In this document: piece by piece, positions 1 through 64,000 of the stretch
Position numbering within the stretch: the first letter of the stretch is position 1
Layout of the letters: the number at the start of each line of letters is the position of its first letter
Assembly: GCF_039555335.1 (NCBI RefSeq)
Contig: NC_092635.1
Location: 69,104,058-69,168,057 of the forward strand
DNA from: Amphiura filiformis
Lineage: Eukaryota; Echinodermata; Ophiuroidea; Amphilepidida; Amphiuridae
Reading direction: 5' to 3'
Length of the DNA: 64,000 bases
Position numbers and translations under genes: made by a program
Notes under the pieces: model-generated
The model's input: only the letters and a program-made list of their open reading frames with translations
Databases searched by the model: none
What the model was told of the DNA's origin: nothing

Positions 1-1016
1 AGCATGGACCTTTTCGAGCATCATAATTTCTGAATTGTATCTCCAAAGTATATAAAACTATACATTTTTGGAAAGGAAATGAGTCAAGGAATCCCATGGT
101 GACGTCAGATTTTTTCCAAAATCGCGAGTTTTTGATAAAATAACAAAAAATAACTTTTTTACCCAAATTTTTTTGTGACAACATAAAAAAAAATCAGTTC
201 GGAGTAAAAAAAATCAGTTAGCTTTTAATGAAGAGACATGAACTTAGGAAAGGTTTTTTTAATTTTTTTGAAATTCGTCTCTTTTTTCGAAATATTGCAA
301 AAAACATGTGAAAAAAGCAATTTTGTCATTCTATTCAGCTAAAATTGCACATAATGGTGTATATTTTTGTTTAAAACAAATATTTTGAAAAATGAGAAAA
401 CCTTCCCTAGATTTTGATGTACTCTAAACAATAGTGAAAAAAGTTTACCTTTTTTCTTGCATATTTTTCGAGTTATCTTGTCACAAAAATCGTGCAATAT
501 TGTCAAAAGTGAACTCTGAGAAATCGATGTTTTAGTAAAAAACTTTCAAAATTATGCACAAAATGTCCTTATATTTTAAAACGGCAAGACTTCCACGCTT
601 GTAAAAAAGCTGTACCTGGTGCATGTTCTTAATATGCATCTTTTTGCAACAATGAATTTATAATGTCTGCTTTTAGTGCGCCAAAATTCAAAATAATTAA
701 AAAATGTAAGTGGCATTTTGACTGCAAATTTGTGTTTTGTTTACACCGCATTTGCCGGCGTTAAAAACATACCGAATGCGCCTTGACTGCGTTGGACATA
801 CGCGCAGAGTTGCGACGCGTCACGCGACACGAATCGCGCGCGTAATCACAATATTTCGCGATTCAAGCGCATTTCTGACTCATTATTTCCGCCAATTTAC
901 TAAGCTGTCTTGAGCCATGTGACTTTTTAGAGTTGAAAAGAGTGAAATAAATCAAGCAAAATATGTGTAAATATTAACAAGTTGTATTTTATCAGTTTCA
1001 AGTGAAAGAATACATC
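1..1016. other. left flank, no gene recognised
   Basis: AT-rich sequence with many A and T runs. A short CpG-dense patch lies at about 745-880 (many CG dinucleotides, GCGCGCG), unlike the surroundings. I see no exon here, although the remaining 3' exons of the minus-strand epimerase gene must lie to the left of 3874, in this stretch unrecognised or beyond the window. Confidence 0.4.
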
Positions 1017-1019
1017 TTA

Positions 1020-2515
1020 GGGGCCGTCCATAATTTTCGCCATTTTCACTTACGTACAAAGCGTACGTAACTTTTTACCCCCCTCCCTCCCTCGAGTTAC
1101 GTACAAATAAAATGGCGAAGGATTTCCACGAGTACTACTAATAGCAAAATTGAGATGTTGGGTTGGGGGTTGTGGCTATAGTTTAGGTTCAAGGTTCGAG
1201 TAGGGTTAGGGCTATATTAGTGTTCTAGGAGTACAGTTTGTTCTGGATTAATATTTTTACAGATAAGTTGAGAAATACTGAAAAAAAAAATTTCTTTTTA
1301 AACCATATTTTCATGAAAACTTAAGGGCTGGGGTATGAACGTTTGGACAGTATTTATTTTGGGACATCAGAGCACATCAGACATATCGAATTGCATTCTG
1401 AATACGAAGAATGTCATTCTGATATCAAGTAATTTTGATTTTTGAAATTCGCAATTTAATACACATTTTATGGCAAATCATTAAAATTGATATTTTTGAT
1501 ATTTAATAGTACTTGAAGTAAACTTTATAAATCTGATGATTTATACTTAAAGTGTATGTAGGTGGGATGAAAAGCCGACGATCAATTGAAAATTTTGACC
1601 TTTTCATTATTGAAGATATGGATTTTTTTCCCAAAACACCAACAAAAATAGGTCTTTTTGGGAAAAAATCCATATCTTCAATATGAAAGGTCAAATTTTC
1701 AATTGACCGTCAGCTTTTCCTCCCTGCTACATACACTTTAAGAATATATCATTAGATTTATATAATTTACTTCGAGGACTGTTATATTTCAAAAATTTGA
1801 AAAATATCAAATTTTTATAATTTGTCATAAAATTTGTATTATATTGTGATTTTCAAAAATGAAAATTATTTGATATCAGAAAGACATGCTTCAGTATTCA
1901 GAATGCAATTCGATAGGTCTGAGGTGCTCTCATGTCTACAAAAAATACTGTCGAAGCATAATAAACGCTCATTTTAGATCCCTTTAGATGCAGCCCGAAT
2001 CTAAACTAAATGACTAATGCACCCCAAAATCTGCTGAACATCCAATACTCTCTTTTCCACTAAAGAACCCCGGGATCAGATCATATATGGGGGAACCAGG
2101 GAGACATCCCTTTGGCATGTTTGGTGTATGTTCTTGCAAATTAAGGGTTTCATGTCTTTTGTCGCACCAGTGACAATCCACACTTGAGCCTTTGCTGCCA
2201 TTGGTCCAAAAGCAGATAGAAAATAGTTTTTAAAATGCATTTTGGTATTAAGCATAATTTAAAATAGGACTACTGTGCATATTAGACTCAATGGCATGTT
2301 ATATAGAAATTGTTAAAACAAAATGAACAATTTTAGGTTTGGAAGTACATAATTAAAAACCCCATAAAATACCATAATTTGTCACTTTCATTTTTTTCAT
2401 TACTCAAACAAATCGCCATTTTCTTACGTACACATGCCTAGGATTTTTACCCCCTCCCTCCCCCTTACGTACGCTTTGTACGTAAGTAAAAATGGCGAAA
2501 ATTATGGACGGCCCC
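1020..2515. mobile_element. non-autonomous PIF/Harbinger-like DNA transposon
   Basis: The two ends are inverted repeats starting GGGGCCGTCCATAATTTTCG and containing TTACGTAC / GTACGTAA motifs (about 1020-1110 and 2405-2515). A 3-bp duplication TTA flanks both sides (1017-1019 and 2516-2518), the TWA-type target site typical of PIF/Harbinger. No transposase reading frame is present. A second foldback element is nested inside at 1321-1986. The superfamily call is from target-site length and termini only. Confidence 0.7.
1321..1986. mobile_element. 664-bp foldback element, copy 1 (nested)
   Basis: The whole element is one long imperfect inverted repeat with ends TTAAGGG...CCCTTTAG. Arms share segments such as CGAATTGCATTCTGAATACG and CATATCTTCAATA. 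A near-identical second copy lies at 10766-11429 and a degraded partial copy at about 51139-51330. It sits inside the Harbinger-like element, so it is the younger insertion. No coding capacity. Confidence 0.8.
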
Positions 2516-2669
2516 TTAGTGTTGATAAATATCAAGAAATCTCAAATTCGGGCGTGGACGAATGTGTCTTCCATTACTCTGGCCTTAAATGTTAAAATTA
2601 TGGGCTAACTTAATCAACATTTTGAATGCTTAGACTTGTACCAAGTCTTAAAATTTTGTGACTACAATT

Positions 2670-2833
2670 GTAGTTTTTGGTCCATTTTCTCTCAAATTGC
2701 AAAAATATTAAAATTTGACTGTTATTGTCAGTTAAAACTAACTAAAGGATTTGGATTTAGCTATGTTTCACTTGTCAAAACATGATCATATTTATTTCAT
2801 TCCAAAAAATTAGTGCTGTATTTTTCTGAAATC
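2670..2833. repeat. dispersed repeat, copy 1 of 2
   Basis: Clearly related to 27070-27232. Both contain TTAGCTATGTT followed by an A-rich block and GTGCTGTATTTT. Type of element unknown. Confidence 0.5.
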
Positions 2834-2976
2834 GGAAATAAGGGTGGTACGAAAGGCAAAATCAAGTTGCTCTGATTGAGATTAAAATAGACTTGTTGCA
2901 GAGAGATATGCAAAATAATCTTAATTCCAAAATTTGAGCCAATCGGAAAAACGGTTTTGAGATATTGCTGTTGAAA

Positions 2977-3462
2977 GATTCTTTGTATTCTATTGTTTTT
3001 TGCCAATATATTGATGAAGTTAATGAGGAAAATTGGCAAAATGTGCTCATTAATATTAATTTTTGCCAATATTTTCCCAATATTTTATGAATAAACCTTC
3101 ATACTACTTTTACCTTTAAGAATTTTGACCTGAAACTTTGCCAATGTGTCTCTATGACCTAAACCTTTAACATGTGATTTTCCGCCCATCTAATTTGCAT
3201 ATTTGCATAATTAATTAGCTTTAAGTATAATGCTAATTAATTATGCAAATATGCAAATTAGATGGGCGGGAAAATCACATGTTAATGTTTTAGGCCATAG
3301 AAACACATTGGCAAAGTAGTAATAAAAGTAGTATGAAGGTTTATTCATAAGATATTGGTATAATATTGGCAAACATGAATATTCATGAGCACATTATGCC
3401 AATTTTCCTCATTAACTTCATCAATATATTGGCAAAAACAATAGAATACAAAGAAACTAAAA
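2977..3462. repeat. 486-bp palindromic foldback element
   Basis: Left arm (2977-3210) and right arm (3225-3462) are inverted copies, meeting near 3218. Shared segments include GAATACAAAG/CTTTGTATTC, TTGATGAAGTTAATGAGG and CAAATTAGATGGGCGG. No coding capacity; a MITE-like foldback. The ORFs at its edge are by-products of the repeat. Confidence 0.75.
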
Positions 3463-3623
3463 ACATGTATATCTTGACAACCGTATGTCCGATTTCCTTC
3501 AAACAAAAACTATTTTGCTCAGTGTATTTAGCTTAACTTATTCAATCTATTCAAATGGTTCTAAATTCAGTTTCTGTTTTCCAGAAACATTGTTTCGAAC
3601 CCTCTTAAGATAGTCTACTCTGT

Positions 3624-3826
3624 CTTGTCCCAAGTAGAGAGTAACGCCATGTTGGATTTAACAGAGGCGGAATCAAATCAGTGTGTTTACGCAGTTGCAT
3701 CACCAGGGTACAGATAAATTGCTCTTCTATGCATTTGTATTTGCCCCGCGGAATTAGGTTAGCGGGCGCTATTCAAATCTGCCACTGCAAAATCCAACAT
3801 GGCGTTACTCTCAACTTGAGACAAGA
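3624..3826. repeat. short inverted-repeat MITE
   Basis: Ends TCTTGTCCCAAG...GAGAGTAACGCCATG and its inverse CATGGCGTTACTCTCAAC...GAGACAAGA form terminal inverted repeats of about 36 bp around a 130-bp core. It lies in the minus-strand epimerase locus, downstream of the exon at 3874-3947. Confidence 0.65.
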
Positions 3827-3873
3827 CTAGATTAGGGTTAGGTTATGGTTGGGTTGGCTCCCCAATGACTTAC

Positions 3874-3947
3874 TTGTGATTCCACATCTTTCTAGTAGCT
3901 TCATTATCCTCTAAAATTAACACAGCTTTGATAGCACCGTTAGAAGG
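3874..3947 (-). CDS. epimerase coding exon 5 (last one seen)
   Basis: A 74-nt exon between TTTCAG and CACAA|GTAAGT. Encodes PSNGAIKAVLILEDNEATRKMWNH plus two bases; LEDNEATRKMW matches the family's strand that precedes the second half of the sandwich. The next exon would lie further left; I could not find it in 1-3873. Confidence 0.82.
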
Positions 3948-6900
3948 CTGAAATGTGCAGACAAGAAAAACATGAATCATCAAATTCCATGATTAGTGTT
4001 ACATTGAATACATTCTGGAACTACAAGATTCCTATTTCAGTCGCCTGCACAGGTACACCTTCACAGATACACCCCCACAGGTACATCTTCACAAGTACCT
4101 GACTGGTACACACAGAATACATACACAGTACCAATGCTGCTACTGCACAGGACCCATCAGCAGCGGTGCTGCACTGGTACTACTGGTACCTCCCTGGTGC
4201 AAACTTAAGCTGGGATCACTGAATGGGTCTTTAATGTGTCTTTTTTAATTATTATTTTATGTACATATAAATATGTGTGGATGAATGTACACTTATTTAG
4301 TGTTTGGGCTTCCATTACACCCATCGTATGTGTGAGTTACGGCTTTTCACAATCCTTACTCACACACGCATGTACATTAAAAATACATGAATACGAGTTT
4401 TGAATTGGTTGTTTTGATATGCTTACCTCACTAATATCTAACCTCAGACAATACTTACACTCATTCGTTTTGCTTTAATGTTGTCACAACATATTAGGGA
4501 GCAGTCTTTAATCATTTGGTAGTAAGTATGCGTTAAGTAAACGGGAGAAAAAATGAAAAGAATTCCCGACAAACACAGATTAACTAGCTCAAGAAGCCAT
4601 GTTTACATTATTCGCACATGATTTTTACGCCGGAACTACAATGACCTGTGAACTTTTATTCCTGAGTCGCAGTCGTTATTAACAGTTCATAAATCCCGCT
4701 AGCCAAGTCCGGGTAGCCAATATAAACTAATTAAACGACGCGAAAGAGGCTAACCCACAAATGAGCGTAAGAACCCATAATATCAATACGACTAAGAGAA
4801 CTAGATCTACATTATCATATAAGTGCAGTCACTAAAAGGAATAAAAATAAACATGTATTGTAGACAAAATTATATTATTTCATATAGAAACAACCTGTCG
4901 TGTTTAAAATATTGCGACTGAATATAAATGAGACATAGCGCTACTGCGTGTAATGATATTGTAGTTCGTGACAAATAGCCACGAAGCGCCACGAAGTTAT
5001 GAATAGCCCAAGGTCAATATGATGCATGATGGGAAGTCAACATGCTGACATAAATAAACAATTTACGAAGGTGTTTGTTGAGAGATGGTGAGATTTTCAT
5101 CGTTTTTTAACTCATTTAGACTCCGTAAAATTTTACATCCATAGTGCAGGTGGCTTTCCAACACTCGTGTGACCCTCTTAAATCAACATTTGTGTGGGAA
5201 GGAATGCGGTAAGATGTAGAAAAAAGTGATGACACTCTGACTGTATTTACGTTTACACATTTTGTACTGACTCTCTGAAGAACTTTTATATTACCTTGTT
5301 TGTATGGAGATGGTTTATATACCGGCTCCATACATTCGATGTATGTAGGCTTCCATAGCCCATTCATTCATCCAGAGTTACTTGACGAATGTAATTGTAG
5401 CTTGATTTATATTGTAATTTTGCTTGATATTTGTATATTATTTCTTGAACTCTTTTATGTATAAATTTTGTACTGTTTTGCAAGTAATTTGAATAAATAT
5501 TATTATGTGATCTAAAAGTGATCACCAGATATCTGGCCCAAAACACCATTGAATATGTACAAGGTTTTTGGGCAATTTATATAGCGCTTGAACATTAAAA
5601 TCGAGGTATAGTAACAGGGAGAGGCAACATGGGCCCGCTGGACTGCCCCCATGCCCTAATTGACAACAAAAAACCTGCCCTGGCCTTCAACACCTCCCAG
5701 TCCCTCTCAACATACCTAGCCGTGCACACAAACTCTCTTTTTTACCCCTTCCCACACACACATGATGAGTGCACAGCAACCACCCTCCAAGTACTACAAA
5801 ATGCTACTGCTGGGAATCTGTCTCCTCTTCAGCAGTGTGAGGGCACCTCTGACCAAACCACCCTCGGGATTAGATTTAAGTTTGTGTTAGGTTAACACTA
5901 AGCTACCTCTGAGGTAGCTTAGCACCCGTCTGAACAAGTATCATGTTAACAAACATGAAGCTTATCAAGTAAGATATACCACCATAAAACCTCTGTAGTA
6001 GCACACTATCACACAGTGATCGCTGCAGCTAACACAGAGTGCTTAGAGTTAACAACCTGGAGGGACTGTGTGGACAAGTATCCGTGTTAAGTTATGACCT
6101 TGCACTACCTCTGTGTTACGCTAACATGCTTCCATCTGAACAAACCAATACTATTAGATCATGCATGTCTCACCTTGTCATCTTTGGATTCTACTGTCCA
6201 TCTTGATGTTCTGGCAAAACCATGTTGAGGGCCCAAATCCCAGGGGCCAAAGTTAGCTGCAATAAAAACAAATAATTTCATTACAATTTCTTTTAGGCGA
6301 GTGGGATGGCAACTAGGGGCCATATTTTACCAGTTTATAGCCATTTAAATAAATATTTTGATTTACTTCTTAATACTAATACATTTATAGGAAATGAGTA
6401 AAGGAAGCCAATAATTGCATTTATATTTCCACATGTCTAGCAGTTCTTTATTTTTATGCCAAAAATATATCGTAAATTTTGGACATTTCACCCCGAGAAA
6501 AATCATGTAAATGGGGTGGAAATGACAAAGCTTATATCGACCCTTGAGATCTCCTTCATACTCCCATACCATATTTCTCTTGTGTGCCAGCTTGATTTGT
6601 CAAAATATCTCATTGTAGACAATGCTAGGTCTTGCTCCCCTCTGACCTGCCTGTTAAAGCCTTAATGTACGATTTCCGTCAAAATTTTAATTTTCTTATT
6701 CTTTATTCAAAATGTTGTAATAATATTAGTAATAACTGCTGGAAAGGGTTGCTGTCCATTTTAAGTTGAAAAAACAAAGTAGAGTGAAAGAAACCCCACT
6801 AGTTATTTTGGCCATTTAACATGCAGTTCTATGGGAGGACATATTATCATAATTTTTTAAATTATGATAATATGTCGAACTTTGCTCTGTTGACCTACAG

Positions 6901-9900
6901 AGACAACAAATTTGGCTGATTCTATTTAGGTGCAAGTTGGGACATGTGTAAACATTACAAATATGCAAAAAAATCAGGTTTGAAAAAAATTAACCAATTT
7001 CATATTATAAGATCGTACATTAAGCCTTTAAAGTAAAACAATACATACCCTCAAAATATTTGACCACATACACTGTAGGCTTTACTTATCTCTAATACTC
7101 ACAATACTGTGTGACCAGATTGTCAAAATTTTCTTATTTTATGAAATTTTAATAAATTTTTTGGTAATTTATCCTGTATATGAACATGTGCAGTATTATA
7201 AGAAAGGGTACTCTAAATAAACATCTCAAAAAAAGTTACTACCCCCCTTAAATAATGGCCATTATTCAAAAGGGGCTATTGTATTACAAATCTGTAAAAT
7301 GTGTTGGAAGCAGAATTTATTTCTGCGCATTTTGACACTTCATTTGATACGATAGCCCAGAAAACAATAAAACACCGGTCAATTTAATGTAGTGAGGTCC
7401 AGATTTGAAAGTTGCACTTACATACAATACAAAAACACTCAGACATCATTACACAGATTTCCTTCCATTATACTGAATACAAAATCAATACAATTTACTG
7501 CAACTTTCAAATCTTGGGTTACATTGATTTAAATGTACGCTGTGACATCAATATTTAGTCAATTGCTACAAATGAGGTGTCAAAATGTGAAGAAATAAAT
7601 TCTGCTTGCAACGCATTTTACAGATTTGTAATACAATCAACCTTTTTTGAATAATGGTCATTATTTAAGGGGGGTTAGTTACTTTTTTGAGATGTTTATT
7701 ATGATGACTTACGAAACACAACTGGTATTCCTCCCCTGATTGCTTTCTTGTTGTTAAACACTGCTTGCTTGCTGAAAAGGCAAAATTATGACAAATTATT
7801 CAAATTGAATCACATATTCAGGTAAATACTATTTGGAATTCACATTCCCTGTGTGAAAGATTATTGTCATGTTTTCCATTTGGGGTGTAAGGATTTCAAC
7901 TGGCACGTTCCAATATAACAATAGTTTAGGGGTGGGGAAATGGTTATGTTCAAATATCCTACTTGCTGTGTTTGCATCATAGAAATTTGAAGTTTTAAAT
8001 TTGGGTTTTCCAAAATCTTGCATATGACAGGGAGAATGGCAAAGATATTTTGGCATGTCAAAAGGGTGGGGCAAAGATTTTTGGCATGGCCAACCAAACT
8101 GTTGGGAGGGGGGGGGGGTGATTATTGGCAGATAATTTTGAGAATTCACCACCCTGGAGTGCACATCATTATTGTGCAGCCCCTTATAGGCATTATTAGT
8201 GCTCCAGAAGTCCCCTCTCAACAGGATCCTTTTCAAGGAGAATATTATTTCCTGTCTTATGTCAAACTATTTTCTAGACAATCCAATGTTGCAATTCAAG
8301 GTACTATAAAGATTTTTATTTAAACAGTGGCAGCAAAGCCCCATCCCAGTTGAGCCCCCCAATAAAAACCAAAAATATTTCCACTTTTTGCGTCAATTTT
8401 GCACAAAATTGATTAGATTTTGGGCCACCTGAAATTCACTTTGCCCCCTGCAATTAAAATTCCTTGTGCCACCACTGTAATTGAAATGACCTATATGGCC
8501 AAAAAGTGACCACTAGTTTGGCAAAAAAGACTAGTATTTACAAGATTTTTGGACTATTTATAGCCTAGTTTATTGATCCTGGATGTATATACAAAGGGAG
8601 TGGCCAGGATGGCACCACTGGTTTAGATTGCATGAATGGCATAATTGACAACCAACCCTGTCATGTGGTGTATGGGCTTTGAGTCCCCCCAAATAAAAAT
8701 GTGCCTCATCCATTTTGTACAAACCCAACAGCCCAGGTGCTGGGTGACTCCCCTTCAGTGGGGCAGGGCTAGGCAACACACAGCTATGGCAACTACAATC
8801 AAACCTCACTGGGGGCAGTTACAGTTAATCATCAGTTTCTAAACCAATTCCATGATACAGGTGCCCTATACACAAATCTCTAGGAAATTTAACATTACCT
8901 TACAAAAAGCCTTTCCGTTCCTTTATGTCTCCATGATGTTACTGTAGCACCTGATTAAAGTTAAAAGTATAGGATAACATGTACTTGAGTACAATTTGGC
9001 TTATAAGACAGGGTGGGTTTGGAATATATTGCTCTATATTCATGCTAGTGGAATAAGAGTTGTATATCGTCAGCCTGCTATGCTAATTGCTTAAGTCATT
9101 TTTTGTAATTTTGAGAACAAAGAACAAAATGTGGTTCAAGCATGCATCAGTTACATAATCACCCTAATTATTTTGGATTATTCCCTTTCATTTGTATCAT
9201 TATCATTTGTTCTTGTGCAAAGATTGGTGAATAAATAATATGTTTAAATGCATGCTTGAACCATGTTTTGTACTTTGTTCTCAAAATTACAAAAAAATGA
9301 CGTGGGCAAAAAGCGTAGCAGGTTGATGATGTGGCTTTTGAAAAATGCACACATAACTCACCCCTTCATACACATGTACCCTGCATGCACCACCACTCGA
9401 TCACATTTTAAAACATTAAGCTACCAAAAGAGAGGCTTGCTTGTCTTCATCTGACCTACCAAAATTTATGAAAAAAAGGTTTTTTGTACAAAATACATTT
9501 CTGGAGAAGAATTTCCTCAGATATTTTGAAATTTGTATTAATTTTGAAGAGCTTTGTTGCAAAACCCTTTACATCCACTTGAGCAATTTTAAGAAAACAT
9601 CAAAAAATCATCAAAAAATCACTGATATATGGGGGTTTGTAATAAAAGCAGTTTTGGCGGGATGCTTTGGTAGGATGAGCATCCCAACAAAAACTGCTTT
9701 TGTTGCAAACCCCCTTATATCAGTGATTTTTTTATGTGTTCTCAAAATTGCTCAAGTGGATATAAGGGGTTTTGCAACAAAGCTCTTCATTTGTAAATGT
9801 GCAATAATTTACTGTGAGGTATCCCGGAGCGAGGGGGGCACTTAAATATGAGAGTGACGTACCTGCACCTTGCGGAGTATGACACTAGAGGTCTATCGGT

Positions 9901-10294
9901 GGGGGCTCCAGGAAAATGGGTGTCATTCAGTGTGCGAGTTATTGACTGTGAAAAAGTAACTTTCTGGGCAAAAATGTGCAATTTTGAAGCTAAAATGGAT
10001 ACAAAAATATTTATTTTGTTCAAAATTTGGTGTGAATTTCTATTAAAAAAAAGAGGGTCATTGGGTGTAAGCTGTTGAAAAAAGGGGATATTGGGTGGTA
10101 GATTTGCAGAAAAAAAAGCACATGACGCATGCCAATATTATGCGAGTACCCCTCCCGGTATCTCAATTCACAATAAACTTACATACACTTTTTAGTGAGG
10201 ATCTTTGTTACATGATTGACTTACCATGTAAATGTACTGTAACACTGTTACTCTCACTAAGAGATAGTACTACTTCATCAGCTGATGATGCCAT
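3874..10294 (-). CDS. glucose-6-phosphate 1-epimerase-like (hexose-6-phosphate mutarotase), 5' part
   Basis: Five minus-strand exons (10294-10225, 8950-8899, 7771-7713, 6256-6174, 3947-3874) join with matching phases into the N-terminal 112 codons of a galactose-mutarotase-like protein. Hallmarks are GATVTSW, the AIRGGIP motif, NFGPWDLGPQHGFAR with the HGFAR signature containing the family's first catalytic-region histidine, and LEDNEATRKMWNH. Known family members interconvert alpha and beta anomers of glucose 6-phosphate in the cytosol (EC 5.1.3.15). The ATG at 10294 is the first after an in-frame TAA. The C-terminal part, including the second conserved histidine and the catalytic glutamate, is outside or unrecognised to the left, so activity cannot be judged. 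Introns are filled with foldback MITEs. Family assignment is confident; exact substrate is inferred. Confidence 0.88.
4000..6170. other. epimerase intron 4 remainder
   Basis: No coding exon recognised. About 4020-4200 is rich in short repeats of the type CAGGTACA / CTGGTAC and is related to 23780-23925. Open frames at 5116-5895 have no family features and are probably chance. Confidence 0.4.
4020..4200. repeat. GGTAC-rich dispersed repeat, copy 1
   Basis: Shares ACAAGATTCCTAT, ACTGGTACACAC and TACCAATGCTG with 23780-23925, in the same order and orientation. Internally it contains several short CAGGTACA and CAGATACA units. Nature unknown. Confidence 0.5.
6174..6256 (-). CDS. epimerase coding exon 4
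   Basis: An 83-nt exon between ATTGCAG and CAAG|GTGAGA. Encodes NFGPWDLGPQHGFAR and then TSRWTVESKDDK. GPQHGFAR is the most diagnostic motif of the family (conserved histidine followed by GFAR). Leaves in phase 0. Confidence 0.9.
6655..7033. repeat. terminal-inverted-repeat MITE
   Basis: Ends GCCTTAATGTACGATTT and the inverse GATCGTACATTAAGCC, about 375 bp apart. An internal perfect hairpin with arms ACATATTATCATAATTT lies near 6838-6875. No coding capacity. Confidence 0.65.
7213..7705. repeat. 490-bp palindromic foldback
   Basis: Arms begin AATAAACATCTCAAAAAAAG (near 7217) and end in its inverse before 7704. Other paired segments are AATAATGGCCATTATT-like blocks and GTAATACAAT. It ends only about 8 bp from the donor of epimerase exon 3 (7713), so it lies immediately downstream of that splice site. 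Confidence 0.75.
7713..7771 (-). CDS. epimerase coding exon 3
   Basis: A 59-nt exon between TTTTCAG and TTTC|GTAAGT. Encodes KQAVFNNKKAIRGGIPVVF, containing the family's nearly invariant AIRGGIP stretch that forms part of the active-site cleft. Leaves in phase 1, so that the next exon completes a proline codon. Confidence 0.88.
7838..7916. repeat. half copy of GAATAGCCC palindromic family
   Basis: Contains AATTCACATTCCCTGTGTG, GATTATTGTCATGTTTTCC and GGATTTCAACTGG, the right arm of the palindromic family described at 38906-39090. Confidence 0.55.
8899..8950 (-). CDS. epimerase coding exon 2
   Basis: A 52-nt exon between AATCAG|GTGC and GTAAG|GTAATG. Enters in phase 1 and leaves in phase 2. 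Encodes GATVTSWRHKGTERLFV, the conserved first beta-sandwich strands of the hexose-6-phosphate epimerase family. Too short to be found as an open frame by itself. Confidence 0.85.
9067..9330. repeat. 264-bp palindromic foldback
   Basis: Arms share TTTTTTGTAATTTTGAGAAC and GGTTCAAGCATGCAT with their inverses at 9255-9300. Lies in the first epimerase intron. Overlapping ORFs are artefacts of the repeat. Confidence 0.7.
9548..9790. repeat. 243-bp palindromic foldback
   Basis: Arms begin GAAGAGCTTTGTTGCAAAAC and pair with GTTTTGCAACAAAGCTCTTC at the right end. Inner segments CACTTGAGCAATTTT and AAAGCAGTTTT are also inverted. Lies in epimerase intron 1. Confidence 0.8.
10225..10294 (-). CDS. epimerase coding exon 1
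   Basis: Encodes 23 residues beginning MASSADEVVLSLSESN plus one base (phase 1). The donor ATG|GTAAGT is strong. The sequence leads directly into the beta-strand HLHGATVTSW completed by the next exon. An in-frame stop lies a few codons upstream of the ATG, supporting this start. Confidence 0.85.
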
Positions 10295-10765
10295 TCCTGA
10301 TTTGGTGTACTCTTAACAGCCCTGTGCTGCACTTCCACGCAGAGGTCTACAGGGTTAATTACTACAAGGTATAAAGAATAAAAAATAAAATTGAGGATAT
10401 AAAATATGGGTTTTTATAAAGAACCTAATTTGTTTAAAATGGTCACTCTGTGCAGAGATACACTTGGGTCCTGATGGGACCATGCTCAAACAAAATGATC
10501 AAGCTAAAACACTAGCATGTTGGCCTATATGGAAAAGAAGTGAGAAATAGATTTGAAGATAGAGAACAAGAAAAAGAAGGCCACTCCCAACAATCAAGTA
10601 AACAATTTGACTGTCAGCATTTGAGTCAAGAAGTCTCAACAAGTCAAGGAAATGTTCAATCCAATCTCAACTGCCATTGAGGCTGCATGATAAAATTGAT
10701 AATAACAATCAGGGTTGTAGTTAGCAGAATGTCAAAGAGTGCCAGGGGGGAATTTACAGAATTTG

Positions 10766-11429
10766 TTAAGGGCTGGGGTATGAGCGTTTGGACAGTATTT
10801 ATTTTGGGACATTAGAGCACATCAGACATATCGAATTGCATTCTGAATACGAAGAATGTCATTCTGATATCAAATAATTTTGATTTTTGAAATTCGCAAT
10901 TTAATACACATTTTATGGCAAATCATTAAAATTGATATTTTTGATATTTAACAGTACTTGAAGTAAAATTTATAAATCTGATGATTCATACTTAAAGTGT
11001 ATGTAGGTGGGAAGAAAAGCCGACGATCAATTGAAAATTTTGACCTTTCGTATTGAAGATATGGATTTTTTTCCCAAAACACAAAAAAAAATTAGGTCTT
11101 TTGGGAAAAAATCCATATCTTCAATATGAAAGGTCAAAATTTTCAATTGACCGTCGGCTTTTCCTCCTGCTACATACACTTTAAGAATATATCATTAGAT
11201 TTATATAATTTACTTCGAGGACTGTTATATATCAAAATTTGAAAAATATCAAATTTTTATAATTTTTCATAAAATTTGTATTATATTGTGATTTTCAAAA
11301 AATGAAAATTATTTGATATCAGAAAGACATGCTTCGTATTCAGAATGCAATTCGATAGGTCTGAGGAGCTCTCATGTCCCACAAAAAATACTGTCGAAAC
11401 GCAATAAACGCTCATTTTAGATCCCTTAA
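10766..11429. mobile_element. 664-bp foldback element, copy 2
   Basis: Intact copy of the family at 1321-1986, ends TTAAGGG...CCCTTAA, with almost the whole length forming one inverted repeat. TTAA at both termini may be a target duplication or part of the ends. No coding capacity. Confidence 0.8.
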
Positions 11430-14400
11430 GGTAATACACTATTTTAAAGTGTTGCGATTTGGTAGTTCACAACATCTTGCGAATGGTAGTGAGCTTTGGC
11501 AAAAATTGCATTGCTTATTTCCTTACGAGTGTATAGAAGATTTCAAATATCACATACTTTTGTAGGTCCTGTGGTTCTTGAGTTATGTTGTAAAGAGGGC
11601 TGAAACAACAACACTTTTGTAAAATGTACATAGCTCATAAACAACAATAAATTAAGCAAGTTTTCAAAGTATATGATTTGTAGAATGAACTTTTGCAAAA
11701 CATCAAAGTGTTATTTTTAATAATATAATTGATTTAGACAATAAAAATCGATTTTTAGGCTGCTTCGACCAACAATACCGCATCTACCCTTAAATAGCTT
11801 TTGATTTTATTGCAACAAAAGTAGACTCTTTTTTTTTTTTCTAGTTTGAGTGGTGGGCTCTAGCCCCTCATCAAAATGAACCTTTATTGGTGGGCTCTAG
11901 AAGCGAATGGTGGGCTCCACTGCCCACCTCAGCTATAACCATGACTAATTAAAGCTGCATCCAAAACATTTCTTTTTCTTCAAAATTGTGTAAAGCACCT
12001 ACTAAAAATAATTGTATAAGTTTATTACACCACATATTAAACAAGAAAGAAGATAATTAAATATCAAAGAAAAAAGTTAATTAAACATTTAAATTAATAT
12101 GACCAGTTATACAAACAAAGACAACATTATGATTGATATTAAATTGGAATCATAAAACATGTCAACTGGACACACATTTAACTCACATTAAAAAAAATGG
12201 GGTCTTTGGGTGACAGCGGTGTTGCAGAAAAAGGGGGTCTTAACGTCACCTCCAAAGTGGGAGTACCCAGCACTGACCACAAAATGGGACAAATGCCAAT
12301 ACTAACTTTGAAAGTAAGTATATGAATATTGTCATATTCTTGTTCCAACATATAGTCTGCAATACCAATTCAATGTGTTCAATCATAGGGCTATTCTAGT
12401 TGTAATACATACCTCTATGAAAGATGTGACCTGAATCTTTCATGTGAATTTTAAATGGTGTTACCTGAATGGGTGACTCCATATGAAATCTGTGAGAAAT
12501 TAAGGTCATGTCTTCCATATGGGGGTGTATGATTTTGAAGTGGAATAGCACATATCCAGGTGGCCAATTTTAATACTGCCATCCGAGACATTTTTTTATT
12601 ACTTCTTGCTTCATAATAATAATTAATTTGGGGAGTGGATAATAATTCAGCCAGAACATGTACGGTACTGTAAAAATTATAAATACTTAATATTTTGCCT
12701 ACATATGATAAAAATATGTTTGAGCTTCCTCAAGGAAAGGCTGTCCCCAGAATGCATTTAGGGGAATATGGCATTGTAGTTTGACCTCAAAATTAAGATC
12801 AAAAAGGGATATCAATATCTTTCTTCAAATACTGGTACACTATCAGAAAATCAAGAAAAAATACATATAAATACTCACACATTTGATGGGTGTTACAAAA
12901 TTTAGTGTAGTGTACAAATTATAAACTGGTACAATTATTTTAATAATGACCTTTTATATTGGGTTGTGATCAATCTTGACTTATGACATTTTGCTAGTCA
13001 TCTGTTGACCATAAATGTAAATGAACTTGCCCTCATGGCTCGATCAATCCGAAAATGTGGCACTGGTAGCTAGACTAATTCCAATCAGCCGTCTACACTT
13101 CGCATGTACTTTGTTATGCTTCGTAGTGACGACTGATAATCTTCCAGTCCATATCATGACGGACTTCTGAAAAATATTCAATGCGACTTTGGTTGTGCGC
13201 GGTAGCGCGACTGACTAGCGGCGCCCGTGTACCGCGCCGCTGTGATAAGATCGCGCTCCGAGCTTCTAAAAACAACAAACTCGGTCAAAAGGTCAATTTG
13301 GACACAACTGCGCACGCTCTATGCCACAGGAATCCTGTTGCAAAATCTGTCACTTTTTTTTTCCACGTAGTTTTCTCAGTCGTCAATCCAGACGGTTGAC
13401 GACTGAGGGCAGCAGTCTAACTGGTAGCTAGGGATTATAGAGCTGAATTTATACTCTATTACTTTTGTAGAAAATCAATTCTCACACATGCTCAGTGAAT
13501 GTTAACTTCTGTTTAGAGTGTTAAGTTGATCAATTGATACAAATCGTTGAGGCAAAAACGATGTCGCTTTTGTTAGTTGAAGAAAACTCAACTTCCGAGC
13601 GATGTCGCTTGACACATGAATGCATCAACCAATCATTTCCAACCAACTGGATCTATTATTTTGCTACCGTAATTGATTTACCTTTCTCGATTATCGGTGA
13701 TTTGCAATTTAATTATTGACAGCAATGGATGTTTTAAAAATGTATTTTGAGGCATTTAGAATATATTAATTGTCGTCTACAATAGCTCTATCGCTCTGAA
13801 TGTGTGATAAGTATAAATGCAAAAGCGACGAGAGGTGAATCGCAAAATTTGGCAATTGCCAAGATCGCTTTCCAAAGCGGTGCATCGCAATATAGCTCTC
13901 ATCTCACTCAGCGATCGAGTATAAATTCAGCTTAAGCAGGGATCAACTGATGGACATGCCCCAGGAGGGGCCGTGCAGCATTTTGTAACATGTAATTTCC
14001 TGACCCTGCAAATCAGGGATCAAAATCCCGGATCAAAATACCTGAACTTGAATTGAATGAAATAATTTTAAGCTTTCTCATTTGAACATAATTTTTTTAA
14101 CACAACTCAAAAACTTTGCCTATAAATTGTGATGGTGATACCTACAACATACCTTCTTGAATCTTGCACAACTCAGACAATGCCAGAGATATAATTTCAC
14201 AGGGAAACTTTAATACCAGCAACAAGCAGATTCAGCTGTGTGAAGTTTGCAGCTTGATCAGGTTGATTGCATGCATGCAAACGCTTCCTGGTTTGGGTTA
14301 GCCTTGACCTAAGACTTGAACATTATTGTATGACAAACTAAACTTTTTATATTTTCATTGTCATTGTCATCACTATCTACAAACCAAACTTTTTGTATTT

Positions 14401-14530
14401 CAGTAAATTTCAATTCTCTTTTTACGATAAGACTGTTTTGTTGTTTTATATTGCTTTTTTCCTCTCTTTTGATTGAATTTTGACCTATTTTCACACCTTT
14501 GCAAAACTTGGTAGATGAGTTTTGATAAAG
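11430..14530. other. intergenic, no gene recognised
   Basis: Apart from one MITE (12389-12557) I see no supported gene. A GC- and CpG-rich patch at about 13160-13300 stands out from the AT-rich background and could be a promoter or first exon of either flanking gene, but no start or splice evidence fixes it. ORFs at 13181-13399 and 13534-13719 have no family features. Confidence 0.4.
12389..12557. repeat. GAATAGCCC palindromic family, copy
   Basis: Begins GGCTATTCTAGTTG and ends GAAGTGGAATAGC. Central block GTTACCTGAATGGGTGACTC is a near palindrome shared by the other copies. Confidence 0.7.
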
Positions 14531-14534
14531 TCTA

Positions 14535-14685
14535 AGGATTACAGCATACTTTCCTGCCACTTGCCGCTGCGGCAAGCGGCAGGGCGTTTCAACCAATGAC
14601 AAGCCTTGATTCAGCCCGTTTGTCTGCAATACGCGTGCGCCACGCCGCTCAGCGGCAAGCGGCAGGGTAGTATGAAACCAGCATA
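14535..14685. repeat. GC-rich inverted repeat
   Basis: GCATACTTTCCTGCCACTTG at the left pairs with CAAGCGGCAGGGTAGTATG at the right; the unit GCCGCTGCGGCAAGCGGCAG also occurs inside. GC content is far above the surroundings. MITE-like or structured element of unknown type. Confidence 0.6.
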
Positions 14686-14689
14686 AGTC

Positions 14690-16010
14690 AAAACAGAAGT
14701 GACCTTTGACCTATGGGCAGGAGAGATTTTAGCGAATGGAGTAATTTGCCGACGGAAAAAAGACGATTTTATGCTCGATATAACAATGTGGTTGTCAATT
14801 TGAACTCAAATGTGTGTACCTTTTCCCTTCAGCTAGCATCACCATAATTATATAACCAGTAGAAGCTGAGGAAAGAGCAGTTTTCAACACCGTATGTGAT
14901 CGACAAAAACAATATATTCATCAAACCTTCCGAATTTGGCAGCCTGGTCACATCAAAATCAGTAAGCTTAATTTAAAATATTATTGAAACCTTTCTGGCT
15001 TATACACCATAGACATATCAATTTATGTACTTTATTATAATATGTATGTATGCACCTAACAATAACGTCAGCAGATCATTACTTGTTTTTGATGAGTGAG
15101 GTTAGTGAACTCCAGCTCCGGCTCCCTCCATATCAAACTAGACTCGCTTGCCAGTCCTATATACGCCGTACCTATGTATATATTAAGGACTGGCTTACGC
15201 CATTTTGGATGTCAATGGGAAATACACACTTAAAGATTTGCGCCGGTTAGAAACTTGAAAAAAAATCTTAACAATTTCATCAATTGTATATAAGTTAGGT
15301 AACCTAGGCAAACCTTAGTTAACACATTTACTAGTCAGCAAATTCGCTTGAGACCGGGCCCCAACACAATGCATATTTACATAGAAATTTGAATTTTTTC
15401 GAGAATAGGTGGGTGAAGGAAACCTACATAAATATGTTTTCTATACTTCACTTGACCCAAATATATGATTTTTATGGTGATAATCAAGTCGCACATGGAA
15501 TTTTAGAGGATTTTGATAGCAGTTCCATTAAAAAAAGCTGCCATCGCCATGAGACTAAGATCTAGAAACACCCCGAAATGCCGCTTTTGGGGAATTTTGC
15601 TAGCTGAATCTTTTTGATGAAAGTCAATCTTTGACAAGATGTAACTTTGCTACGGAAAGTGCTATGAAAAAAAGGTTTTCAGTTTTGGCTTAGTTTACTC
15701 AAGGGCTTTAATTTGATATATAAAACGATGCAATTTGATGGCAAATTTGAATTCACCTAGGATACCTATATAAGTGGTACCAACCTTATTGTGCTTGCTA
15801 ATTTAAGACTCGGTTGAAACAAAATTAAGGATCGAATGTATTTTAGTGTCCAAAAAGGCAAAATTATCTGCCGAAAGTTCTGCCGAAATCGGCACCCTTG
15901 CAAAGGGTTCAGAATTGAATCGAACGAAAATATCCGATCTTTATGATCAAAAACACAAAATTACAACTTTAAACATACTATTGGCAAAAGACATTAGGCC
16001 AAGTAAAAAA
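14690..16010. other. upstream of BLOC1S2, no exon recognised
   Basis: The 5' noncoding exon and promoter of BLOC1S2 should lie here or further left, because a splice acceptor precedes the coding ATG. I could not place the exon. Small ORF 15050-15250 has no family features. Confidence 0.35.
14700..14712. promoter_or_regulatory. perfect DR1 nuclear-receptor motif
   Basis: TGACCTTTGACCT is two TGACCT half-sites with a one-base spacer, the consensus bound by RXR/HNF4-type receptors in animals. It lies 1.85 kb upstream of the BLOC1S2 coding start. A chance match is possible; no function is shown. Confidence 0.25.
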
Positions 16011-16360
16011 TAAAACATGTTTCACGTCCGGGTTTTCGAAAAAAAGTAGGAAGAGGTGACTTTTTATTTTATTTTTTATCGCAAAATTGGTGTAAATACC
16101 CATACTTAGAGCTGTTTTAGCGTATACAATAATGCCTGAAAAAAGGAGGAGGCCCTTTTTTATTTGTTGTTCTGAGAGTTACACCTCTAATGATCACAAA
16201 ACCTTCCTAAAGTGTTTCTTGTATCTTAACAAGGCTATAGAATGCATCCCAACTTCCTAGACATATTTTTTGAAAAGTTATAACTGAATTTCAAAAATAA
16301 AAATACATTGAGGAAACCTCAAAAAAGGAAGCGGGAGGGGACGTGAAACATGTTTATTTT
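16011..16360. repeat. terminal-inverted-repeat MITE
   Basis: Ends AAACATGTTTCACGTCC and GGACGTGAAACATGTTT are perfect inverses about 345 bp apart. It ends less than 200 bp upstream of the BLOC1S2 coding exon. Confidence 0.7.
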
Positions 16361-16551
16361 TTTATTTGGCCTTATTACCAAACAATATAGAATAGAAAAT
16401 TTGACATCATTTTCTCAAAATATTGAAGAAATTTGCTCACTAGACATCGAAAAAGTACGCAATCCAATTCCCGTTCAAACCCGTGGGAAACTGAAAGTGC
16501 ATAATCCCCACTATATCAAACTGACAATTTTTTTTGTATACTGTTTAACAG

Positions 16552-16691
16552 ATCAACTTTTACCAGGCAGACTATCACCATGGCAGACGTTGCCATTGCC
16601 AAAGCTTCTGCTTCAAATGCTAGTGCAGAGAAATCAAAAGAACCAGAAGAGAGACCACACAGTGAAAGCACAGAAGCTGCAGTAGAAACAG
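16552..16691 (+). CDS. BLOC1S2: BLOC1S2 coding exon 1 with 5'UTR part
   Basis: Coding begins at ATG 16580. A pyrimidine-rich stretch ending TGTTTAACAG (to 16551) looks like an acceptor, so bases 16552-16579 are probably 5'UTR and a noncoding exon lies upstream. Ends ACAG|GTATTA in phase 1 after 37 codons. The N-terminal segment is Ala/Ser/Glu rich and not conserved, as usual for this protein. Confidence 0.85.
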
Positions 16692-19600
16692 GTATTACAT
16701 GTAAAAATATTAAGTACGGTAACTTAACTACACAATTTCACTGTCACAATAATATGGTGTTCTTTTTCCTTTAGACCACCCCCGTTGCCCGTTTTGTGGG
16801 TATGTACAATTCGGCCCTATAACAGTATGCTATTGGGACTAAAAATTCATTGCATCAAGATTTAATTTGCCTCAAGGTTTATCAGTTGCCATAAACTTGC
16901 CAAACACATTGAAGTCATGTATCGGAAGAAGGGCAGGGCTTCGATAAATGCATAAGGGAAATTAAAACAACTCTTTGAAATGTTACCCTATGACCTTCTG
17001 CATTGTGATGTTCGAAACAATGAAAGATTGAAAGTGTTTGTGAATTTGGGAGAAGCTGACAACATGAGAATACATAAGAAATGCAGAAATGCTAATCATC
17101 ATTCTAAGGTCATACTAGTCCACAATTTGATGACTCTTATTGGTTGGTATCTTCAGTTGCGGTTGCTCTTGCAGCCTGTGTAGTACGCCGAGGGAAAAAA
17201 AAAAGAACGGCTGGTGGTTGTGGCATGTGTAGTACACCCAGGAACAGAAAAAGAAGGTGCGGTTGCTCTTGCAGGTGTAGTACATTCAGGAACAGAAAGT
17301 GAAGGGCAAGCGGCTGCAGGAACAGAAAACGAAGGTCCGGTGGCTGTAGCAGGTCGAGAAACTGAAACTGAAGGTCTGGTGGTTGTGGCAAGTTTGGTCC
17401 TAACTCCTTGTCAGTCATCAATGAATCTTTAAATATTTCAGACGGCTTCTTCAGAATGCCCAGTAAAATGAAGGGCAAGTATGCAGCTGTAGTCTGGTGT
17501 AGTATTGATGCAGGAACAGAAAATGAAGGTCTGGTGGCTGTAGCAGGTCGAGAAACTGAAACTGAAGGTCTGGTGGTTGTGGCAAGTTTGGTCCTAACTC
17601 CTTGTCAGTCATCAATGAATCTTTAAATATTTCAGACGGCTTCTTCAGAATGCCCAGTAAAATGAAGGGCAAGTATGCAGCTGTAGTCCGGTGTAGTATT
17701 GATGCAGGAACAGAAAATGAAGGTCTGGTGGCTGTAGCAGGTCGAGAAACTGAAAATGAAGGTCTGGTGGCTGTAGCAGGTCGAGAAACTGAAAATGAAG
17801 GTCTGGTGGCTGTAGCAGGTCGAGAAACTGAAAATGAAGGTCTGGTGGCTGTAGCAGGTCGAGAAACTGAAAATGAAGGCCTGGTGGCTGTAGCAGGTCG
17901 AGAAACTGAAAATGAAGGTCTGGTGGATGTAGCATGTTGGGTCCTAACTCTTGTTAGTCATCAATTAATCTTAATTAATTAAAACAAGTAAAATACAATG
18001 AAATTACACATCAAAATATAAAATAATACAAAGACAATTATTGAGGAGATGATTGACAATCCAATAAGACCAACATTGACCATCCCTTAACAGAACAAAT
18101 ATTAAGACTATCACATAAGAACATAAACAAGAATATGATAAACCATTTACAATGTTCACTTTTCAAAACCAAAATAAAAATTTAACTAACCTAACAGTTT
18201 CAAATGTCATGGTCGACATTCTTCCATAGAGTGTTGAACTTTGACCCAACATCTTTCCTGACGAGCTTCGGCTGTAGTTGTAGTACTTGTCGATAAACTC
18301 TGGTCGTAGGTGACTGCCATGTGGATAATAGAGAAGTATTATATATTCCACCGCATGATACAAGTCCTCACTCCCCTCTAATGTCAGCTTGTCATTATCC
18401 CCTTTGTTTGGATCCCAGTCCCCACTGTAGGAGGGCGCCACTGCCCTTCAATAGGCCTTGAAGGGCTCACACCACAAAATAATAATACCGTAACCACTCG
18501 GGTATAAGCCCACCCCCTAGATGGTAGATTTCACTTCAAAAATGGGGGTGGGCTTATAACCGGGGAAGGGCTAGTGCTTGAATTTAAAAATAAGAACAAT
18601 CATCCCCTATTGTATATGCCCAATGTACCAGTAATTTCTATCATCTATGTCAATTTCTTAAAATTATAAGTGTGGAATGTTAATTATCAACTGATATTTT
18701 TTTATATTTGTACTTAAATATGAGAGCAAAGCATTGATTTGACTTAAGAACTTGTCCAAAATTTAGTGCTGGGCTTATACCTGAGTGCACCCTTGTTCCC
18801 AGAATGTTTTGAAAAATAGGGGGTGGGCTTATAGCCGAAGGTGGGCTTATACCCGGGTGGTTACGGTAATAATAATAATAATAATAAAGATATATAATAT
18901 TATGCCCAACACAAACAGACTCTGTCGCTTTACACAACAAATTATACTAGAACACATAAAATCTAAAAAGCTATAGTTACATGTAGCCTTAACATTGAGC
19001 TTAAACAAAAAAAAATCAATAAACCAATTATTATTTAAAGACATTAAAAAGAAAAGTTAGAAACTTATTACATAAAAACAGACCAGTTAAAGTAGTACAA
19101 AATTGCAATCCATAATAATAAACATATTACACCAAAATTAATAATGCAGGAAGTAACAAGATTGGAATCACACAGCAACAGTGGCAGTGGCAGGTTTAGT
19201 ACATGTATGCTGCACAGTGTCATCGACCCTATATCTTCATGGCAGGAATCGCCATGGTAGGTTGAATCCACAGCCACGATTAGCCATTTGGTTCAAACCT
19301 TTAAAGCTCTTTTAAACTAATAATTAGTCGAGGGACATAACTAAGGCTACTCACAATAGCGGGTAATCGATCTTGGTTGTGCGTGATTAAGCTTGTATAC
19401 CCCATTGAGGTCAATGGTCATCGACTTTTATACTGCCTACAGTGAGTGCAGCTGTACTACCGCGCTGCACGCTGTAGTCCATAACAGGACCAACGCAATG
19501 TAAAATGGTCAAATTTTGAGTTCAAAGCGCACGGCCAATTTTCAAAGCGCATTCTAGCGACTATCATATCTGTTCAACACGTATTTCCAAGTTTATGAGA

Positions 19601-22600
19601 CCAAATCTGGTTTCTTGAGAAAAAAATCATGACGGGAGATATTCATCATTTTCTAACCGGTATCAGAAGATTTTCGTCTGATATCAAAATCGTGCATAGC
19701 AATTCACGTGTATCGATCCCGTGTATTCATTTTAGTGTCCCTTCTGCACCAAATAATTATTAGCCAGGCGGTGTCGGTGTGTGCTGAGGAAAAGAAAATG
19801 AAAGGCTGGTTGTTGTGGCAGGTGTAGCACATCCAGGAACAGAAAATGAAGGTCTGGTGGTTGTGACATGTCAGGTCTTGGGTCCTAACTCTTGTTAGTC
19901 ATCAATTAATCTTAATTAATTAAAACAAGTAAAATACAATGAAATTACACATCAAAATATAAAATAATACAAAGACAATTATTGAGGAGATGCTTGTCAG
20001 TCCAGTAAGGCCAGCATTGACCATCCCCTACTATCTAACAGAATTTAACAACAAAAAACAAGAACATTAATGATAATATGATAAACCTGACAGTTTTGAA
20101 TGTCATGGTCGACATATTCTTCCTCAGAGTGTTAAACTTTGAACCAACATCTCTCCAGATGAACATCAGCCTGTAGAGGGGTAGTATTTGAAAACAATGT
20201 AAATCATACAAATCTTAAAGCACAGTGACTCCATGTTATGACATCATTTTGTGAATTGAACCAAAAAATTTGCCAAATTTGTTGAATTGTTATATTTTAA
20301 ATCTTTTTATGCTTAGATAGTGAGTAAAACATCCACAAAGCACAAGAAACACAAACAAAATGGGCACATCAGCCTTCATTCCAAACTTTTGTAATCCAGT
20401 TAGATCAACTAGTTGTAGTCGTCAAATGGAACACTCATTATTTTTAAAGTTAGACCCGTACCCGATTTAGTGGTGTGATCTCTGAACAGTTTGTCTAACC
20501 GATTCTTTAGCTGTTTCCCTTGTCATCCTAAGCATGCAAAGAATGGCTGCCTATAAAAGGACAAACAAAAATAGTATTACTTCTTTGATCCGTATAACAT
20601 CATTGTTTTACTAGAAGGACTGCCTGCTTTCTTCCCCAGGGTAAAAGCCCACGGTTGAACTCCGCTATTAGAATGCAGGTGTGTGAAACTCCATGTTTGA
20701 AAACTCCACAATTGGAGTTTATGTATGTGTGTCAGAAATTTATACATTTCAATTTTCAGATATGTAAATGCATTATGCTGATGTCTGTTGAAATCAGATT
20801 CAGAATTAATTTATTTCAATTCATGGACCGAAGGCCTAATTACATGAAATATTACATTTACAATAAATTACATTAAAATAAACATATAAATTTACATGGA
20901 AAATTACAATCAGATTACTAGTACTTAAAGAAATTAATTGCACTTTCTGAAGCAGAATACACCATACAAACGATTAAAGTTACATTATTTTTTTATATCT
21001 CACAAAATCACAAAACTCACCTATATCCACTGTACCTATGCCTCACTGCGTTCCCCGCAAGGGGATCAAGCTGTGTGCTCGGGTACCCCGTTGTACCGGC
21101 TGTTCCTTGGCTAGAGGAAACTCGCTGTGTACCACGGGCAGCTGGTTGTGTATATCCCCGGTCAAACACCTCGCCACCTGAAAACATAGCATCGATCAAT
21201 GGAGCCATGCCCCATTGAGTCGATGGTGATTGACCATACATGTAATAGGATAATCGGTCTATTGATGACAATGGACCATTCACGCCCCGCTGGCTCTCGA
21301 GATCGAAAGGAGGTTGTTGACCAAACTGGCTGTTCACACTACCGTCCCTAACCTCGAAAGCCTTGCCCAAGGTCGCTGTGTGTGGCGGACCACTCACGGC
21401 AGCTATGGGCGTGTGCATAGTGTATACCACTGATGTCAGGCCGTAGCCCGCCTCGGTAGTTACCACTGACTGCACATGGGTTGCTATCCCGTGAGGGACT
21501 GCGAACCCAACCCCCGAAACGATCGATGCAAGAAGTATCTTAATCCACATCGAAAAGGGAAGATCGTCCGGTGTCGGAGTCTACATTATTTTTTATATCT
21601 CACAAAATCACAAAACTCACCTATATCCACACAGCCCTGCAAACACTCCGAAACAAACTCTCGCCTGCATACACAGAACTTTTCCCCACACTTCACACTT
21701 CAGCACACCCCCTCACATACTCTCAGTTGTCAGTGTACTTATCTGTTCTATGCTTTATGGGAAAATCATGTGATTTCCGCAGGCCAATGTACTTATTGGT
21801 TCTAATGCTTCTTGGGAGAATTTCCGCAGGCCTTTTTCTCCTGATGTTATACGCACATCTATCTAGGCTGTGATTCTCTGTTTGATTTTTTTTATGGCAA
21901 GGCATATCTAGGCATGGAACTATAACCTCAAGTGTAGAGACTGCCAACAGGTTTGTGCCTACATGCAGGTAGCTATTTAATAACTTCCTTGCTGAAACTG
22001 GCCCAAGTTCTGATAGCAGGGATGTGAGCAGGGAGAGCATTCCACAAATGGTACAAATGATCTTTGATGTCCGACATGGCATCTTAACTGCAAGATCAAT
22101 GGAAGGATCATACAATGTAGGATCTTATGTTCTTCATCTTTGTGGATACTGTCCAACACCCCTTTTATTTCAAAGGAGTCAACCGGACAGGATACTGTGT
22201 GCATGTGGTTTACTTGTTACTTTCTTACTGATGTTGATTTGAAGTAATCTTTCACTGCCTCTTTGAAGTTTTCTTTGTCCAGGATTGTGGTTAAGTTGCT
22301 GGGTATAGAGTTCCAGTCAATCAGAGTTCTTGGAATAAAACAGTCTTTTTATTGGTGGTGAGTGGAATAAAGTTGTTTGCTGATGACCGGACGCAGGGCC
22401 TTTTGCTCTGGGATTGCGAGGTGACCCGCGATTGTCTGGTGGGTAATCTAGTTCATTTCTTCATTGTTGAAGCCTACAATCTGGTTTCTATATTCATAAC
22501 ATACAAAGCAACAGAGTATCACTTGAAATAATTCATCATTTATTCTGCAAAAAAAATAGTAAATGTTTGTTTTAAAAGAGCTCTGTAACATGTCGTTTGA

Positions 22601-22963
22601 AATTGGTATTTTTCAGGAATTGAAGCCACTGGACAATCCGATGTAGCAGAGTTGACCAGGGACATGTTTTCCAAAATGACCGACTATCTGAGAGGAGATC
22701 TAGCGTCCACCGCTGAAGATTACAAACTCTTAGAGCAAATGAATAGACTCACAACAGACAAATATGGAGAGATGAAACAGATGGGACTAGAAATAGGCAA
22801 ATCTATGAAGGATTTGAATGACAAATATCGTAACATTCAACCATACTTGGACCAAATTGATCAGGTGGAAGAAAGTGTTGCAAATTTAGAGCAAGCCGCA
22901 CTCAGGCTAGAAGCGTACTCAAAGAGACTAGAAGCCAAATTTAAGCAATTGGAAAAGAAATGA
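16580..22963 (+). CDS. BLOC1S2: BLOC-1 complex subunit 2 (two coding exons)
   Basis: Exons 16580-16691 and 22617-22963 join to 459 nt, 152 residues plus stop, against 142 in the human protein. After a variable, charged N-terminus (AEKSKEPEERPHSESTE) comes the conserved helical domain: ELTRDMFSKM, LASTAEDYKLLEQMN, LNDKYRNIQPYLDQID, and C-terminal AYSKRLEAKFKQLEKK, all close to vertebrate BLOS2. The family forms coiled-coil rods within BLOC-1 (lysosome-related organelle biogenesis) and BORC (lysosome positioning), in the cytosol at endosome membranes. The ATG has a good context (CACCATGG). The intron is 5925 bp, starts ACAG|GTATTA and ends TTTTTCAG, and carries a minisatellite, a segmental duplication and two antisense exons. 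Protein identity is very secure. Confidence 0.96.
16773..16799 (+). other. possible alternative BLOC1S2 exon (Cys-x2-Cys)
   Basis: An acceptor-like TTTTTCCTTTAG precedes ACCACCCCCGTTGCCC and a donor-like G|GTATGT follows. Joined to exon 1 the phase gives DHPRCPFCG, and read through gives about 20 residues to a stop (TAA). Splicing on to exon 2 would be out of frame, so only an alternative terminal exon is possible. CPFCG resembles a zinc-ribbon knuckle but may be chance. Confidence 0.2.
17170..17332. repeat. degenerate minisatellite flank
   Basis: Imperfect copies of units such as GGAACAGAAA, GGTCTGGTGG and GCAGGTGTAGTACA, apparently diverged relatives of the 39-bp array that follows at 17713. 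Open reading frames occur on both strands only because of the repeat. Confidence 0.55.
17333..17720. repeat. 194-bp tandem duplication (two copies)
   Basis: 17333-17526 and 17527-17720 are near-identical direct copies with a period of exactly 194 bp. Each contains GTCCTAACTCCTTGTCAGTC, AATATTTCAG and GAATGCCCAGTAAAATGAAG. The two copies create two identical-looking open frames in each direction. Intronic. Confidence 0.85.
17713..17933. repeat. 39-bp minisatellite, about 5.6 units
   Basis: Unit begins GAAAATGAAGGTCTGGTGG and ends GGTCGAGAAACT; five full units are nearly identical, indicating recent expansion. Because 39 is a multiple of 3 it stays open on the plus strand (13-residue unit ENEGLVAVAGRET) and on the minus strand (LLQPPDLHFQFLD). 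It lies in the BLOC1S2 intron and no splice signals support translation. Confidence 0.85.
17938..18260. repeat. segmental duplication, copy 1
   Basis: Matches 19879-20190 at an offset of 1941 bp. Shared segments include CTAACTCTTGTTAGTCATC, AAACAAGTAAAATACAATG and CATGGTCGACAT. The copy includes the 3' part of minus-strand exon 18191-18424, so the exon and its downstream intron were duplicated together. Confidence 0.8.
18191..18424 (-). CDS. orphan gene exon B
   Basis: 234 nt between CTCCTACAG and TTAG|GTTAGT. Encodes GDWDPNKGDNDKLTLEGSED, then a Tyr-rich segment with LLYYPHGSHLRPEFIDKYYN and SSTLYGRMSTMTFETV. No domain recognised. A decayed copy lies at 20086-20190. Confidence 0.45.
18191..21550 (-). 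CDS. unrecognised secreted protein, two exons antisense in BLOC1S2 intron
   Basis: Exon A (21550-21021) and exon B (18424-18191) are minus-strand open segments with good splice sites: A ends TATAG|GTGAGT in phase 2, B begins after CTCCTACAG needing exactly one base and ends TTAG|GTTAGT in phase 2. Together they give about 255 residues without a stop. The start MWIKILLASIVSGVGFAVPHG looks like a signal peptide. The rest of A is Gly/Ser/Pro/Gln/Tyr rich; B is Tyr and charge rich. Neither exon encodes a single cysteine. Base composition of A is clearly more GC-rich than the intron around it. Further exons would be needed for a stop. I do not recognise the family. Alternative: A and B are unrelated fragments. 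Confidence 0.45.
18486..18869. repeat. inverted-repeat MITE next to (TAA)n
   Basis: Ends TACCGTAACCACTCGGG and CCCGGGTGGTTACGGTA are inverses, followed inward by GTATAAGCCCACC and its inverse. About 384 bp. It abuts a TAA microsatellite at 18868-18890, possibly its target or tail. Confidence 0.75.
18868..18890. repeat. (TAA)n microsatellite
   Basis: Seven or so TAA units directly to the right of the MITE ending at 18869. Confidence 0.8.
18891..19870. other. BLOC1S2 intron, no exon recognised
   Basis: AT-rich to 19320, then a slightly more GC- and CpG-rich block 19330-19760 without recognisable splice-bounded coding sequence. A single minisatellite-like unit (GGAACAGAAAATGAAGG) recurs near 19830. 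Confidence 0.4.
19879..20190. repeat. segmental duplication, copy 2
   Basis: Second copy of 17938-18260 (offset 1941 bp), more diverged in the part corresponding to exon B. Confidence 0.8.
20086..20190 (-). pseudogene. decayed partial copy of orphan exon B
   Basis: Minus strand matches the 3' half of exon 18191-18424, including GTCGACCATGACATT and a GT after TCAG. A 2-bp insertion before the GTCGACC block shifts the frame and the 5' half of the exon is missing. Probably a non-functional exon duplicate. Confidence 0.5.
20191..20975. other. BLOC1S2 intron, no exon recognised
   Basis: AT-rich. The open frame 20655-20876 has no family features and no clear splice bounds. Confidence 0.4.
20981..21030. 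repeat. 48-bp direct repeat, copy 1 (exon A donor)
   Basis: ATATCTCACAAAATCACAAA and the following ACTCACCTATATCCAC recur identically at 21583-21630, one T-run length difference aside. On the minus strand this spans the last 10 bases of exon A and the start of its intron. Confidence 0.85.
21021..21550 (-). CDS. orphan gene exon A (signal peptide exon)
   Basis: 530 nt starting at ATG. Residues 2-17 are hydrophobic after a lysine, consistent with a signal peptide. Later residues are low-complexity with SSIDRLSYYMYGQSPSTQ and GTAGTTGYPSTQLDP. Codon usage and GC content look coding. The donor junction (21021/21020) lies inside a 48-bp segment that is repeated exactly 600 bp upstream at 21583-21630. 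Confidence 0.5.
21583..21630. repeat. 48-bp direct repeat, copy 2
   Basis: Copy located 600 bp from the first. On the minus strand it again presents GGATATAG|GTGAGT, upstream of the exon A start codon, so it could be the donor of an upstream exon or a duplicated fragment. Confidence 0.8.
21640..22600. other. BLOC1S2 intron, no exon recognised
   Basis: Several overlapping open frames (21571-22242) on both strands without family features. CTTATYTGTTCTATGC-like segments recur at 21737 and 21790. Nothing supported as a gene. Confidence 0.4.
22617..22963 (+). CDS. BLOC1S2: BLOC1S2 coding exon 2
   Basis: Acceptor ATTTTTCAG at 22616. The first two bases complete a Gly codon, then IEATGQSDVAELTRDMF. 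The whole conserved domain sits in this one exon. Predicted to be almost fully helical with heptad-like spacing (LEQAALRLEAYSKRLEAKF). Stop TGA at 22961-22963. Confidence 0.95.
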
Positions 22964-23269
22964 AGAAGATGAATGAATTTTATTTTACCTCCCTGGTACA
23001 CCACAATGTACTTATATACTAGCCATGTACTAGCCATATTGTATACTTTTTTGCAAAATTTTAGGTTTCACTGTCAGATATGTCCTCTTTTAAGTTGGGC
23101 CCAAACAGATGATGAGGCAATACAAAGAAAATTGTGATTTAAATTTAATACCAGCGCATGTCACCAATGCGAGCCACTCCTCCGAACATGAGTCGAGTTG
23201 GTTCTTTTGATGTTATGACTGTCCGCATGCCATATACGTACACATGTATTGTGTTATGAACATTGCATA

Positions 23270-23490
23270 CCCTTCTCTAATATTTCTATCGTAATAATTC
23301 AACGTCTTGTTCAGACGGTTTATTCAAAATTTCGGATTTTGACAGAACTACCGTATCCCAAGTCTTGATTTTTGCAGGGTATGTTAGTTTACTAAAGTAC
23401 ATTACAATCATGTACTAAAACAGAATTTTGAAAAATAGTGAGGTTGCATCCTCAGCAAATGTTACAATATGGCTTTAAGTGTTGTTTAAA
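23270..23490. repeat. partial copy of TTAAAGCCATATT foldback family
   Basis: In inverse orientation this matches the left arm of 45511-45979: AAAGCCATATT, AACATTTGCTGAGGA, ATACCCTGCAAAAATC and CAAAATCCGA occur in the same order. Located just after BLOC1S2, possibly within its 3'UTR. Confidence 0.65.
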
Positions 23491-23513
23491 GTGTAATTAA
23501 CCCAAAACACCCG

Positions 23514-23519
23514 AATAAA
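23514..23519 (+). terminator. candidate BLOC1S2 poly(A) signal
   Basis: AATAAA 551 bp after the BLOC1S2 stop codon; another AATAAA lies at about 23619. No transcript evidence, so either could be chance. Confidence 0.3.
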
Positions 23520-23779
23520 TCGATAATGAAGAAATAAGGTGGTATGCATGTTTGTATGGGTCACCCTAGCGAGGTGTAAGACAATGCAAGAGGACAATTA
23601 ATATAGGCAAGGAGCGGAAATAAATTATGCAATCCCAATTTTTTTATTAACTTGTAATTTAATGATTGAGATCATGATTGTGTCTTGCATTGTCAAACAC
23701 CCTGCAAAGCTGCCTCATGTCCTCATTATTTAATATAATTGGCCACTTAGACACAGTGAGAGAGAAGTCAATGACTACA

Positions 23780-23925
23780 CTACAAGATTCCTATTGCGGC
23801 CACCTGCATAGGTACACCGTCGCCCGACTGGTACACACTGAGTACCTACAATGTACCAATGCTGTTACTCCCCTGGTACTGCACAGTATCAGCATGGTGT
23901 ACCTCTGCAGGCAACCCCAACAGGA
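23780..23925. repeat. GGTAC-rich dispersed repeat, copy 2
   Basis: Related to 4020-4200 (ACAAGATTCCTATT, ACTGGTACACAC, TACCAATGCTG). Confidence 0.5.
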
Positions 23926-23974
23926 ATCTGGTAGTGTAGTTGTGATTATGCGGATAATACCAGCTGTGAACTCA

Positions 23975-24045
23975 GGTGGCGCTGTGGTATAAGATCTTGA
24001 ATGGTAATCGTGTGACTGGGTTTCAATCCCTGCCGAGCCCTGATA
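23975..24045 (+). repeat. tRNA-like sequence, likely SINE head
   Basis: GGTGGCGCTGTGGTATAAG resembles a tRNA start with A box, and GGGTTTCAATCCC about 35 bp later resembles a B box with a paired T arm, followed by GCCGAGCC. The cloverleaf is imperfect, so a tRNA-derived retroposon fits better than a working tRNA gene. Confidence 0.4.
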
Positions 24046-24093
24046 TGTTCGCTCCACAGAATTAAAGAAGGAGAACCTATACCGCCATATTTA

Positions 24094-24446
24094 CTGTGTT
24101 GAAACCACAGAATTAAAACCAGAGAACCAGGAATCGACCATCTTGATACAGGCATGGAGCAAAAATTGGGGGTATTCGGTTTTCCCTCGGAATGCGCTTG
24201 TGGCATTCGTTGTCATCCAAGCGCGACATCAATGATGGGCGCATTTGAGAGACGCACTTCATGCAACCTGCACGCGAGTACCAAGATGCTTCAGATGAGA
24301 TGCAGAATTGTTTTCGTTCATCTCCGCGCACCGTCGGCAAGGACCCGAATACCCCCAATTTTCTTCCCAAAGCTGACAGCGCGATTGTACGTGGCGGTAT
24401 ATAGGGAGTCCTGGTTCTCCTTCTCTAATTCTGTGGTTGAAACACA
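24094..24446. repeat. inverted-repeat element
   Basis: GTTGAAACCACAGAATTA and GAGAACCAGGA at the left pair with TCCTGGTTCTC and TAATTCTGTGGTTGAAAC at the right. A related fragment, CACAGAATTAAAGAAGGAG, lies just outside at 24054. ORFs across it on both strands are by-products. Confidence 0.65.
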
Positions 24447-24449
24447 CTT

Positions 24450-25530
24450 GTCTTTGATTGGCTCCTGAGGCGATCTGCTGTTGCAGAGTGGAAATTTATC
24501 AATTTATATACTTAGCGGCGTATGCGTTGTTAGCTTTGACTTTGCAACATCAAGGTTGTATGTGCTCGTCCAAGGTTTACTGCAAAATATCTTAATTCAT
24601 TAACTAAATTTCCGCCAAAATGTCACTTACGACATTCTTGGACTGATATGACATCTTGATGCCATATCTTGCCTAACTTTTAGGTGAACACAAGTTACTA
24701 TTGGAGCCATTAAACCAAAAATATTATGTACCACAATGCTACGACACACCTTCCCATGATTTTGTACATATACACGTATTGTTCTTCCTGTAACTTCTGT
24801 GCACATCAAATATATATTAATACAAATATAATTATATGGTGATGCAAAACAAAGCAAGATGCGACAGTTATACAATGTATGTCAATTAAATATGTTATTT
24901 GATTTTTAAGTATAGTATATGAATTCAATTTATGATGAATTATGGTGAATTTCAAATTACTTGTATAATTGAAAACAGCTCAGGATGTCTGTAAAATTAA
25001 TGTGTTTGCAACACAAAAAGAAATTGTGTGAATCTGAACAACAAAAATGCCCGAAAACTTCCATCCCTGTACCTGTCATATATCGTATTGTCTGTAATAA
25101 TCACCCTGGGTCAAAAGGGGGCAAATTTTAATCGGAAGTATCACTCGCTTCCTTTTCGTTTCTGGGTTCAAATCCAATATGACGGTGCCCATGGAATACA
25201 ATATTTTCATGGTAAGTACTAGGAAATTACATCTGTAAGTGCATTTTAAGCAAGAATGTGGGTTTAGTGAAATTCTACCAAATAGCAATGAACTGAATTG
25301 AAGTTTATGTTCGAATTGGTTTTATCCATGTAATTTAGCGATTGTGATGGCCAGCACTGACATGACTGATGCTTACACAATGTGGCATGAAAATGTTGGC
25401 ATTTCGGTCACTTTTTCATTGAAAAATTGCATGGAGACATTAGGGGTTTTTATTACTAACAATTTGATATCAAGCAAAAAAGTTGTTTATTACACTTGTC
25501 ATATTTTGGATTGCATGAGAGGTAGGGGAT
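24450..25530. other. intergenic, no gene recognised
   Basis: AT-rich. A B-box-like GGGTTCAAATCC lies near 25165 without a convincing A box. No splice-bounded coding sequence found. Confidence 0.4.
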
Positions 25531-25534
25531 CAGC

Positions 25535-25816
25535 TTAGGGACTGTGCAATAATTATGAGCCCTGTGGGAGGGTAAAATTAGGGGGGCAAAGCTTTTTTGG
25601 CAAGCAGATTGGGGGCAAGCAATTTTTGGCACACATTTACGGGGCACCTTTTAAATAACACTCTAAAAAGGCTTACGAAAACACTTTCAAACCCAAACAC
25701 TTGGCATGTTCAAAGGGGGCAGAGATTTCTTAGCAGGCTGTGGGTAAGTGATTTTTGGCATGCCATTTGAAAACTTAGCCCCTCCAAGGGGCTCATATTT
25801 ATTGCACACTCCCTTA
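25535..25816. repeat. terminal-inverted-repeat MITE
   Basis: Ends CTTAGGGACTGTGCAATAAT and the inverse TTATTGCACACTCCCTTAG, followed inward by TATGAGCCC on both sides. About 280 bp. Internal AGTGATTTTTGGCATGCC resembles a stretch at 8060-8095. Confidence 0.7.
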
Positions 25817-26279
25817 GATATGAAACTAGGGCTTCATTGATCTTTTTTTTTTTGGTTTGTTCCCTTACATGTAGCAAAATATTGAAAATTCATGAAACAC
25901 TTGTTTTTATATCAGCTGTTCTGGATGTGGACTTTATCCTCTGATAACCTGCATCTCATCCGAGTTGGTAAATTGGGCGCTGTTGGGAATTTCCAAATCG
26001 GCACGATACCAAAACCATGTTTGTTTGTTGTTTTTTATCAAAACAATATGATACTATACTCTTCAAGCAAACAATACTAATGTAGTTTATAATATGTTGT
26101 GTACATGTAATCATATTAATTTCATTCCAGTATGAAATAAAAAAACCACTTAATTGGATAATTATTGTGTTGATATCGTATTCCTCTGTTCAGTGACAGC
26201 GCACTACACTTCCAATTTCAGAAAAAATAAAGCACTTATTTTTTTGATTAAACAAAAATATTATCCTGTGTTGCCAAAT

Positions 26280-26540
26280 GAAACAGTTAGTATTCATAAA
26301 CGCGATGCGTGCGATCCAATCATATTTTATTATTTGTGAAAACACGAACGCAAATCGAGGTCATTAATATCTCACAATTGACCGCAAAATGCGTAATTGT
26401 TCCAATGTCGCACACAATTGACCTGGGCGTGCGCCGTATTGTGCGTCCAACAAACTGCACGCTCGCTGGCTGCCTTATTTGAATTGCGCGCTACCATATT
26501 TGCGCAGATTCTGATACGCACTTTTGTTATTGGTCGTCTT
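26280..26540. other. CpG-rich patch
   Basis: Unusually many CG dinucleotides and GCGC motifs compared with the AT-rich neighbourhood, similar in character to 745-880. Could be a promoter or a young repeat; no gene start can be tied to it. Confidence 0.3.
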
Positions 26541-26644
26541 GTTTTAGCCTGATTGATTTTGGGAAAGGGAAGATGTAAAAATTGTTGAGGAAAATTTTTG
26601 TGTGTTATTTTGTAAAGTTAAAAGATCAAAGTGACGGTTATGAA

Positions 26645-26805
26645 TGAGGTTAATAACTTTGCATCAGTAATATGTTGGGCATCGTGAAAAATCTAAACAT
26701 TTTGCTTTGGACCTCGGAATATCCCTCGGTTCCAAAGGCAAAATGTTTAGATTTTTCACAATAACAAATAACCGATCTTGCAGTTATTAACCTCTAACTA
26801 ACAAT
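26645..26805. repeat. palindromic foldback
   Basis: GAGGTTAATAACT at the left pairs with AGTTATTAACCTC at the right; inner arms AAAATCTAAACATTTTGC and GCAAAATGTTTAGATTTT are perfect inverses. Confidence 0.75.
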
Positions 26806-28050
26806 GAAAGACATTAATATTTTTACAATAATCTATACAATATAATTTGAGGAAAAAATGGGCCAAAAACATGCATTTCTTACAATTGCAGGAAAAACAT
26901 TCAAAAGACTAAGTCTAAGCACTAAAAATCTTAAGAGTTTGCGCATAATTTTAGTATTTTATGTTAATTTTGATAATTGGTTTAATGCGATTCGAACATG
27001 CATTTTCAAAAAAATAGAATTCATTACCCAAAATTAAATTAAATTAAATTTTGGGCTTGATTGTTACAGTATGTTTTTGGTCTTTTTCCAAAAATTGACC
27101 AAATATTAAACTTTATTGCCAGTTAGAACTAAAAGGTTAGAATTTAGCTATGTTCAATTTGGCAAAACAGGATAATATTTGTTTAATTCCAAAAAAATTG
27201 TGCTGTATTTTGCTGGAAATGGGAGTTGAAAATGCAAGGGAGTAGGGGACATCACTTCAATTGCAATTTCTTGTGCTTGTCATCTTACTTATCACATTTT
27301 GAATTTCCGAGGGTACACCACTTTCCACTTTTTCTCTCAACTGATGAGTGGTTCTAAAACTGGCATATGAAACAAAATTGTACTTATTTATTTAGTGTTT
27401 GGAAACATGAAAATTCATTTGTGCACTTTATGAAGTTCAAATGGGAGGGGACAAGCTCTGAATCTTTATTTGACCCAAAGCAACAATTTCATATTCTGTA
27501 AAAACAAACAAGAACAGCCAACACACACTCATAATATCAATTTCAGATAAATATATTTATTCGCTGCTTAGGATATCATCATCATCATACAAATCCAACC
27601 AGTGTTATATACTGTTAGTACTATTATTGCACATTACATGTCACAAGTTTGGGATAGTTTTTTACATGGGACTATTAGTCCTTGCATGTTTAACATGGAA
27701 CAATACCACTCACTACTTTGTGCTCTACGTACATTTTGTGTTTAACCACATGAAACCATGTATTGGAGGCAACAAGTTACTGTTAATATTAATGTTATTT
27801 TCAATTTTTTTTCAAATCTGGATAAAGTTGTATGTTGTAATTACTGTTGCTTCTATTGAACAGCCATGGATACATTGAATTAGCATGCATTGCTAACTGT
27901 TCAATATAAGTTATTAAAATGTACAACTTAATACGCAGCTTTGAAAAAAGTACTGTCACAACTTTGAATTACAAGTAATTAGGGGTTTATTTGCCTCCCC
28001 CCCTGCTGGATTTGCAATTTCTTGGCATACAAGACCCTGGTTTACATGTA
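26806..28050. other. intergenic, no gene recognised
   Basis: AT-rich with one dispersed repeat (27070-27232). No supported exon. Confidence 0.4.
27070..27232. repeat. dispersed repeat, copy 2 of 2
   Basis: Related to 2670-2833 (TTAGCTATGTT, GTGCTGTATTTT in the same order). Confidence 0.5.
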
Positions 28051-28056
28051 ACAACT

Positions 28057-28345
28057 CAGGGTTCCCGCACCTTGAAGCCTTTAAAATTGAAGGACTTTTC
28101 AAGGACTTTCAAGGTCCAAAAGCATGATTTTCAAGGACTTGCCACAACACAAAAATCATGATGTGACTCTCCATGCGGCACATATTTAAAAAAGTGACAG
28201 CTCCTCTCCACTCCCCAAATTTTGTCAAAATTATACTTTAGGTAAAATTCCAATTTTCAAGGACCTTGTGCAAATTTTCAGGACTTTCAAGGCCTTGAAA
28301 AGGTGTTTTCAAATTCAAGGACTTTCAAGGACCGTAGGAACCCTG
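28057..28345. mobile_element. hAT-like MITE (CAGGGTTCC ends)
   Basis: Ends CAGGGTTCCCGCACCTTGAA and the inverse form AGGACCGTAGGAACCCTG, about 289 bp, with many internal CAAGGACTTTCAAGG units. CAG...CTG ends and imperfect 8-bp flanks (TAACAACT / TAACACCA) fit the hAT superfamily. Confidence 0.6.
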
Positions 28346-28945
28346 TAACACCATGGTTTACTGTGGTCAAACACTTTTAAGGTGATAGTGTGATTACATT
28401 ACACAATATACAAAGCTTGCTATAATATTTCTATACCTACATATTATGTATTTGGTATACATGGCATGGCTTTGAACCAGAACAGGCTATGTCAAAATAT
28501 TACATCTTGAGAAATGTGAGTTTAACATTATGAATCTTTCCAATAAGGTGGAACCAAAGAGTACCAACTCCTTCATGTTTGCGTCAGGTACATTATTTAC
28601 CCTCCATGAGCAACAAAACAACATGGAAGATTTACCACAGTGGGCAATTTTACTGATACTCTGTGGGTATAATCTTTTTGAGAAAATCAGAAATTTTTAC
28701 AAACATGTTTATCTTGCAATCCTTTTTGAGTTATATTAATTTTGGACATACATGCCTTTGGTACAGAGAATATATCCAAGAATTTTTATGTTCTGGTTCC
28801 AAGCCCTCGGTATACACTGTAATCACCAGTTTTGCTTCCTCAGGCAGTGATTTCATTACCTGGGATCATAACATTGGTTCAACACTGGAATTCAGCATAA
28901 ATATATGCCATCCATTACGCTACCTTGATGTGCATTGGCAAAACG

Positions 28946-29154
28946 TCTAATTTGGTCTTATAGCGCTAGCAGTGCCGATACCGATGGCTCTTTCTATCAT
29001 ACCCTGATTATTTGCATAGTGCTTTCATTTTATGCAAATGAAAAACAGTAACACTATGCGAATGCTAATTAGTATGCTTGATGCAATTTAACACATGATA
29101 AAACCATTGGTATCTAACCGGCACCGGTATAGTGCTATAGGGCCAAATTAGACA
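28946..29154. repeat. 209-bp palindromic foldback
   Basis: GTCTAATTTGGTCTTATAGC at the left pairs with GCTATAGGGCCAAATTAGAC at the right; inner CATTTTATGCAAATG is near palindromic. Confidence 0.8.
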
Positions 29155-29763
29155 TGGTGCCTTACTACATGATACCCTGAGGAGGCAAAATATGGTGAAG
29201 TACTTTGTTAGCTCCCCTACTAGTTATAACTAACACCCCTTGTGTACCTCACTATTTCTAACCCTCTTAGTGCCCTTCTAGCATGTAATTTGGTAGAACA
29301 CATTAATTCACGAAATCCATCTTAATATTGGGTTTTTGATGGCTACAACAGTTGTTTACAGTGAATTCCAATCTTGTTTTTGATGTTCAGACCATGCTAC
29401 ATGATCAGGACTCACTTAAAATGACTTTGTTAAGCGCCTGGGTGCTATTAGGTTGGAATACAATATGGATTTTTTTTTAGTATACTGTCTATGCTTACAA
29501 ACCCTTCTGGTTATTTTAACTATTTAATCATTTTGGGTTAATAGTGACCCCTCTTTTTTCATTTTAATTTTTTTTACATAAATTAATGTCACTTACTGCC
29601 AAAGAAATATGAAATAAATACAGCCCTTATTAAAACCCTTTTACATTAAATGTACATAAGAAAATTTCTGGATTTAGAGTAACCTTACTCCAAATACCAT
29701 CAATTTCAATCAATTTTTGGTTCAACAAAATGGAATGTCAGTTTTAAAAGCTAACTTCAAAAC

Positions 29764-29953
29764 ATATTAGACTATTCTAGTTGAAATCCATACATCACCC
29801 CTGGGGATGACATCTTAATCTTCCATACAGGGTGCGTGAATTTCAAATGGCGTTGCCTGAATGGGAGACTCCATTTAAAATCTACACCCCCTGTGTGGGA
29901 GATTAAGATCATGTCTTCCATAGGGAGTGTGTGGATTTCAACTGGGATAGTCC
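29764..29953. repeat. GAATAGCCC palindromic family, copy
   Basis: Starts GACTATTCTAGTTGAAATCC and ends GGATTTCAACTGGGATAGTC; centre GTTGCCTGAATGGGAGAC. ORFs on both strands here are due to the palindrome. Confidence 0.8.
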
Positions 29954-30601
29954 ATGACCCCAAAGGCAACAAAGGTTATATTAATTATCATCAACTCAGT
30001 GTTACTTCACACATTAGGGAATGACCAAGAAAACATCGTAATAAGAACTTTGGAGTTTGAAACAAGAAAGTGTAGCTAATGCACCAGATTCAAGTACTTC
30101 CCCCACCCCACACCCCCATCCTGGGAAATGTGAGGCACTAGTAGGGATTGTAAGATGGGGTTACAAAGGTGCACTCTAGGGGCGGGGCAAGTAGCGTTTT
30201 GTAACATGCGTAATATCCTGACCAGGGGAACTGGCAATGGTAGAAAACAGTGGGGCATGTTATCTAGTGAATGCACTTAATGTAATTAGTCTGAAAATTT
30301 TAAGCCCCATCATTTCTCTGGGATGGGGGGAGGAGTACTTGAGAAGTGCATAAGAGTATTATTCCTTTGCACAATAAAAAAACAGCATGCCACTTTCTTT
30401 GGACGAAACCCTTCATTCACACAGTCCAGCATCACAAGTATGATATCTATATGGTAAAAAATACTTCCAAGTATATAATAACTACAGTGTGTACATAACA
30501 AACTAAGCTATTGTATGTCTATAAAACTAACATAAAAGCTCAGACCTGAGATGATTAAACAAGTGTTACTCTTTAACACAACAACAGCAACTGACATAAA
30601 C

Positions 30602-30757
30602 CAGGGTTGCCAACAATATTCAGTCCCAATCGGCGTCATAAATCAATAAGTCACCCAAGTTTCCTCTTAACCTTTGTTTATATACAACTGAAAATTTTCA
30701 AAACTCACCCAATTGTGCTACCAATTGCAGGGTTTGGCAACCCTGATCTGGCAACCC
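30602..30757. repeat. hAT-like MITE (CAGGGTTGCCAAC ends)
   Basis: CAGGGTTGCCAAC at the left and GGTTTGGCAACCCTG at the right are inverse ends; the right terminus GGCAACCCTG is then duplicated within 15 bp. No clear target duplication. Confidence 0.5.
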
Positions 30758-30824
30758 TGGTCTGACTACAGGTGTAACATACCCTGAACACTTATTACTT
30801 TCAAATTATTCATTCCCATAAAAA

Positions 30825-30978
30825 GGGTTATTCCAGTTAAAATTCATACACCCCCTATGGAAGTCATGACCTTAATCTCCCACACAGGGAGTGTATATTT
30901 GTAATTCACACTCCCTGTGTAGAATATTATGATCATGTCAATCCATAGAGGGGTATTGATTTCAACTGGAATTACTCA
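30825..30978. repeat. GAATAGCCC palindromic family, copy
   Basis: Begins GGGTTATTCCAGTTAAAATT and ends GATTTCAACTGGAATTAC. Slightly shorter core than other copies. Confidence 0.75.
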
Positions 30979-30979
30979 A

Positions 30980-32020
30980 TTTACACTGAGAGAACTCGGC
31001 AAATCTGCCATTTTGGTTTGTCTCTCTTCACAGGGAATAAAATGGTGTACCTCCCCAATTTGTTATACTATAAATCCAATGCATCTTGTATGCATATGCA
31101 TTACAATGGTGTGTGCATGTAGTGGTCAGTGCATGCTATCGATATAATGTACTCGCTATCGCAGACAAGCACACAACTTGAAATGCATGAGCCCATCATG
31201 TTAAAAAGAATCCGGAAATACACTATATATTTTTACCTCTGTGTATGCGACATGAAAACATTACACAAGTTCCCACAGTTGAAATCATTGTACATTCCAT
31301 ACATTACAGACGGTGATTTTCATTACATGGTGCAAGACCCACCAAATCACATTCCACTTGTTATGTTGCAATAACTACCAACTAAGGGTTAGTGACATAG
31401 ACATTATATATTTGTATCACTGGGGTGATCACTTGGGATGCTAGATAAGCATGTATTATCAATCACATATGATTACAAGATGGTGGTCTGATTTCACCAC
31501 ATGCTATTTCCACCCTGAAAATATTTTTTCAATGACTATATTTGGAATCAGCATGAAAAATGCATTAAAATGAATATAAACAAGCCTAGTATTGGTTCAG
31601 AGGCTCAAGAGATTGCTGTCAATATTTTGAGAAAATATTGCAAAACTTGGACCATTTTATGTTGAATGCTACAGCTAATAGCGTGCAGAGCATTAAGTTT
31701 AATGGCAATGTTCCAATCCCTTTTCATGTAAGAGACAAAACTGTGACCCACAAAATACTGTGTGAAGATAAAGTGTTAAACACATTTTTGCTTAAAAATC
31801 CAAATGTAACCCTCTTTCAGCCCTATTAATACTTCACAGGGTCAATGAGAAATGTGAACTTGCCAAAACCTTGCATTTTGATGAAGAAATATTGGGTTTG
31901 AGGTTGTTGAATTGGCGCATTGTCATTTAAGAGTTGAGCACAGGTCTTGGACAGAAGATCTGTGGTGTTAGCATAGAAGAATCACCCTGATTTAGTTGGA
32001 AATCTCCTTACTTATCTCTC
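30980..32020. other. no exon recognised; one dispersed repeat
   Basis: Sequence at about 31540-31710 is related to 48720-48890 (GCCYAGTATTGGTTCAG, ATATTTTGAGAAAA). Otherwise no supported feature, although upstream exons of the terminal exon at 32025 would be expected on the plus strand. Confidence 0.4.
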
Positions 32021-32024
32021 ACAG

Positions 32025-32236
32025 ATCTCTCACAAGGCGGACATTCTTTTGAATATAATGGGGACAACTTTCCCACCAGGCTCCATCTTCTCAGAAACGG
32101 TGATTCTAAAGGGGCATTCAAAGATGTTCTCAATCGCACAATTCCAGAACCAATTGATGCAACAATTGATCCCCATCCACCCCTCCTCGAGCCAACCATA
32201 CTTCCCACTGATCATCATCTGGAGTACATCTTTTAA
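32025..32236 (+). CDS. isolated terminal coding exon, gene not recognised
   Basis: A convincing acceptor (CTTATCTCTCACAG, ends 32024) opens 212 nt: two bases completing a codon, then 69 codons and TAA at 32234-32236. The frame encodes GGHSFEYNGDNFPTRLHLL, NGDSKGAFKDVL and ends LEPTILPTDHHLEYIF. Codon composition, Pro/Asp/His-rich soluble character and the clean stop look like the C-terminus of a real cytosolic or lumenal protein. No ATG lies early in the frame, so it must be spliced to upstream exons, which I could not find in 23000-32000. It may be a processed remnant, or the upstream exons may be far off or on excluded sequence. Confidence 0.45.
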
Positions 32237-32524
32237 CCCATCCCACCTATTATTTTACAAGCTCAAGCCCCATACATGTATTTTATTTTGTCAAAACATC
32301 AGCCTTATGGTGAGAGATAGTCCTGATGAGGCATACTTAAGGAGACTGCTATTTGGTCTTATCATTGGACACCTAATGACATAAATAGGTACAATACAAA
32401 CTAAACATGAACAGTGTTCAATACAAAATAGAGTGCAAGTCATTTACCCAGTTATTTGAAATCATCATCAGAACGACACATAGAACCATCTTTCATATAC
32501 AACCCTTCATTCCTTTATACATTC

Positions 32525-32775
32525 GGTTACAGGTTAGTCCGAAGTGTCATTAGTCCGAAGACCTAAAAACTTGGTTATGAACCGTAATCCATAACCTAAC
32601 CCCAAATTTCACCATAAACCTAACCTATAACCTAAGCCCTAATCCTAAACATAATCCTGACTCTAACCCTATCACTAATGCTAACTTCTTATCCCTAATC
32701 CTAATCCAAACCTTAAATACCCTACATGCCCTATCTTTACCACTTTTCGTACTAATGACCCTTTGGACCAAATGG
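32525..32775. repeat. telomere-like (CCTAAN)n tract with TTAGTCCGAA flanks
   Basis: About 150 bp of degenerate CCTAA / CTAACC units (32580-32720), bounded by GTTAGTCCGAAGTGTCATTAG on the left and GTACTAATGACCCTTTGGAC on the right, which look like inverted ends. Possibly a mobile element with an internal telomere-like array. Confidence 0.5.
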
Positions 32776-32817
32776 GCTGTTCCCATACATTCTTCTCTAT
32801 TGCTATTCTTTGGGTTT

Positions 32818-33098
32818 CTACATCCATATCAAAAGGATGCACTTGTCGGCTGCTACAAGTGTCTCATTTGGCATAATAGCTAGGAATAAATACCAGAATC
32901 ATATCAAGTGGAGATCACTACAAATTATCCCAAAAGTTACATGGTTTAAGAAATACAGAGAAAATTCTAAAACCATGTGACTTGGGAGTGATTTAAAGTG
33001 ACTTCCACTTGATATGAGGCTGGTATTCATTCCTAGCTTTTAGGTAAAATGAGACACATGTAGCAGCCGACAAGTGAATCCTTTTGATATGGATGCAC
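32818..33098. repeat. 280-bp palindromic foldback
   Basis: CATCCATATCAAAAGGATGC and CAAAAGGATGCACTTGTCGG at the left pair with CCGACAAGTGAATCCTTTTG and ATATGGATGC at the right; inner ACATGGTTT / AAACCATGT pair too. Confidence 0.8.
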
Positions 33099-33099
33099 A

Positions 33100-34230
33100 C
33101 AAACATAAGAAAAAATAGTTATCCATTAAACATTTGGGGTGTCTGCTTTTTACCTGTTAACATTGTGTAAAAGTTGAAATCGATTTCAACTTCATTCATA
33201 TTATAAGTGTATACAGATACGGTTGTAATCAATCATCACTCAAAATAAATTCCAATGATGTGAATTCAAATAAGTCATCATTAATTATGACTTTATGTCA
33301 AACAAACACATTGTTGAATTTGCGTATACATAATGACCCACAGATGTCGCATTTCCAGTTATCACCAGGCATACAAATTTGACTTTCCTAAATACGAATT
33401 CGGAATCGAACACCCATTACACTAATGCTAATTCTAGGACATAAATCGATAACAACTTCTGCCCAATGTAAACATAGTATATGTGAATATGTTGTATGCA
33501 TAGTACTTTTAACGATAGTACATTATAACACTAGTATACTCTACATGGTATGGATTGATACATACAATAGTACATACAGTACTTATAATTATACCAGCTG
33601 CAGTTTGTTCGGCTTATAATTGGCCAAAATTATTCGGCTATTGTTACTGCACACATCACTAAAATCCCGGTCACGCTTTAAGCAACGCAAAACTGGCGTA
33701 AGTGCTGCACCCAACTGCATACATGATATTCTGTCTGTTGTTGTTTTTTCGGGGGGGGGGGGGGTTATTTGCCAATTAATAAGCCAAACAAAGTACAGAA
33801 TCATGTTAAAATGTTAGCACACTTTCACTGGCTTTTGGTGAATCTCTACCCCTGCTCCCCGATTCAATGTAGGACGCAAGTAATGTTGTCAGCAGGTCTG
33901 TGAGACCCTCCTAACATCATTGAATGATGGGAATGGGGTACAATGCGATACAGGGTAGAGTGTGTACTTCAGATATATATGACAGACCTGTTTCACTCGC
34001 CTTTACACAATTGGTATGGCAAACATTTGTATTATTTTGAGCAAGTGTGCTAACAATTTTTTTGCCAATTGTAGAATTACAGCTATATTTTATTTAAATG
34101 GATATGGTAAGTGGATTACCCTGTGTAATACAGTCACAACATTTATAAGGCAATAAAAAAAGGTTGGTCTCAGAAGACGACATGCGTAGCATTGACAAAT
34201 TGCAATTTTGCACATTTCTTTATTTTTTGT
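33100..34230. other. intergenic, no gene recognised
   Basis: AT-rich; a poly-G run at about 33750. Nothing supported. Confidence 0.4.
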
Positions 34231-34235
34231 GCATT

Positions 34236-34316
34236 TTTTTTTTTGTATTTTTGGCCACTTTTTTTTCGTCAGCAAAAAAAGTGGCCCAAAAATACAAAAA
34301 GGAAAAAAAAGGAATG
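34236..34316. repeat. A/T-rich hairpin
   Basis: TTTTTGTATTTTTGGCCAC and GTGGCCCAAAAATACAAAAA form a stem with a loop of about 25 bases. Confidence 0.7.
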
Positions 34317-34355
34317 CATTAAGCATCTTTAAACCAAAAAAATCACATACCGTTT

Positions 34356-34519
34356 ACCCAGCAAACACAACAATAATCTTAAAACGTTTATTCAAAATGT
34401 TTCAATAACATTTAAATGTCAGGTTATATAGTTATTATGAATGTTATTAAACATTTTTATACCCTTTATATAACCCGACATTTAAACCTTTTCTGTAAAA
34501 CGTTGTGTGTTTGCTGGGT
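34356..34519. mobile_element. TA-flanked MITE (CCCAGCAAACACA)
   Basis: Ends CCCAGCAAACACAACA and GTGTGTTTGCTGGG are inverses flanked by TA on both sides. About 165 bp with inner AAAACGTTT-like and ACATTTAAA repeats. Tc1/mariner-type target site is inferred from the TA. Confidence 0.65.
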
Positions 34520-34524
34520 AAGAC

Positions 34525-35680
34525 TATTTCCATTTTATTCTGAGACAAACCTTTTTAAGGAGGCCTAATATTTCTCCTTACCATTGGTTTCTATGGGAAA
34601 AGAAACTATACAGCAGGAACAGGATATATTTATGACGACCTGCTTTAGTTTCATATCTGCATAATTATACAACAAATGTACACACTATACATTGTGCCCA
34701 TGGAACAGGAGTAATATACAGATTTATAGTCTAACACAAGTCACACACACATACCTCAAAAAATATTGCTTCTTTTTCACATGTGTACTGTCATTTCTCA
34801 GATATTCATCATGGAATCATTTGGTAAATCACAGTAATATTGTTACTTGGTTCCTCAATTGTATATTACAGATTTAATTTATAAACAAACTGAAGGCAGA
34901 AGGAGATAGAATCTCTAATTTGTACATAAAACTCACTTCTATGATATATCCCTATATAATTATTTTTTTGCCCCTGGATAAAAATAATACTGTGTAAGCA
35001 TAACATAAAATCATAAAATAATTTAGTGTGCACTTTTATAACAATTTCAAATTGTTATAAAAAGGTCCCAGCCTTTGTTTTCAACCACTATTGACTTGTT
35101 TTGGACCTCCCAAGTTTAAATATTTTTGCAAAAAAAAAATAAAAATAAAAATGTTTACACGTTTAGCGATTTTTCAGACATTCTATTTAATAGTGACAGC
35201 CCTACACCATAGCAAATAAGAAACTTAAAATTTACTACAAATGCAGTGGAATTATAACTTAATTCTCAATTTTGGGATCAATTTTTTTTATTCAGTGTTT
35301 ATACCTGATTTCAAGTAATGAACTTTCTGCAATAAAGAATTACTGTATCATACATTATTCTTTCAAGTACCAGTAATATTAAGCACAAAAACAAAATAAA
35401 TCTTTAAAATTGATTAAAAAGAAAAACTAGTAAAAGGACTGTACTGCGTTTGTATTCACAATTTTGTGCGTTTTGCCACCGGTGCATGTTACATGTATGA
35501 ATGAAGTCCAGGGGAATGTAGTACATGTATGCATTTAGCACTGACACATACACCGAGGGGAAACACACATAAAACATTCAACTATACACAGGATAAATAA
35601 ACCGGCTGTTAGTCTACTAATGGTATGCACCCAATTTTTTCTTTACCTCGAGTAGGCCAAAGAAGAAAAGAATTCATTCT
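34525..35680. other. intergenic, no gene recognised
   Basis: AT-rich, homopolymer runs. No exon or repeat structure I can support. Confidence 0.4.
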
Positions 35681-35682
35681 TG

Positions 35683-35745
35683 TCCCTTGACCAGGATTTG
35701 AACATGGGACCCCTGAATATAGAAGCAATAAGCATGGAGGATAAA
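35683..35745 (-). repeat. possible tRNA-derived SINE fragment
   Basis: Minus strand carries ATGTTCAAATCCTGGTCAAG, a B-box-like segment, downstream of a weak A-box-like region. Too degenerate to call a tRNA gene. Confidence 0.25.
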
Positions 35746-35835
35746 TAATATTTGATAAATTCTAATTAGAAAAAATTTGGCAACAACAAGTTACTTTTAG
35801 TTCATGGTTGATGGTATGCATGTAATTTACTATAG

Positions 35836-36065
35836 TTTGATCAGCTCGTAATCGGTGAGCCTTATAACATTGCGGATTAATATCAATATATTTTGTCTTG
35901 TCACCTATGCAGGAATTAACGATTTAAGTCCTATACTTTGTCTACTTTATTTAACACACACAATATGTACCAAACAGGTCAACTATATCACTCTTAACGT
36001 GGGTCTACTTTAAGCCATAGTGGTAAAAACCTAACAATTCCTGCCGATTACGAGCTGAACAAATT
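35836..36065. repeat. inverted-repeat element
   Basis: GATCAGCTCGTAATCGG near the left pairs with CCGATTACGAGCTGA near the right; CAGGAATT and AATTCCTG are also inverted inside. Confidence 0.5.
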
Positions 36066-36598
36066 ATAATCTGTTAGCCTGTTGGAAGATAAGCTGAAAG
36101 GGTAGTTAGATAAGAGTTTTTTTAACCCAAGATACAGAAGGTAGAGTTGTCCGTGGAATGAAATTATTTGCAAATAAAAACGTCAGCACTTTTTAGCGCT
36201 CCCCCTTAGGCGATGAAAAAAGACAACCGTTCTACGGGCCTGACCGACACCCAGATTTTACAGATAATTGATAAACTAAATTTTCCTGTACAAAATTGCA
36301 ATATATATTTTAAGATTTTTTGTTTCATTTGCACAAAAAAAAGGTCCGTCTGCCCTTAGAACAGGTGCTTTTTTTTTGTCGCGTTAACAATTGGAATTAC
36401 ATGCATTCTGAAGAACACACTTTATATATTGAAGCACATAAAATATATAAACATAGTTTCGCATATTTTTTTAACAACTTCTTATAATATCAATTCAAAA
36501 ATAAATAATTTCAATAAATGAAAAAATATTTATACAAATAATACAATATAACTTCTTGCTTTTTTCATAAAACGAATCTGATTACAAAATGTCAAACT

Positions 36599-36693
36599 GG
36601 CTATTCCTGTTGAAATCCATAATTCACACTCCCTATGTGGAAGATTAAGGTCATGTCTTCCACAGGGGTGTATGGATTTCAACTAGAATAGCC
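36599..36693. repeat. GAATAGCCC palindromic family, short copy
   Basis: Begins GGCTATTCCTGTTGAAATCC and ends GGATTTCAACTAGAATAGCC; the central block is deleted. Confidence 0.75.
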
Positions 36694-36803
36694 TCATGTT
36701 GCTAATACCTCAATCTCCCTATTTAAAACTAAATAAGGCAGCCTTCAGTGTACAGATATGAAACACAAAGGGACAAGCAAATGTATATTATGTACCAAAT
36801 GGG

Positions 36804-37081
36804 CTATTCTATTTAAAATCCACACTACCCCTGTGGAAGATTTTGGAAATATCTTACACAGGGGGAGTATGAATGTCAAATGGAATGAACACATTAGACA
36901 GTTCCATTTGAAATTTACCCTCCAACAGGGAAGATTCAGGTTGAATCTTTGTCAGAGGGTGTATGAAATTCAAATGGAGCTGTCTAATGTGTTCATTCCA
37001 TTTGACATTCATATTCCCTCTGTGGAAGTTTTTTCCCAAATCTTCCACAGGGGTAGTGTGGATTTGAAATGGAATAGCCCA
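36804..37081. repeat. GAATAGCCC palindromic family, long variant
   Basis: Begins GGGCTATTCTATTTAAAATC and ends TTTGAAATGGAATAGCCC. Arms include CACTACCCCTGTGGAAGA and GGAATGAACACATTAGACAG with exact inverses. The 278-bp arms differ from the other copies, so it is a distinct subfamily. The open frames 36758-37189 and 36854-37048 are products of the palindrome. Confidence 0.8.
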
Positions 37082-37183
37082 ATAGTCTGCCTAACTACTG
37101 TGCATTATGGTACAATTCTGGTTTACTGCGCACCCTGTGTTTTCAATACAATTCTGGTTTACCCTGCACACCATATTTTTTAT

Positions 37184-37232
37184 GGTTAGTGTTAGGGTTG
37201 GGGTTAGGGTTAAGGTTAGGATTAAGGTTATA
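37184..37232. repeat. short telomere-like TTAGGG tract
   Basis: GTTAGGGTTGGGGTTAGGG followed by TTAAGGTTAGGATTAAGG: degenerate TTAGGG-type units, 50 bp. Confidence 0.6.
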
Positions 37233-37234
37233 CT

Positions 37235-38900
37235 TGTGTGCCAGGTATACCAGAATTATTCCTGCATTATATTGTAAATCGTGTTTGGGCAGGAAAACAA
37301 TCTATGTACTTGTGGCTCTCAAAAAAAAACAGCCAAGAGGCTACATAGAAGGTTTTGCTTTGAACATGTTCAGGAGTCTTAAAAAAAAAACAAATTCAGG
37401 AGCCAATAACACAAAGGAAGTTTTTCCTGCCCAACAACGAAATGAAATTGCTATCTCTGGTGTCAGCTGTTTGTGTTTTGATAGCCTCACTCATGGGATA
37501 AGAAAAACATCATGTAAGTAATAAAAGTAAGGATGTATTTCTAATCTTCATTTTGATACCAGAATTGGTCTGCATTTCTTTTATGTTTGCCATTTTTCTG
37601 TTTCAGTATCACATCTACGGTTGTTCAAAAAATGTAAAAATCTGACCTTTGGATGAATTTTGGGTTGTTCTTGTTTGGCTATCACTGATAATCACTTTTA
37701 ACACCAACATATAAATTTTCCTGCTTATTGCAAGAGTGAGAAATACTATAGGTGGTCATTGTAAACATGGGAAAAAATACATCAATGTCAAAACAAGGTA
37801 GAAATATTTGGCAGCGGAAAAACTACATTCTTACTTAACCCCCTGGACACTACTGGTCATCTAACAGCATTTCTGATTGGTTGATAACTTGAAATGCTCA
37901 TTTCAATTGCCAATTATGACTTGGCTTTAAACTATTTATGATCAAACTTGCATTTGCAGACAATCTTTTTAATGCCCTCCTTGATTGATTGGTTCAAAAT
38001 TAGACTAAAATTTTGGCCAATCAGCAGATAGTTCTCATGGGGTTAAGAACATCTTAGTCTTAGTCTTGTGCTTTAAAGCTTTTAAAAATCTAGTTATTTT
38101 ATAAAATTGCAACTCTCTAGTGGAATTGTAAGAAGAAATAAATGCATGCGTTACTAAAAACTAATATTGCACCCAGAGTGTAAATATATTTGGTTTTGTT
38201 GTGATTAGGCACACATACTATAGATGAGTTGACTTATGATGTCACATGTTTACATTGAGGGTGCCCCCTCTGCTGTTTCATACAGGGCAAAATAATATAC
38301 TTGCAGACCACATCAAATCTTTTGAAACCTAACTTGCACAAGCTTTGTTTTAAGTTTGTGATATTATGCAGCTTGTTGCACCTGTAAGCAAGTTTGATAA
38401 AAGTTTTGGCATTATTTGCTTTGAAACTAAAGTTAACGCCAAAAAAAATCAACTTCCTCTATGTATACTAAAGGAAGTTTTCCTGGCAGTTTTTGTCTCA
38501 CTCTTAGTCTAAACAAAGGGCATACCATGTAAACACATGTCAACATCTATATTTAAACAAAACTGAACAAACTTGCAGGTGTTGATCAATGTAATGGCAT
38601 ATGCAACTCATTCTGCTTTGTACAAACCAATCTGCATTTGTGACACAATCTGCTCCATGGGGCCAAAGGAGACATTTTTGAAACTTGAGTTACTATATTT
38701 ATATACTAAAAACACCAAAGGTCTAACATAGTAAGTATTTTATTGTTTTCGTTTTACTCCATATATTTGCCTTTATCTCAATTTCAAATTTGCAGCCTTT
38801 GGCCTCCATGGACCAGATTGTGTCACATTTGTGGTTAATAATATCTTTGGACTGTAGTATGATGAGGTCAGATCACGGTATATACACTTTGTGCTAAAAA
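37235..38900. other. intergenic, no gene recognised
   Basis: AT-rich, no supported exon or clear inverted repeat. Confidence 0.4.
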
Positions 38901-38905
38901 TGAGC

Positions 38906-39090
38906 TAGTCCAGTTGAAATCCATTATACACCTCTTATGGAAGACATGACCTTAATCTTCCACACAGGTGGTGTAGATTTCAAATGGAGTCGCCTATTCA
39001 GGTAACTCCATTTGAAATTCACACTCCCTGTGTGGGAGATTAAGGTCATGTCTTCCATATGGGGTGTATGGAATTCAACTGAAATAGCCC
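38906..39090. repeat. GAATAGCCC palindromic family, best copy
   Basis: Begins GCTAGTCCAGTTGAAATCC and ends TTCAACTGAAATAGCCC. Two arms of about 85 bp: ATGGAAGACATGACCTTAAT, CTTCCACACAGG, then centre GGAGTCGCCTATTCAGG. Right arm restores GATTAAGGTCATGTCTTCC. At least eight relatives occur in this window. Confidence 0.85.
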
Positions 39091-39204
39091 AATACACATC
39101 TTCATTGCAATTTGCACACAGAAAATTATGAATTCTGCATAATAGCTGTTCATACATATGATCAAACTGGCTGTAATAGCTAACCAACAGAATGAGTTCC
39201 AACA

Positions 39205-39430
39205 AATAAATAAATTTGGGGATTTATAGCGCACGATGCCAACCCACAGGCCTTTGCGCATTTCTGCTGATCAAAGTGGCCCAAGACAATTTATAAACCA
39301 TTATACAACTTTCAGGAATGCAGCTCAACATAGGTGCACCTACAATTAACCATCACAACCAGGATACAACCAGAGTATACTGTGTGATCCCCAGCACTCT
39401 AATTCAAGAGAATTAATGCGTAACATGAAT
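39205..39430 (-). repeat. possible SINE or LINE tail (AAAT)n
   Basis: Minus strand ends GGGCTATAAATCCCC-like sequence (GCGCTATAAATCCCC) followed by AAATTTATTTATTTGTT, resembling a retroposon 3' end with a short-unit tail. Weak. Confidence 0.25.
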
Positions 39431-39492
39431 TTAACAAAGAGATGAATCGCTATACGGCATTCTGCCAAACTCATAACAATATGTAAATGTCA

Positions 39493-39844
39493 CAGGGGCA
39501 TAACCAGCTTGGCTGTTCATTCTGAGGAGGAAACAACCAGGCCCCTGGCAGCGCAAAACTTTCATTTTAATAGGGGTGTGTGGCAAGTAGTACTGAACTC
39601 TGAGAACTGAGAACAGTTTTTAAGGCAAAATAGGGGCTTAAGATCTGAAATTTTCAACATATTTCTTTGTATAGTGAACTAAAATTGTGCCAAATTAAAA
39701 GTTACAAAGAAAATTCGAAACTTTTTCCAAATTTACATGAAAAAGGTACAATTTTGGGAGTTGTACTCAAAGTGAAGTCGGTTTGATATAAACAGATGTT
39801 TTTTGTCTGTCCCTCCCTCAGCCACGCTGCTGGTTATGCCCCTG
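39493..39844. mobile_element. hAT-like MITE (CAGGGGCATAACCAGC ends)
   Basis: CAGGGGCATAACCAGC and GCTGGTTATGCCCCTG are perfect inverse ends 352 bp apart. Termini CAGGGG...CCCCTG fit hAT; no convincing 8-bp flank duplication was found. Confidence 0.65.
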
Positions 39845-40379
39845 TGTTGGCAAGGTGTTTATTTGCTAAGGTAATATCACAAAACTAGAAATATCGGTTA
39901 AGTATTTCTAACTAAAATATTTCATCCGAAAGCATTTTCCCCATACCTATTTCAGACATCTTCACACCACAGCTGTGTACCATTAATACTGTATTAAATA
40001 ACATCTTATTTATGTGACCCGCAAGATGTTGAGGGGCAAAGCTCAAACTGTTGTTTCCAACGTGACACAGCAAAAGCAAAATAAAAAGTCATGAACATTC
40101 CAGTTGTTGTTCAACAATGTATTTGAAAAACAACTTTAATATTCATCACTTTTTATTCAAATTGAGATAGAAACTTCCAAAGTATGGAAAGATGAAAATT
40201 TGTGCAAGTAATTGGAATCAAACATCTCATTTTTTTGAATAGTTAAATATTTCCCTAACTCCCAGATAATGTAACATGTTGTTTTTTTCAATCTGCATTT
40301 GTACATGTTTATTATTTCATGATGAAAACAATTAACAATTCTTTGTTCAGAATTACAAAAAATATAAAATTTGACACAA

Positions 40380-40556
40380 ATTGTCCAGCTGAAATCCATA
40401 CATCCCCTATGAAACATGACCTTAATCTTCCACACAGAGAGTGTGAATTTCAAATGGGGTTACCTGAATGAGTGACTCCATTTGAAATCTACACCCTGTG
40501 GCAGCTTAATGTCATATCTTCCATAGGGGGGTGTATGTATTTCAATGGGAATAGTT
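40380..40556. repeat. GAATAGCCC palindromic family, copy
   Basis: Left arm TGTCCAGCTGAAATCCATAC, centre GTTACCTGAATGAGTGAC, right arm TCTTCCATAGGGGGG and ATGGGAATAG. Confidence 0.75.
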
Positions 40557-40577
40557 CAGACTGATTTAATCATGCCA

Positions 40578-40859
40578 AAGAAGGCCTATCTGCAATAGCT
40601 GCCCTATAGACATTTGACAATTTCTGCATTTGATACTGTACACACATGACACCTGGCAGCAATTGCAGATGGGATGTCTATACTTGTGGGATTGTCAACA
40701 TTTGCTAGTATTTGGTTCAGTTTATAATGATAATAAGGGGTTAGTACAAGAGGCCATATCTGTAATAGCTGCCAGGTATCATATTTTAAAATGAGTACAA
40801 TACAGAATGCAGAAATTGTCAAATGTTTATATGGCAGCTATTGCAGATAGGGCTTTCTT
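40578..40859. repeat. 282-bp palindromic foldback
   Basis: AAGGCCTATCTGCAATAGC at the left pairs with GCTATTGCAGATAGGGCTT at the right. The module GGCAGCTATTGCAGATA occurs four times, twice in each direction. Confidence 0.8.
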
Positions 40860-40900
40860 ATCAGATTAGATTGTGTCCCAAATTAATTATGTTTTGCTTT

Positions 40901-41023
40901 AGGGATGAAAGCAAAACTCGACCGGAGGTTGACCGCCGGTTCCGTCTGGTTTCTATTGTTCTAAACAATGGAAACCGGGTGGAACCAGCAGTCAACCGCT
41001 GGTTGAGTTTTGATTTCATCCCT
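40901..41023. repeat. 123-bp palindromic MITE
   Basis: AGGGATGAAAGCAAAACTC / GAGTTTTGATTTCATCCCT ends and inner GGTTGACCGCCGGTTCC / GGAACCAGCAGTCAACC form a nearly complete hairpin. GC-rich relative to surroundings. Confidence 0.85.
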
Positions 41024-41466
41024 TGCTATAATGCTGGTAACTGAATGATCAAAATACCAATTGGTGATCTATTTGAAATCCACACCCCCACGTAATAATT
41101 GTGGAATTCCAATCAAATATAACAGTTAAAATAAGCCAGTTTCATCCCTAAAAAGTAGTAATGGTGTTCAAGATTTTGGAATTCCAAACAAAATGTTCTA
41201 ATTTTGAGGCCAAATTGTGCTAAACTTAACTGCATTTTAAACATTTCAGCCATTTTTGAATGAAATTTAACATGAAAGTACCAACAATATCCAGCTGGAC
41301 ACAAGGTGCAACTGTAATTGAGATGCCTGTAAAATCTTCCACAGGGGGTGTGTGGGTTTAAAATAGAATAGCCCAATCTGTCAGCTTGTGCAGATAAGAT
41401 GTGCAACAAATTAATAATTTCACTTTGCAAAAGAATCACCACATCCTTTGAACGCATCACCACTCA

Positions 41467-42883
41467 TTAAAACTCCGTCTCTTTGGACTTCCTCCTGTGG
41501 TTGGCTACGGCAGACGAATCAGCTCGTTTTCTGACGGTGAACTCGATCCCGCCACTGCTACTGTGGTCAGGACTGATATCTGGCGGTCCGTCTTCTATAG
41601 TGCCATCAATCATACTCCCCATCATCTCGAATTCTGTCTGCTCAGCCTGCTGTAGCCTACCGTATCCATCCGACATCTCGCTCAAAGGTGACATCTTGCT
41701 TGTAAACTGATTTAAATCCACATGAAGTGACGTATTGGGACTGAGAGGGATGGCGTCTAATCCTAAATCAAGATTCATATTAGCGTGCTCCATGCTCGGT
41801 AGATACCCGGCACTACCGCTTGTGTTCAACTCATGTACCCAGTTTTTATCTACTAACGAGGTATCGATATGATCCATGATGCTTGTGTACGCAGGGGCAC
41901 TCGCATAGGGCATAGTCTTAGGCATAGGGTTACTGTAAAAACTGGAAGCACTATACGTCGATAAATTGCTTTCCGAGTCTCGAGATGGCATTCCAAGTCC
42001 AAGTAGTCGGCCTATCTGACTCTTATCACTTACTTCTGATGGGGACGGAAACTTGGTACCATTTGCAAACTGATACATGGACGTGCTAGTGGGCAAACCA
42101 ACTTGCCGTTTGATAGGCTTGTGTTCGTCTTTCAACGGAATTGGCGTCATGCCAACCATGGAAGCATATTTCTCAAAAGTACTCACTTTGTGCTTTCTCG
42201 GACTCTTTGGACTTCTTGGACGGCTTCTTGCAGGACTCGTTTGAATACCCGCTTCTTGCTGCATCAGTGTGTCTTTATCTAAATTCAGAGTTTTCCTATC
42301 TAAATTAGCTCCTGCTGATGAATGCTTACTAAGGTTTCCATCGACCATATCGCCATTCTTGGAATCCGGAGTAGCCTGTAATTCCTTAAACCTGAAAACA
42401 GGCTCTTTGCTTTGACTGTTACTAAGTTCAGGTTCTTCTTCCATAACCTGTTTGTACAAGGACGAGTCTGCATCCGCATGACTCTTCACGTCCAAATCTA
42501 AAGGTCTTGCTAATCGCTTAATTTCCTCGGCAGTGGATTCGGAAAATGCTCTGCTCACTTTTGGATGCGGTCTATCACTCGTCTTTGGATGTGCTTCTTC
42601 ACCAGCCTTCCTAGCTTCTGCTTCCGTTCTTTGGTGTTCTTCAAATACATCTTCTGGTAATCGCCTTGACAGAGGGCTTCTTGCCATCATAGATCCATCT
42701 TTACTCTCTGCTGTACTTGTAAGGTTTTCACTAAGTAAATATTGTAAGCCTAAAACCGCTCTGTTGGTCCTGAGACAAAGCTCCTCTAAACGTAACAATC
42801 TCATGTCCATTGATCTCAGAGTCATTTTGGTCAAATTTTCCTTTTCTACAACCTCTTGTATTCGGTAGCAATTTTCTTCAACC
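41467..42883 (-). CDS. TRPM last exon: coiled coil and long tail
   Basis: 1417 nt, entering after ATTCGTAG in phase 2 and ending with TAA at 41467-41469. First about 50 residues are the tetramerising coiled coil ([35 protein letters not shown]). The remaining 420 or so are Ser/Pro/Asp-rich and look disordered, with a basic patch SPKSPRKHK and a final basic run [20 protein letters not shown]. No alpha-kinase motifs. A separate tail, therefore probably regulatory by phosphorylation (inference). Confidence 0.93.
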
Positions 42884-45800
42884 CTACGAATAAATAAAAA
42901 AAAGAAAGCATTATTGTTATAAAGTTCTTGCTTGAAACCTTACATGTTCATGAAGATTATTTAAGCCTCATCCATTAAACCCTCATCACTGTGGTAATCA
43001 CCACCTCATCCTGCTTGGGAGTATCCCCCGGTTTGTACGTTTAGTTAAACACACAAATTTGTCCGTAATTCCAGGTGTCTTTCATTCATCATTTCATTCG
43101 GATGCAAAGCAGGTGACTACAAAGTTTCTCTGTGTACTACGATTTGAAGCCAAAGTGGTAATGGCATCTAGCAGTAAATAGTTGTCAAGTCCCCAACAAT
43201 ATTTTGCACATAAGACAAGTAGGATGTTCATTGCCTTCAAGGTCTTCTTTTACCATGTAATGGGGGTAGAGAGCATATCTTCTGCATGGTTCATCTTCCT
43301 GCATCCTCAGGATATGTCCCAGGGATTCCAGGTGTATATTCTACTACTTTCTTTTCATCTTTCTAGTTTTATCTGATAGTATTAGGAGGGGGTGGGGGCC
43401 TGAAGGGTATTCAAAGTTATTGGGGTGTTGCCTTTCCCGCTCCCCGGATTCCTTTGCTATAAAGCAAAGACTTGCGAGATCCATGTGCATGCACAGATTT
43501 ACGGTTTCTCTACCGGAAGTCAATTTGTGCCAAAATTCCTTCCCACAATGCAATTAGCGTTTTGTATAACAATAGATACAGTTTGGATGTTAATCAATAT
43601 TCTTTGTTATGCAATACACATATTGCATTGTGGAAAGGAATTTTGGCACAAATTGACTTCAGGTAGAGAAACCCTAAATCCATGTATTCTAGCTCATTTT
43701 TTTGCACTGAACCATAGGAAGACAGACTTGATTTCCTATGGTACTTTAGATAATAACTTTCTGCCATAAATGGGATCTGTACTGTGCTCACCTGTCATAC
43801 ATAACCCGTATTCGTTCCTCCGTTGAGGATTCGAACTTCATATTTTTCTTTCTGAAGTAGAGTTCCAGACACCCTTCTTCAAAATCATGCAGCTGTTCAA
43901 CTTCAGTAGGTTGCAAAAATAATTCTGAAACGGAAACAGAATACAAGTCAATTGTTAGTTTTATTGTTCAAGAAACTATGGAATGAATATGCATTTGATT
44001 TAATATATAGAAAGGTTGCAATGACACTTACGACATGTGAAGTATAGTTGTAGTTGTGACAACTGTACCATTTTTCACATGTGACAGTAATGTCATGAGG
44101 CGGCTGTTTTGCTCTATCTATGCAGCGCTTTGAGTGAATGATAGCTATTTTAAGCTGCGCTCAATGAAATGCACACTGACATCACTGCCACATCGAGGTG
44201 AAATAGGGTACAACGGTAGTCTTCACTCTCTACTATCAAAATAATCTGCTATTTATTTCATCTTCAAAAAAATATAAAATGTACAAAACCCAAAGATGAC
44301 AACATGTTATGATGAACATTTGGGAATTCCCATGGCTTTTGGGTTCAAAATCCCAACTAAATGTTATGGGTACCTCGAGAAACACAATAAAGTTTTGCAA
44401 AATCATGTGTGGGAATCCTATAGACCACTTAACATGTGATGTCATTATGCGAGCGAATTATGGCAATTTCCATTGTTCTTTGCCCTGCAGTGTGCGTACG
44501 AATCGTAGTTTGCTCAGGGCACATGTATTTTAAATCGGCCACTACATTTCATATAGTACAAGAAAGCCATTGAACAGTGTAGCGGTTCGTTCAAGCATAT
44601 CGATAGACCAGTCCCTCGCCTTTGTTGATAAACAAGCATTGTATGCTTTATGAGATTGATGAAAAATATTAGATTGATGAAAAATAAAAGATTGATTGAT
44701 TGATTGATAGAACAATGATGTCAAGTGGTCTATATGTTTGCTTGCTGTAAATTTTACATTATCATCATTTTCGAGGGAGGGTGGACAATTTCTGAAACAG
44801 CCTACTATACAGGTGTAATTAGTTCATAGAGGCAACTAGAAATTGGTGCACTACATGAATTCAGAGTTCTCTCTCAAGTCAACATGAAAGTAGTTGAATT
44901 TGACATTCCATCAAACCAAAGTCAATAAACATACTTACTGAGACCACGATCCAGTCTACTTTGTCTACGGAACCTCTTACAGCGACATACTAGAAACTTA
45001 AATAGATAGATGATGTGATGGAAGAGAACTAAGGGAGGTACAAGTAGTGGTTTCTGCTCATAGTTCATCGTCACGTCATAGCGTTGAAACTTCCAGAGTT
45101 GTCTTGCTATTGGGTTCACCAAAGCAAATGTGTTGCTGAAAAAAACAAAGGACATACCTTTTACAATAAATGTTGTTGGTTTAATATGCACTTCAACTGA
45201 TGGTACCAGCACACTTCAACAATTCATTCCACTGCCATTTTGATCATTTAGCTTCGACAAGAACACAAAGCTCCATTCAGCACTTAATTTATACCCTAAC
45301 AGCTCCCTATTGCACTTAGGTGGTGTGAAGCAAGCAAGGTAAAGTACCATGCCCAAGTGCACAACATGCTGACGCTGAAAGGATTCGAACCCACAGCCAC
45401 AAGCTACATCATGATTGTGAGTTGCAGCCTTCAAAACTGCGCCCATGATCTGAATAAATCCAAAACTTTTGAAAGAAGAAAGCTATATCACATATCCTTG
45501 CCATAATCCTTAAAGCCATATTATAACATTTGCTGAGGAAGACGCCCTCACTGAATTTTTAAAATTCCTTTTTTACACGATTAAATTGTACTTAATTAAA
45601 CCAATATACCCTGCAAAAATCGAGACTCTAGGTGCTGTAGTTTTGTCAAAATCCGAGATTTTGAATAAAACGCCGGATTCAGCGCTTTATTATTACGATG
45701 GAATTATTTGTCGAACGCATACACAATGTTCATAACACACAGTACGTACACGGCGTGCAGGACGGTGATATACACAACAAAGGTCGTACCACACCATGAC

Positions 45801-48800
45801 CGGCGTGTAATGCGTATGGGTAGCGATTTTATGTGCGCTGGTAGTAAATTCAATTTTCTTTGCTTTGCCGTAGTTGTTCGGCTCAAAAATAAAGGGATAT
45901 ATCTGACAGTAAAATCTAACATTTTATGGCAAAGAAATGCTAATCTATTTTGTTTGAAAATGTTATAATATGGCTTTAACCTAGCTATTCCAGGCATAAG
46001 AATACATTTCAATGGGAACAAAAGAAAAAGTGTATAACATATGGCAAAAATGTTCAAAATGGGCTAAAAAGAAATAAAAATACAAAAATTGATGGGGGGG
46101 AAAAAGCAATTCCTTTTTTTTAAAAGAGGACAATTCTCATGCCTGCAAACATCAAAATTTAGGACCCATTTCACCAAGCTAAAGATACGTACTACATTAT
46201 TTTGACATATATTTTTGTTCAAACTGAACACCTACTCTATGTGCATAATACATAAGATATTTTTACTTCTTGTTTTCTCTCAGAATCATTTTACAAAGGA
46301 ATGTTTCATGGTACTACTTACTTGAATACCGCAATGAGTAAGCTGACCATAAGGATAATGGAGACAACCAGATAGACTGCCATCGCTGCTGGTACCACCC
46401 AGTGACCTGGTGGGCATGGCTTCTCTGGGTCATTACAGGGAGCTAGCCAAAAAACACACCAACAACCATGTTAATTGAATACATCAATCAATAAACATGC
46501 AAATCATTGAACTCCCAGGTCCATGATTTGTATTCAGAGAAGATATCTTACACTTCCCATAATGCATTTCTCCCATTTTAATTTTCTGTACCGATTTGCT
46601 ACCCAGTGCAACATGAGTCGAAAGTGACAATGAACAGAGCACATCCAGATCTTGTAAAATATGTTTATTTCTCGACTATCAATCCATGTTTACCCAGTAT
46701 ATTCTTAAAATGAAAACCAAAGTAAGCTGTACAAAATAATGGGAGTGTCATTTGATGCAATGAGGTGATGAGTCATGTTGCAAAGGATTCTGGGAAGGGT
46801 AAGATAACTTCTCTGATTTGTATTAGTTGGAAACATAAAATTAGAATCAAACGAATCAACATAAAGATGTCAAGACCCTTGAAAGTGTGTCCAAAGCTCC
46901 TCTGATGTTCAAAATCTAATGTGAAATACACTTTAAAAAAAAATCAAAATCAAAAGTTGTGCTTTAATGTTCTAAAGTTAATTTTTTATTACTTCTGTGG
47001 TCGAGGTATGCGCTGGTGATTAGCAATCGCATAGAAGTGGCAAGGTCTCCCCCTTCTATGCGCAAATGACCAATGGGTCAACCGTCTTATTGTCAAGACC
47101 GTTGATCAGCCAATCGGCGTGATTGTTTGTCGCCTGTGTGTTTGCGCTCGTGTATGGGATACGCACAGCCCAGACCACGGAAGAAATAAAAAACTATCTT
47201 TAATCAATGAAAAGTTGTTTGTTTGAAAATGCTTTGTGTACAAACCAATAGGGCATCCAATGGAGCACACTGCAACTATTGAATTTGCGTCTTAATTGGG
47301 ATTTTGGATCACTGTCTTTATTTCTTGACGGATTTCATCAAATGAAGTTTTAAATCCGAGCTAAAAGAAACAGCTATTGGCTGCTGGTTCTAATAATGAC
47401 ATATGTCTTTGTTAAGAATAAACAGGAGTGAAAACAACTGATACCTTAATTCTTTTGCTGTTTGTTTATTGACTTGTTTATTGACAGTGGAAAAAAGTGT
47501 AACATACATTTAGTGCTGTAAGTAAGCTTGATTAAAACACAATATTAATTAGTAAGTATTGGTGAGAATATCAATTAGTATTGGTGCAAATTCCACAGAA
47601 AAACTGTGAGAGAAATATGCAATGTCAATATTAGTATTTTATCATAATAAACAAAGATTAATCCAAGATGATTAGTTGAATACTTACAACACATTATCAG
47701 CTACACTAAGTGCAGAAATGCATACCAGATGAAAGCCTTACACTTACTTAATATTTCCGGGGCATAAACTTCGCCATAGATCATAAAGTACGGCTTATGG
47801 AATATCTCCCTGAGGGTCACCCACGAAGGTTCCGCATCCGGATGAAGAATCGATTGACGCACAACACCAAAACTCATTATAACTATTACTAATAGCACAA
47901 TGAAGTAGCACATATCTCGCAACTAGAAGTACAAAGATAACAATAATAACAACAGTTATGTACAATGAATAGGCCTGACTTGAACTTACTTAATATTTGG
48001 TGAGCGTACACTTCTCCGTATATCATAAAGTATGGTTCGAGAAATATATCCCTGAGAAGTACCCATGATGGATCTTGGTCTGGATGGAGTATTGATTGAC
48101 GCACGACACCAAAACTCATCATAACAATCACTAATAGCACAATGAAGTAGCACATGTCACGCATCTACAGGAAAAAGACAATACAGAAGAGAATCCGCCA
48201 CCGTATATACGAGAAATATGGAGATAGATACAGGAATTAGTATCATCATGCAACAAAGGGTGTACCAACCGGGTGAGGTGGAAAATACCCCCATGACTTG
48301 AAATACAACAGATCAAACATTTGTGATGATCATTTTTATTTGGCCCAATTTGAAGAGATATACAGTCATTTTGCCAGCAAAACAGATTTCAATTTTGATA
48401 TTTTAAATGGAAACCAAATTGCAGAGCTTTCACACCGAAAAAAAAATATCACAAGTTCCATTCAAGGAAAAAGGATAACACTCAGTGTAAAAAAGAATGG
48501 CCAGTGTATGACAGCAGCCCTATACTAAATGCATGACGGAACAACAGCACAAATGCCATTTATTAGAGGATATTATAGTTTCCTTACATAATGTAAGGAA
48601 TCAAATATCAAGTTGTTCTTGCATTTTGGGTGTTGAGATTAACCCTCACCATGACGGTGTCAACTGCAGACGATAAGTTTCATAACTTTACAAAATTCAG
48701 AATTGTAAATTTTCATGACCAAATTTGGAATTGGCATGAAAAATACATTAAAATGAGTACAAACAAGCCCAGTATTGGTTCAGTGATTCTTGAGATAGCT

Positions 48801-51800
48801 CTTGATATTTTGAGAAAACATCTCAAAACTTTTTAGCTTGAAGCCTATGGCTAGCATGCAGCGCATTATAAAATGATTTTCAATGTGTATTTTATGTTTA
48901 ATATATTACTTCCTTTTGCTATATCTTTGGTCAACTTTTCTCGCATGATAAAAGGATGTAACTTGCAATTAAGGCCTTTTGCACTTGATTATTAGTTTCC
49001 TGTTTACCGCCCGCGTCCAAAATTGAAACTCTCAACTCAAAATAATTAATTATTTTATTTTTATTTCTAATTTTCTCCTTTAAAATAACTTCCACCTTCA
49101 CTTATTTATAAAATCAAATATTGTTGTGAAATAATTAAATGCCTGCTCTAGTCAAAACGAGTCAATAGTTGCTTGTAATAGTTCAAACTAAATAAAGAAA
49201 ATAAAAGATAATTATAATTAATAATTAAAAGTCACCTCGTCCTTTTTCAAAATCTTTAACAGGAAACTAATAATCAAGTGCGAAGGGCCTAAGAGGCAGA
49301 TATTTTCTTCTGCCAAAATAAGTGCTAGACAATTTCAATATATATTTCTTTAATGTTACAACACCTTTTCCAAATGAGTCAAATAGAAAAATTAACTTCA
49401 ACCATAGCAAAAGGAAGCAAAATGTTAGTGGAGTAAATAGAAGAGATACACTTTTACCATATAATTTATGCTCAATGATCCCAAATATTACACAGGTAAC
49501 ATCATATTGGTAAAGGAATGTAAATGGGCAACATATTTATTTCCTGAAAATCTATCTGGTCCTTGGACAGGGGGTTGAGGGCTTGCGTGCTGTATTGAAC
49601 ATTAGGGGGGTTTGGCGGGTAATAGGCAGGGTGTCACCCCCTCGTAAAAAAAAATGTCGCTCTTTTTATGACAAATTATCTTCATCCAAAAATTCCGGAA
49701 ATGCTCGATTATTTTTTCATTTCTATTAGTGGTGGGTTAAAGAATGATGATGCTTCAAATTTCTTAGGGAACCAGCTTATTTGATGCAGTATGATCTCCT
49801 GAGCATTTTGACACCTTTTTCATCCAAATCGGCCAAAAACTGAGAAGGTGCCGGCCAAAACAAATATTCGGACAGGGGGGTCTGTTGGGGGTCTGAAAAT
49901 CAATATTTTCATCAACAATCATTATTATATGCCTGATTCTGTTAAAGTTGGTATTGATTTGTATGTAATTGATGTTTAGAATTCCATTTTTGAAAGTTGC
50001 ATAAAAATTGGAGTTGTCGTTTTCTTAATATGGCCATTTTATGTCCAAATAAGGATATGAGGGCGCTTCGCATTTAACTTGCAAACGATCTTTGAAACAG
50101 AAATGTCAATGGTGTATGTATGAAGATAATCATAGGTAGTACCTGCTCAAGAAATTTGAGCGATTTACATTGTACGGTTTGATTTTGGCAGCCATTTGAA
50201 TATTTCATAGAACGCTGCCATTCAACTGTACAGGGGTCAATGCACTTTAATATGTGTACGTTTCAATGGAAGGCTTCCTGAGAATACAAAAAATGGTGCC
50301 ACGGTCAAATGAAAAGAAATATAATGCCCAAATTTCTTAAGGATGTGCCACATGTGATTATCTTCATACTGACATCATTAAATTTTCATGTGAAAAGAAC
50401 GTGTGCATGTTTTATGCAAAGCGCCCTCACATCCTTATTTGGACGTAAATCGCCATTTTAAGAAAACGACAACCCAATTTTTATGCAACTTTCAAAAATA
50501 GAATTCTAGACATCTATTACCTGCAAACCAACACCAACTTTAACAGAATTAGGCAAACAATAATGATTATTGATGAAAATATTGATTTTCAGACCTCCAA
50601 CAGACCCCCCCGTCCAAATACTTGTTTTGGTCGGCACCTTCTCATTTTTCGGCCGATTTTGATGAAAAAGGTGTCAAATTGTTCAGGAGATCATGCCGCA
50701 TCAAATAAGCTGGTTCCCTAATAATTTGAAACATCACCCTTTTTAAAAGGCTGTTTAACCTACCCCTATTTCTATTTTTTTTTTGGCCAAATTTCCGGAA
50801 GATTTACATCCTGATGGTACTAAAAAACCCCAACAACAATGCACACTTACCATTTTGCCGATCATATTTACAAATGGTCCAAGGTAGATGTTGACACTGA
50901 GCAAGTCTAATAATTTGAGGTACCACATTACTATATCTACACAGTAGATCACTCGTCCAGCAGAGTGTGTCGACGGAATAAAACGTAGAACCAATCCCAC
51001 CATGAAAAAGGTGATACTTAGTATATCGTGAAGGTTCCAATAACCTGCATAGAAGACTCGTATTCTCTGGCCTAGAAATGGCGGCTCAGAGACTAGTAAC
51101 TGTGGATGAAAATAGACAGGAAAAATTTTTTTTTTAAGGAATCTGTCAAAGACTAGGTCTTTTGGGGGAAAATATTTATTTTCAATACGAAAGGTCAAAA
51201 TTTTCAAATGATGGATGGCTTTTCCTCACAGCTACATACACTTTAAGTACATATCATTAGATTTATAAAGTTAACTTTGAGGGCTGTTAAATGTCAAAAA
51301 CATAAATTTTTAATAAGTTTGCTATATAATAAACTTAACCATCACAGCATTCCCGGTGATTATTGGAAGTAATACAAATATAGGACACTGCAAAATTGCA
51401 TTTTGCCGTTGGATGGATGAATCTGATGTGATGTGATGACACAATCACCTAGAGTCATATATACCCACAGCTTTGTTGACCTGGCCAGCAAATAGCTACT
51501 GGTGGGCGACCTAATGGGCTATTCCAGATGTATTCTGCACCCCACCCCTATGGAAGACACTTCTGGAATTTGGGGCTAAATTGACAGCCGGAATTCACAT
51601 GTCAGGAAAACCCCATGGAAGACCCTGCCGGAATTGTGGTAATATGGCCAGCCGAAATTCAAGTAAATGTAAATGTCTTCCATAGGGTTCCAGCTGGAAT
51701 TAGAACATTTTTTCAGGTTCCAGCCAGAATTCAAGTAAATTGTAAATGTCATTCATAGGTTAATCCAGATGGCGACCATAAGTGAAGATCCTGCCGGAAT

Positions 51801-54800
51801 TGGAGCATTTTTGACCATTTTCAAGCCGAAATATTAAGAAATATGAATGTCTTCCATAGGCACATCATGGCCTTTCACAATCCCCACTCTTGTTTTTTTG
51901 TTAATTTTAGCAGTAAGGAATTTCACCTAATCTCAATGTCTTCCATACCCTCCAGCCGGAATCTGTGTTAAAAATGACTGCTGGAATTCTAGACACATCT
52001 CAATTCCAGCTGGAATTGTATTTTTTTTAAATGTCTTCCATGGGGGGGGGGGGGGAATACATCTGGAATAGCACATATGTGTGTCAAGCGAGGGATCTTG
52101 GATTTGAATCACACCCCAAACAAACAACTTCTTTGTTCATTTCTCTCTTTATTCATTCCTTCTTTCCCTTCCATTCGCCAAAGTGCACCTCGAGTTAGGG
52201 TTAAATGAAAATTTTGAATAATTTTACAATGAACTGGATGTAAGCTGAAGTTTACATCCAATACCAGTTTTAAGCTTACTCACATGATATGGCATGGAAA
52301 ATAAGCATATCTGTCACTTTTCCATGGAAAAAATTAGAGGGGGAAGGGGCATTTATTCCAGCATGGCATGCAGCCTATCCAAAGTCATGGCCCACCTTTC
52401 TCTAAATGATCTCTTAACAATTAAAGTATGTTCTACCAAAAGTTGGCAACATGACATTTACCCCATTTGTGTATGATCCAAGCATTTTAATGTAGGACAT
52501 TTAACACCCAATACTGAACAGACTACAATTCGATAAGAAATGAGAGGGACAGGAACACTCGGTACAAATATGCCATCCAACAATGGTCAAAGGTCGGAGG
52601 TCACAGAGGTGACAGGTGAGTGGCATGTACTACTTACCTGACGTATATGTTCTACACCTAGAGTTACTATATATGCAATGACAATCCATTCTTCTATGTT
52701 CGGCATAGGATCCATACGAACCAGTACAACATAGTTATACAGTGCTAGAAATACAACAAATGCCATCTGTTATGAAAGAAGCACAAAATATTATAAAAAA
52801 TTATAGTCATTTGCATAATATTTGCATTTTCATTCTTCTATGGATGGCATAGCTTCCATACGAACCATTACAATGTAATTAATTATACAGTGGAAGAAAA
52901 ACAACAAAATGCATCAGCATTAATGACCCTATGTTTTAATAGCAAATAATATTTTTTTGCTTATTCTGTTTGTATTTACTCATCTGGAAGTACAGACAGA
53001 ACTTAATACATTGTATGTACAATGACTCTTTCACACACATACAGTGACCCTGTACAGGACCTGCAAACAGGGTCTGATTTCTGCGCCTAAACGGGTACGT
53101 TGACCCCATTTTGCAAAAATTATACACTTTTGGGGGGATTTTAACCAATCAACCGGAGACTGATTTTTATATCAACAATAGGGGACGCACTCTCAAATGC
53201 ATTTTTAGGCTCTTTGCAGTCAATTGCACATCTTAGCTAAACAGGGATGGCCAGCGGTTGTAGCAACGTCCACGGCTGGAATGTAAAGTTCCATATAAAC
53301 GTCCATGTTTGCCGACAAACACATACGCATGGCTACTCACAGAGTGCATCCAAAACTTTGTAATAGGCGCCGTGTAGAATTCATAAAGCTTCTTTCCAAT
53401 CCTGAGTTGTTTTCTTTGTGTAGTAGTCTGTTGAGTAGATGAAGGAGACTGTAAACCATCTAGACTGATTACCACACCGTCATGCTTCAACATGCCATCA
53501 GACACTGATGGTGGACCCTATCAAACAAATCAATACAATTGGTTAGCATATTGTTATTCATTAGTTGACAACTGATCAAGCTACTGCCTAGAAAATGGAT
53601 ACACATCACACCACCAGCTCGAGATCACAACAAAAATTTTCCACATACAGTACTTCATAATAAATGTTTGTCATACAGGTATGTTGTAACTGCTGATACC
53701 AAGTTACAATTTTTTGTTTACATTTTGAGGGCGTGCAGAGCGTAAACACTGATAATCTGAGTGGCCGATTACGCATCCAAACGTTGGTCGAAGTACACGC
53801 AAAGCTCCGCGTATGTCGCTCATTAACAGGGCGCTCGCGTCAATCTGAGCAAGGGTGTGCCATTCTTCCCTGAAACTCAGTGTAGATGTGTACAACTAGG
53901 ATTAATGTACCTCTGGACAAGCCTAGTGCTATGCGAATGTGTTGTGCCGATAACATACACTATGCGTTACCCATGAAAACTTTTGAAACGCTCATGCTTG
54001 AAGATTCAAATCATCATTAGATATCAGAATTTGGCTGATAAATGCGGCAAGTTTACTATTTAAGTCCCCATGCACGAAAAACCAATATGGTGCCGAGTTG
54101 GTACTCTCTGGGTCTAATCTCTTTGGCACAACTGTGACAGTTATATTATTTTTATTTATTTATTTATTTAAACTTTCTTTACCCAGGGTAGCTCCTTCAA
54201 TTTCAAACACTGATTTCCAAGGAGGCCCTGCATTTACATTGTGAACAAGAAGCATAATATTTATATACAGTAATAAATCAGAAAATACATTATAAATGGC
54301 ACATGAAATTGAAAACAATTGAGAAAACATGAAAATTCAGATTAAAAGACATATTACACTGGTTTTATCAAAAACAACTGCTTAAATTGAGTAATACTCA
54401 TTGACTTAAAATTACATCTACTATCATTTGGAAGGCTATTCCACAATTTAGTAGCTCGTGAATGAAATGTTCTTTTACCTGCATTAATATTATATGGTGG
54501 TTCAAAAAGAGCAAAAGTGGTTTGAGTCCTGGTTCCTTTAGAGTGCATATCATGCATAAAAGTGAACTGAGAGGAAAGGTAACCAGGAGCCATTCCTGTC
54601 AAGCATTTGAAGGTAAGTGTTGCCATATAGTTGAACCACCTATCATTTAATTTATTCCAATGAAGAGTACTCATCATGTCATCAATTGGTGTTCTGATAT
54701 CAGCGGAAAGAATAATACGACCAAGCCTATTGTGAAGAATTTGGAGGGAGTTGGAGAGCTCAACAGAACAGTTAGACCAAACAGTATTACAATAATCAAA

Positions 54801-57800
54801 ATTAGGCATAATTGCATTGTCAAGCATGATGAGGGTATCTTTTGGAATATAAGGTTTGACACGCTTAATTATACACCACATCGCTTAGAAATACAGGAAG
54901 ACATTGCATTAATATGATCAGACCAAGCCATGGTAGGATCAAATGTAACACCAAGGTACTTAAATACATCAACACGCTCAATAGTATCATTATTGTAATA
55001 TAAACTAACATCTGTAAAGTTTTTTAACACCCTGCTAGTGCCGAACACCATGAATTTAGTTTTCTGAATGTTTAATGTAAGATTATTATTCTTGAACCAG
55101 TCAACAATTTTGGATAAATTACATTGAAGCTTTGATTGAAGAGTAGAAGAGTCATTAGCAGTACATAGTAATGTGGTGTCATCGGCATACATAGAACATT
55201 TACAATCAACACTATTAGAAAGACTATTAACAAATATTATAAAAAGAAGCGGGCCTAAAATAGAGCCTTGAGGAATGCCAATATTAATGTTTTTAAAATC
55301 AGATAATGTGGCATTAATGTTAACAGCTTGAGCTCTATTACCAAGATAAGATTCAAACCACTCAAGTGTTGTACCTTTTATACCATAGTTGCTAAGTTTT
55401 TCAATTAAAAGAGAATGGTTAACACAATCAAAAGCCTTTTTGAGATCAAGAAATATTGCACCGGTGGCTTGTCCATTATCCATGTTTTTTTAAATGAAAT
55501 CTTGAACATCATTCAGGGTAGTTGCTGTTGAGTGATTGCTACGGAAACCAGATTGGTTCTCTGACAGAATACCCATAGAAGTTAAATAAGAATATAATTG
55601 ATTATGAACAGCTCTTTCAATAATTTTGGAAATGAGAGGCAGGACAGAAATAGGCCTGTAATTTCCAACATCCAATTTATCACCTGCCTTAAAAATTGGG
55701 GTGACTTTAGCCAACTTCCAGTCTGTTGGATAAACAGATGTATTTAAAGAAAGATTACAAATATATGCTATAGAATGACAAATGTATGGTGCAGCTAGCT
55801 TCAACAACTTGACACTAAAATCATCCATACCAGGTGACTTATTGTTTGGAATATCGCAAATATGTTTATATACGAACTCTGGGGTAATATAACTAAACTT
55901 AAAAGTACTAGTACATGTATTAAAACTGTTGCTATTAATATTTACATCATCAAAATCTTTAGCAAGTGTAGCCCCTATTGAGGTAAAATAATCATTGAAT
56001 ACATTGGCAGTTTCTTTAAAAGATGTCAACCCGCTATCAGTATCACTCTTCACAGTTGTGATTGTTGAAGAAGATTTTGAAGGCAATAATTTCTTAATTG
56101 AAGACCAGAGCTTTTTAGAGTTACCTACATTACTTGTGATAGAATCAGTATAAAATTTCTTTTTAAGAGTGTAACATAAGTTATTTGCTTTATTGCGATA
56201 CATTTTGCCATTTGCCAATCATGCGAATCATTTGTCTTATGAGCCTTACCATAATAGAAATCGCGATCTTTGCAAACAGATAGAAATTCACTGGTGATCC
56301 ATTCAGGTTGAGAACCTTTTATATGCTTCTCTCTGATAGGTGCATGGATATTACAGGCATCATTAAACATTGATTTCCATGTGTCTAAGGCTATATTTAC
56401 ATCATTAATACTTTGTACACAGTTCCAATTAGTCTTACTGATTGTATTCACAAACTCTTGCTCATTAAAATTCCTATATGTGACTCCTCGTCACAACTGA
56501 GCCCGGAAGTCGCCAATCATCATTTTTGAGATATTCAACCAAAATATTCTGCTTTAAATTAGCTTTAAAATGATGTATATCATGTCTATAGTACTTGACA
56601 TTTAAGTAGTGAAAAATAAATAAAACAGTCAATAAATCCTTTGTTTCCTATTGTTTATTGTTAAGTTCGATGGAGCATATCTCAATAGTGGCACTGGCGA
56701 CATCCGGCTCAGTTGTGGCGAGGAGTCACATATGATCTGGTTTTAGTAACCTTAGGAGTAGACTTAATTTGTTTCATCTTTCGAACAACATAAATAAGAT
56801 TGTGGTCACTAAGTCCCAGACTATGAACACCAGATGCAATAATTGTTTCTGGTCTTGTTACAAAAGCAAGATCAATAGTTGTTTTACTCTTCTCTGTAAT
56901 ACGAGTGTAATCCTTAATTAGTTGAGTAAATTGGGAGTGATTTGCTAATTTAGTAACTTTACTAGATTCAGTACCAGGCTTAGATACATCAAGATTAAAA
57001 TCACCTAAGACAATTACATTATCATACATAGAAACACAATTTTGAAACATAGCATCAATCTTATCAGTGTATTCAGCTTTAGCATCTGGAACACGATAAA
57101 CAGTACCAACTAAGATGGGTTTGCTGTGAGGAAGACATATTTCAACCCAAAGTGCTTCAACATCATTGATAAGAAGATTGCTTTTTTCAACAAAGGTTAA
57201 CTTATCCTTAATGTAAATTACATTTCCCACATGGTTTTCATTTTTCCTGTCTATTCTACACAAATTATAACCATCAATTTCAATTTCAGAATTATCAATA
57301 CCACTTGTAAGCCAAGTTTCATTGAGTGACAACAAATCAATATTGTTATCATGAAGAAGAATGTCAATATACTCAACTTTGTTTTTTAAACTCTGAACAT
57401 TAAGGTGAGCCATTTTTAGCCCTTTGCCAAGAGCACATTTGAGATCAATAAAAGGCTCTTTACTATAAGGAAGTTCATTCCAACAAGTCCTATAGAAACA
57501 TGATTGACACCAATATGGGCCATTGTTATTCGCACTGGGACTAGGATATAGCAAGCACCGTAGAATGCAAGAACTCTTTCTCTTTATTAACTGATGAACT
57601 TGAATGTGAAAATGACAAAAATGATGATTTATGTATACATGTATGTATTGATAATATGTTTGGAAGTAATAAGGAGGTAAAACAAGTGAAAAAACGTCGT
57701 CATCGAAGGGGGGGGGGTAAGAAAGGTACATGTAGTACTAAAGTTAATAATAACATTGTTAAAATTGGTTTTAATAACGTTAATAGACTTCATCCAAAAA

Positions 57801-60800
57801 TTCACGAGGTCGAAAAATTAGTTAAAGATGAACAAATTGATGTTTTTGGCATTGCGGAATCTTTCATTAGGGAATCTGATGTTGTAAATGTCCAGGGCTT
57901 CAGATGGGTGGGTAAGAACAGGCATAATAAAGGTGGAGGAGGTATAGGCCTTTTAATTTCTGATTCAGTATGTATTATTGATGATGATGTTTTTAATTCA
58001 TCCTCTGATGTGTATGAAAGATTATGGGTAAAAGTATGTTTCGATAAAGATAAACCAATGTACATAGCTGTAGCTTATTTTCCTGTTGAGGGTGTTGACG
58101 CTGACACGACCGATGAATTATATGGTCAACTACTTTCAGAGGTAATGCGAATTGAAGATCAAGAAGACGATCCATGTATATTAATTATGGGCGACTTGAA
58201 TGCCAGAATTGGTCCGGAAATTCCTTTTGGTGACCCAGTATTAAATAGTAATGGTAAAAGACTTCTTAATTTTCGTGATGACTCGAATCTAGAAATTTTA
58301 AATTGCTCCAAGAAATGCCATGGTAAAATAACTTGGTTTAGAGGTAATCTTAAGAGTACTATTGACTATATGCTATGTTCTGATTACTTCGAGGAAAGAG
58401 TTTGTAAAATGATTGTTGATGAAGACCGTAATTATGGTTTAGGTAGTGATCATAATGTTCTTTTGCTGACATTGAATATTAAAAAGGGTAATAATAAAAG
58501 GTCTAACAATGACAACAAGATTATTTGGAATATCCAAAAAGACACAGAATATACAGCTTATCAAAACAATTTGCGGTTGAATTTCTGTGAATGGGATATT
58601 GATTCCTTAGACGATCCTGATGTCATATGGGATTCATGGAAAACCAAAGTTTTGGCGGCTGCGTCTGAGGGATTAGGGACTAAAGAGATTAAAGGAAATG
58701 CAATTCATGGTTTGATAATGACATTGATTCGCTATAAAAGATCGTAGAAACGCAGCAAGGAGCACAGGAAGTGGGTAAAAAGTGATCAACATGATCAATG
58801 TAACAATAGGGAAGAAGGTAATAATTTATGGAAATCCTATCAAGACAAACGTCTCCATGTTAAAAATCTTGTAAAGAGTAAAATCACTCAAATGCGTGTC
58901 AATAGGTCTGTCGATATTGCAAAGAAAGGCGGACCTGCTTGTAAAGACTTTTGGAAGATGCTTAAGAGTAATGATAACAGTAAAAATAAGTCTGTTGTTC
59001 ACTGTATAAAAGCGCCTCAATCAGGTGAAATAATTTATGATAAATTAAAAATGAATCAAACTATTCTCCAATATTGGCGCACTTTAGGCAAGATGTACAT
59101 GAATATTAATGAAGATGGAAACAACGAGTGTACAAATAGAGTAAATATGGTAAATACAATGGTTAATTCCATTAGATGTAATTCAAATGTTAATGTAAAT
59201 GATGATACTTGCTTGCATGATGTTGATATTAATATGAATATTGTTTTAGAGGCACTGAGCATTGCAAAGAATAACAAATCTCCAGGTTTAGATGGAATTA
59301 CAAATGAACTTCTTAAAAATGGTGCAGATTATATGCATAGAAGTATATTAGTAATGTTTAAGAAGTTTATCGATCTTGAAAAAACTCCTAAAGAATGGAA
59401 TCGCGGGATCATCGTTCCTATTTTCAAGAAGGGTGATCGTAAAGATTTGAATAATTATAGGGGTATTTCACTCACTTCGTGCGTTTCAAAAGTTTTCAAT
59501 AGGATTATTGCGATGAGCATTTCAAAATTTTAGAGAATTCAAATACGCTTTCGGAAGTTCAAGGAGGATTCCGCCCTGACCATAGATGCGATGATCACAT
59601 ATTCGCACTTAAAAGCATTGCCCCATGTCGTTCGGCGGAGGGGAAGAAAACATTCATGGCATTCTTAGATTTCCGTAAAGCATTTGATACGGTGTGGAGG
59701 GAGGGTCTTCTTTTGGCAGCCTGGAACTCGGGGTTAAGGGGACGAATGTGGAGATTAATTGATGCGCTTTATGACAATGTTCAAGCTCAAGTTAAATTTG
59801 GTAATATTAAAACTGATTTTTTTGAAGTCTCTGAAGGTGTTAAACAAGGCTGTGTATTGTCACCTGTATTATTCTGTATTTTCATACATGAATTTACTAA
59901 ATTGCTTAAAAAGCATGAAATTGGTGTAAGGATTTATAACGTATGTGTCGGTAGCCTTTTTTGGGCCGACGATGTAGTGTTATTAGCCGACAGTGAACAC
60001 GAGTTGAACAGAATGTTAAGTTTAGCAGCAGCATTTGCTGATGAATGGAAACTAAGCTTTAATTATGACAAATCTAATGTATTAATAATAGGCCAACGTA
60101 CTGATGCAAATAAGTTGTGGAAATTAGGCAATAAATTCATATCAGAAGTAGACTCTTATAAGTATCTAGGTGTTACCATATCTCGTAATCTCTCAGATCA
60201 TGGTCACGTTCAAGAGGTAACAAAAAAAGGTAATAGAATTATTGCATATATCAAGTCTGTAATAGATAATTTCGACAATTTTAATCGTGTTTATTATGGT
60301 GATATATTATGGAGAACAATAGTGCTCCCATCAATTAATTATGCTAGTGCAGTGTGGATTCCCAGTAGTCAATCCGATATTGATAAGCTTGAAAATCTTC
60401 AGCTTCAGATGGCGCGTCACATTCTCAAAGCCCCCCGCAATACACCACATGCAGCGCTCTATGGCGATTTGGGATGGGTCCCTATTTCCACGATTCAGAA
60501 TTCTTTCAGAGTAAAATATTTTGCTCGTGTTATTGATTTGGAATCCCACCGCTGGCCAAAATTGCTTTTGAACACGATGATGAGCTTAAACACCGAGCCT
60601 AACAAGCTGCGTTACAAATTCCTAAATAGTGTCCAAAATATCTTAAGATGAGCGTCATCGCCTGCGTAAAGGTCGGAAAACCTCCTCGTAATCCACATTG
60701 GGTGAATTCGATTAAAGGTAGTATTTATAACATCTTTAATAACAAATGGAAAGAGGACGCTCAAACTAAATCTTCACTCGTTGATTACTTAGCAATTAAA

Positions 60801-63604
60801 GACGCTCCATATATGGAGACATATCTTTTAGATGCAACTGACTTTCATGGCGCCTCGTTGAAATTCAAAATTCGCTCTAACACTCTCCCGTTAGACAGTC
60901 AAATTTGTAAATGGACACCAGACAATGATGGTATTTGTAAATTATGTAATATTGATCGCGAGGATGTGAAACACTTCCTTTTCACATGTCACTCACTTAA
61001 CACAATCAGGGCTGATGAATACAGTAAACTTGAGAAAGAGCTAATTAATTTAAATGGTATCGATAGTTGGGAATTATTGATCTCTGGTAACTTAGGCGTA
61101 AAGTATAATATGACCCTTGGAAGTGTAAAATTGTTTGATAATATAAGTAAGGCAGAAGATTTCTATCACACATTTGATAAATTCTGCAAATCCTTCGTAA
61201 AAAGAGCATGGAAGGCAAGATCCGAATTGAGTTTGAACGCTACTGATATTTAATGTATTTATTTATATGTGATGAATTCTGCGTTGCTAGCTAAACTGTA
61301 TAATTGAATATTTTATATTTTGTTTTATTTTCATGCTTACAACCATTTCAAGTCAACTTGGGTTGAGACAGGCAATTTCTTTAACTTTTGTTATTATATA
61401 TCTTATCATTTTTCATGTATATTCAATTGTGTTTAAAATTCGTTTTTATATGTATATTGTTTTTGAATGCACCGCTGGTTAGGCGTGTGCCACTGATATA
61501 AAAGTGTATGTTCCAATAAATAAATAAATAAATATTACTAGGCGGTTACCTGTATTTGGCGGTTCTCGGCTGTCGCGATTACCTGGCTGATGGTGACTTT
61601 ACCCACCAAGTTTTATGCCCATAGGACAGTTTTTACTAATTTGACCTCAGATGACCCCTTGTGATCTCAAACTGACCTTCCAAAATTTGGCCCTAAATGT
61701 TGACTGTACCCACCACGTTTCATGCCCACGACAGTTTTTAGTAATTTGACCTTGGATGACCCCAAAATTATCGTCAAAAATTTGACTCTAAAAGTTGACT
61801 GTACCCACCAAGTTTCAATGCCATACGACATTTGTTACTATTTTGACCTCAGATGACCCCTGGGTGACCTAGGATGACCCCAAAATGACCGTCCAAAATT
61901 TGACTCTAAAAGTTGACTGTACCCACCAAGTTTCATGCCCATACGACAGTTTTACTAATTTGACCTCAGATGACCCCTGGATGACCTTGGCCCTCTTACC
62001 GAAACAAACTTGTTCTGTCTGAGGTCCAGATGCACCCACCCACCAAGTTTGAGGAACGTGCGACCCCTAGTCTCCGAGAAAATAGGCGGAAAACAGTTGT
62101 TACTAATTTGACCTCAGATGACCCCTGGGTGACCTTGACCCACTAACCAATACAAACTTGTTCCGTCTTAGGTCAAGATGCATCTACCCACCAAGTTGCA
62201 TGCCCATATGACAGTTTACTAATTTGACCCCTAGATGACCTCTGGTGACCTTGACCCACTAACCAATACAAACTCGTTCTGTCCCGGGTCAAGAGCGCAC
62301 CCACCCGTCAAGTTTGAGGGCGTCGACCCCAGTGTCCAAGAAAAACAGTTTTACTAATTTGACCCCTGGATGACCTCGGGTGACCTTGACCCACTAACCA
62401 ATACAAACTTGATCTGTATGGGGGCAACATGCACCCACCCACCAAGTTTGAGGAGCGTATGACCCCTAGTCTCCGAGAAAATAGGCGGACAGACACACAG
62501 ATAGACAGACAGATAAACAGACAGATAGACGATGCGTATTATTATATAGATAATCAGTGACACATTTATTATGAAACATCAATGAACATTGAATGCATGA
62601 AATGGTTTGATGAGATGGGATTATCTTACAAGTACACTCAGCACAAATTGTATTGTTATCACTTGCGACTTTACAATGAGATGGTTGATGGGATGAAAGG
62701 ATGGTATTGTTAGTTGTGTCACTGTAATTGTTTACACTATTATTGCACATATTATTATTTTCACTACATATTGGAGAAACATAATTATTAAACGCATTTG
62801 AATTACAATTACTTGGCATTTGCAGTGATGCCAACGCCGCGCCTTAGGCCAACAATTGGGCTACTTGGCGATCACTTGCCGCTACTCAAAAAAGCATGCC
62901 GCTACTTGTCTAAAATTGGGCTACTTTTGCCAGTCTCAGGCCGCGTCACTAATTTAGTGTATTTTCCTTTCAATTTAGCCAATTTATGAAGGTTTTGAGT
63001 CTTTGAAGCTCCAAATTGAAATTACAATGGGTTTTGTGACCATTTATTGATCGGTCAGTAGCTTCCCAGTAAGTACCGGAAGTTTCAAAGTCAAGTTCTT
63101 TTCCGCCCAATTGGGTGTTTTGCGTTGCAAATTAAGGTAAACCCTTAAAAGCTTAAAAAATTGGGCTACTTGAGATTCCTTTACCGCGGCCTGGCGAGTC
63201 AATGCGCCGCGCCTTGACGCTGAAAAGTTTTGGCAACACTGGGCATTTGCAAATAAATTGCACAATCAGGATTTGAAGAAGTATCAACATTGAAAACACT
63301 CTTAACATCTACATTTAAATTAGTTCCTTTGTTATAAAGGTTCATGTCCATAGGTTTTATCACACTGTCATTGATCTTATTTGTAGAAACTCATCTACAG
63401 TCTTATACTTACCGTGTCAGCATCATCATCATCTTCAAACTGATTGAAGCCTGATAGACTTTGTTTATCGCTGATGCTATCACTGTCGCCTTCTTGCAGA
63501 TCAGCAATGTGTTCTTCTAAAGTCTGAGGCATCAGTTGTAGCTCCTCTCTGGTCTTAAAGGTCAATAATGCTATAGCTGGAGGACACAATAGCCCTGCAA
63601 TTAC
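41467..63604 (-). CDS. TRPM (melastatin) cation channel, S1 to C-terminus, nine-exon path
   Basis: Exons 63604-63413, 53517-53341, 52766-52638, 51099-50851, one of 48164-47990 or 47922-47748, 46442-46322, 45135-44939, 43924-43792 and 42883-41467 join in phase to 929 residues and a stop. The order matches TRPM1/3/6/7 channels: pre-S1 linker ([20 protein letters not shown]), S1-S6, filter [11 protein letters not shown], pore-loop cysteines, S6 running into AVFNNTF, TRP box [21 protein letters not shown] and a coiled coil. The family forms plasma-membrane tetramers carrying cations, often including calcium and magnesium. The N-terminal TRPM homology regions are off the right edge. The C-terminus has no alpha-kinase, so it resembles TRPM1/3 more than TRPM6/7. 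Tandem alternative pore exons are the striking feature. Identity is secure; the subtype is inferred. Confidence 0.95.
43478..43685. repeat. 208-bp palindromic foldback
   Basis: GGTTTCTCTACCGGAAGTC and AATTTGTGCCAAAATTCCTT at the left pair with AAGGAATTTTGGCACAAATT and AGGTAGAGAAACC at the right. Sits within 110 bp of the TRPM exon at 43792. Explains overlapping ORFs on both strands. Confidence 0.85.
43792..43924 (-). CDS. TRPM exon: post-TRP helices
   Basis: 133 nt, phase 1 to 2, between CCGTTTCAG and GACAG|GTGAGC. Encodes [19 protein letters not shown] and [20 protein letters not shown], matching the HDFEEQCIEEYFREKDD-type segment preceding the coiled coil. Confidence 0.92.
44000..44930. 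other. TRPM intron, no exon recognised
   Basis: No supported feature beyond a short ATTGA-rich microsatellite-like run at 44640-44705 (GATTGATGAAAAAT units). Confidence 0.4.
44939..45135 (-). CDS. TRPM exon: S6 end and TRP domain
   Basis: 197 nt, phase 2 to 1, between TTTTTTTCAG and GTCTCA|GTAAGT. Completes NNTF at the S6 gate, then [19 protein letters not shown] with the TRP box WKFQRY, followed by [15 protein letters not shown] and a basic stretch [11 protein letters not shown]. Confidence 0.94.
45235..45455 (-). repeat. tRNA-derived SINE
   Basis: Minus strand shows GGGCGCAGTTTTGAAGGCTG with an A-box-like stretch, then GTGGGTTCGAATCC, a good Pol III B box, about 45 bp later, followed by a non-tRNA body (GTGTTCTTGTCGAAGCTAAA). 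Stem pairing is incomplete, so a retroposon rather than a working tRNA. It lies about 100 bp upstream of the TRPM exon 45135-44939. Confidence 0.5.
45511..45979. repeat. TTAAAGCCATATT foldback element
   Basis: Ends TTAAAGCCATATTATAACAT and ATGTTATAATATGGCTTTAA are near-perfect inverses, 469 bp apart, with a GC- and CpG-richer core. A partial relative occurs at 23270-23490. Confidence 0.8.
46322..46442 (-). CDS. TRPM exon: pore loop and S6
   Basis: 121 nt, phase 1 to 2, between TTGGCTAG and TTCAA|GTAAGT. Encodes [18 protein letters not shown] with the two pore-loop cysteines, then S6 [20 protein letters not shown]. The loop is much shorter than the human TRPM3 or TRPM7 equivalent. Accepts either 5a or 5b. 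Confidence 0.93.
46530..46818. repeat. inverted-repeat element in TRPM intron
   Basis: CAGAGAAGATATCTTACAC and TTCCCATAATGC at the left pair with TTCTGGGAA and GGTAAGATAACTTCTCTG at the right, about 288 bp. Confidence 0.65.
46983..47198. repeat. inverted-repeat element in TRPM intron
   Basis: TTTTTTATTACTTCTGTGGTC and GTATGCGCTG at the left pair with GACCACGGAAGAAATAAAAAA at the right; an inner GCATAGAAG / CTTCTATGC pair is also present. Confidence 0.65.
47200..47740. other. intron following pore exon 5b
   Basis: AT-rich, no exon or repeat structure that I can support. Confidence 0.4.
47748..47922 (-). CDS. TRPM alternative pore exon 5b
   Basis: 175 nt, phase 0 to 1, between TACTTCTAG and ATTAA|GTAAGT. 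Same architecture as 5a: S5 [20 protein letters not shown], turret HPDAEPSW, pore helix REIFHKPYF, filter [12 protein letters not shown]. First codon is TTG instead of ATG. Ten of 58 residues differ from 5a while many synonymous sites also differ, showing that the duplicate has been kept under protein-level selection (inference). Confidence 0.93.
47990..48164 (-). CDS. TRPM alternative pore exon 5a
   Basis: 175 nt, phase 0 to 1, between TTCCTGTAG and ATTAA|GTAAGT. Encodes S5 ([20 protein letters not shown]), the turret HPDQDPSW, pore helix RDIFLEPYF and filter [12 protein letters not shown]. Versus 5b it has Gln-Asp in the turret, Leu-Glu just before the pore helix core and His-Gln just after the filter. 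Separated from 5b by a 67-bp intron. Choice between the two must be exclusive to keep frame. Confidence 0.93.
48720..48890. repeat. dispersed repeat
   Basis: Related to 31540-31710 (GCCCAGTATTGGTTCAG, GATATTTTGAGAAAA, TAGCATGCAGCGCATT). Confidence 0.5.
48966..49292. repeat. inverted-repeat MITE
   Basis: GGCCTTTTGCACTTGATTAT and TAGTTTCCTGTT at the left pair with AACAGGAAACTA and ATAATCAAGTGCGAAGGGCC at the right, about 320 bp, with TTA-like flanks. Confidence 0.8.
49737..50752. repeat. 1-kb foldback element beside TRPM S3-S4 exon
   Basis: Two arms of roughly 350-400 bp are inverted copies around 50240. Matching pairs include GGGAACCAGCTTATTTGATG / CATCAAATAAGCTGGTTCCC-type ends, AGGTGCCGGCCAAAACAA / TTGTTTTGGTCGGCACCT and CAAATAAGGATATGAGGGCG / CGCCCTCACATCCTTATTTG. 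It ends about 100 bp from the donor of the exon 51099-50851. No coding capacity. Confidence 0.85.
50851..51099 (-). CDS. TRPM exon: S2-S3 linker, S3, S4
   Basis: 249 nt, phase 0 to 0, between CATCCACAG and AAAATG|GTAAGT. Encodes [20 protein letters not shown]3 ([16 protein letters not shown]), S4 ([20 protein letters not shown]) and the S4-S5 start [12 protein letters not shown]. The open frame continues upstream into intron sequence containing a degraded foldback, which is not exon. Confidence 0.93.
51139..51330. repeat. degraded partial copy of 664-bp foldback
   Basis: Matches the right half of 10766-11429: TAGGTCTTTTGGG, AATACGAAAGGTCAAAATTT, CTACATACACTTTAAG and ATATCATTAGATTTATA. Lies within 45 bp of the TRPM S3-S4 exon acceptor (51099). 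Confidence 0.75.
51512..52076. repeat. GGGCTATTCCAGATGTATTC element
   Basis: Ends GGGCTATTCCAGATGTATTC and GAATACATCTGGAATAGC are inverses. Between them several AATTCAAGTAAATGT and GTCTTCCATAGG units repeat every 60-90 bp. Termini suggest it is related to, or parasitic on, the GAATAGCCC palindromic family. Confidence 0.75.
52080..52630. other. TRPM intron, no exon recognised
   Basis: AT-rich intron without recognisable features. Confidence 0.4.
52638..52766 (-). CDS. TRPM exon: S1-S2
   Basis: 129 nt, phase 0 to 0, between CATAACAG and CGTCAG|GTAAGT. Encodes [18 protein letters not shown] (S1), a short loop DPMPNIE and [18 protein letters not shown] (S2). Not long enough to show up as an ATG-bounded open frame. 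Confidence 0.92.
53341..53517 (-). CDS. TRPM exon: linker to start of S1
   Basis: 177 nt, phase 0 to 0, between TTTGATAG and CACTCT|GTGAGT. Encodes a variable Ser/Thr/Gln-rich loop and then [19 protein letters not shown], the conserved pre-S1 helix (KxYEFYxAPIxKFW in vertebrate members). Confidence 0.93.
53520..54140. other. TRPM intron, no exon recognised
   Basis: Contains a somewhat CpG-richer stretch near 53730-53850; the open frame on the minus strand (53704-53895) has no TRPM similarity and lacks a fitting acceptor. Confidence 0.4.
54146..54172 (-). repeat. LINE 3' tail, (TAAA)n
   Basis: Six or so TAAA units in LINE orientation mark the 3' end. The plus-strand flank ACAGTTATATTA resembles ACAGTCTTATA beside the 5' end (63399-63409), a possible imperfect target duplication. 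Confidence 0.6.
54354..56450 (-). pseudogene. CR1-like LINE reverse transcriptase (broken)
   Basis: Motifs in order: [57 protein letters not shown] (first catalytic Asp), [21 protein letters not shown] (catalytic YADD) and KYLGVTFD, then a C-terminal region with [10 protein letters not shown]. Disabled by a frameshift near 56215, an in-frame TAA at 55490-55492 and a frameshift near 54875. All catalytic residues visible are still present. Confidence 0.88.
56479..56730. mobile_element. TA-flanked 252-bp MITE inside the LINE
   Basis: Ends TGTGACTCCTCGTCACAACT and, inverted, TGTGACTCCTCGCCACAACT; TA on both sides (56477-56478, 56731-56732). The inserted 254 bp shift the LINE frame; without the element and one TA the endonuclease-RT linker reads through. 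Tc1/mariner-type target inferred. Confidence 0.9.
56735..57530 (-). pseudogene. CR1-like LINE apurinic endonuclease domain
   Basis: Encodes the last Cys pair of the finger (PYWCQSC), then [31 protein letters not shown] and [10 protein letters not shown], which are the N, E, D-x-N and SDH active-site motifs of LINE endonucleases. The N-terminal 70 residues of the open frame beyond 57530 are antisense of the other LINE and not part of it. The frame is cut by the TA-flanked MITE at 56730. Confidence 0.85.
57656..59533 (+). pseudogene. second LINE, endonuclease and RT N-terminus
   Basis: Endonuclease motifs: [39 protein letters not shown] and [10 protein letters not shown]. An in-frame TAG at 58745-58747 interrupts the frame, which then resumes and runs to [16 protein letters not shown] and [16 protein letters not shown] of the RT. 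A one-base deletion near 59530 ends it. The reading frame is also open upstream of the ATG to about 57535. Confidence 0.85.
59534..60651 (+). pseudogene. second LINE, RT catalytic core
   Basis: Continues [35 protein letters not shown] (first Asp), [17 protein letters not shown] and [11 protein letters not shown] (catalytic FWADD), then [10 protein letters not shown] further frame change occurs around 60648-60651. Confidence 0.88.
60648..61253 (+). pseudogene. second LINE, C-terminal region with Cys/His knuckle
   Basis: Encodes [20 protein letters not shown] then [10 protein letters not shown], a C-x2-C-x7-8-H-x4-C knuckle typical of the C-termini of several LINE clades. Ends with TAA at 61251-61253. 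Confidence 0.8.
61541..62556 (+). repeat. RTE-type 3' end with 7-8 imperfect tandem units
   Basis: Units of about 110-130 bp repeat TTTGACCTCAGATGACCCC, GTGACCTTGACCCACTAACC and CACCCACCAAGTTTGAGG. The block ends with GACAGA/GATAGA units and GATGCGTATTATTATATAG, a 3' end known from RTE-like retroposons of marine invertebrates. It lies between the second LINE and the N-terminal piece of the first LINE; whether it arrived with the second LINE or separately is unresolved. Confidence 0.65.
62486..62530. repeat. GACAGA/GATAGA microsatellite
   Basis: CAGACAGATAGACAG-type units forming the tail of the RTE-like block. Open frames rich in Leu-Ser-Val-Cys on the minus strand arise from it. Confidence 0.75.
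62565..63351 (-). pseudogene. LINE ORF, N-terminal part with Cys/His finger
   Basis: Starts [13 protein letters not shown] at 63351, is interrupted by a hAT MITE (62823-63241), and continues through an Asn-rich stretch to [24 protein letters not shown]. This is the first part of a C4HC3 (PHD-like) finger as found in CR1-type LINE proteins. The final Cys pair (YWCQSC) lies across the 5-kb insertion at about 57510. Confidence 0.7.
62823..63241. mobile_element. hAT MITE with 8-bp target duplication
   Basis: 419 bp; ends CAGTGATGCCAA and the inverse TTGGCAACACTG (CAGTGTTGCCAA). The 8-bp target GGCATTTG is present on both sides (62815-62822 and 63242-63249). Taking the element and one target copy away leaves the LINE frame open across the site. 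Internal repeats of GGGCTACTTG. No transposase. Confidence 0.92.
63413..63604 (-). CDS. TRPM exon: pre-S1 cytosolic linker
   Basis: 192 nt, phase 0 to 0, between TTCTCTTGTAG and ACACG|GTAAGT. Encodes [14 protein letters not shown], then [18 protein letters not shown], ending in a Ser/Asp-rich stretch ([11 protein letters not shown]). Matches the PPTI-type segment at the end of the TRPM N-terminal region. A LINE begins within about 60 bp downstream of its donor. Confidence 0.92.
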
Positions 63605-64000
63605 CTACAAGAGAAGAATGCATTTCAGACAGGAAAATAAATTTCAAAGAAAAAAAAAACAGGAAAAAAACACATTTTCCTCTAACTTTTGAATTTCCAT
63701 TTGTACCTTTCATTTCATTACTGTAATACGCACCCCCTGAAAATGATTTGCTGACTAATTACGTTGAATAGGGATTTGCAACTTGCAATTTCCAGTTGCA
63801 CACCTTATTCATTATGTTATGGGTGCCATAGGAGATTCCATATTATATAGTTCTGTAAAACCTCGTCTACAAGCATATAGAGTGCTTCTGATGAAAGCTA
63901 AATTAATCCAGGTGCCATTATGGAGTTTGAGCAAATAAATTAAAGATCCAAGCATATACAAACAAGTACTATTGTAAGACCAATCTATTGTATTGGCATA
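63605..64000. other. TRPM intron at right edge
   Basis: Upstream intron of the TRPM exon 63604-63413; no further exon seen. The N-terminal TRPM exons are outside the window. Confidence 0.5.

Follow-up and report, generated by a model that had tools for sequence, protein, structure and literature searches.

Tandem S5–pore exons, most likely used as mutually exclusive splice alternatives, in a TRPM gene of a brittle star

In the LCav3 T-type calcium channel, alternative S5–P turret exons reportedly shift sodium versus calcium permeation; unlike the TRPM exon pair considered here, LCav3 is said to be voltage-gated, with the turret lying in one of four repeats. NALCN exons 15a/15b and 31a/31b are, according to the accessible part of the report on them, tandem mutually exclusive exons that replace a cation-channel pore, much as the TRPM pair would, and that change selectivity-filter residues (PMC3557258). 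The exon 15 pairs are described there in echinoderms and hemichordates, among others. NALCN nevertheless belongs to another channel family, its filter residue itself changes from E to K whereas both TRPM exons keep the filter glutamate, and its exon 15 begins at the pore helices and reaches the near end of S6, whereas the TRPM copies change S5, the turret, the pore helix, and the residues after the filter (PMC3557258). TRPM3 alpha1 and alpha2 come from the same channel clade as the brittle-star gene, and splicing between them alters the outer pore and strongly affects divalent permeability; these variants differ from our case in that they involve 12 inserted residues, or a stretch of comparably short length, rather than a duplicated exon, as far as the available text describes them (PMC7959729). 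Database sequences of TRPM1/3 likewise contained a short variable stretch (for example LYAMEIN) right after the equivalent of the exon-A end.

Elsewhere among TRP genes, the accessible texts report mutually exclusive exons in Bactrocera TRPL (PMC6137742), mutual exclusion between exons with initial codons in Pieris TRPM (PMC7143563), and alternative exons A1–A6 in Drosophila trpm (PMC2865541). The term 'mutually exclusive' did not occur in the available part of a six-insect TRP survey (PMC2753570) or in the main text, as available, of a 2026 paper on TRPM evolution (PMC13143021), and term counts of TRPM, splic-, exon, and intron were zero in the main text of the Amphiura genome paper (PMC11310086). 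No TRPM pore-exon pair was described in the titles and abstract beginnings among the literature matches listed, a set to which the subscription literature contributed little. The original prediction had taken the arrangement to be different and probably undescribed. For TRPM this agrees with the literature found, whereas the published NALCN pore exons follow the same principle in a channel family of another kind (PMC3557258), and TRPM models from three Lepidoptera contain a duplicated filter–S6 segment.

The window, by which we mean the whole 64,000-nt stretch of Amphiura filiformis DNA that was analysed, carries on its minus strand a TRPM channel gene from which the N-terminal part is missing: the C-terminal half is present, and the rest of the N-terminus, to which the melastatin homology region would belong, falls outside. 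Upstream of the pore pair, all on the minus strand, are exon a (63413..63604), encoding a cytoplasmic segment preceding S1; exon b (53341..53517), encoding pre-S1 sequence and the beginning of S1; exon c (52638..52766), encoding S1–S2; and exon d (50851..51099), which encodes S3–S4 and the S4–S5 linker and ends in phase 0 at ATG/gtaagt (exon/intron). Downstream of the pair, on the same strand, are exon f (46322..46442; post-filter loop and S6), exon g (44939..45135; the end of S6 and the TRP-helix region), exon h (43792..43924; a linker preceding the coiled coil), and exon i (41467..42883), which encodes the TRPM tetramerisation coiled coil, the C-terminal tail, and the stop codon. When 512 residues of the joined product were compared with Pfam, they matched the families Ion_trans (E 3.1e-15 for the A form and 2.4e-16 for the B form) and TRPM_tetra (E 1.8e-11, in exon i), and the best PDB matches of exons A and B were to TRPM1, then TRPM3, and then TRPM7 (best E 9.2e-20 for A and 8.3e-19 for B).

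The model containing exon A was 98% identical to an Amphiura database protein annotated as 'TRPM3-like isoform X2' (P0123, 1664 residues), with 916 of 932 positions identical. Because this alignment ran from end to end and its sole gap, of 3 residues, fell inside exon i, the last exon, the predicted exon joins agree with P0123. The precomputed domains of P0123 include PF18139, PF18171, and PF25508, which we take to be TRPM N-terminal domains. P0123 was recovered in a second homologue search (best 120 of 468 matches) and was most likely missed in the first (best 120 of 887) since it is longer than 1.75 times the query. Next nearest by identity, among the best 120 of 887 matches, were the sea stars Patiria (68%) and Asterias (65%), followed by Holothuria (58%) and by Diadema, Lytechinus, and Anneissia (each 57%); a spider protein, P0005, ranked third by score in that set, with a score that counts two pore copies. 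By identity among the matches listed, the closest relatives are echinoderm TRPM1/3-like proteins with a GEVYA-type filter. Judged from these comparisons, the gene is a channel of the TRPM1/3/6/7 type, a clade named TRPM-alpha in the accessible part of a recent study (PMC13143021).

Between exons d and f lie two adjacent, homologous minus-strand exons. Exon A (47990..48164) encodes S5, the turret, the pore helix, and the filter MIYGEVYA followed by HQ, and exon B (47748..47922) is an alternative copy with AE in the turret, HK at the pore-helix entry, and PE after the filter. They are separated by a 67-nt intron (47923..47989, minus strand; GTAAGT...CTTCTAG). Both exons are 175 nt long, with equal phases (exon A starts in phase 0 and leaves one base over at its end) and the same donor, ATTAA/GTAAGT, and by eye exon B also has a canonical acceptor. 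Their likeness is beyond chance, as the repeat match has 78% identity over 198 nt, and they are the only copies in the window, where tblastn with A found B and vice versa, and no further match had an E value below 0.5. The 58-residue translations differ at 10 positions: 1 and 15 in S5; 30, 31, 36, 39, 42, and 43 in the turret and pore helix, as placed by comparison with TRPM channels; and 55 and 56 directly after the filter. The remaining 48 residues, including the filter core MIYGEVYA, are invariant. When the exons were joined in silico, A alone or B alone gave a frame that stayed open to the stop codon (929 residues each), whereas inclusion of both or of neither caused a frameshift and stops. 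The two exons thus have the properties of a tandem alternative pair in adjacency, homology, length, phase, and splice sites, and in the in silico loss of the product when both or neither are used.

On rechecking, the coordinates, 175-nt lengths, phases, and shared donors that had first drawn attention to this pair were exact. The translations and the TRPM matches bore out its description as a duplicated S5–turret–pore helix–filter exon, and the assignment to TRPM was confirmed by the matches of both A and B to PDB chains of TRPM1, TRPM3, and TRPM7. The earlier count of 10 differing residues in 58 stands, with the six sites singled out at that time corresponding to positions 30/31, 42/43, and 55/56, as does the frame logic by which only one of the two exons can be included.

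The nucleotide differences between A and B (38 of 175) were distributed 5/4/29 over codon positions 1/2/3 (chi-square p 1.4e-7), and the codons comprised 21 with synonymous change, 10 with replacements, and 27 that were identical. Estimates of dN and dS were 0.097 and 2.01 by NG86 and 0.107 and 3.33 by maximum likelihood, with dS saturated (2 or more) by both methods. Neutral simulations run to 38 differences produced a mean of 25 replacements and a minimum of 17, and in none of 20000 did a stop-free copy have as few as 10 replacements; under a milder simulation with 19 changes, 448 of 20000 gave this outcome. Similarity between the copies stopped ~12 nt beyond the exon edges. Compared to the A–B intron, the 67 nt upstream of A had 44 identities (200 shuffles: mean 41.08, maximum 47), and the corresponding figure for the 67 nt downstream of B was 46 identities, without a shuffle control. 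Since the A–B intron resembles the intron that precedes A no more than shuffles do, and since the exon differences are coding-constrained, the pair looks like an old duplication under coding constraint rather than a haplotype artefact. Near-copies in tandem can also be produced by assembly, when two haplotypes are set end to end or a contig is mis-joined, and the spider model P0005, with two apparently identical copies, may illustrate this. For A and B such an origin was already disfavoured and is extremely improbable, as they differ at 38 of 175 nucleotides, whereas the protein encoded in the window differs from the database protein at just 16 of 932 aligned positions, the 3-residue gap included.

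In a tree of the 58-residue segment built from A, B, and 17 sequences chosen from 213 fetched homologues, A and B were sisters (support 85/84), with branch lengths of 0 for A and 0.25 for B, so that all replacements fell on the B branch. Topologies that grouped A or B with two sea stars were not rejected (p-AU 0.098 and 0.201), and the grouping at 85/84 is compatible with duplication before or after the sea-star split. Exon B, used as a 63-residue query, matched Patiria only (1 match of 3 candidates), a result that is uninformative on B elsewhere. Exon A is identical in P0123 (58 of 58 residues), and exon B is absent from it; P0123, the one Amphiura model seen, represents a 3-member cluster at 90% identity, in which isoforms are hidden by the clustering.

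The placement of all change on the B branch fits a lesser role for B. Taken with the presence of A in the one Amphiura model and with the 448 matches under the milder neutral simulation, it speaks for a gene in which A is the working exon, B is rarely used or fading, and A+B transcripts are only noise removed by nonsense-mediated decay. We regard this as unlikely, because B contains no stop and has a canonical acceptor and GTAAGT donor, and because 48 of 58 residues, with an invariant filter core, have been kept while synonymous change became saturated. By the same measures (synonymous change in 21 codons and replacement in 10, dN of 0.10 against dS of ~2, canonical splice sites), B is not simply decaying. 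The early stops predicted for A+B and for double skipping would also suit a poison switch, in which regulated inclusion of both exons or skipping frameshifts the transcript and shuts channel production, with dosage at stake as much as pore choice; a poison exon does not need a complete, functional-looking pore, however, and the constraint between the copies acts at the protein level, which makes this account very improbable. The pair is real, old, and constrained, and exclusive splicing into two outer pores is the most likely reading of the sequence data.

We are fairly confident of a model with two channel forms, A-only and B-only, chosen by splicing, in which position 56 is the probable main functional switch. 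In this gene of the TRPM1/3/6/7 type, the S5–pore exon is duplicated in tandem, splicing would pick A or B, and the frame logic would, as in the in silico joins, eliminate double-exon and zero-exon products. The 67-nt A–B intron may be too short to splice, blocking A-to-B joining; a branch-point scan of this intron found one yTnAy match, with its A 24 nt from the donor, and by eye there is an ACATAAC whose A lies 34 nt from the donor. Steric exclusion by a short intron operates in alpha-tropomyosin-type exon pairs, and such exclusion by the A–B intron is plausible. RNA structure across the pair was not unusual (z 0.73; 74 of 100 shuffles folded equally well). Either exon is expected to yield a full TRPM subunit with the common filter core and a distinct turret, pore-helix entry, and outer vestibule.

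Alignment on the GEV motif with TRPM7, whose chains read HPYWMIFGEVYAYEIDVCAN, placed position 51 of the exon at E1047 and position 56, five residues past the filter glutamate, at E1052. The filter glutamate (the E1047 equivalent) is kept in both A and B. Position 56 is Gln in A, as in the aligned TRPM1 and TRPM3 PDB chains, and Glu in B, as in TRPM7. In a table of TRPM7 mutants given by a review, mouse E1052Q is entered with lowered Mg/Ca binding and smaller Mg/Ca currents, and mouse E1047Q and human E1047A with loss of Mg/Ca permeability (PMC4197629); the available part of a second review names the Mg/Ca selectivity filter as E1047 and E1052 in mouse and as E1052 and D1054 in human TRPM7 (PMC10576435). 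As the Q/E difference at position 56 equals an exchange at TRPM7 E1052, the natural A/B swap includes an E1052Q-type exchange, and A/B splicing probably tunes divalent permeation. Compared to the A form, the B form would be expected to have stronger Ca2+ and Mg2+ binding and passage, block by these ions, and relief by protons, with mixed A/B tetramers behaving in graded fashion.

Position 56 varies in other animals: sea stars and urchins carry Lys there, Holothuria and Anneissia carry Glu, and Antedon carries Asp, and among the fish sequences it is Ser in many TRPM1 entries and Glu in two TRPM3 entries. Because it is labile among these echinoderm and fish sequences, it may be weakly constrained. 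The position of human TRPM7 D1054 is Leu in both A and B, and nine residues besides position 56 also differ between the exons. If both forms are used, the turret and pore-helix residues (30, 31, 36, 39, 42, and 43), which make up six of the ten differences, could instead alter gating, ligand sensitivity, or assembly, and not mainly divalent permeation. The variability of position 56 among species favours such an effect, as do the TRPM3 pore-loop variants, which in the accessible text differ not just in permeation but also in how sensitive they are to pregnenolone sulfate (PMC7959729). Against it, the only A/B difference for which mutant data were found in a relative, TRPM7 1052 E/Q, acts on Mg/Ca in the sources available, and we consider an effect mainly on gating, ligands, or assembly possible but rather unlikely.

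Two crinoid orthologues, from Anneissia (P0017) and Antedon (P0021), have identical 58-residue exon segments except at positions 35, 55, and 56 (Y/A, and PE vs SD). These positions sit close to the sites that differ between A and B, and crinoids might have alternative pore exons too.

Two filter motifs were present in 8 of 213 homologues: five models from Colias and one each from Helicoverpa, Spodoptera, and Parasteatoda. In the Lepidoptera models (P0009–P0014 and P0016), the copies read GEVFAEQM and GEVFAPDI and extend from the pore helix through S6. Like A and B, they duplicate pore coding and differ just after the filter (EQ vs PD, compared to HQ vs PE here); unlike A and B, the duplicated unit begins in the pore helix and covers S6, and the predicted models hold both copies in frame. 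A predicted Diaphorina protein, P0008, repeats the post-filter-to-S6 segment after a stretch of unrelated sequence. In a tree of 11 single-pore proteins and 8 insect copies (4 species), the lepidopteran and Diaphorina extra copies may or may not form one family, with support of 78/49 and long branches. These two-copy models suggest that a different pore exon was duplicated separately in the insects concerned; the Lepidoptera duplication is likely of independent origin, and together with A/B it suggests that the post-filter region of TRPM was diversified by exon duplication more than once. An insect-wide pore-exon pair was unsupported, as among the beetle isoforms listed (Tenebrio, Harmonia, and two species of Diorhabda) the pore was the same within each species. 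The Parasteatoda model, P0005, with its two apparently identical copies, was left out of account as probably an artefact of gene modelling or assembly.

Were both exons in use, a single gene would supply TRPM channels with two outer pores and everything else in common. Nature would thereby offer a clean test of how the residues of the turret and the outer ring govern Ca2+/Mg2+ permeation and the sensitivity to protons, in an animal that makes its calcium carbonate skeleton out of sea water. Pore-exon swapping would then extend from four-repeat channels such as NALCN to the tetrameric TRP family, a setting in which mixed A/B tetramers become possible. A broader reading, which we offer as tentative and somewhat doubtful, is that brittle-star splicing switches the outer-filter ring made by a single TRPM gene between the Gln of TRPM1/3 and the Glu of TRPM7, as a counterpart in nature of E1052Q; one gene would thereby do the job of the separate TRPM3 and TRPM7 of vertebrates, and insects would have reached pore swapping independently through a different duplicated pore exon.

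Searches over the 64 kb of the window with Rfam gave nothing at the gathering score, and ARAGORN found no tRNA. The intron directly upstream of exon A contains a large inverted repeat (49758-50727) with 254-nt arms that are 90% complementary and with nested inverted repeats, which may be a mobile element of the foldback type. The intron that separates exons a and b holds the frames of two retroelements in opposite orientation (54354-57737 on the minus strand and 57545-61253 on the plus strand); one frame of each was scanned, and both had matches to domains of reverse transcriptase or endonuclease. The region 17315-17934 is made up of tandem repeats (194 and 39 nt) that are open in several frames on both strands. 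In a neighbouring gene, an open frame on the plus strand (22601-22963) matches BLOC-1 subunit 2 (Pfam BLOC1_2, E 6.7e-33).
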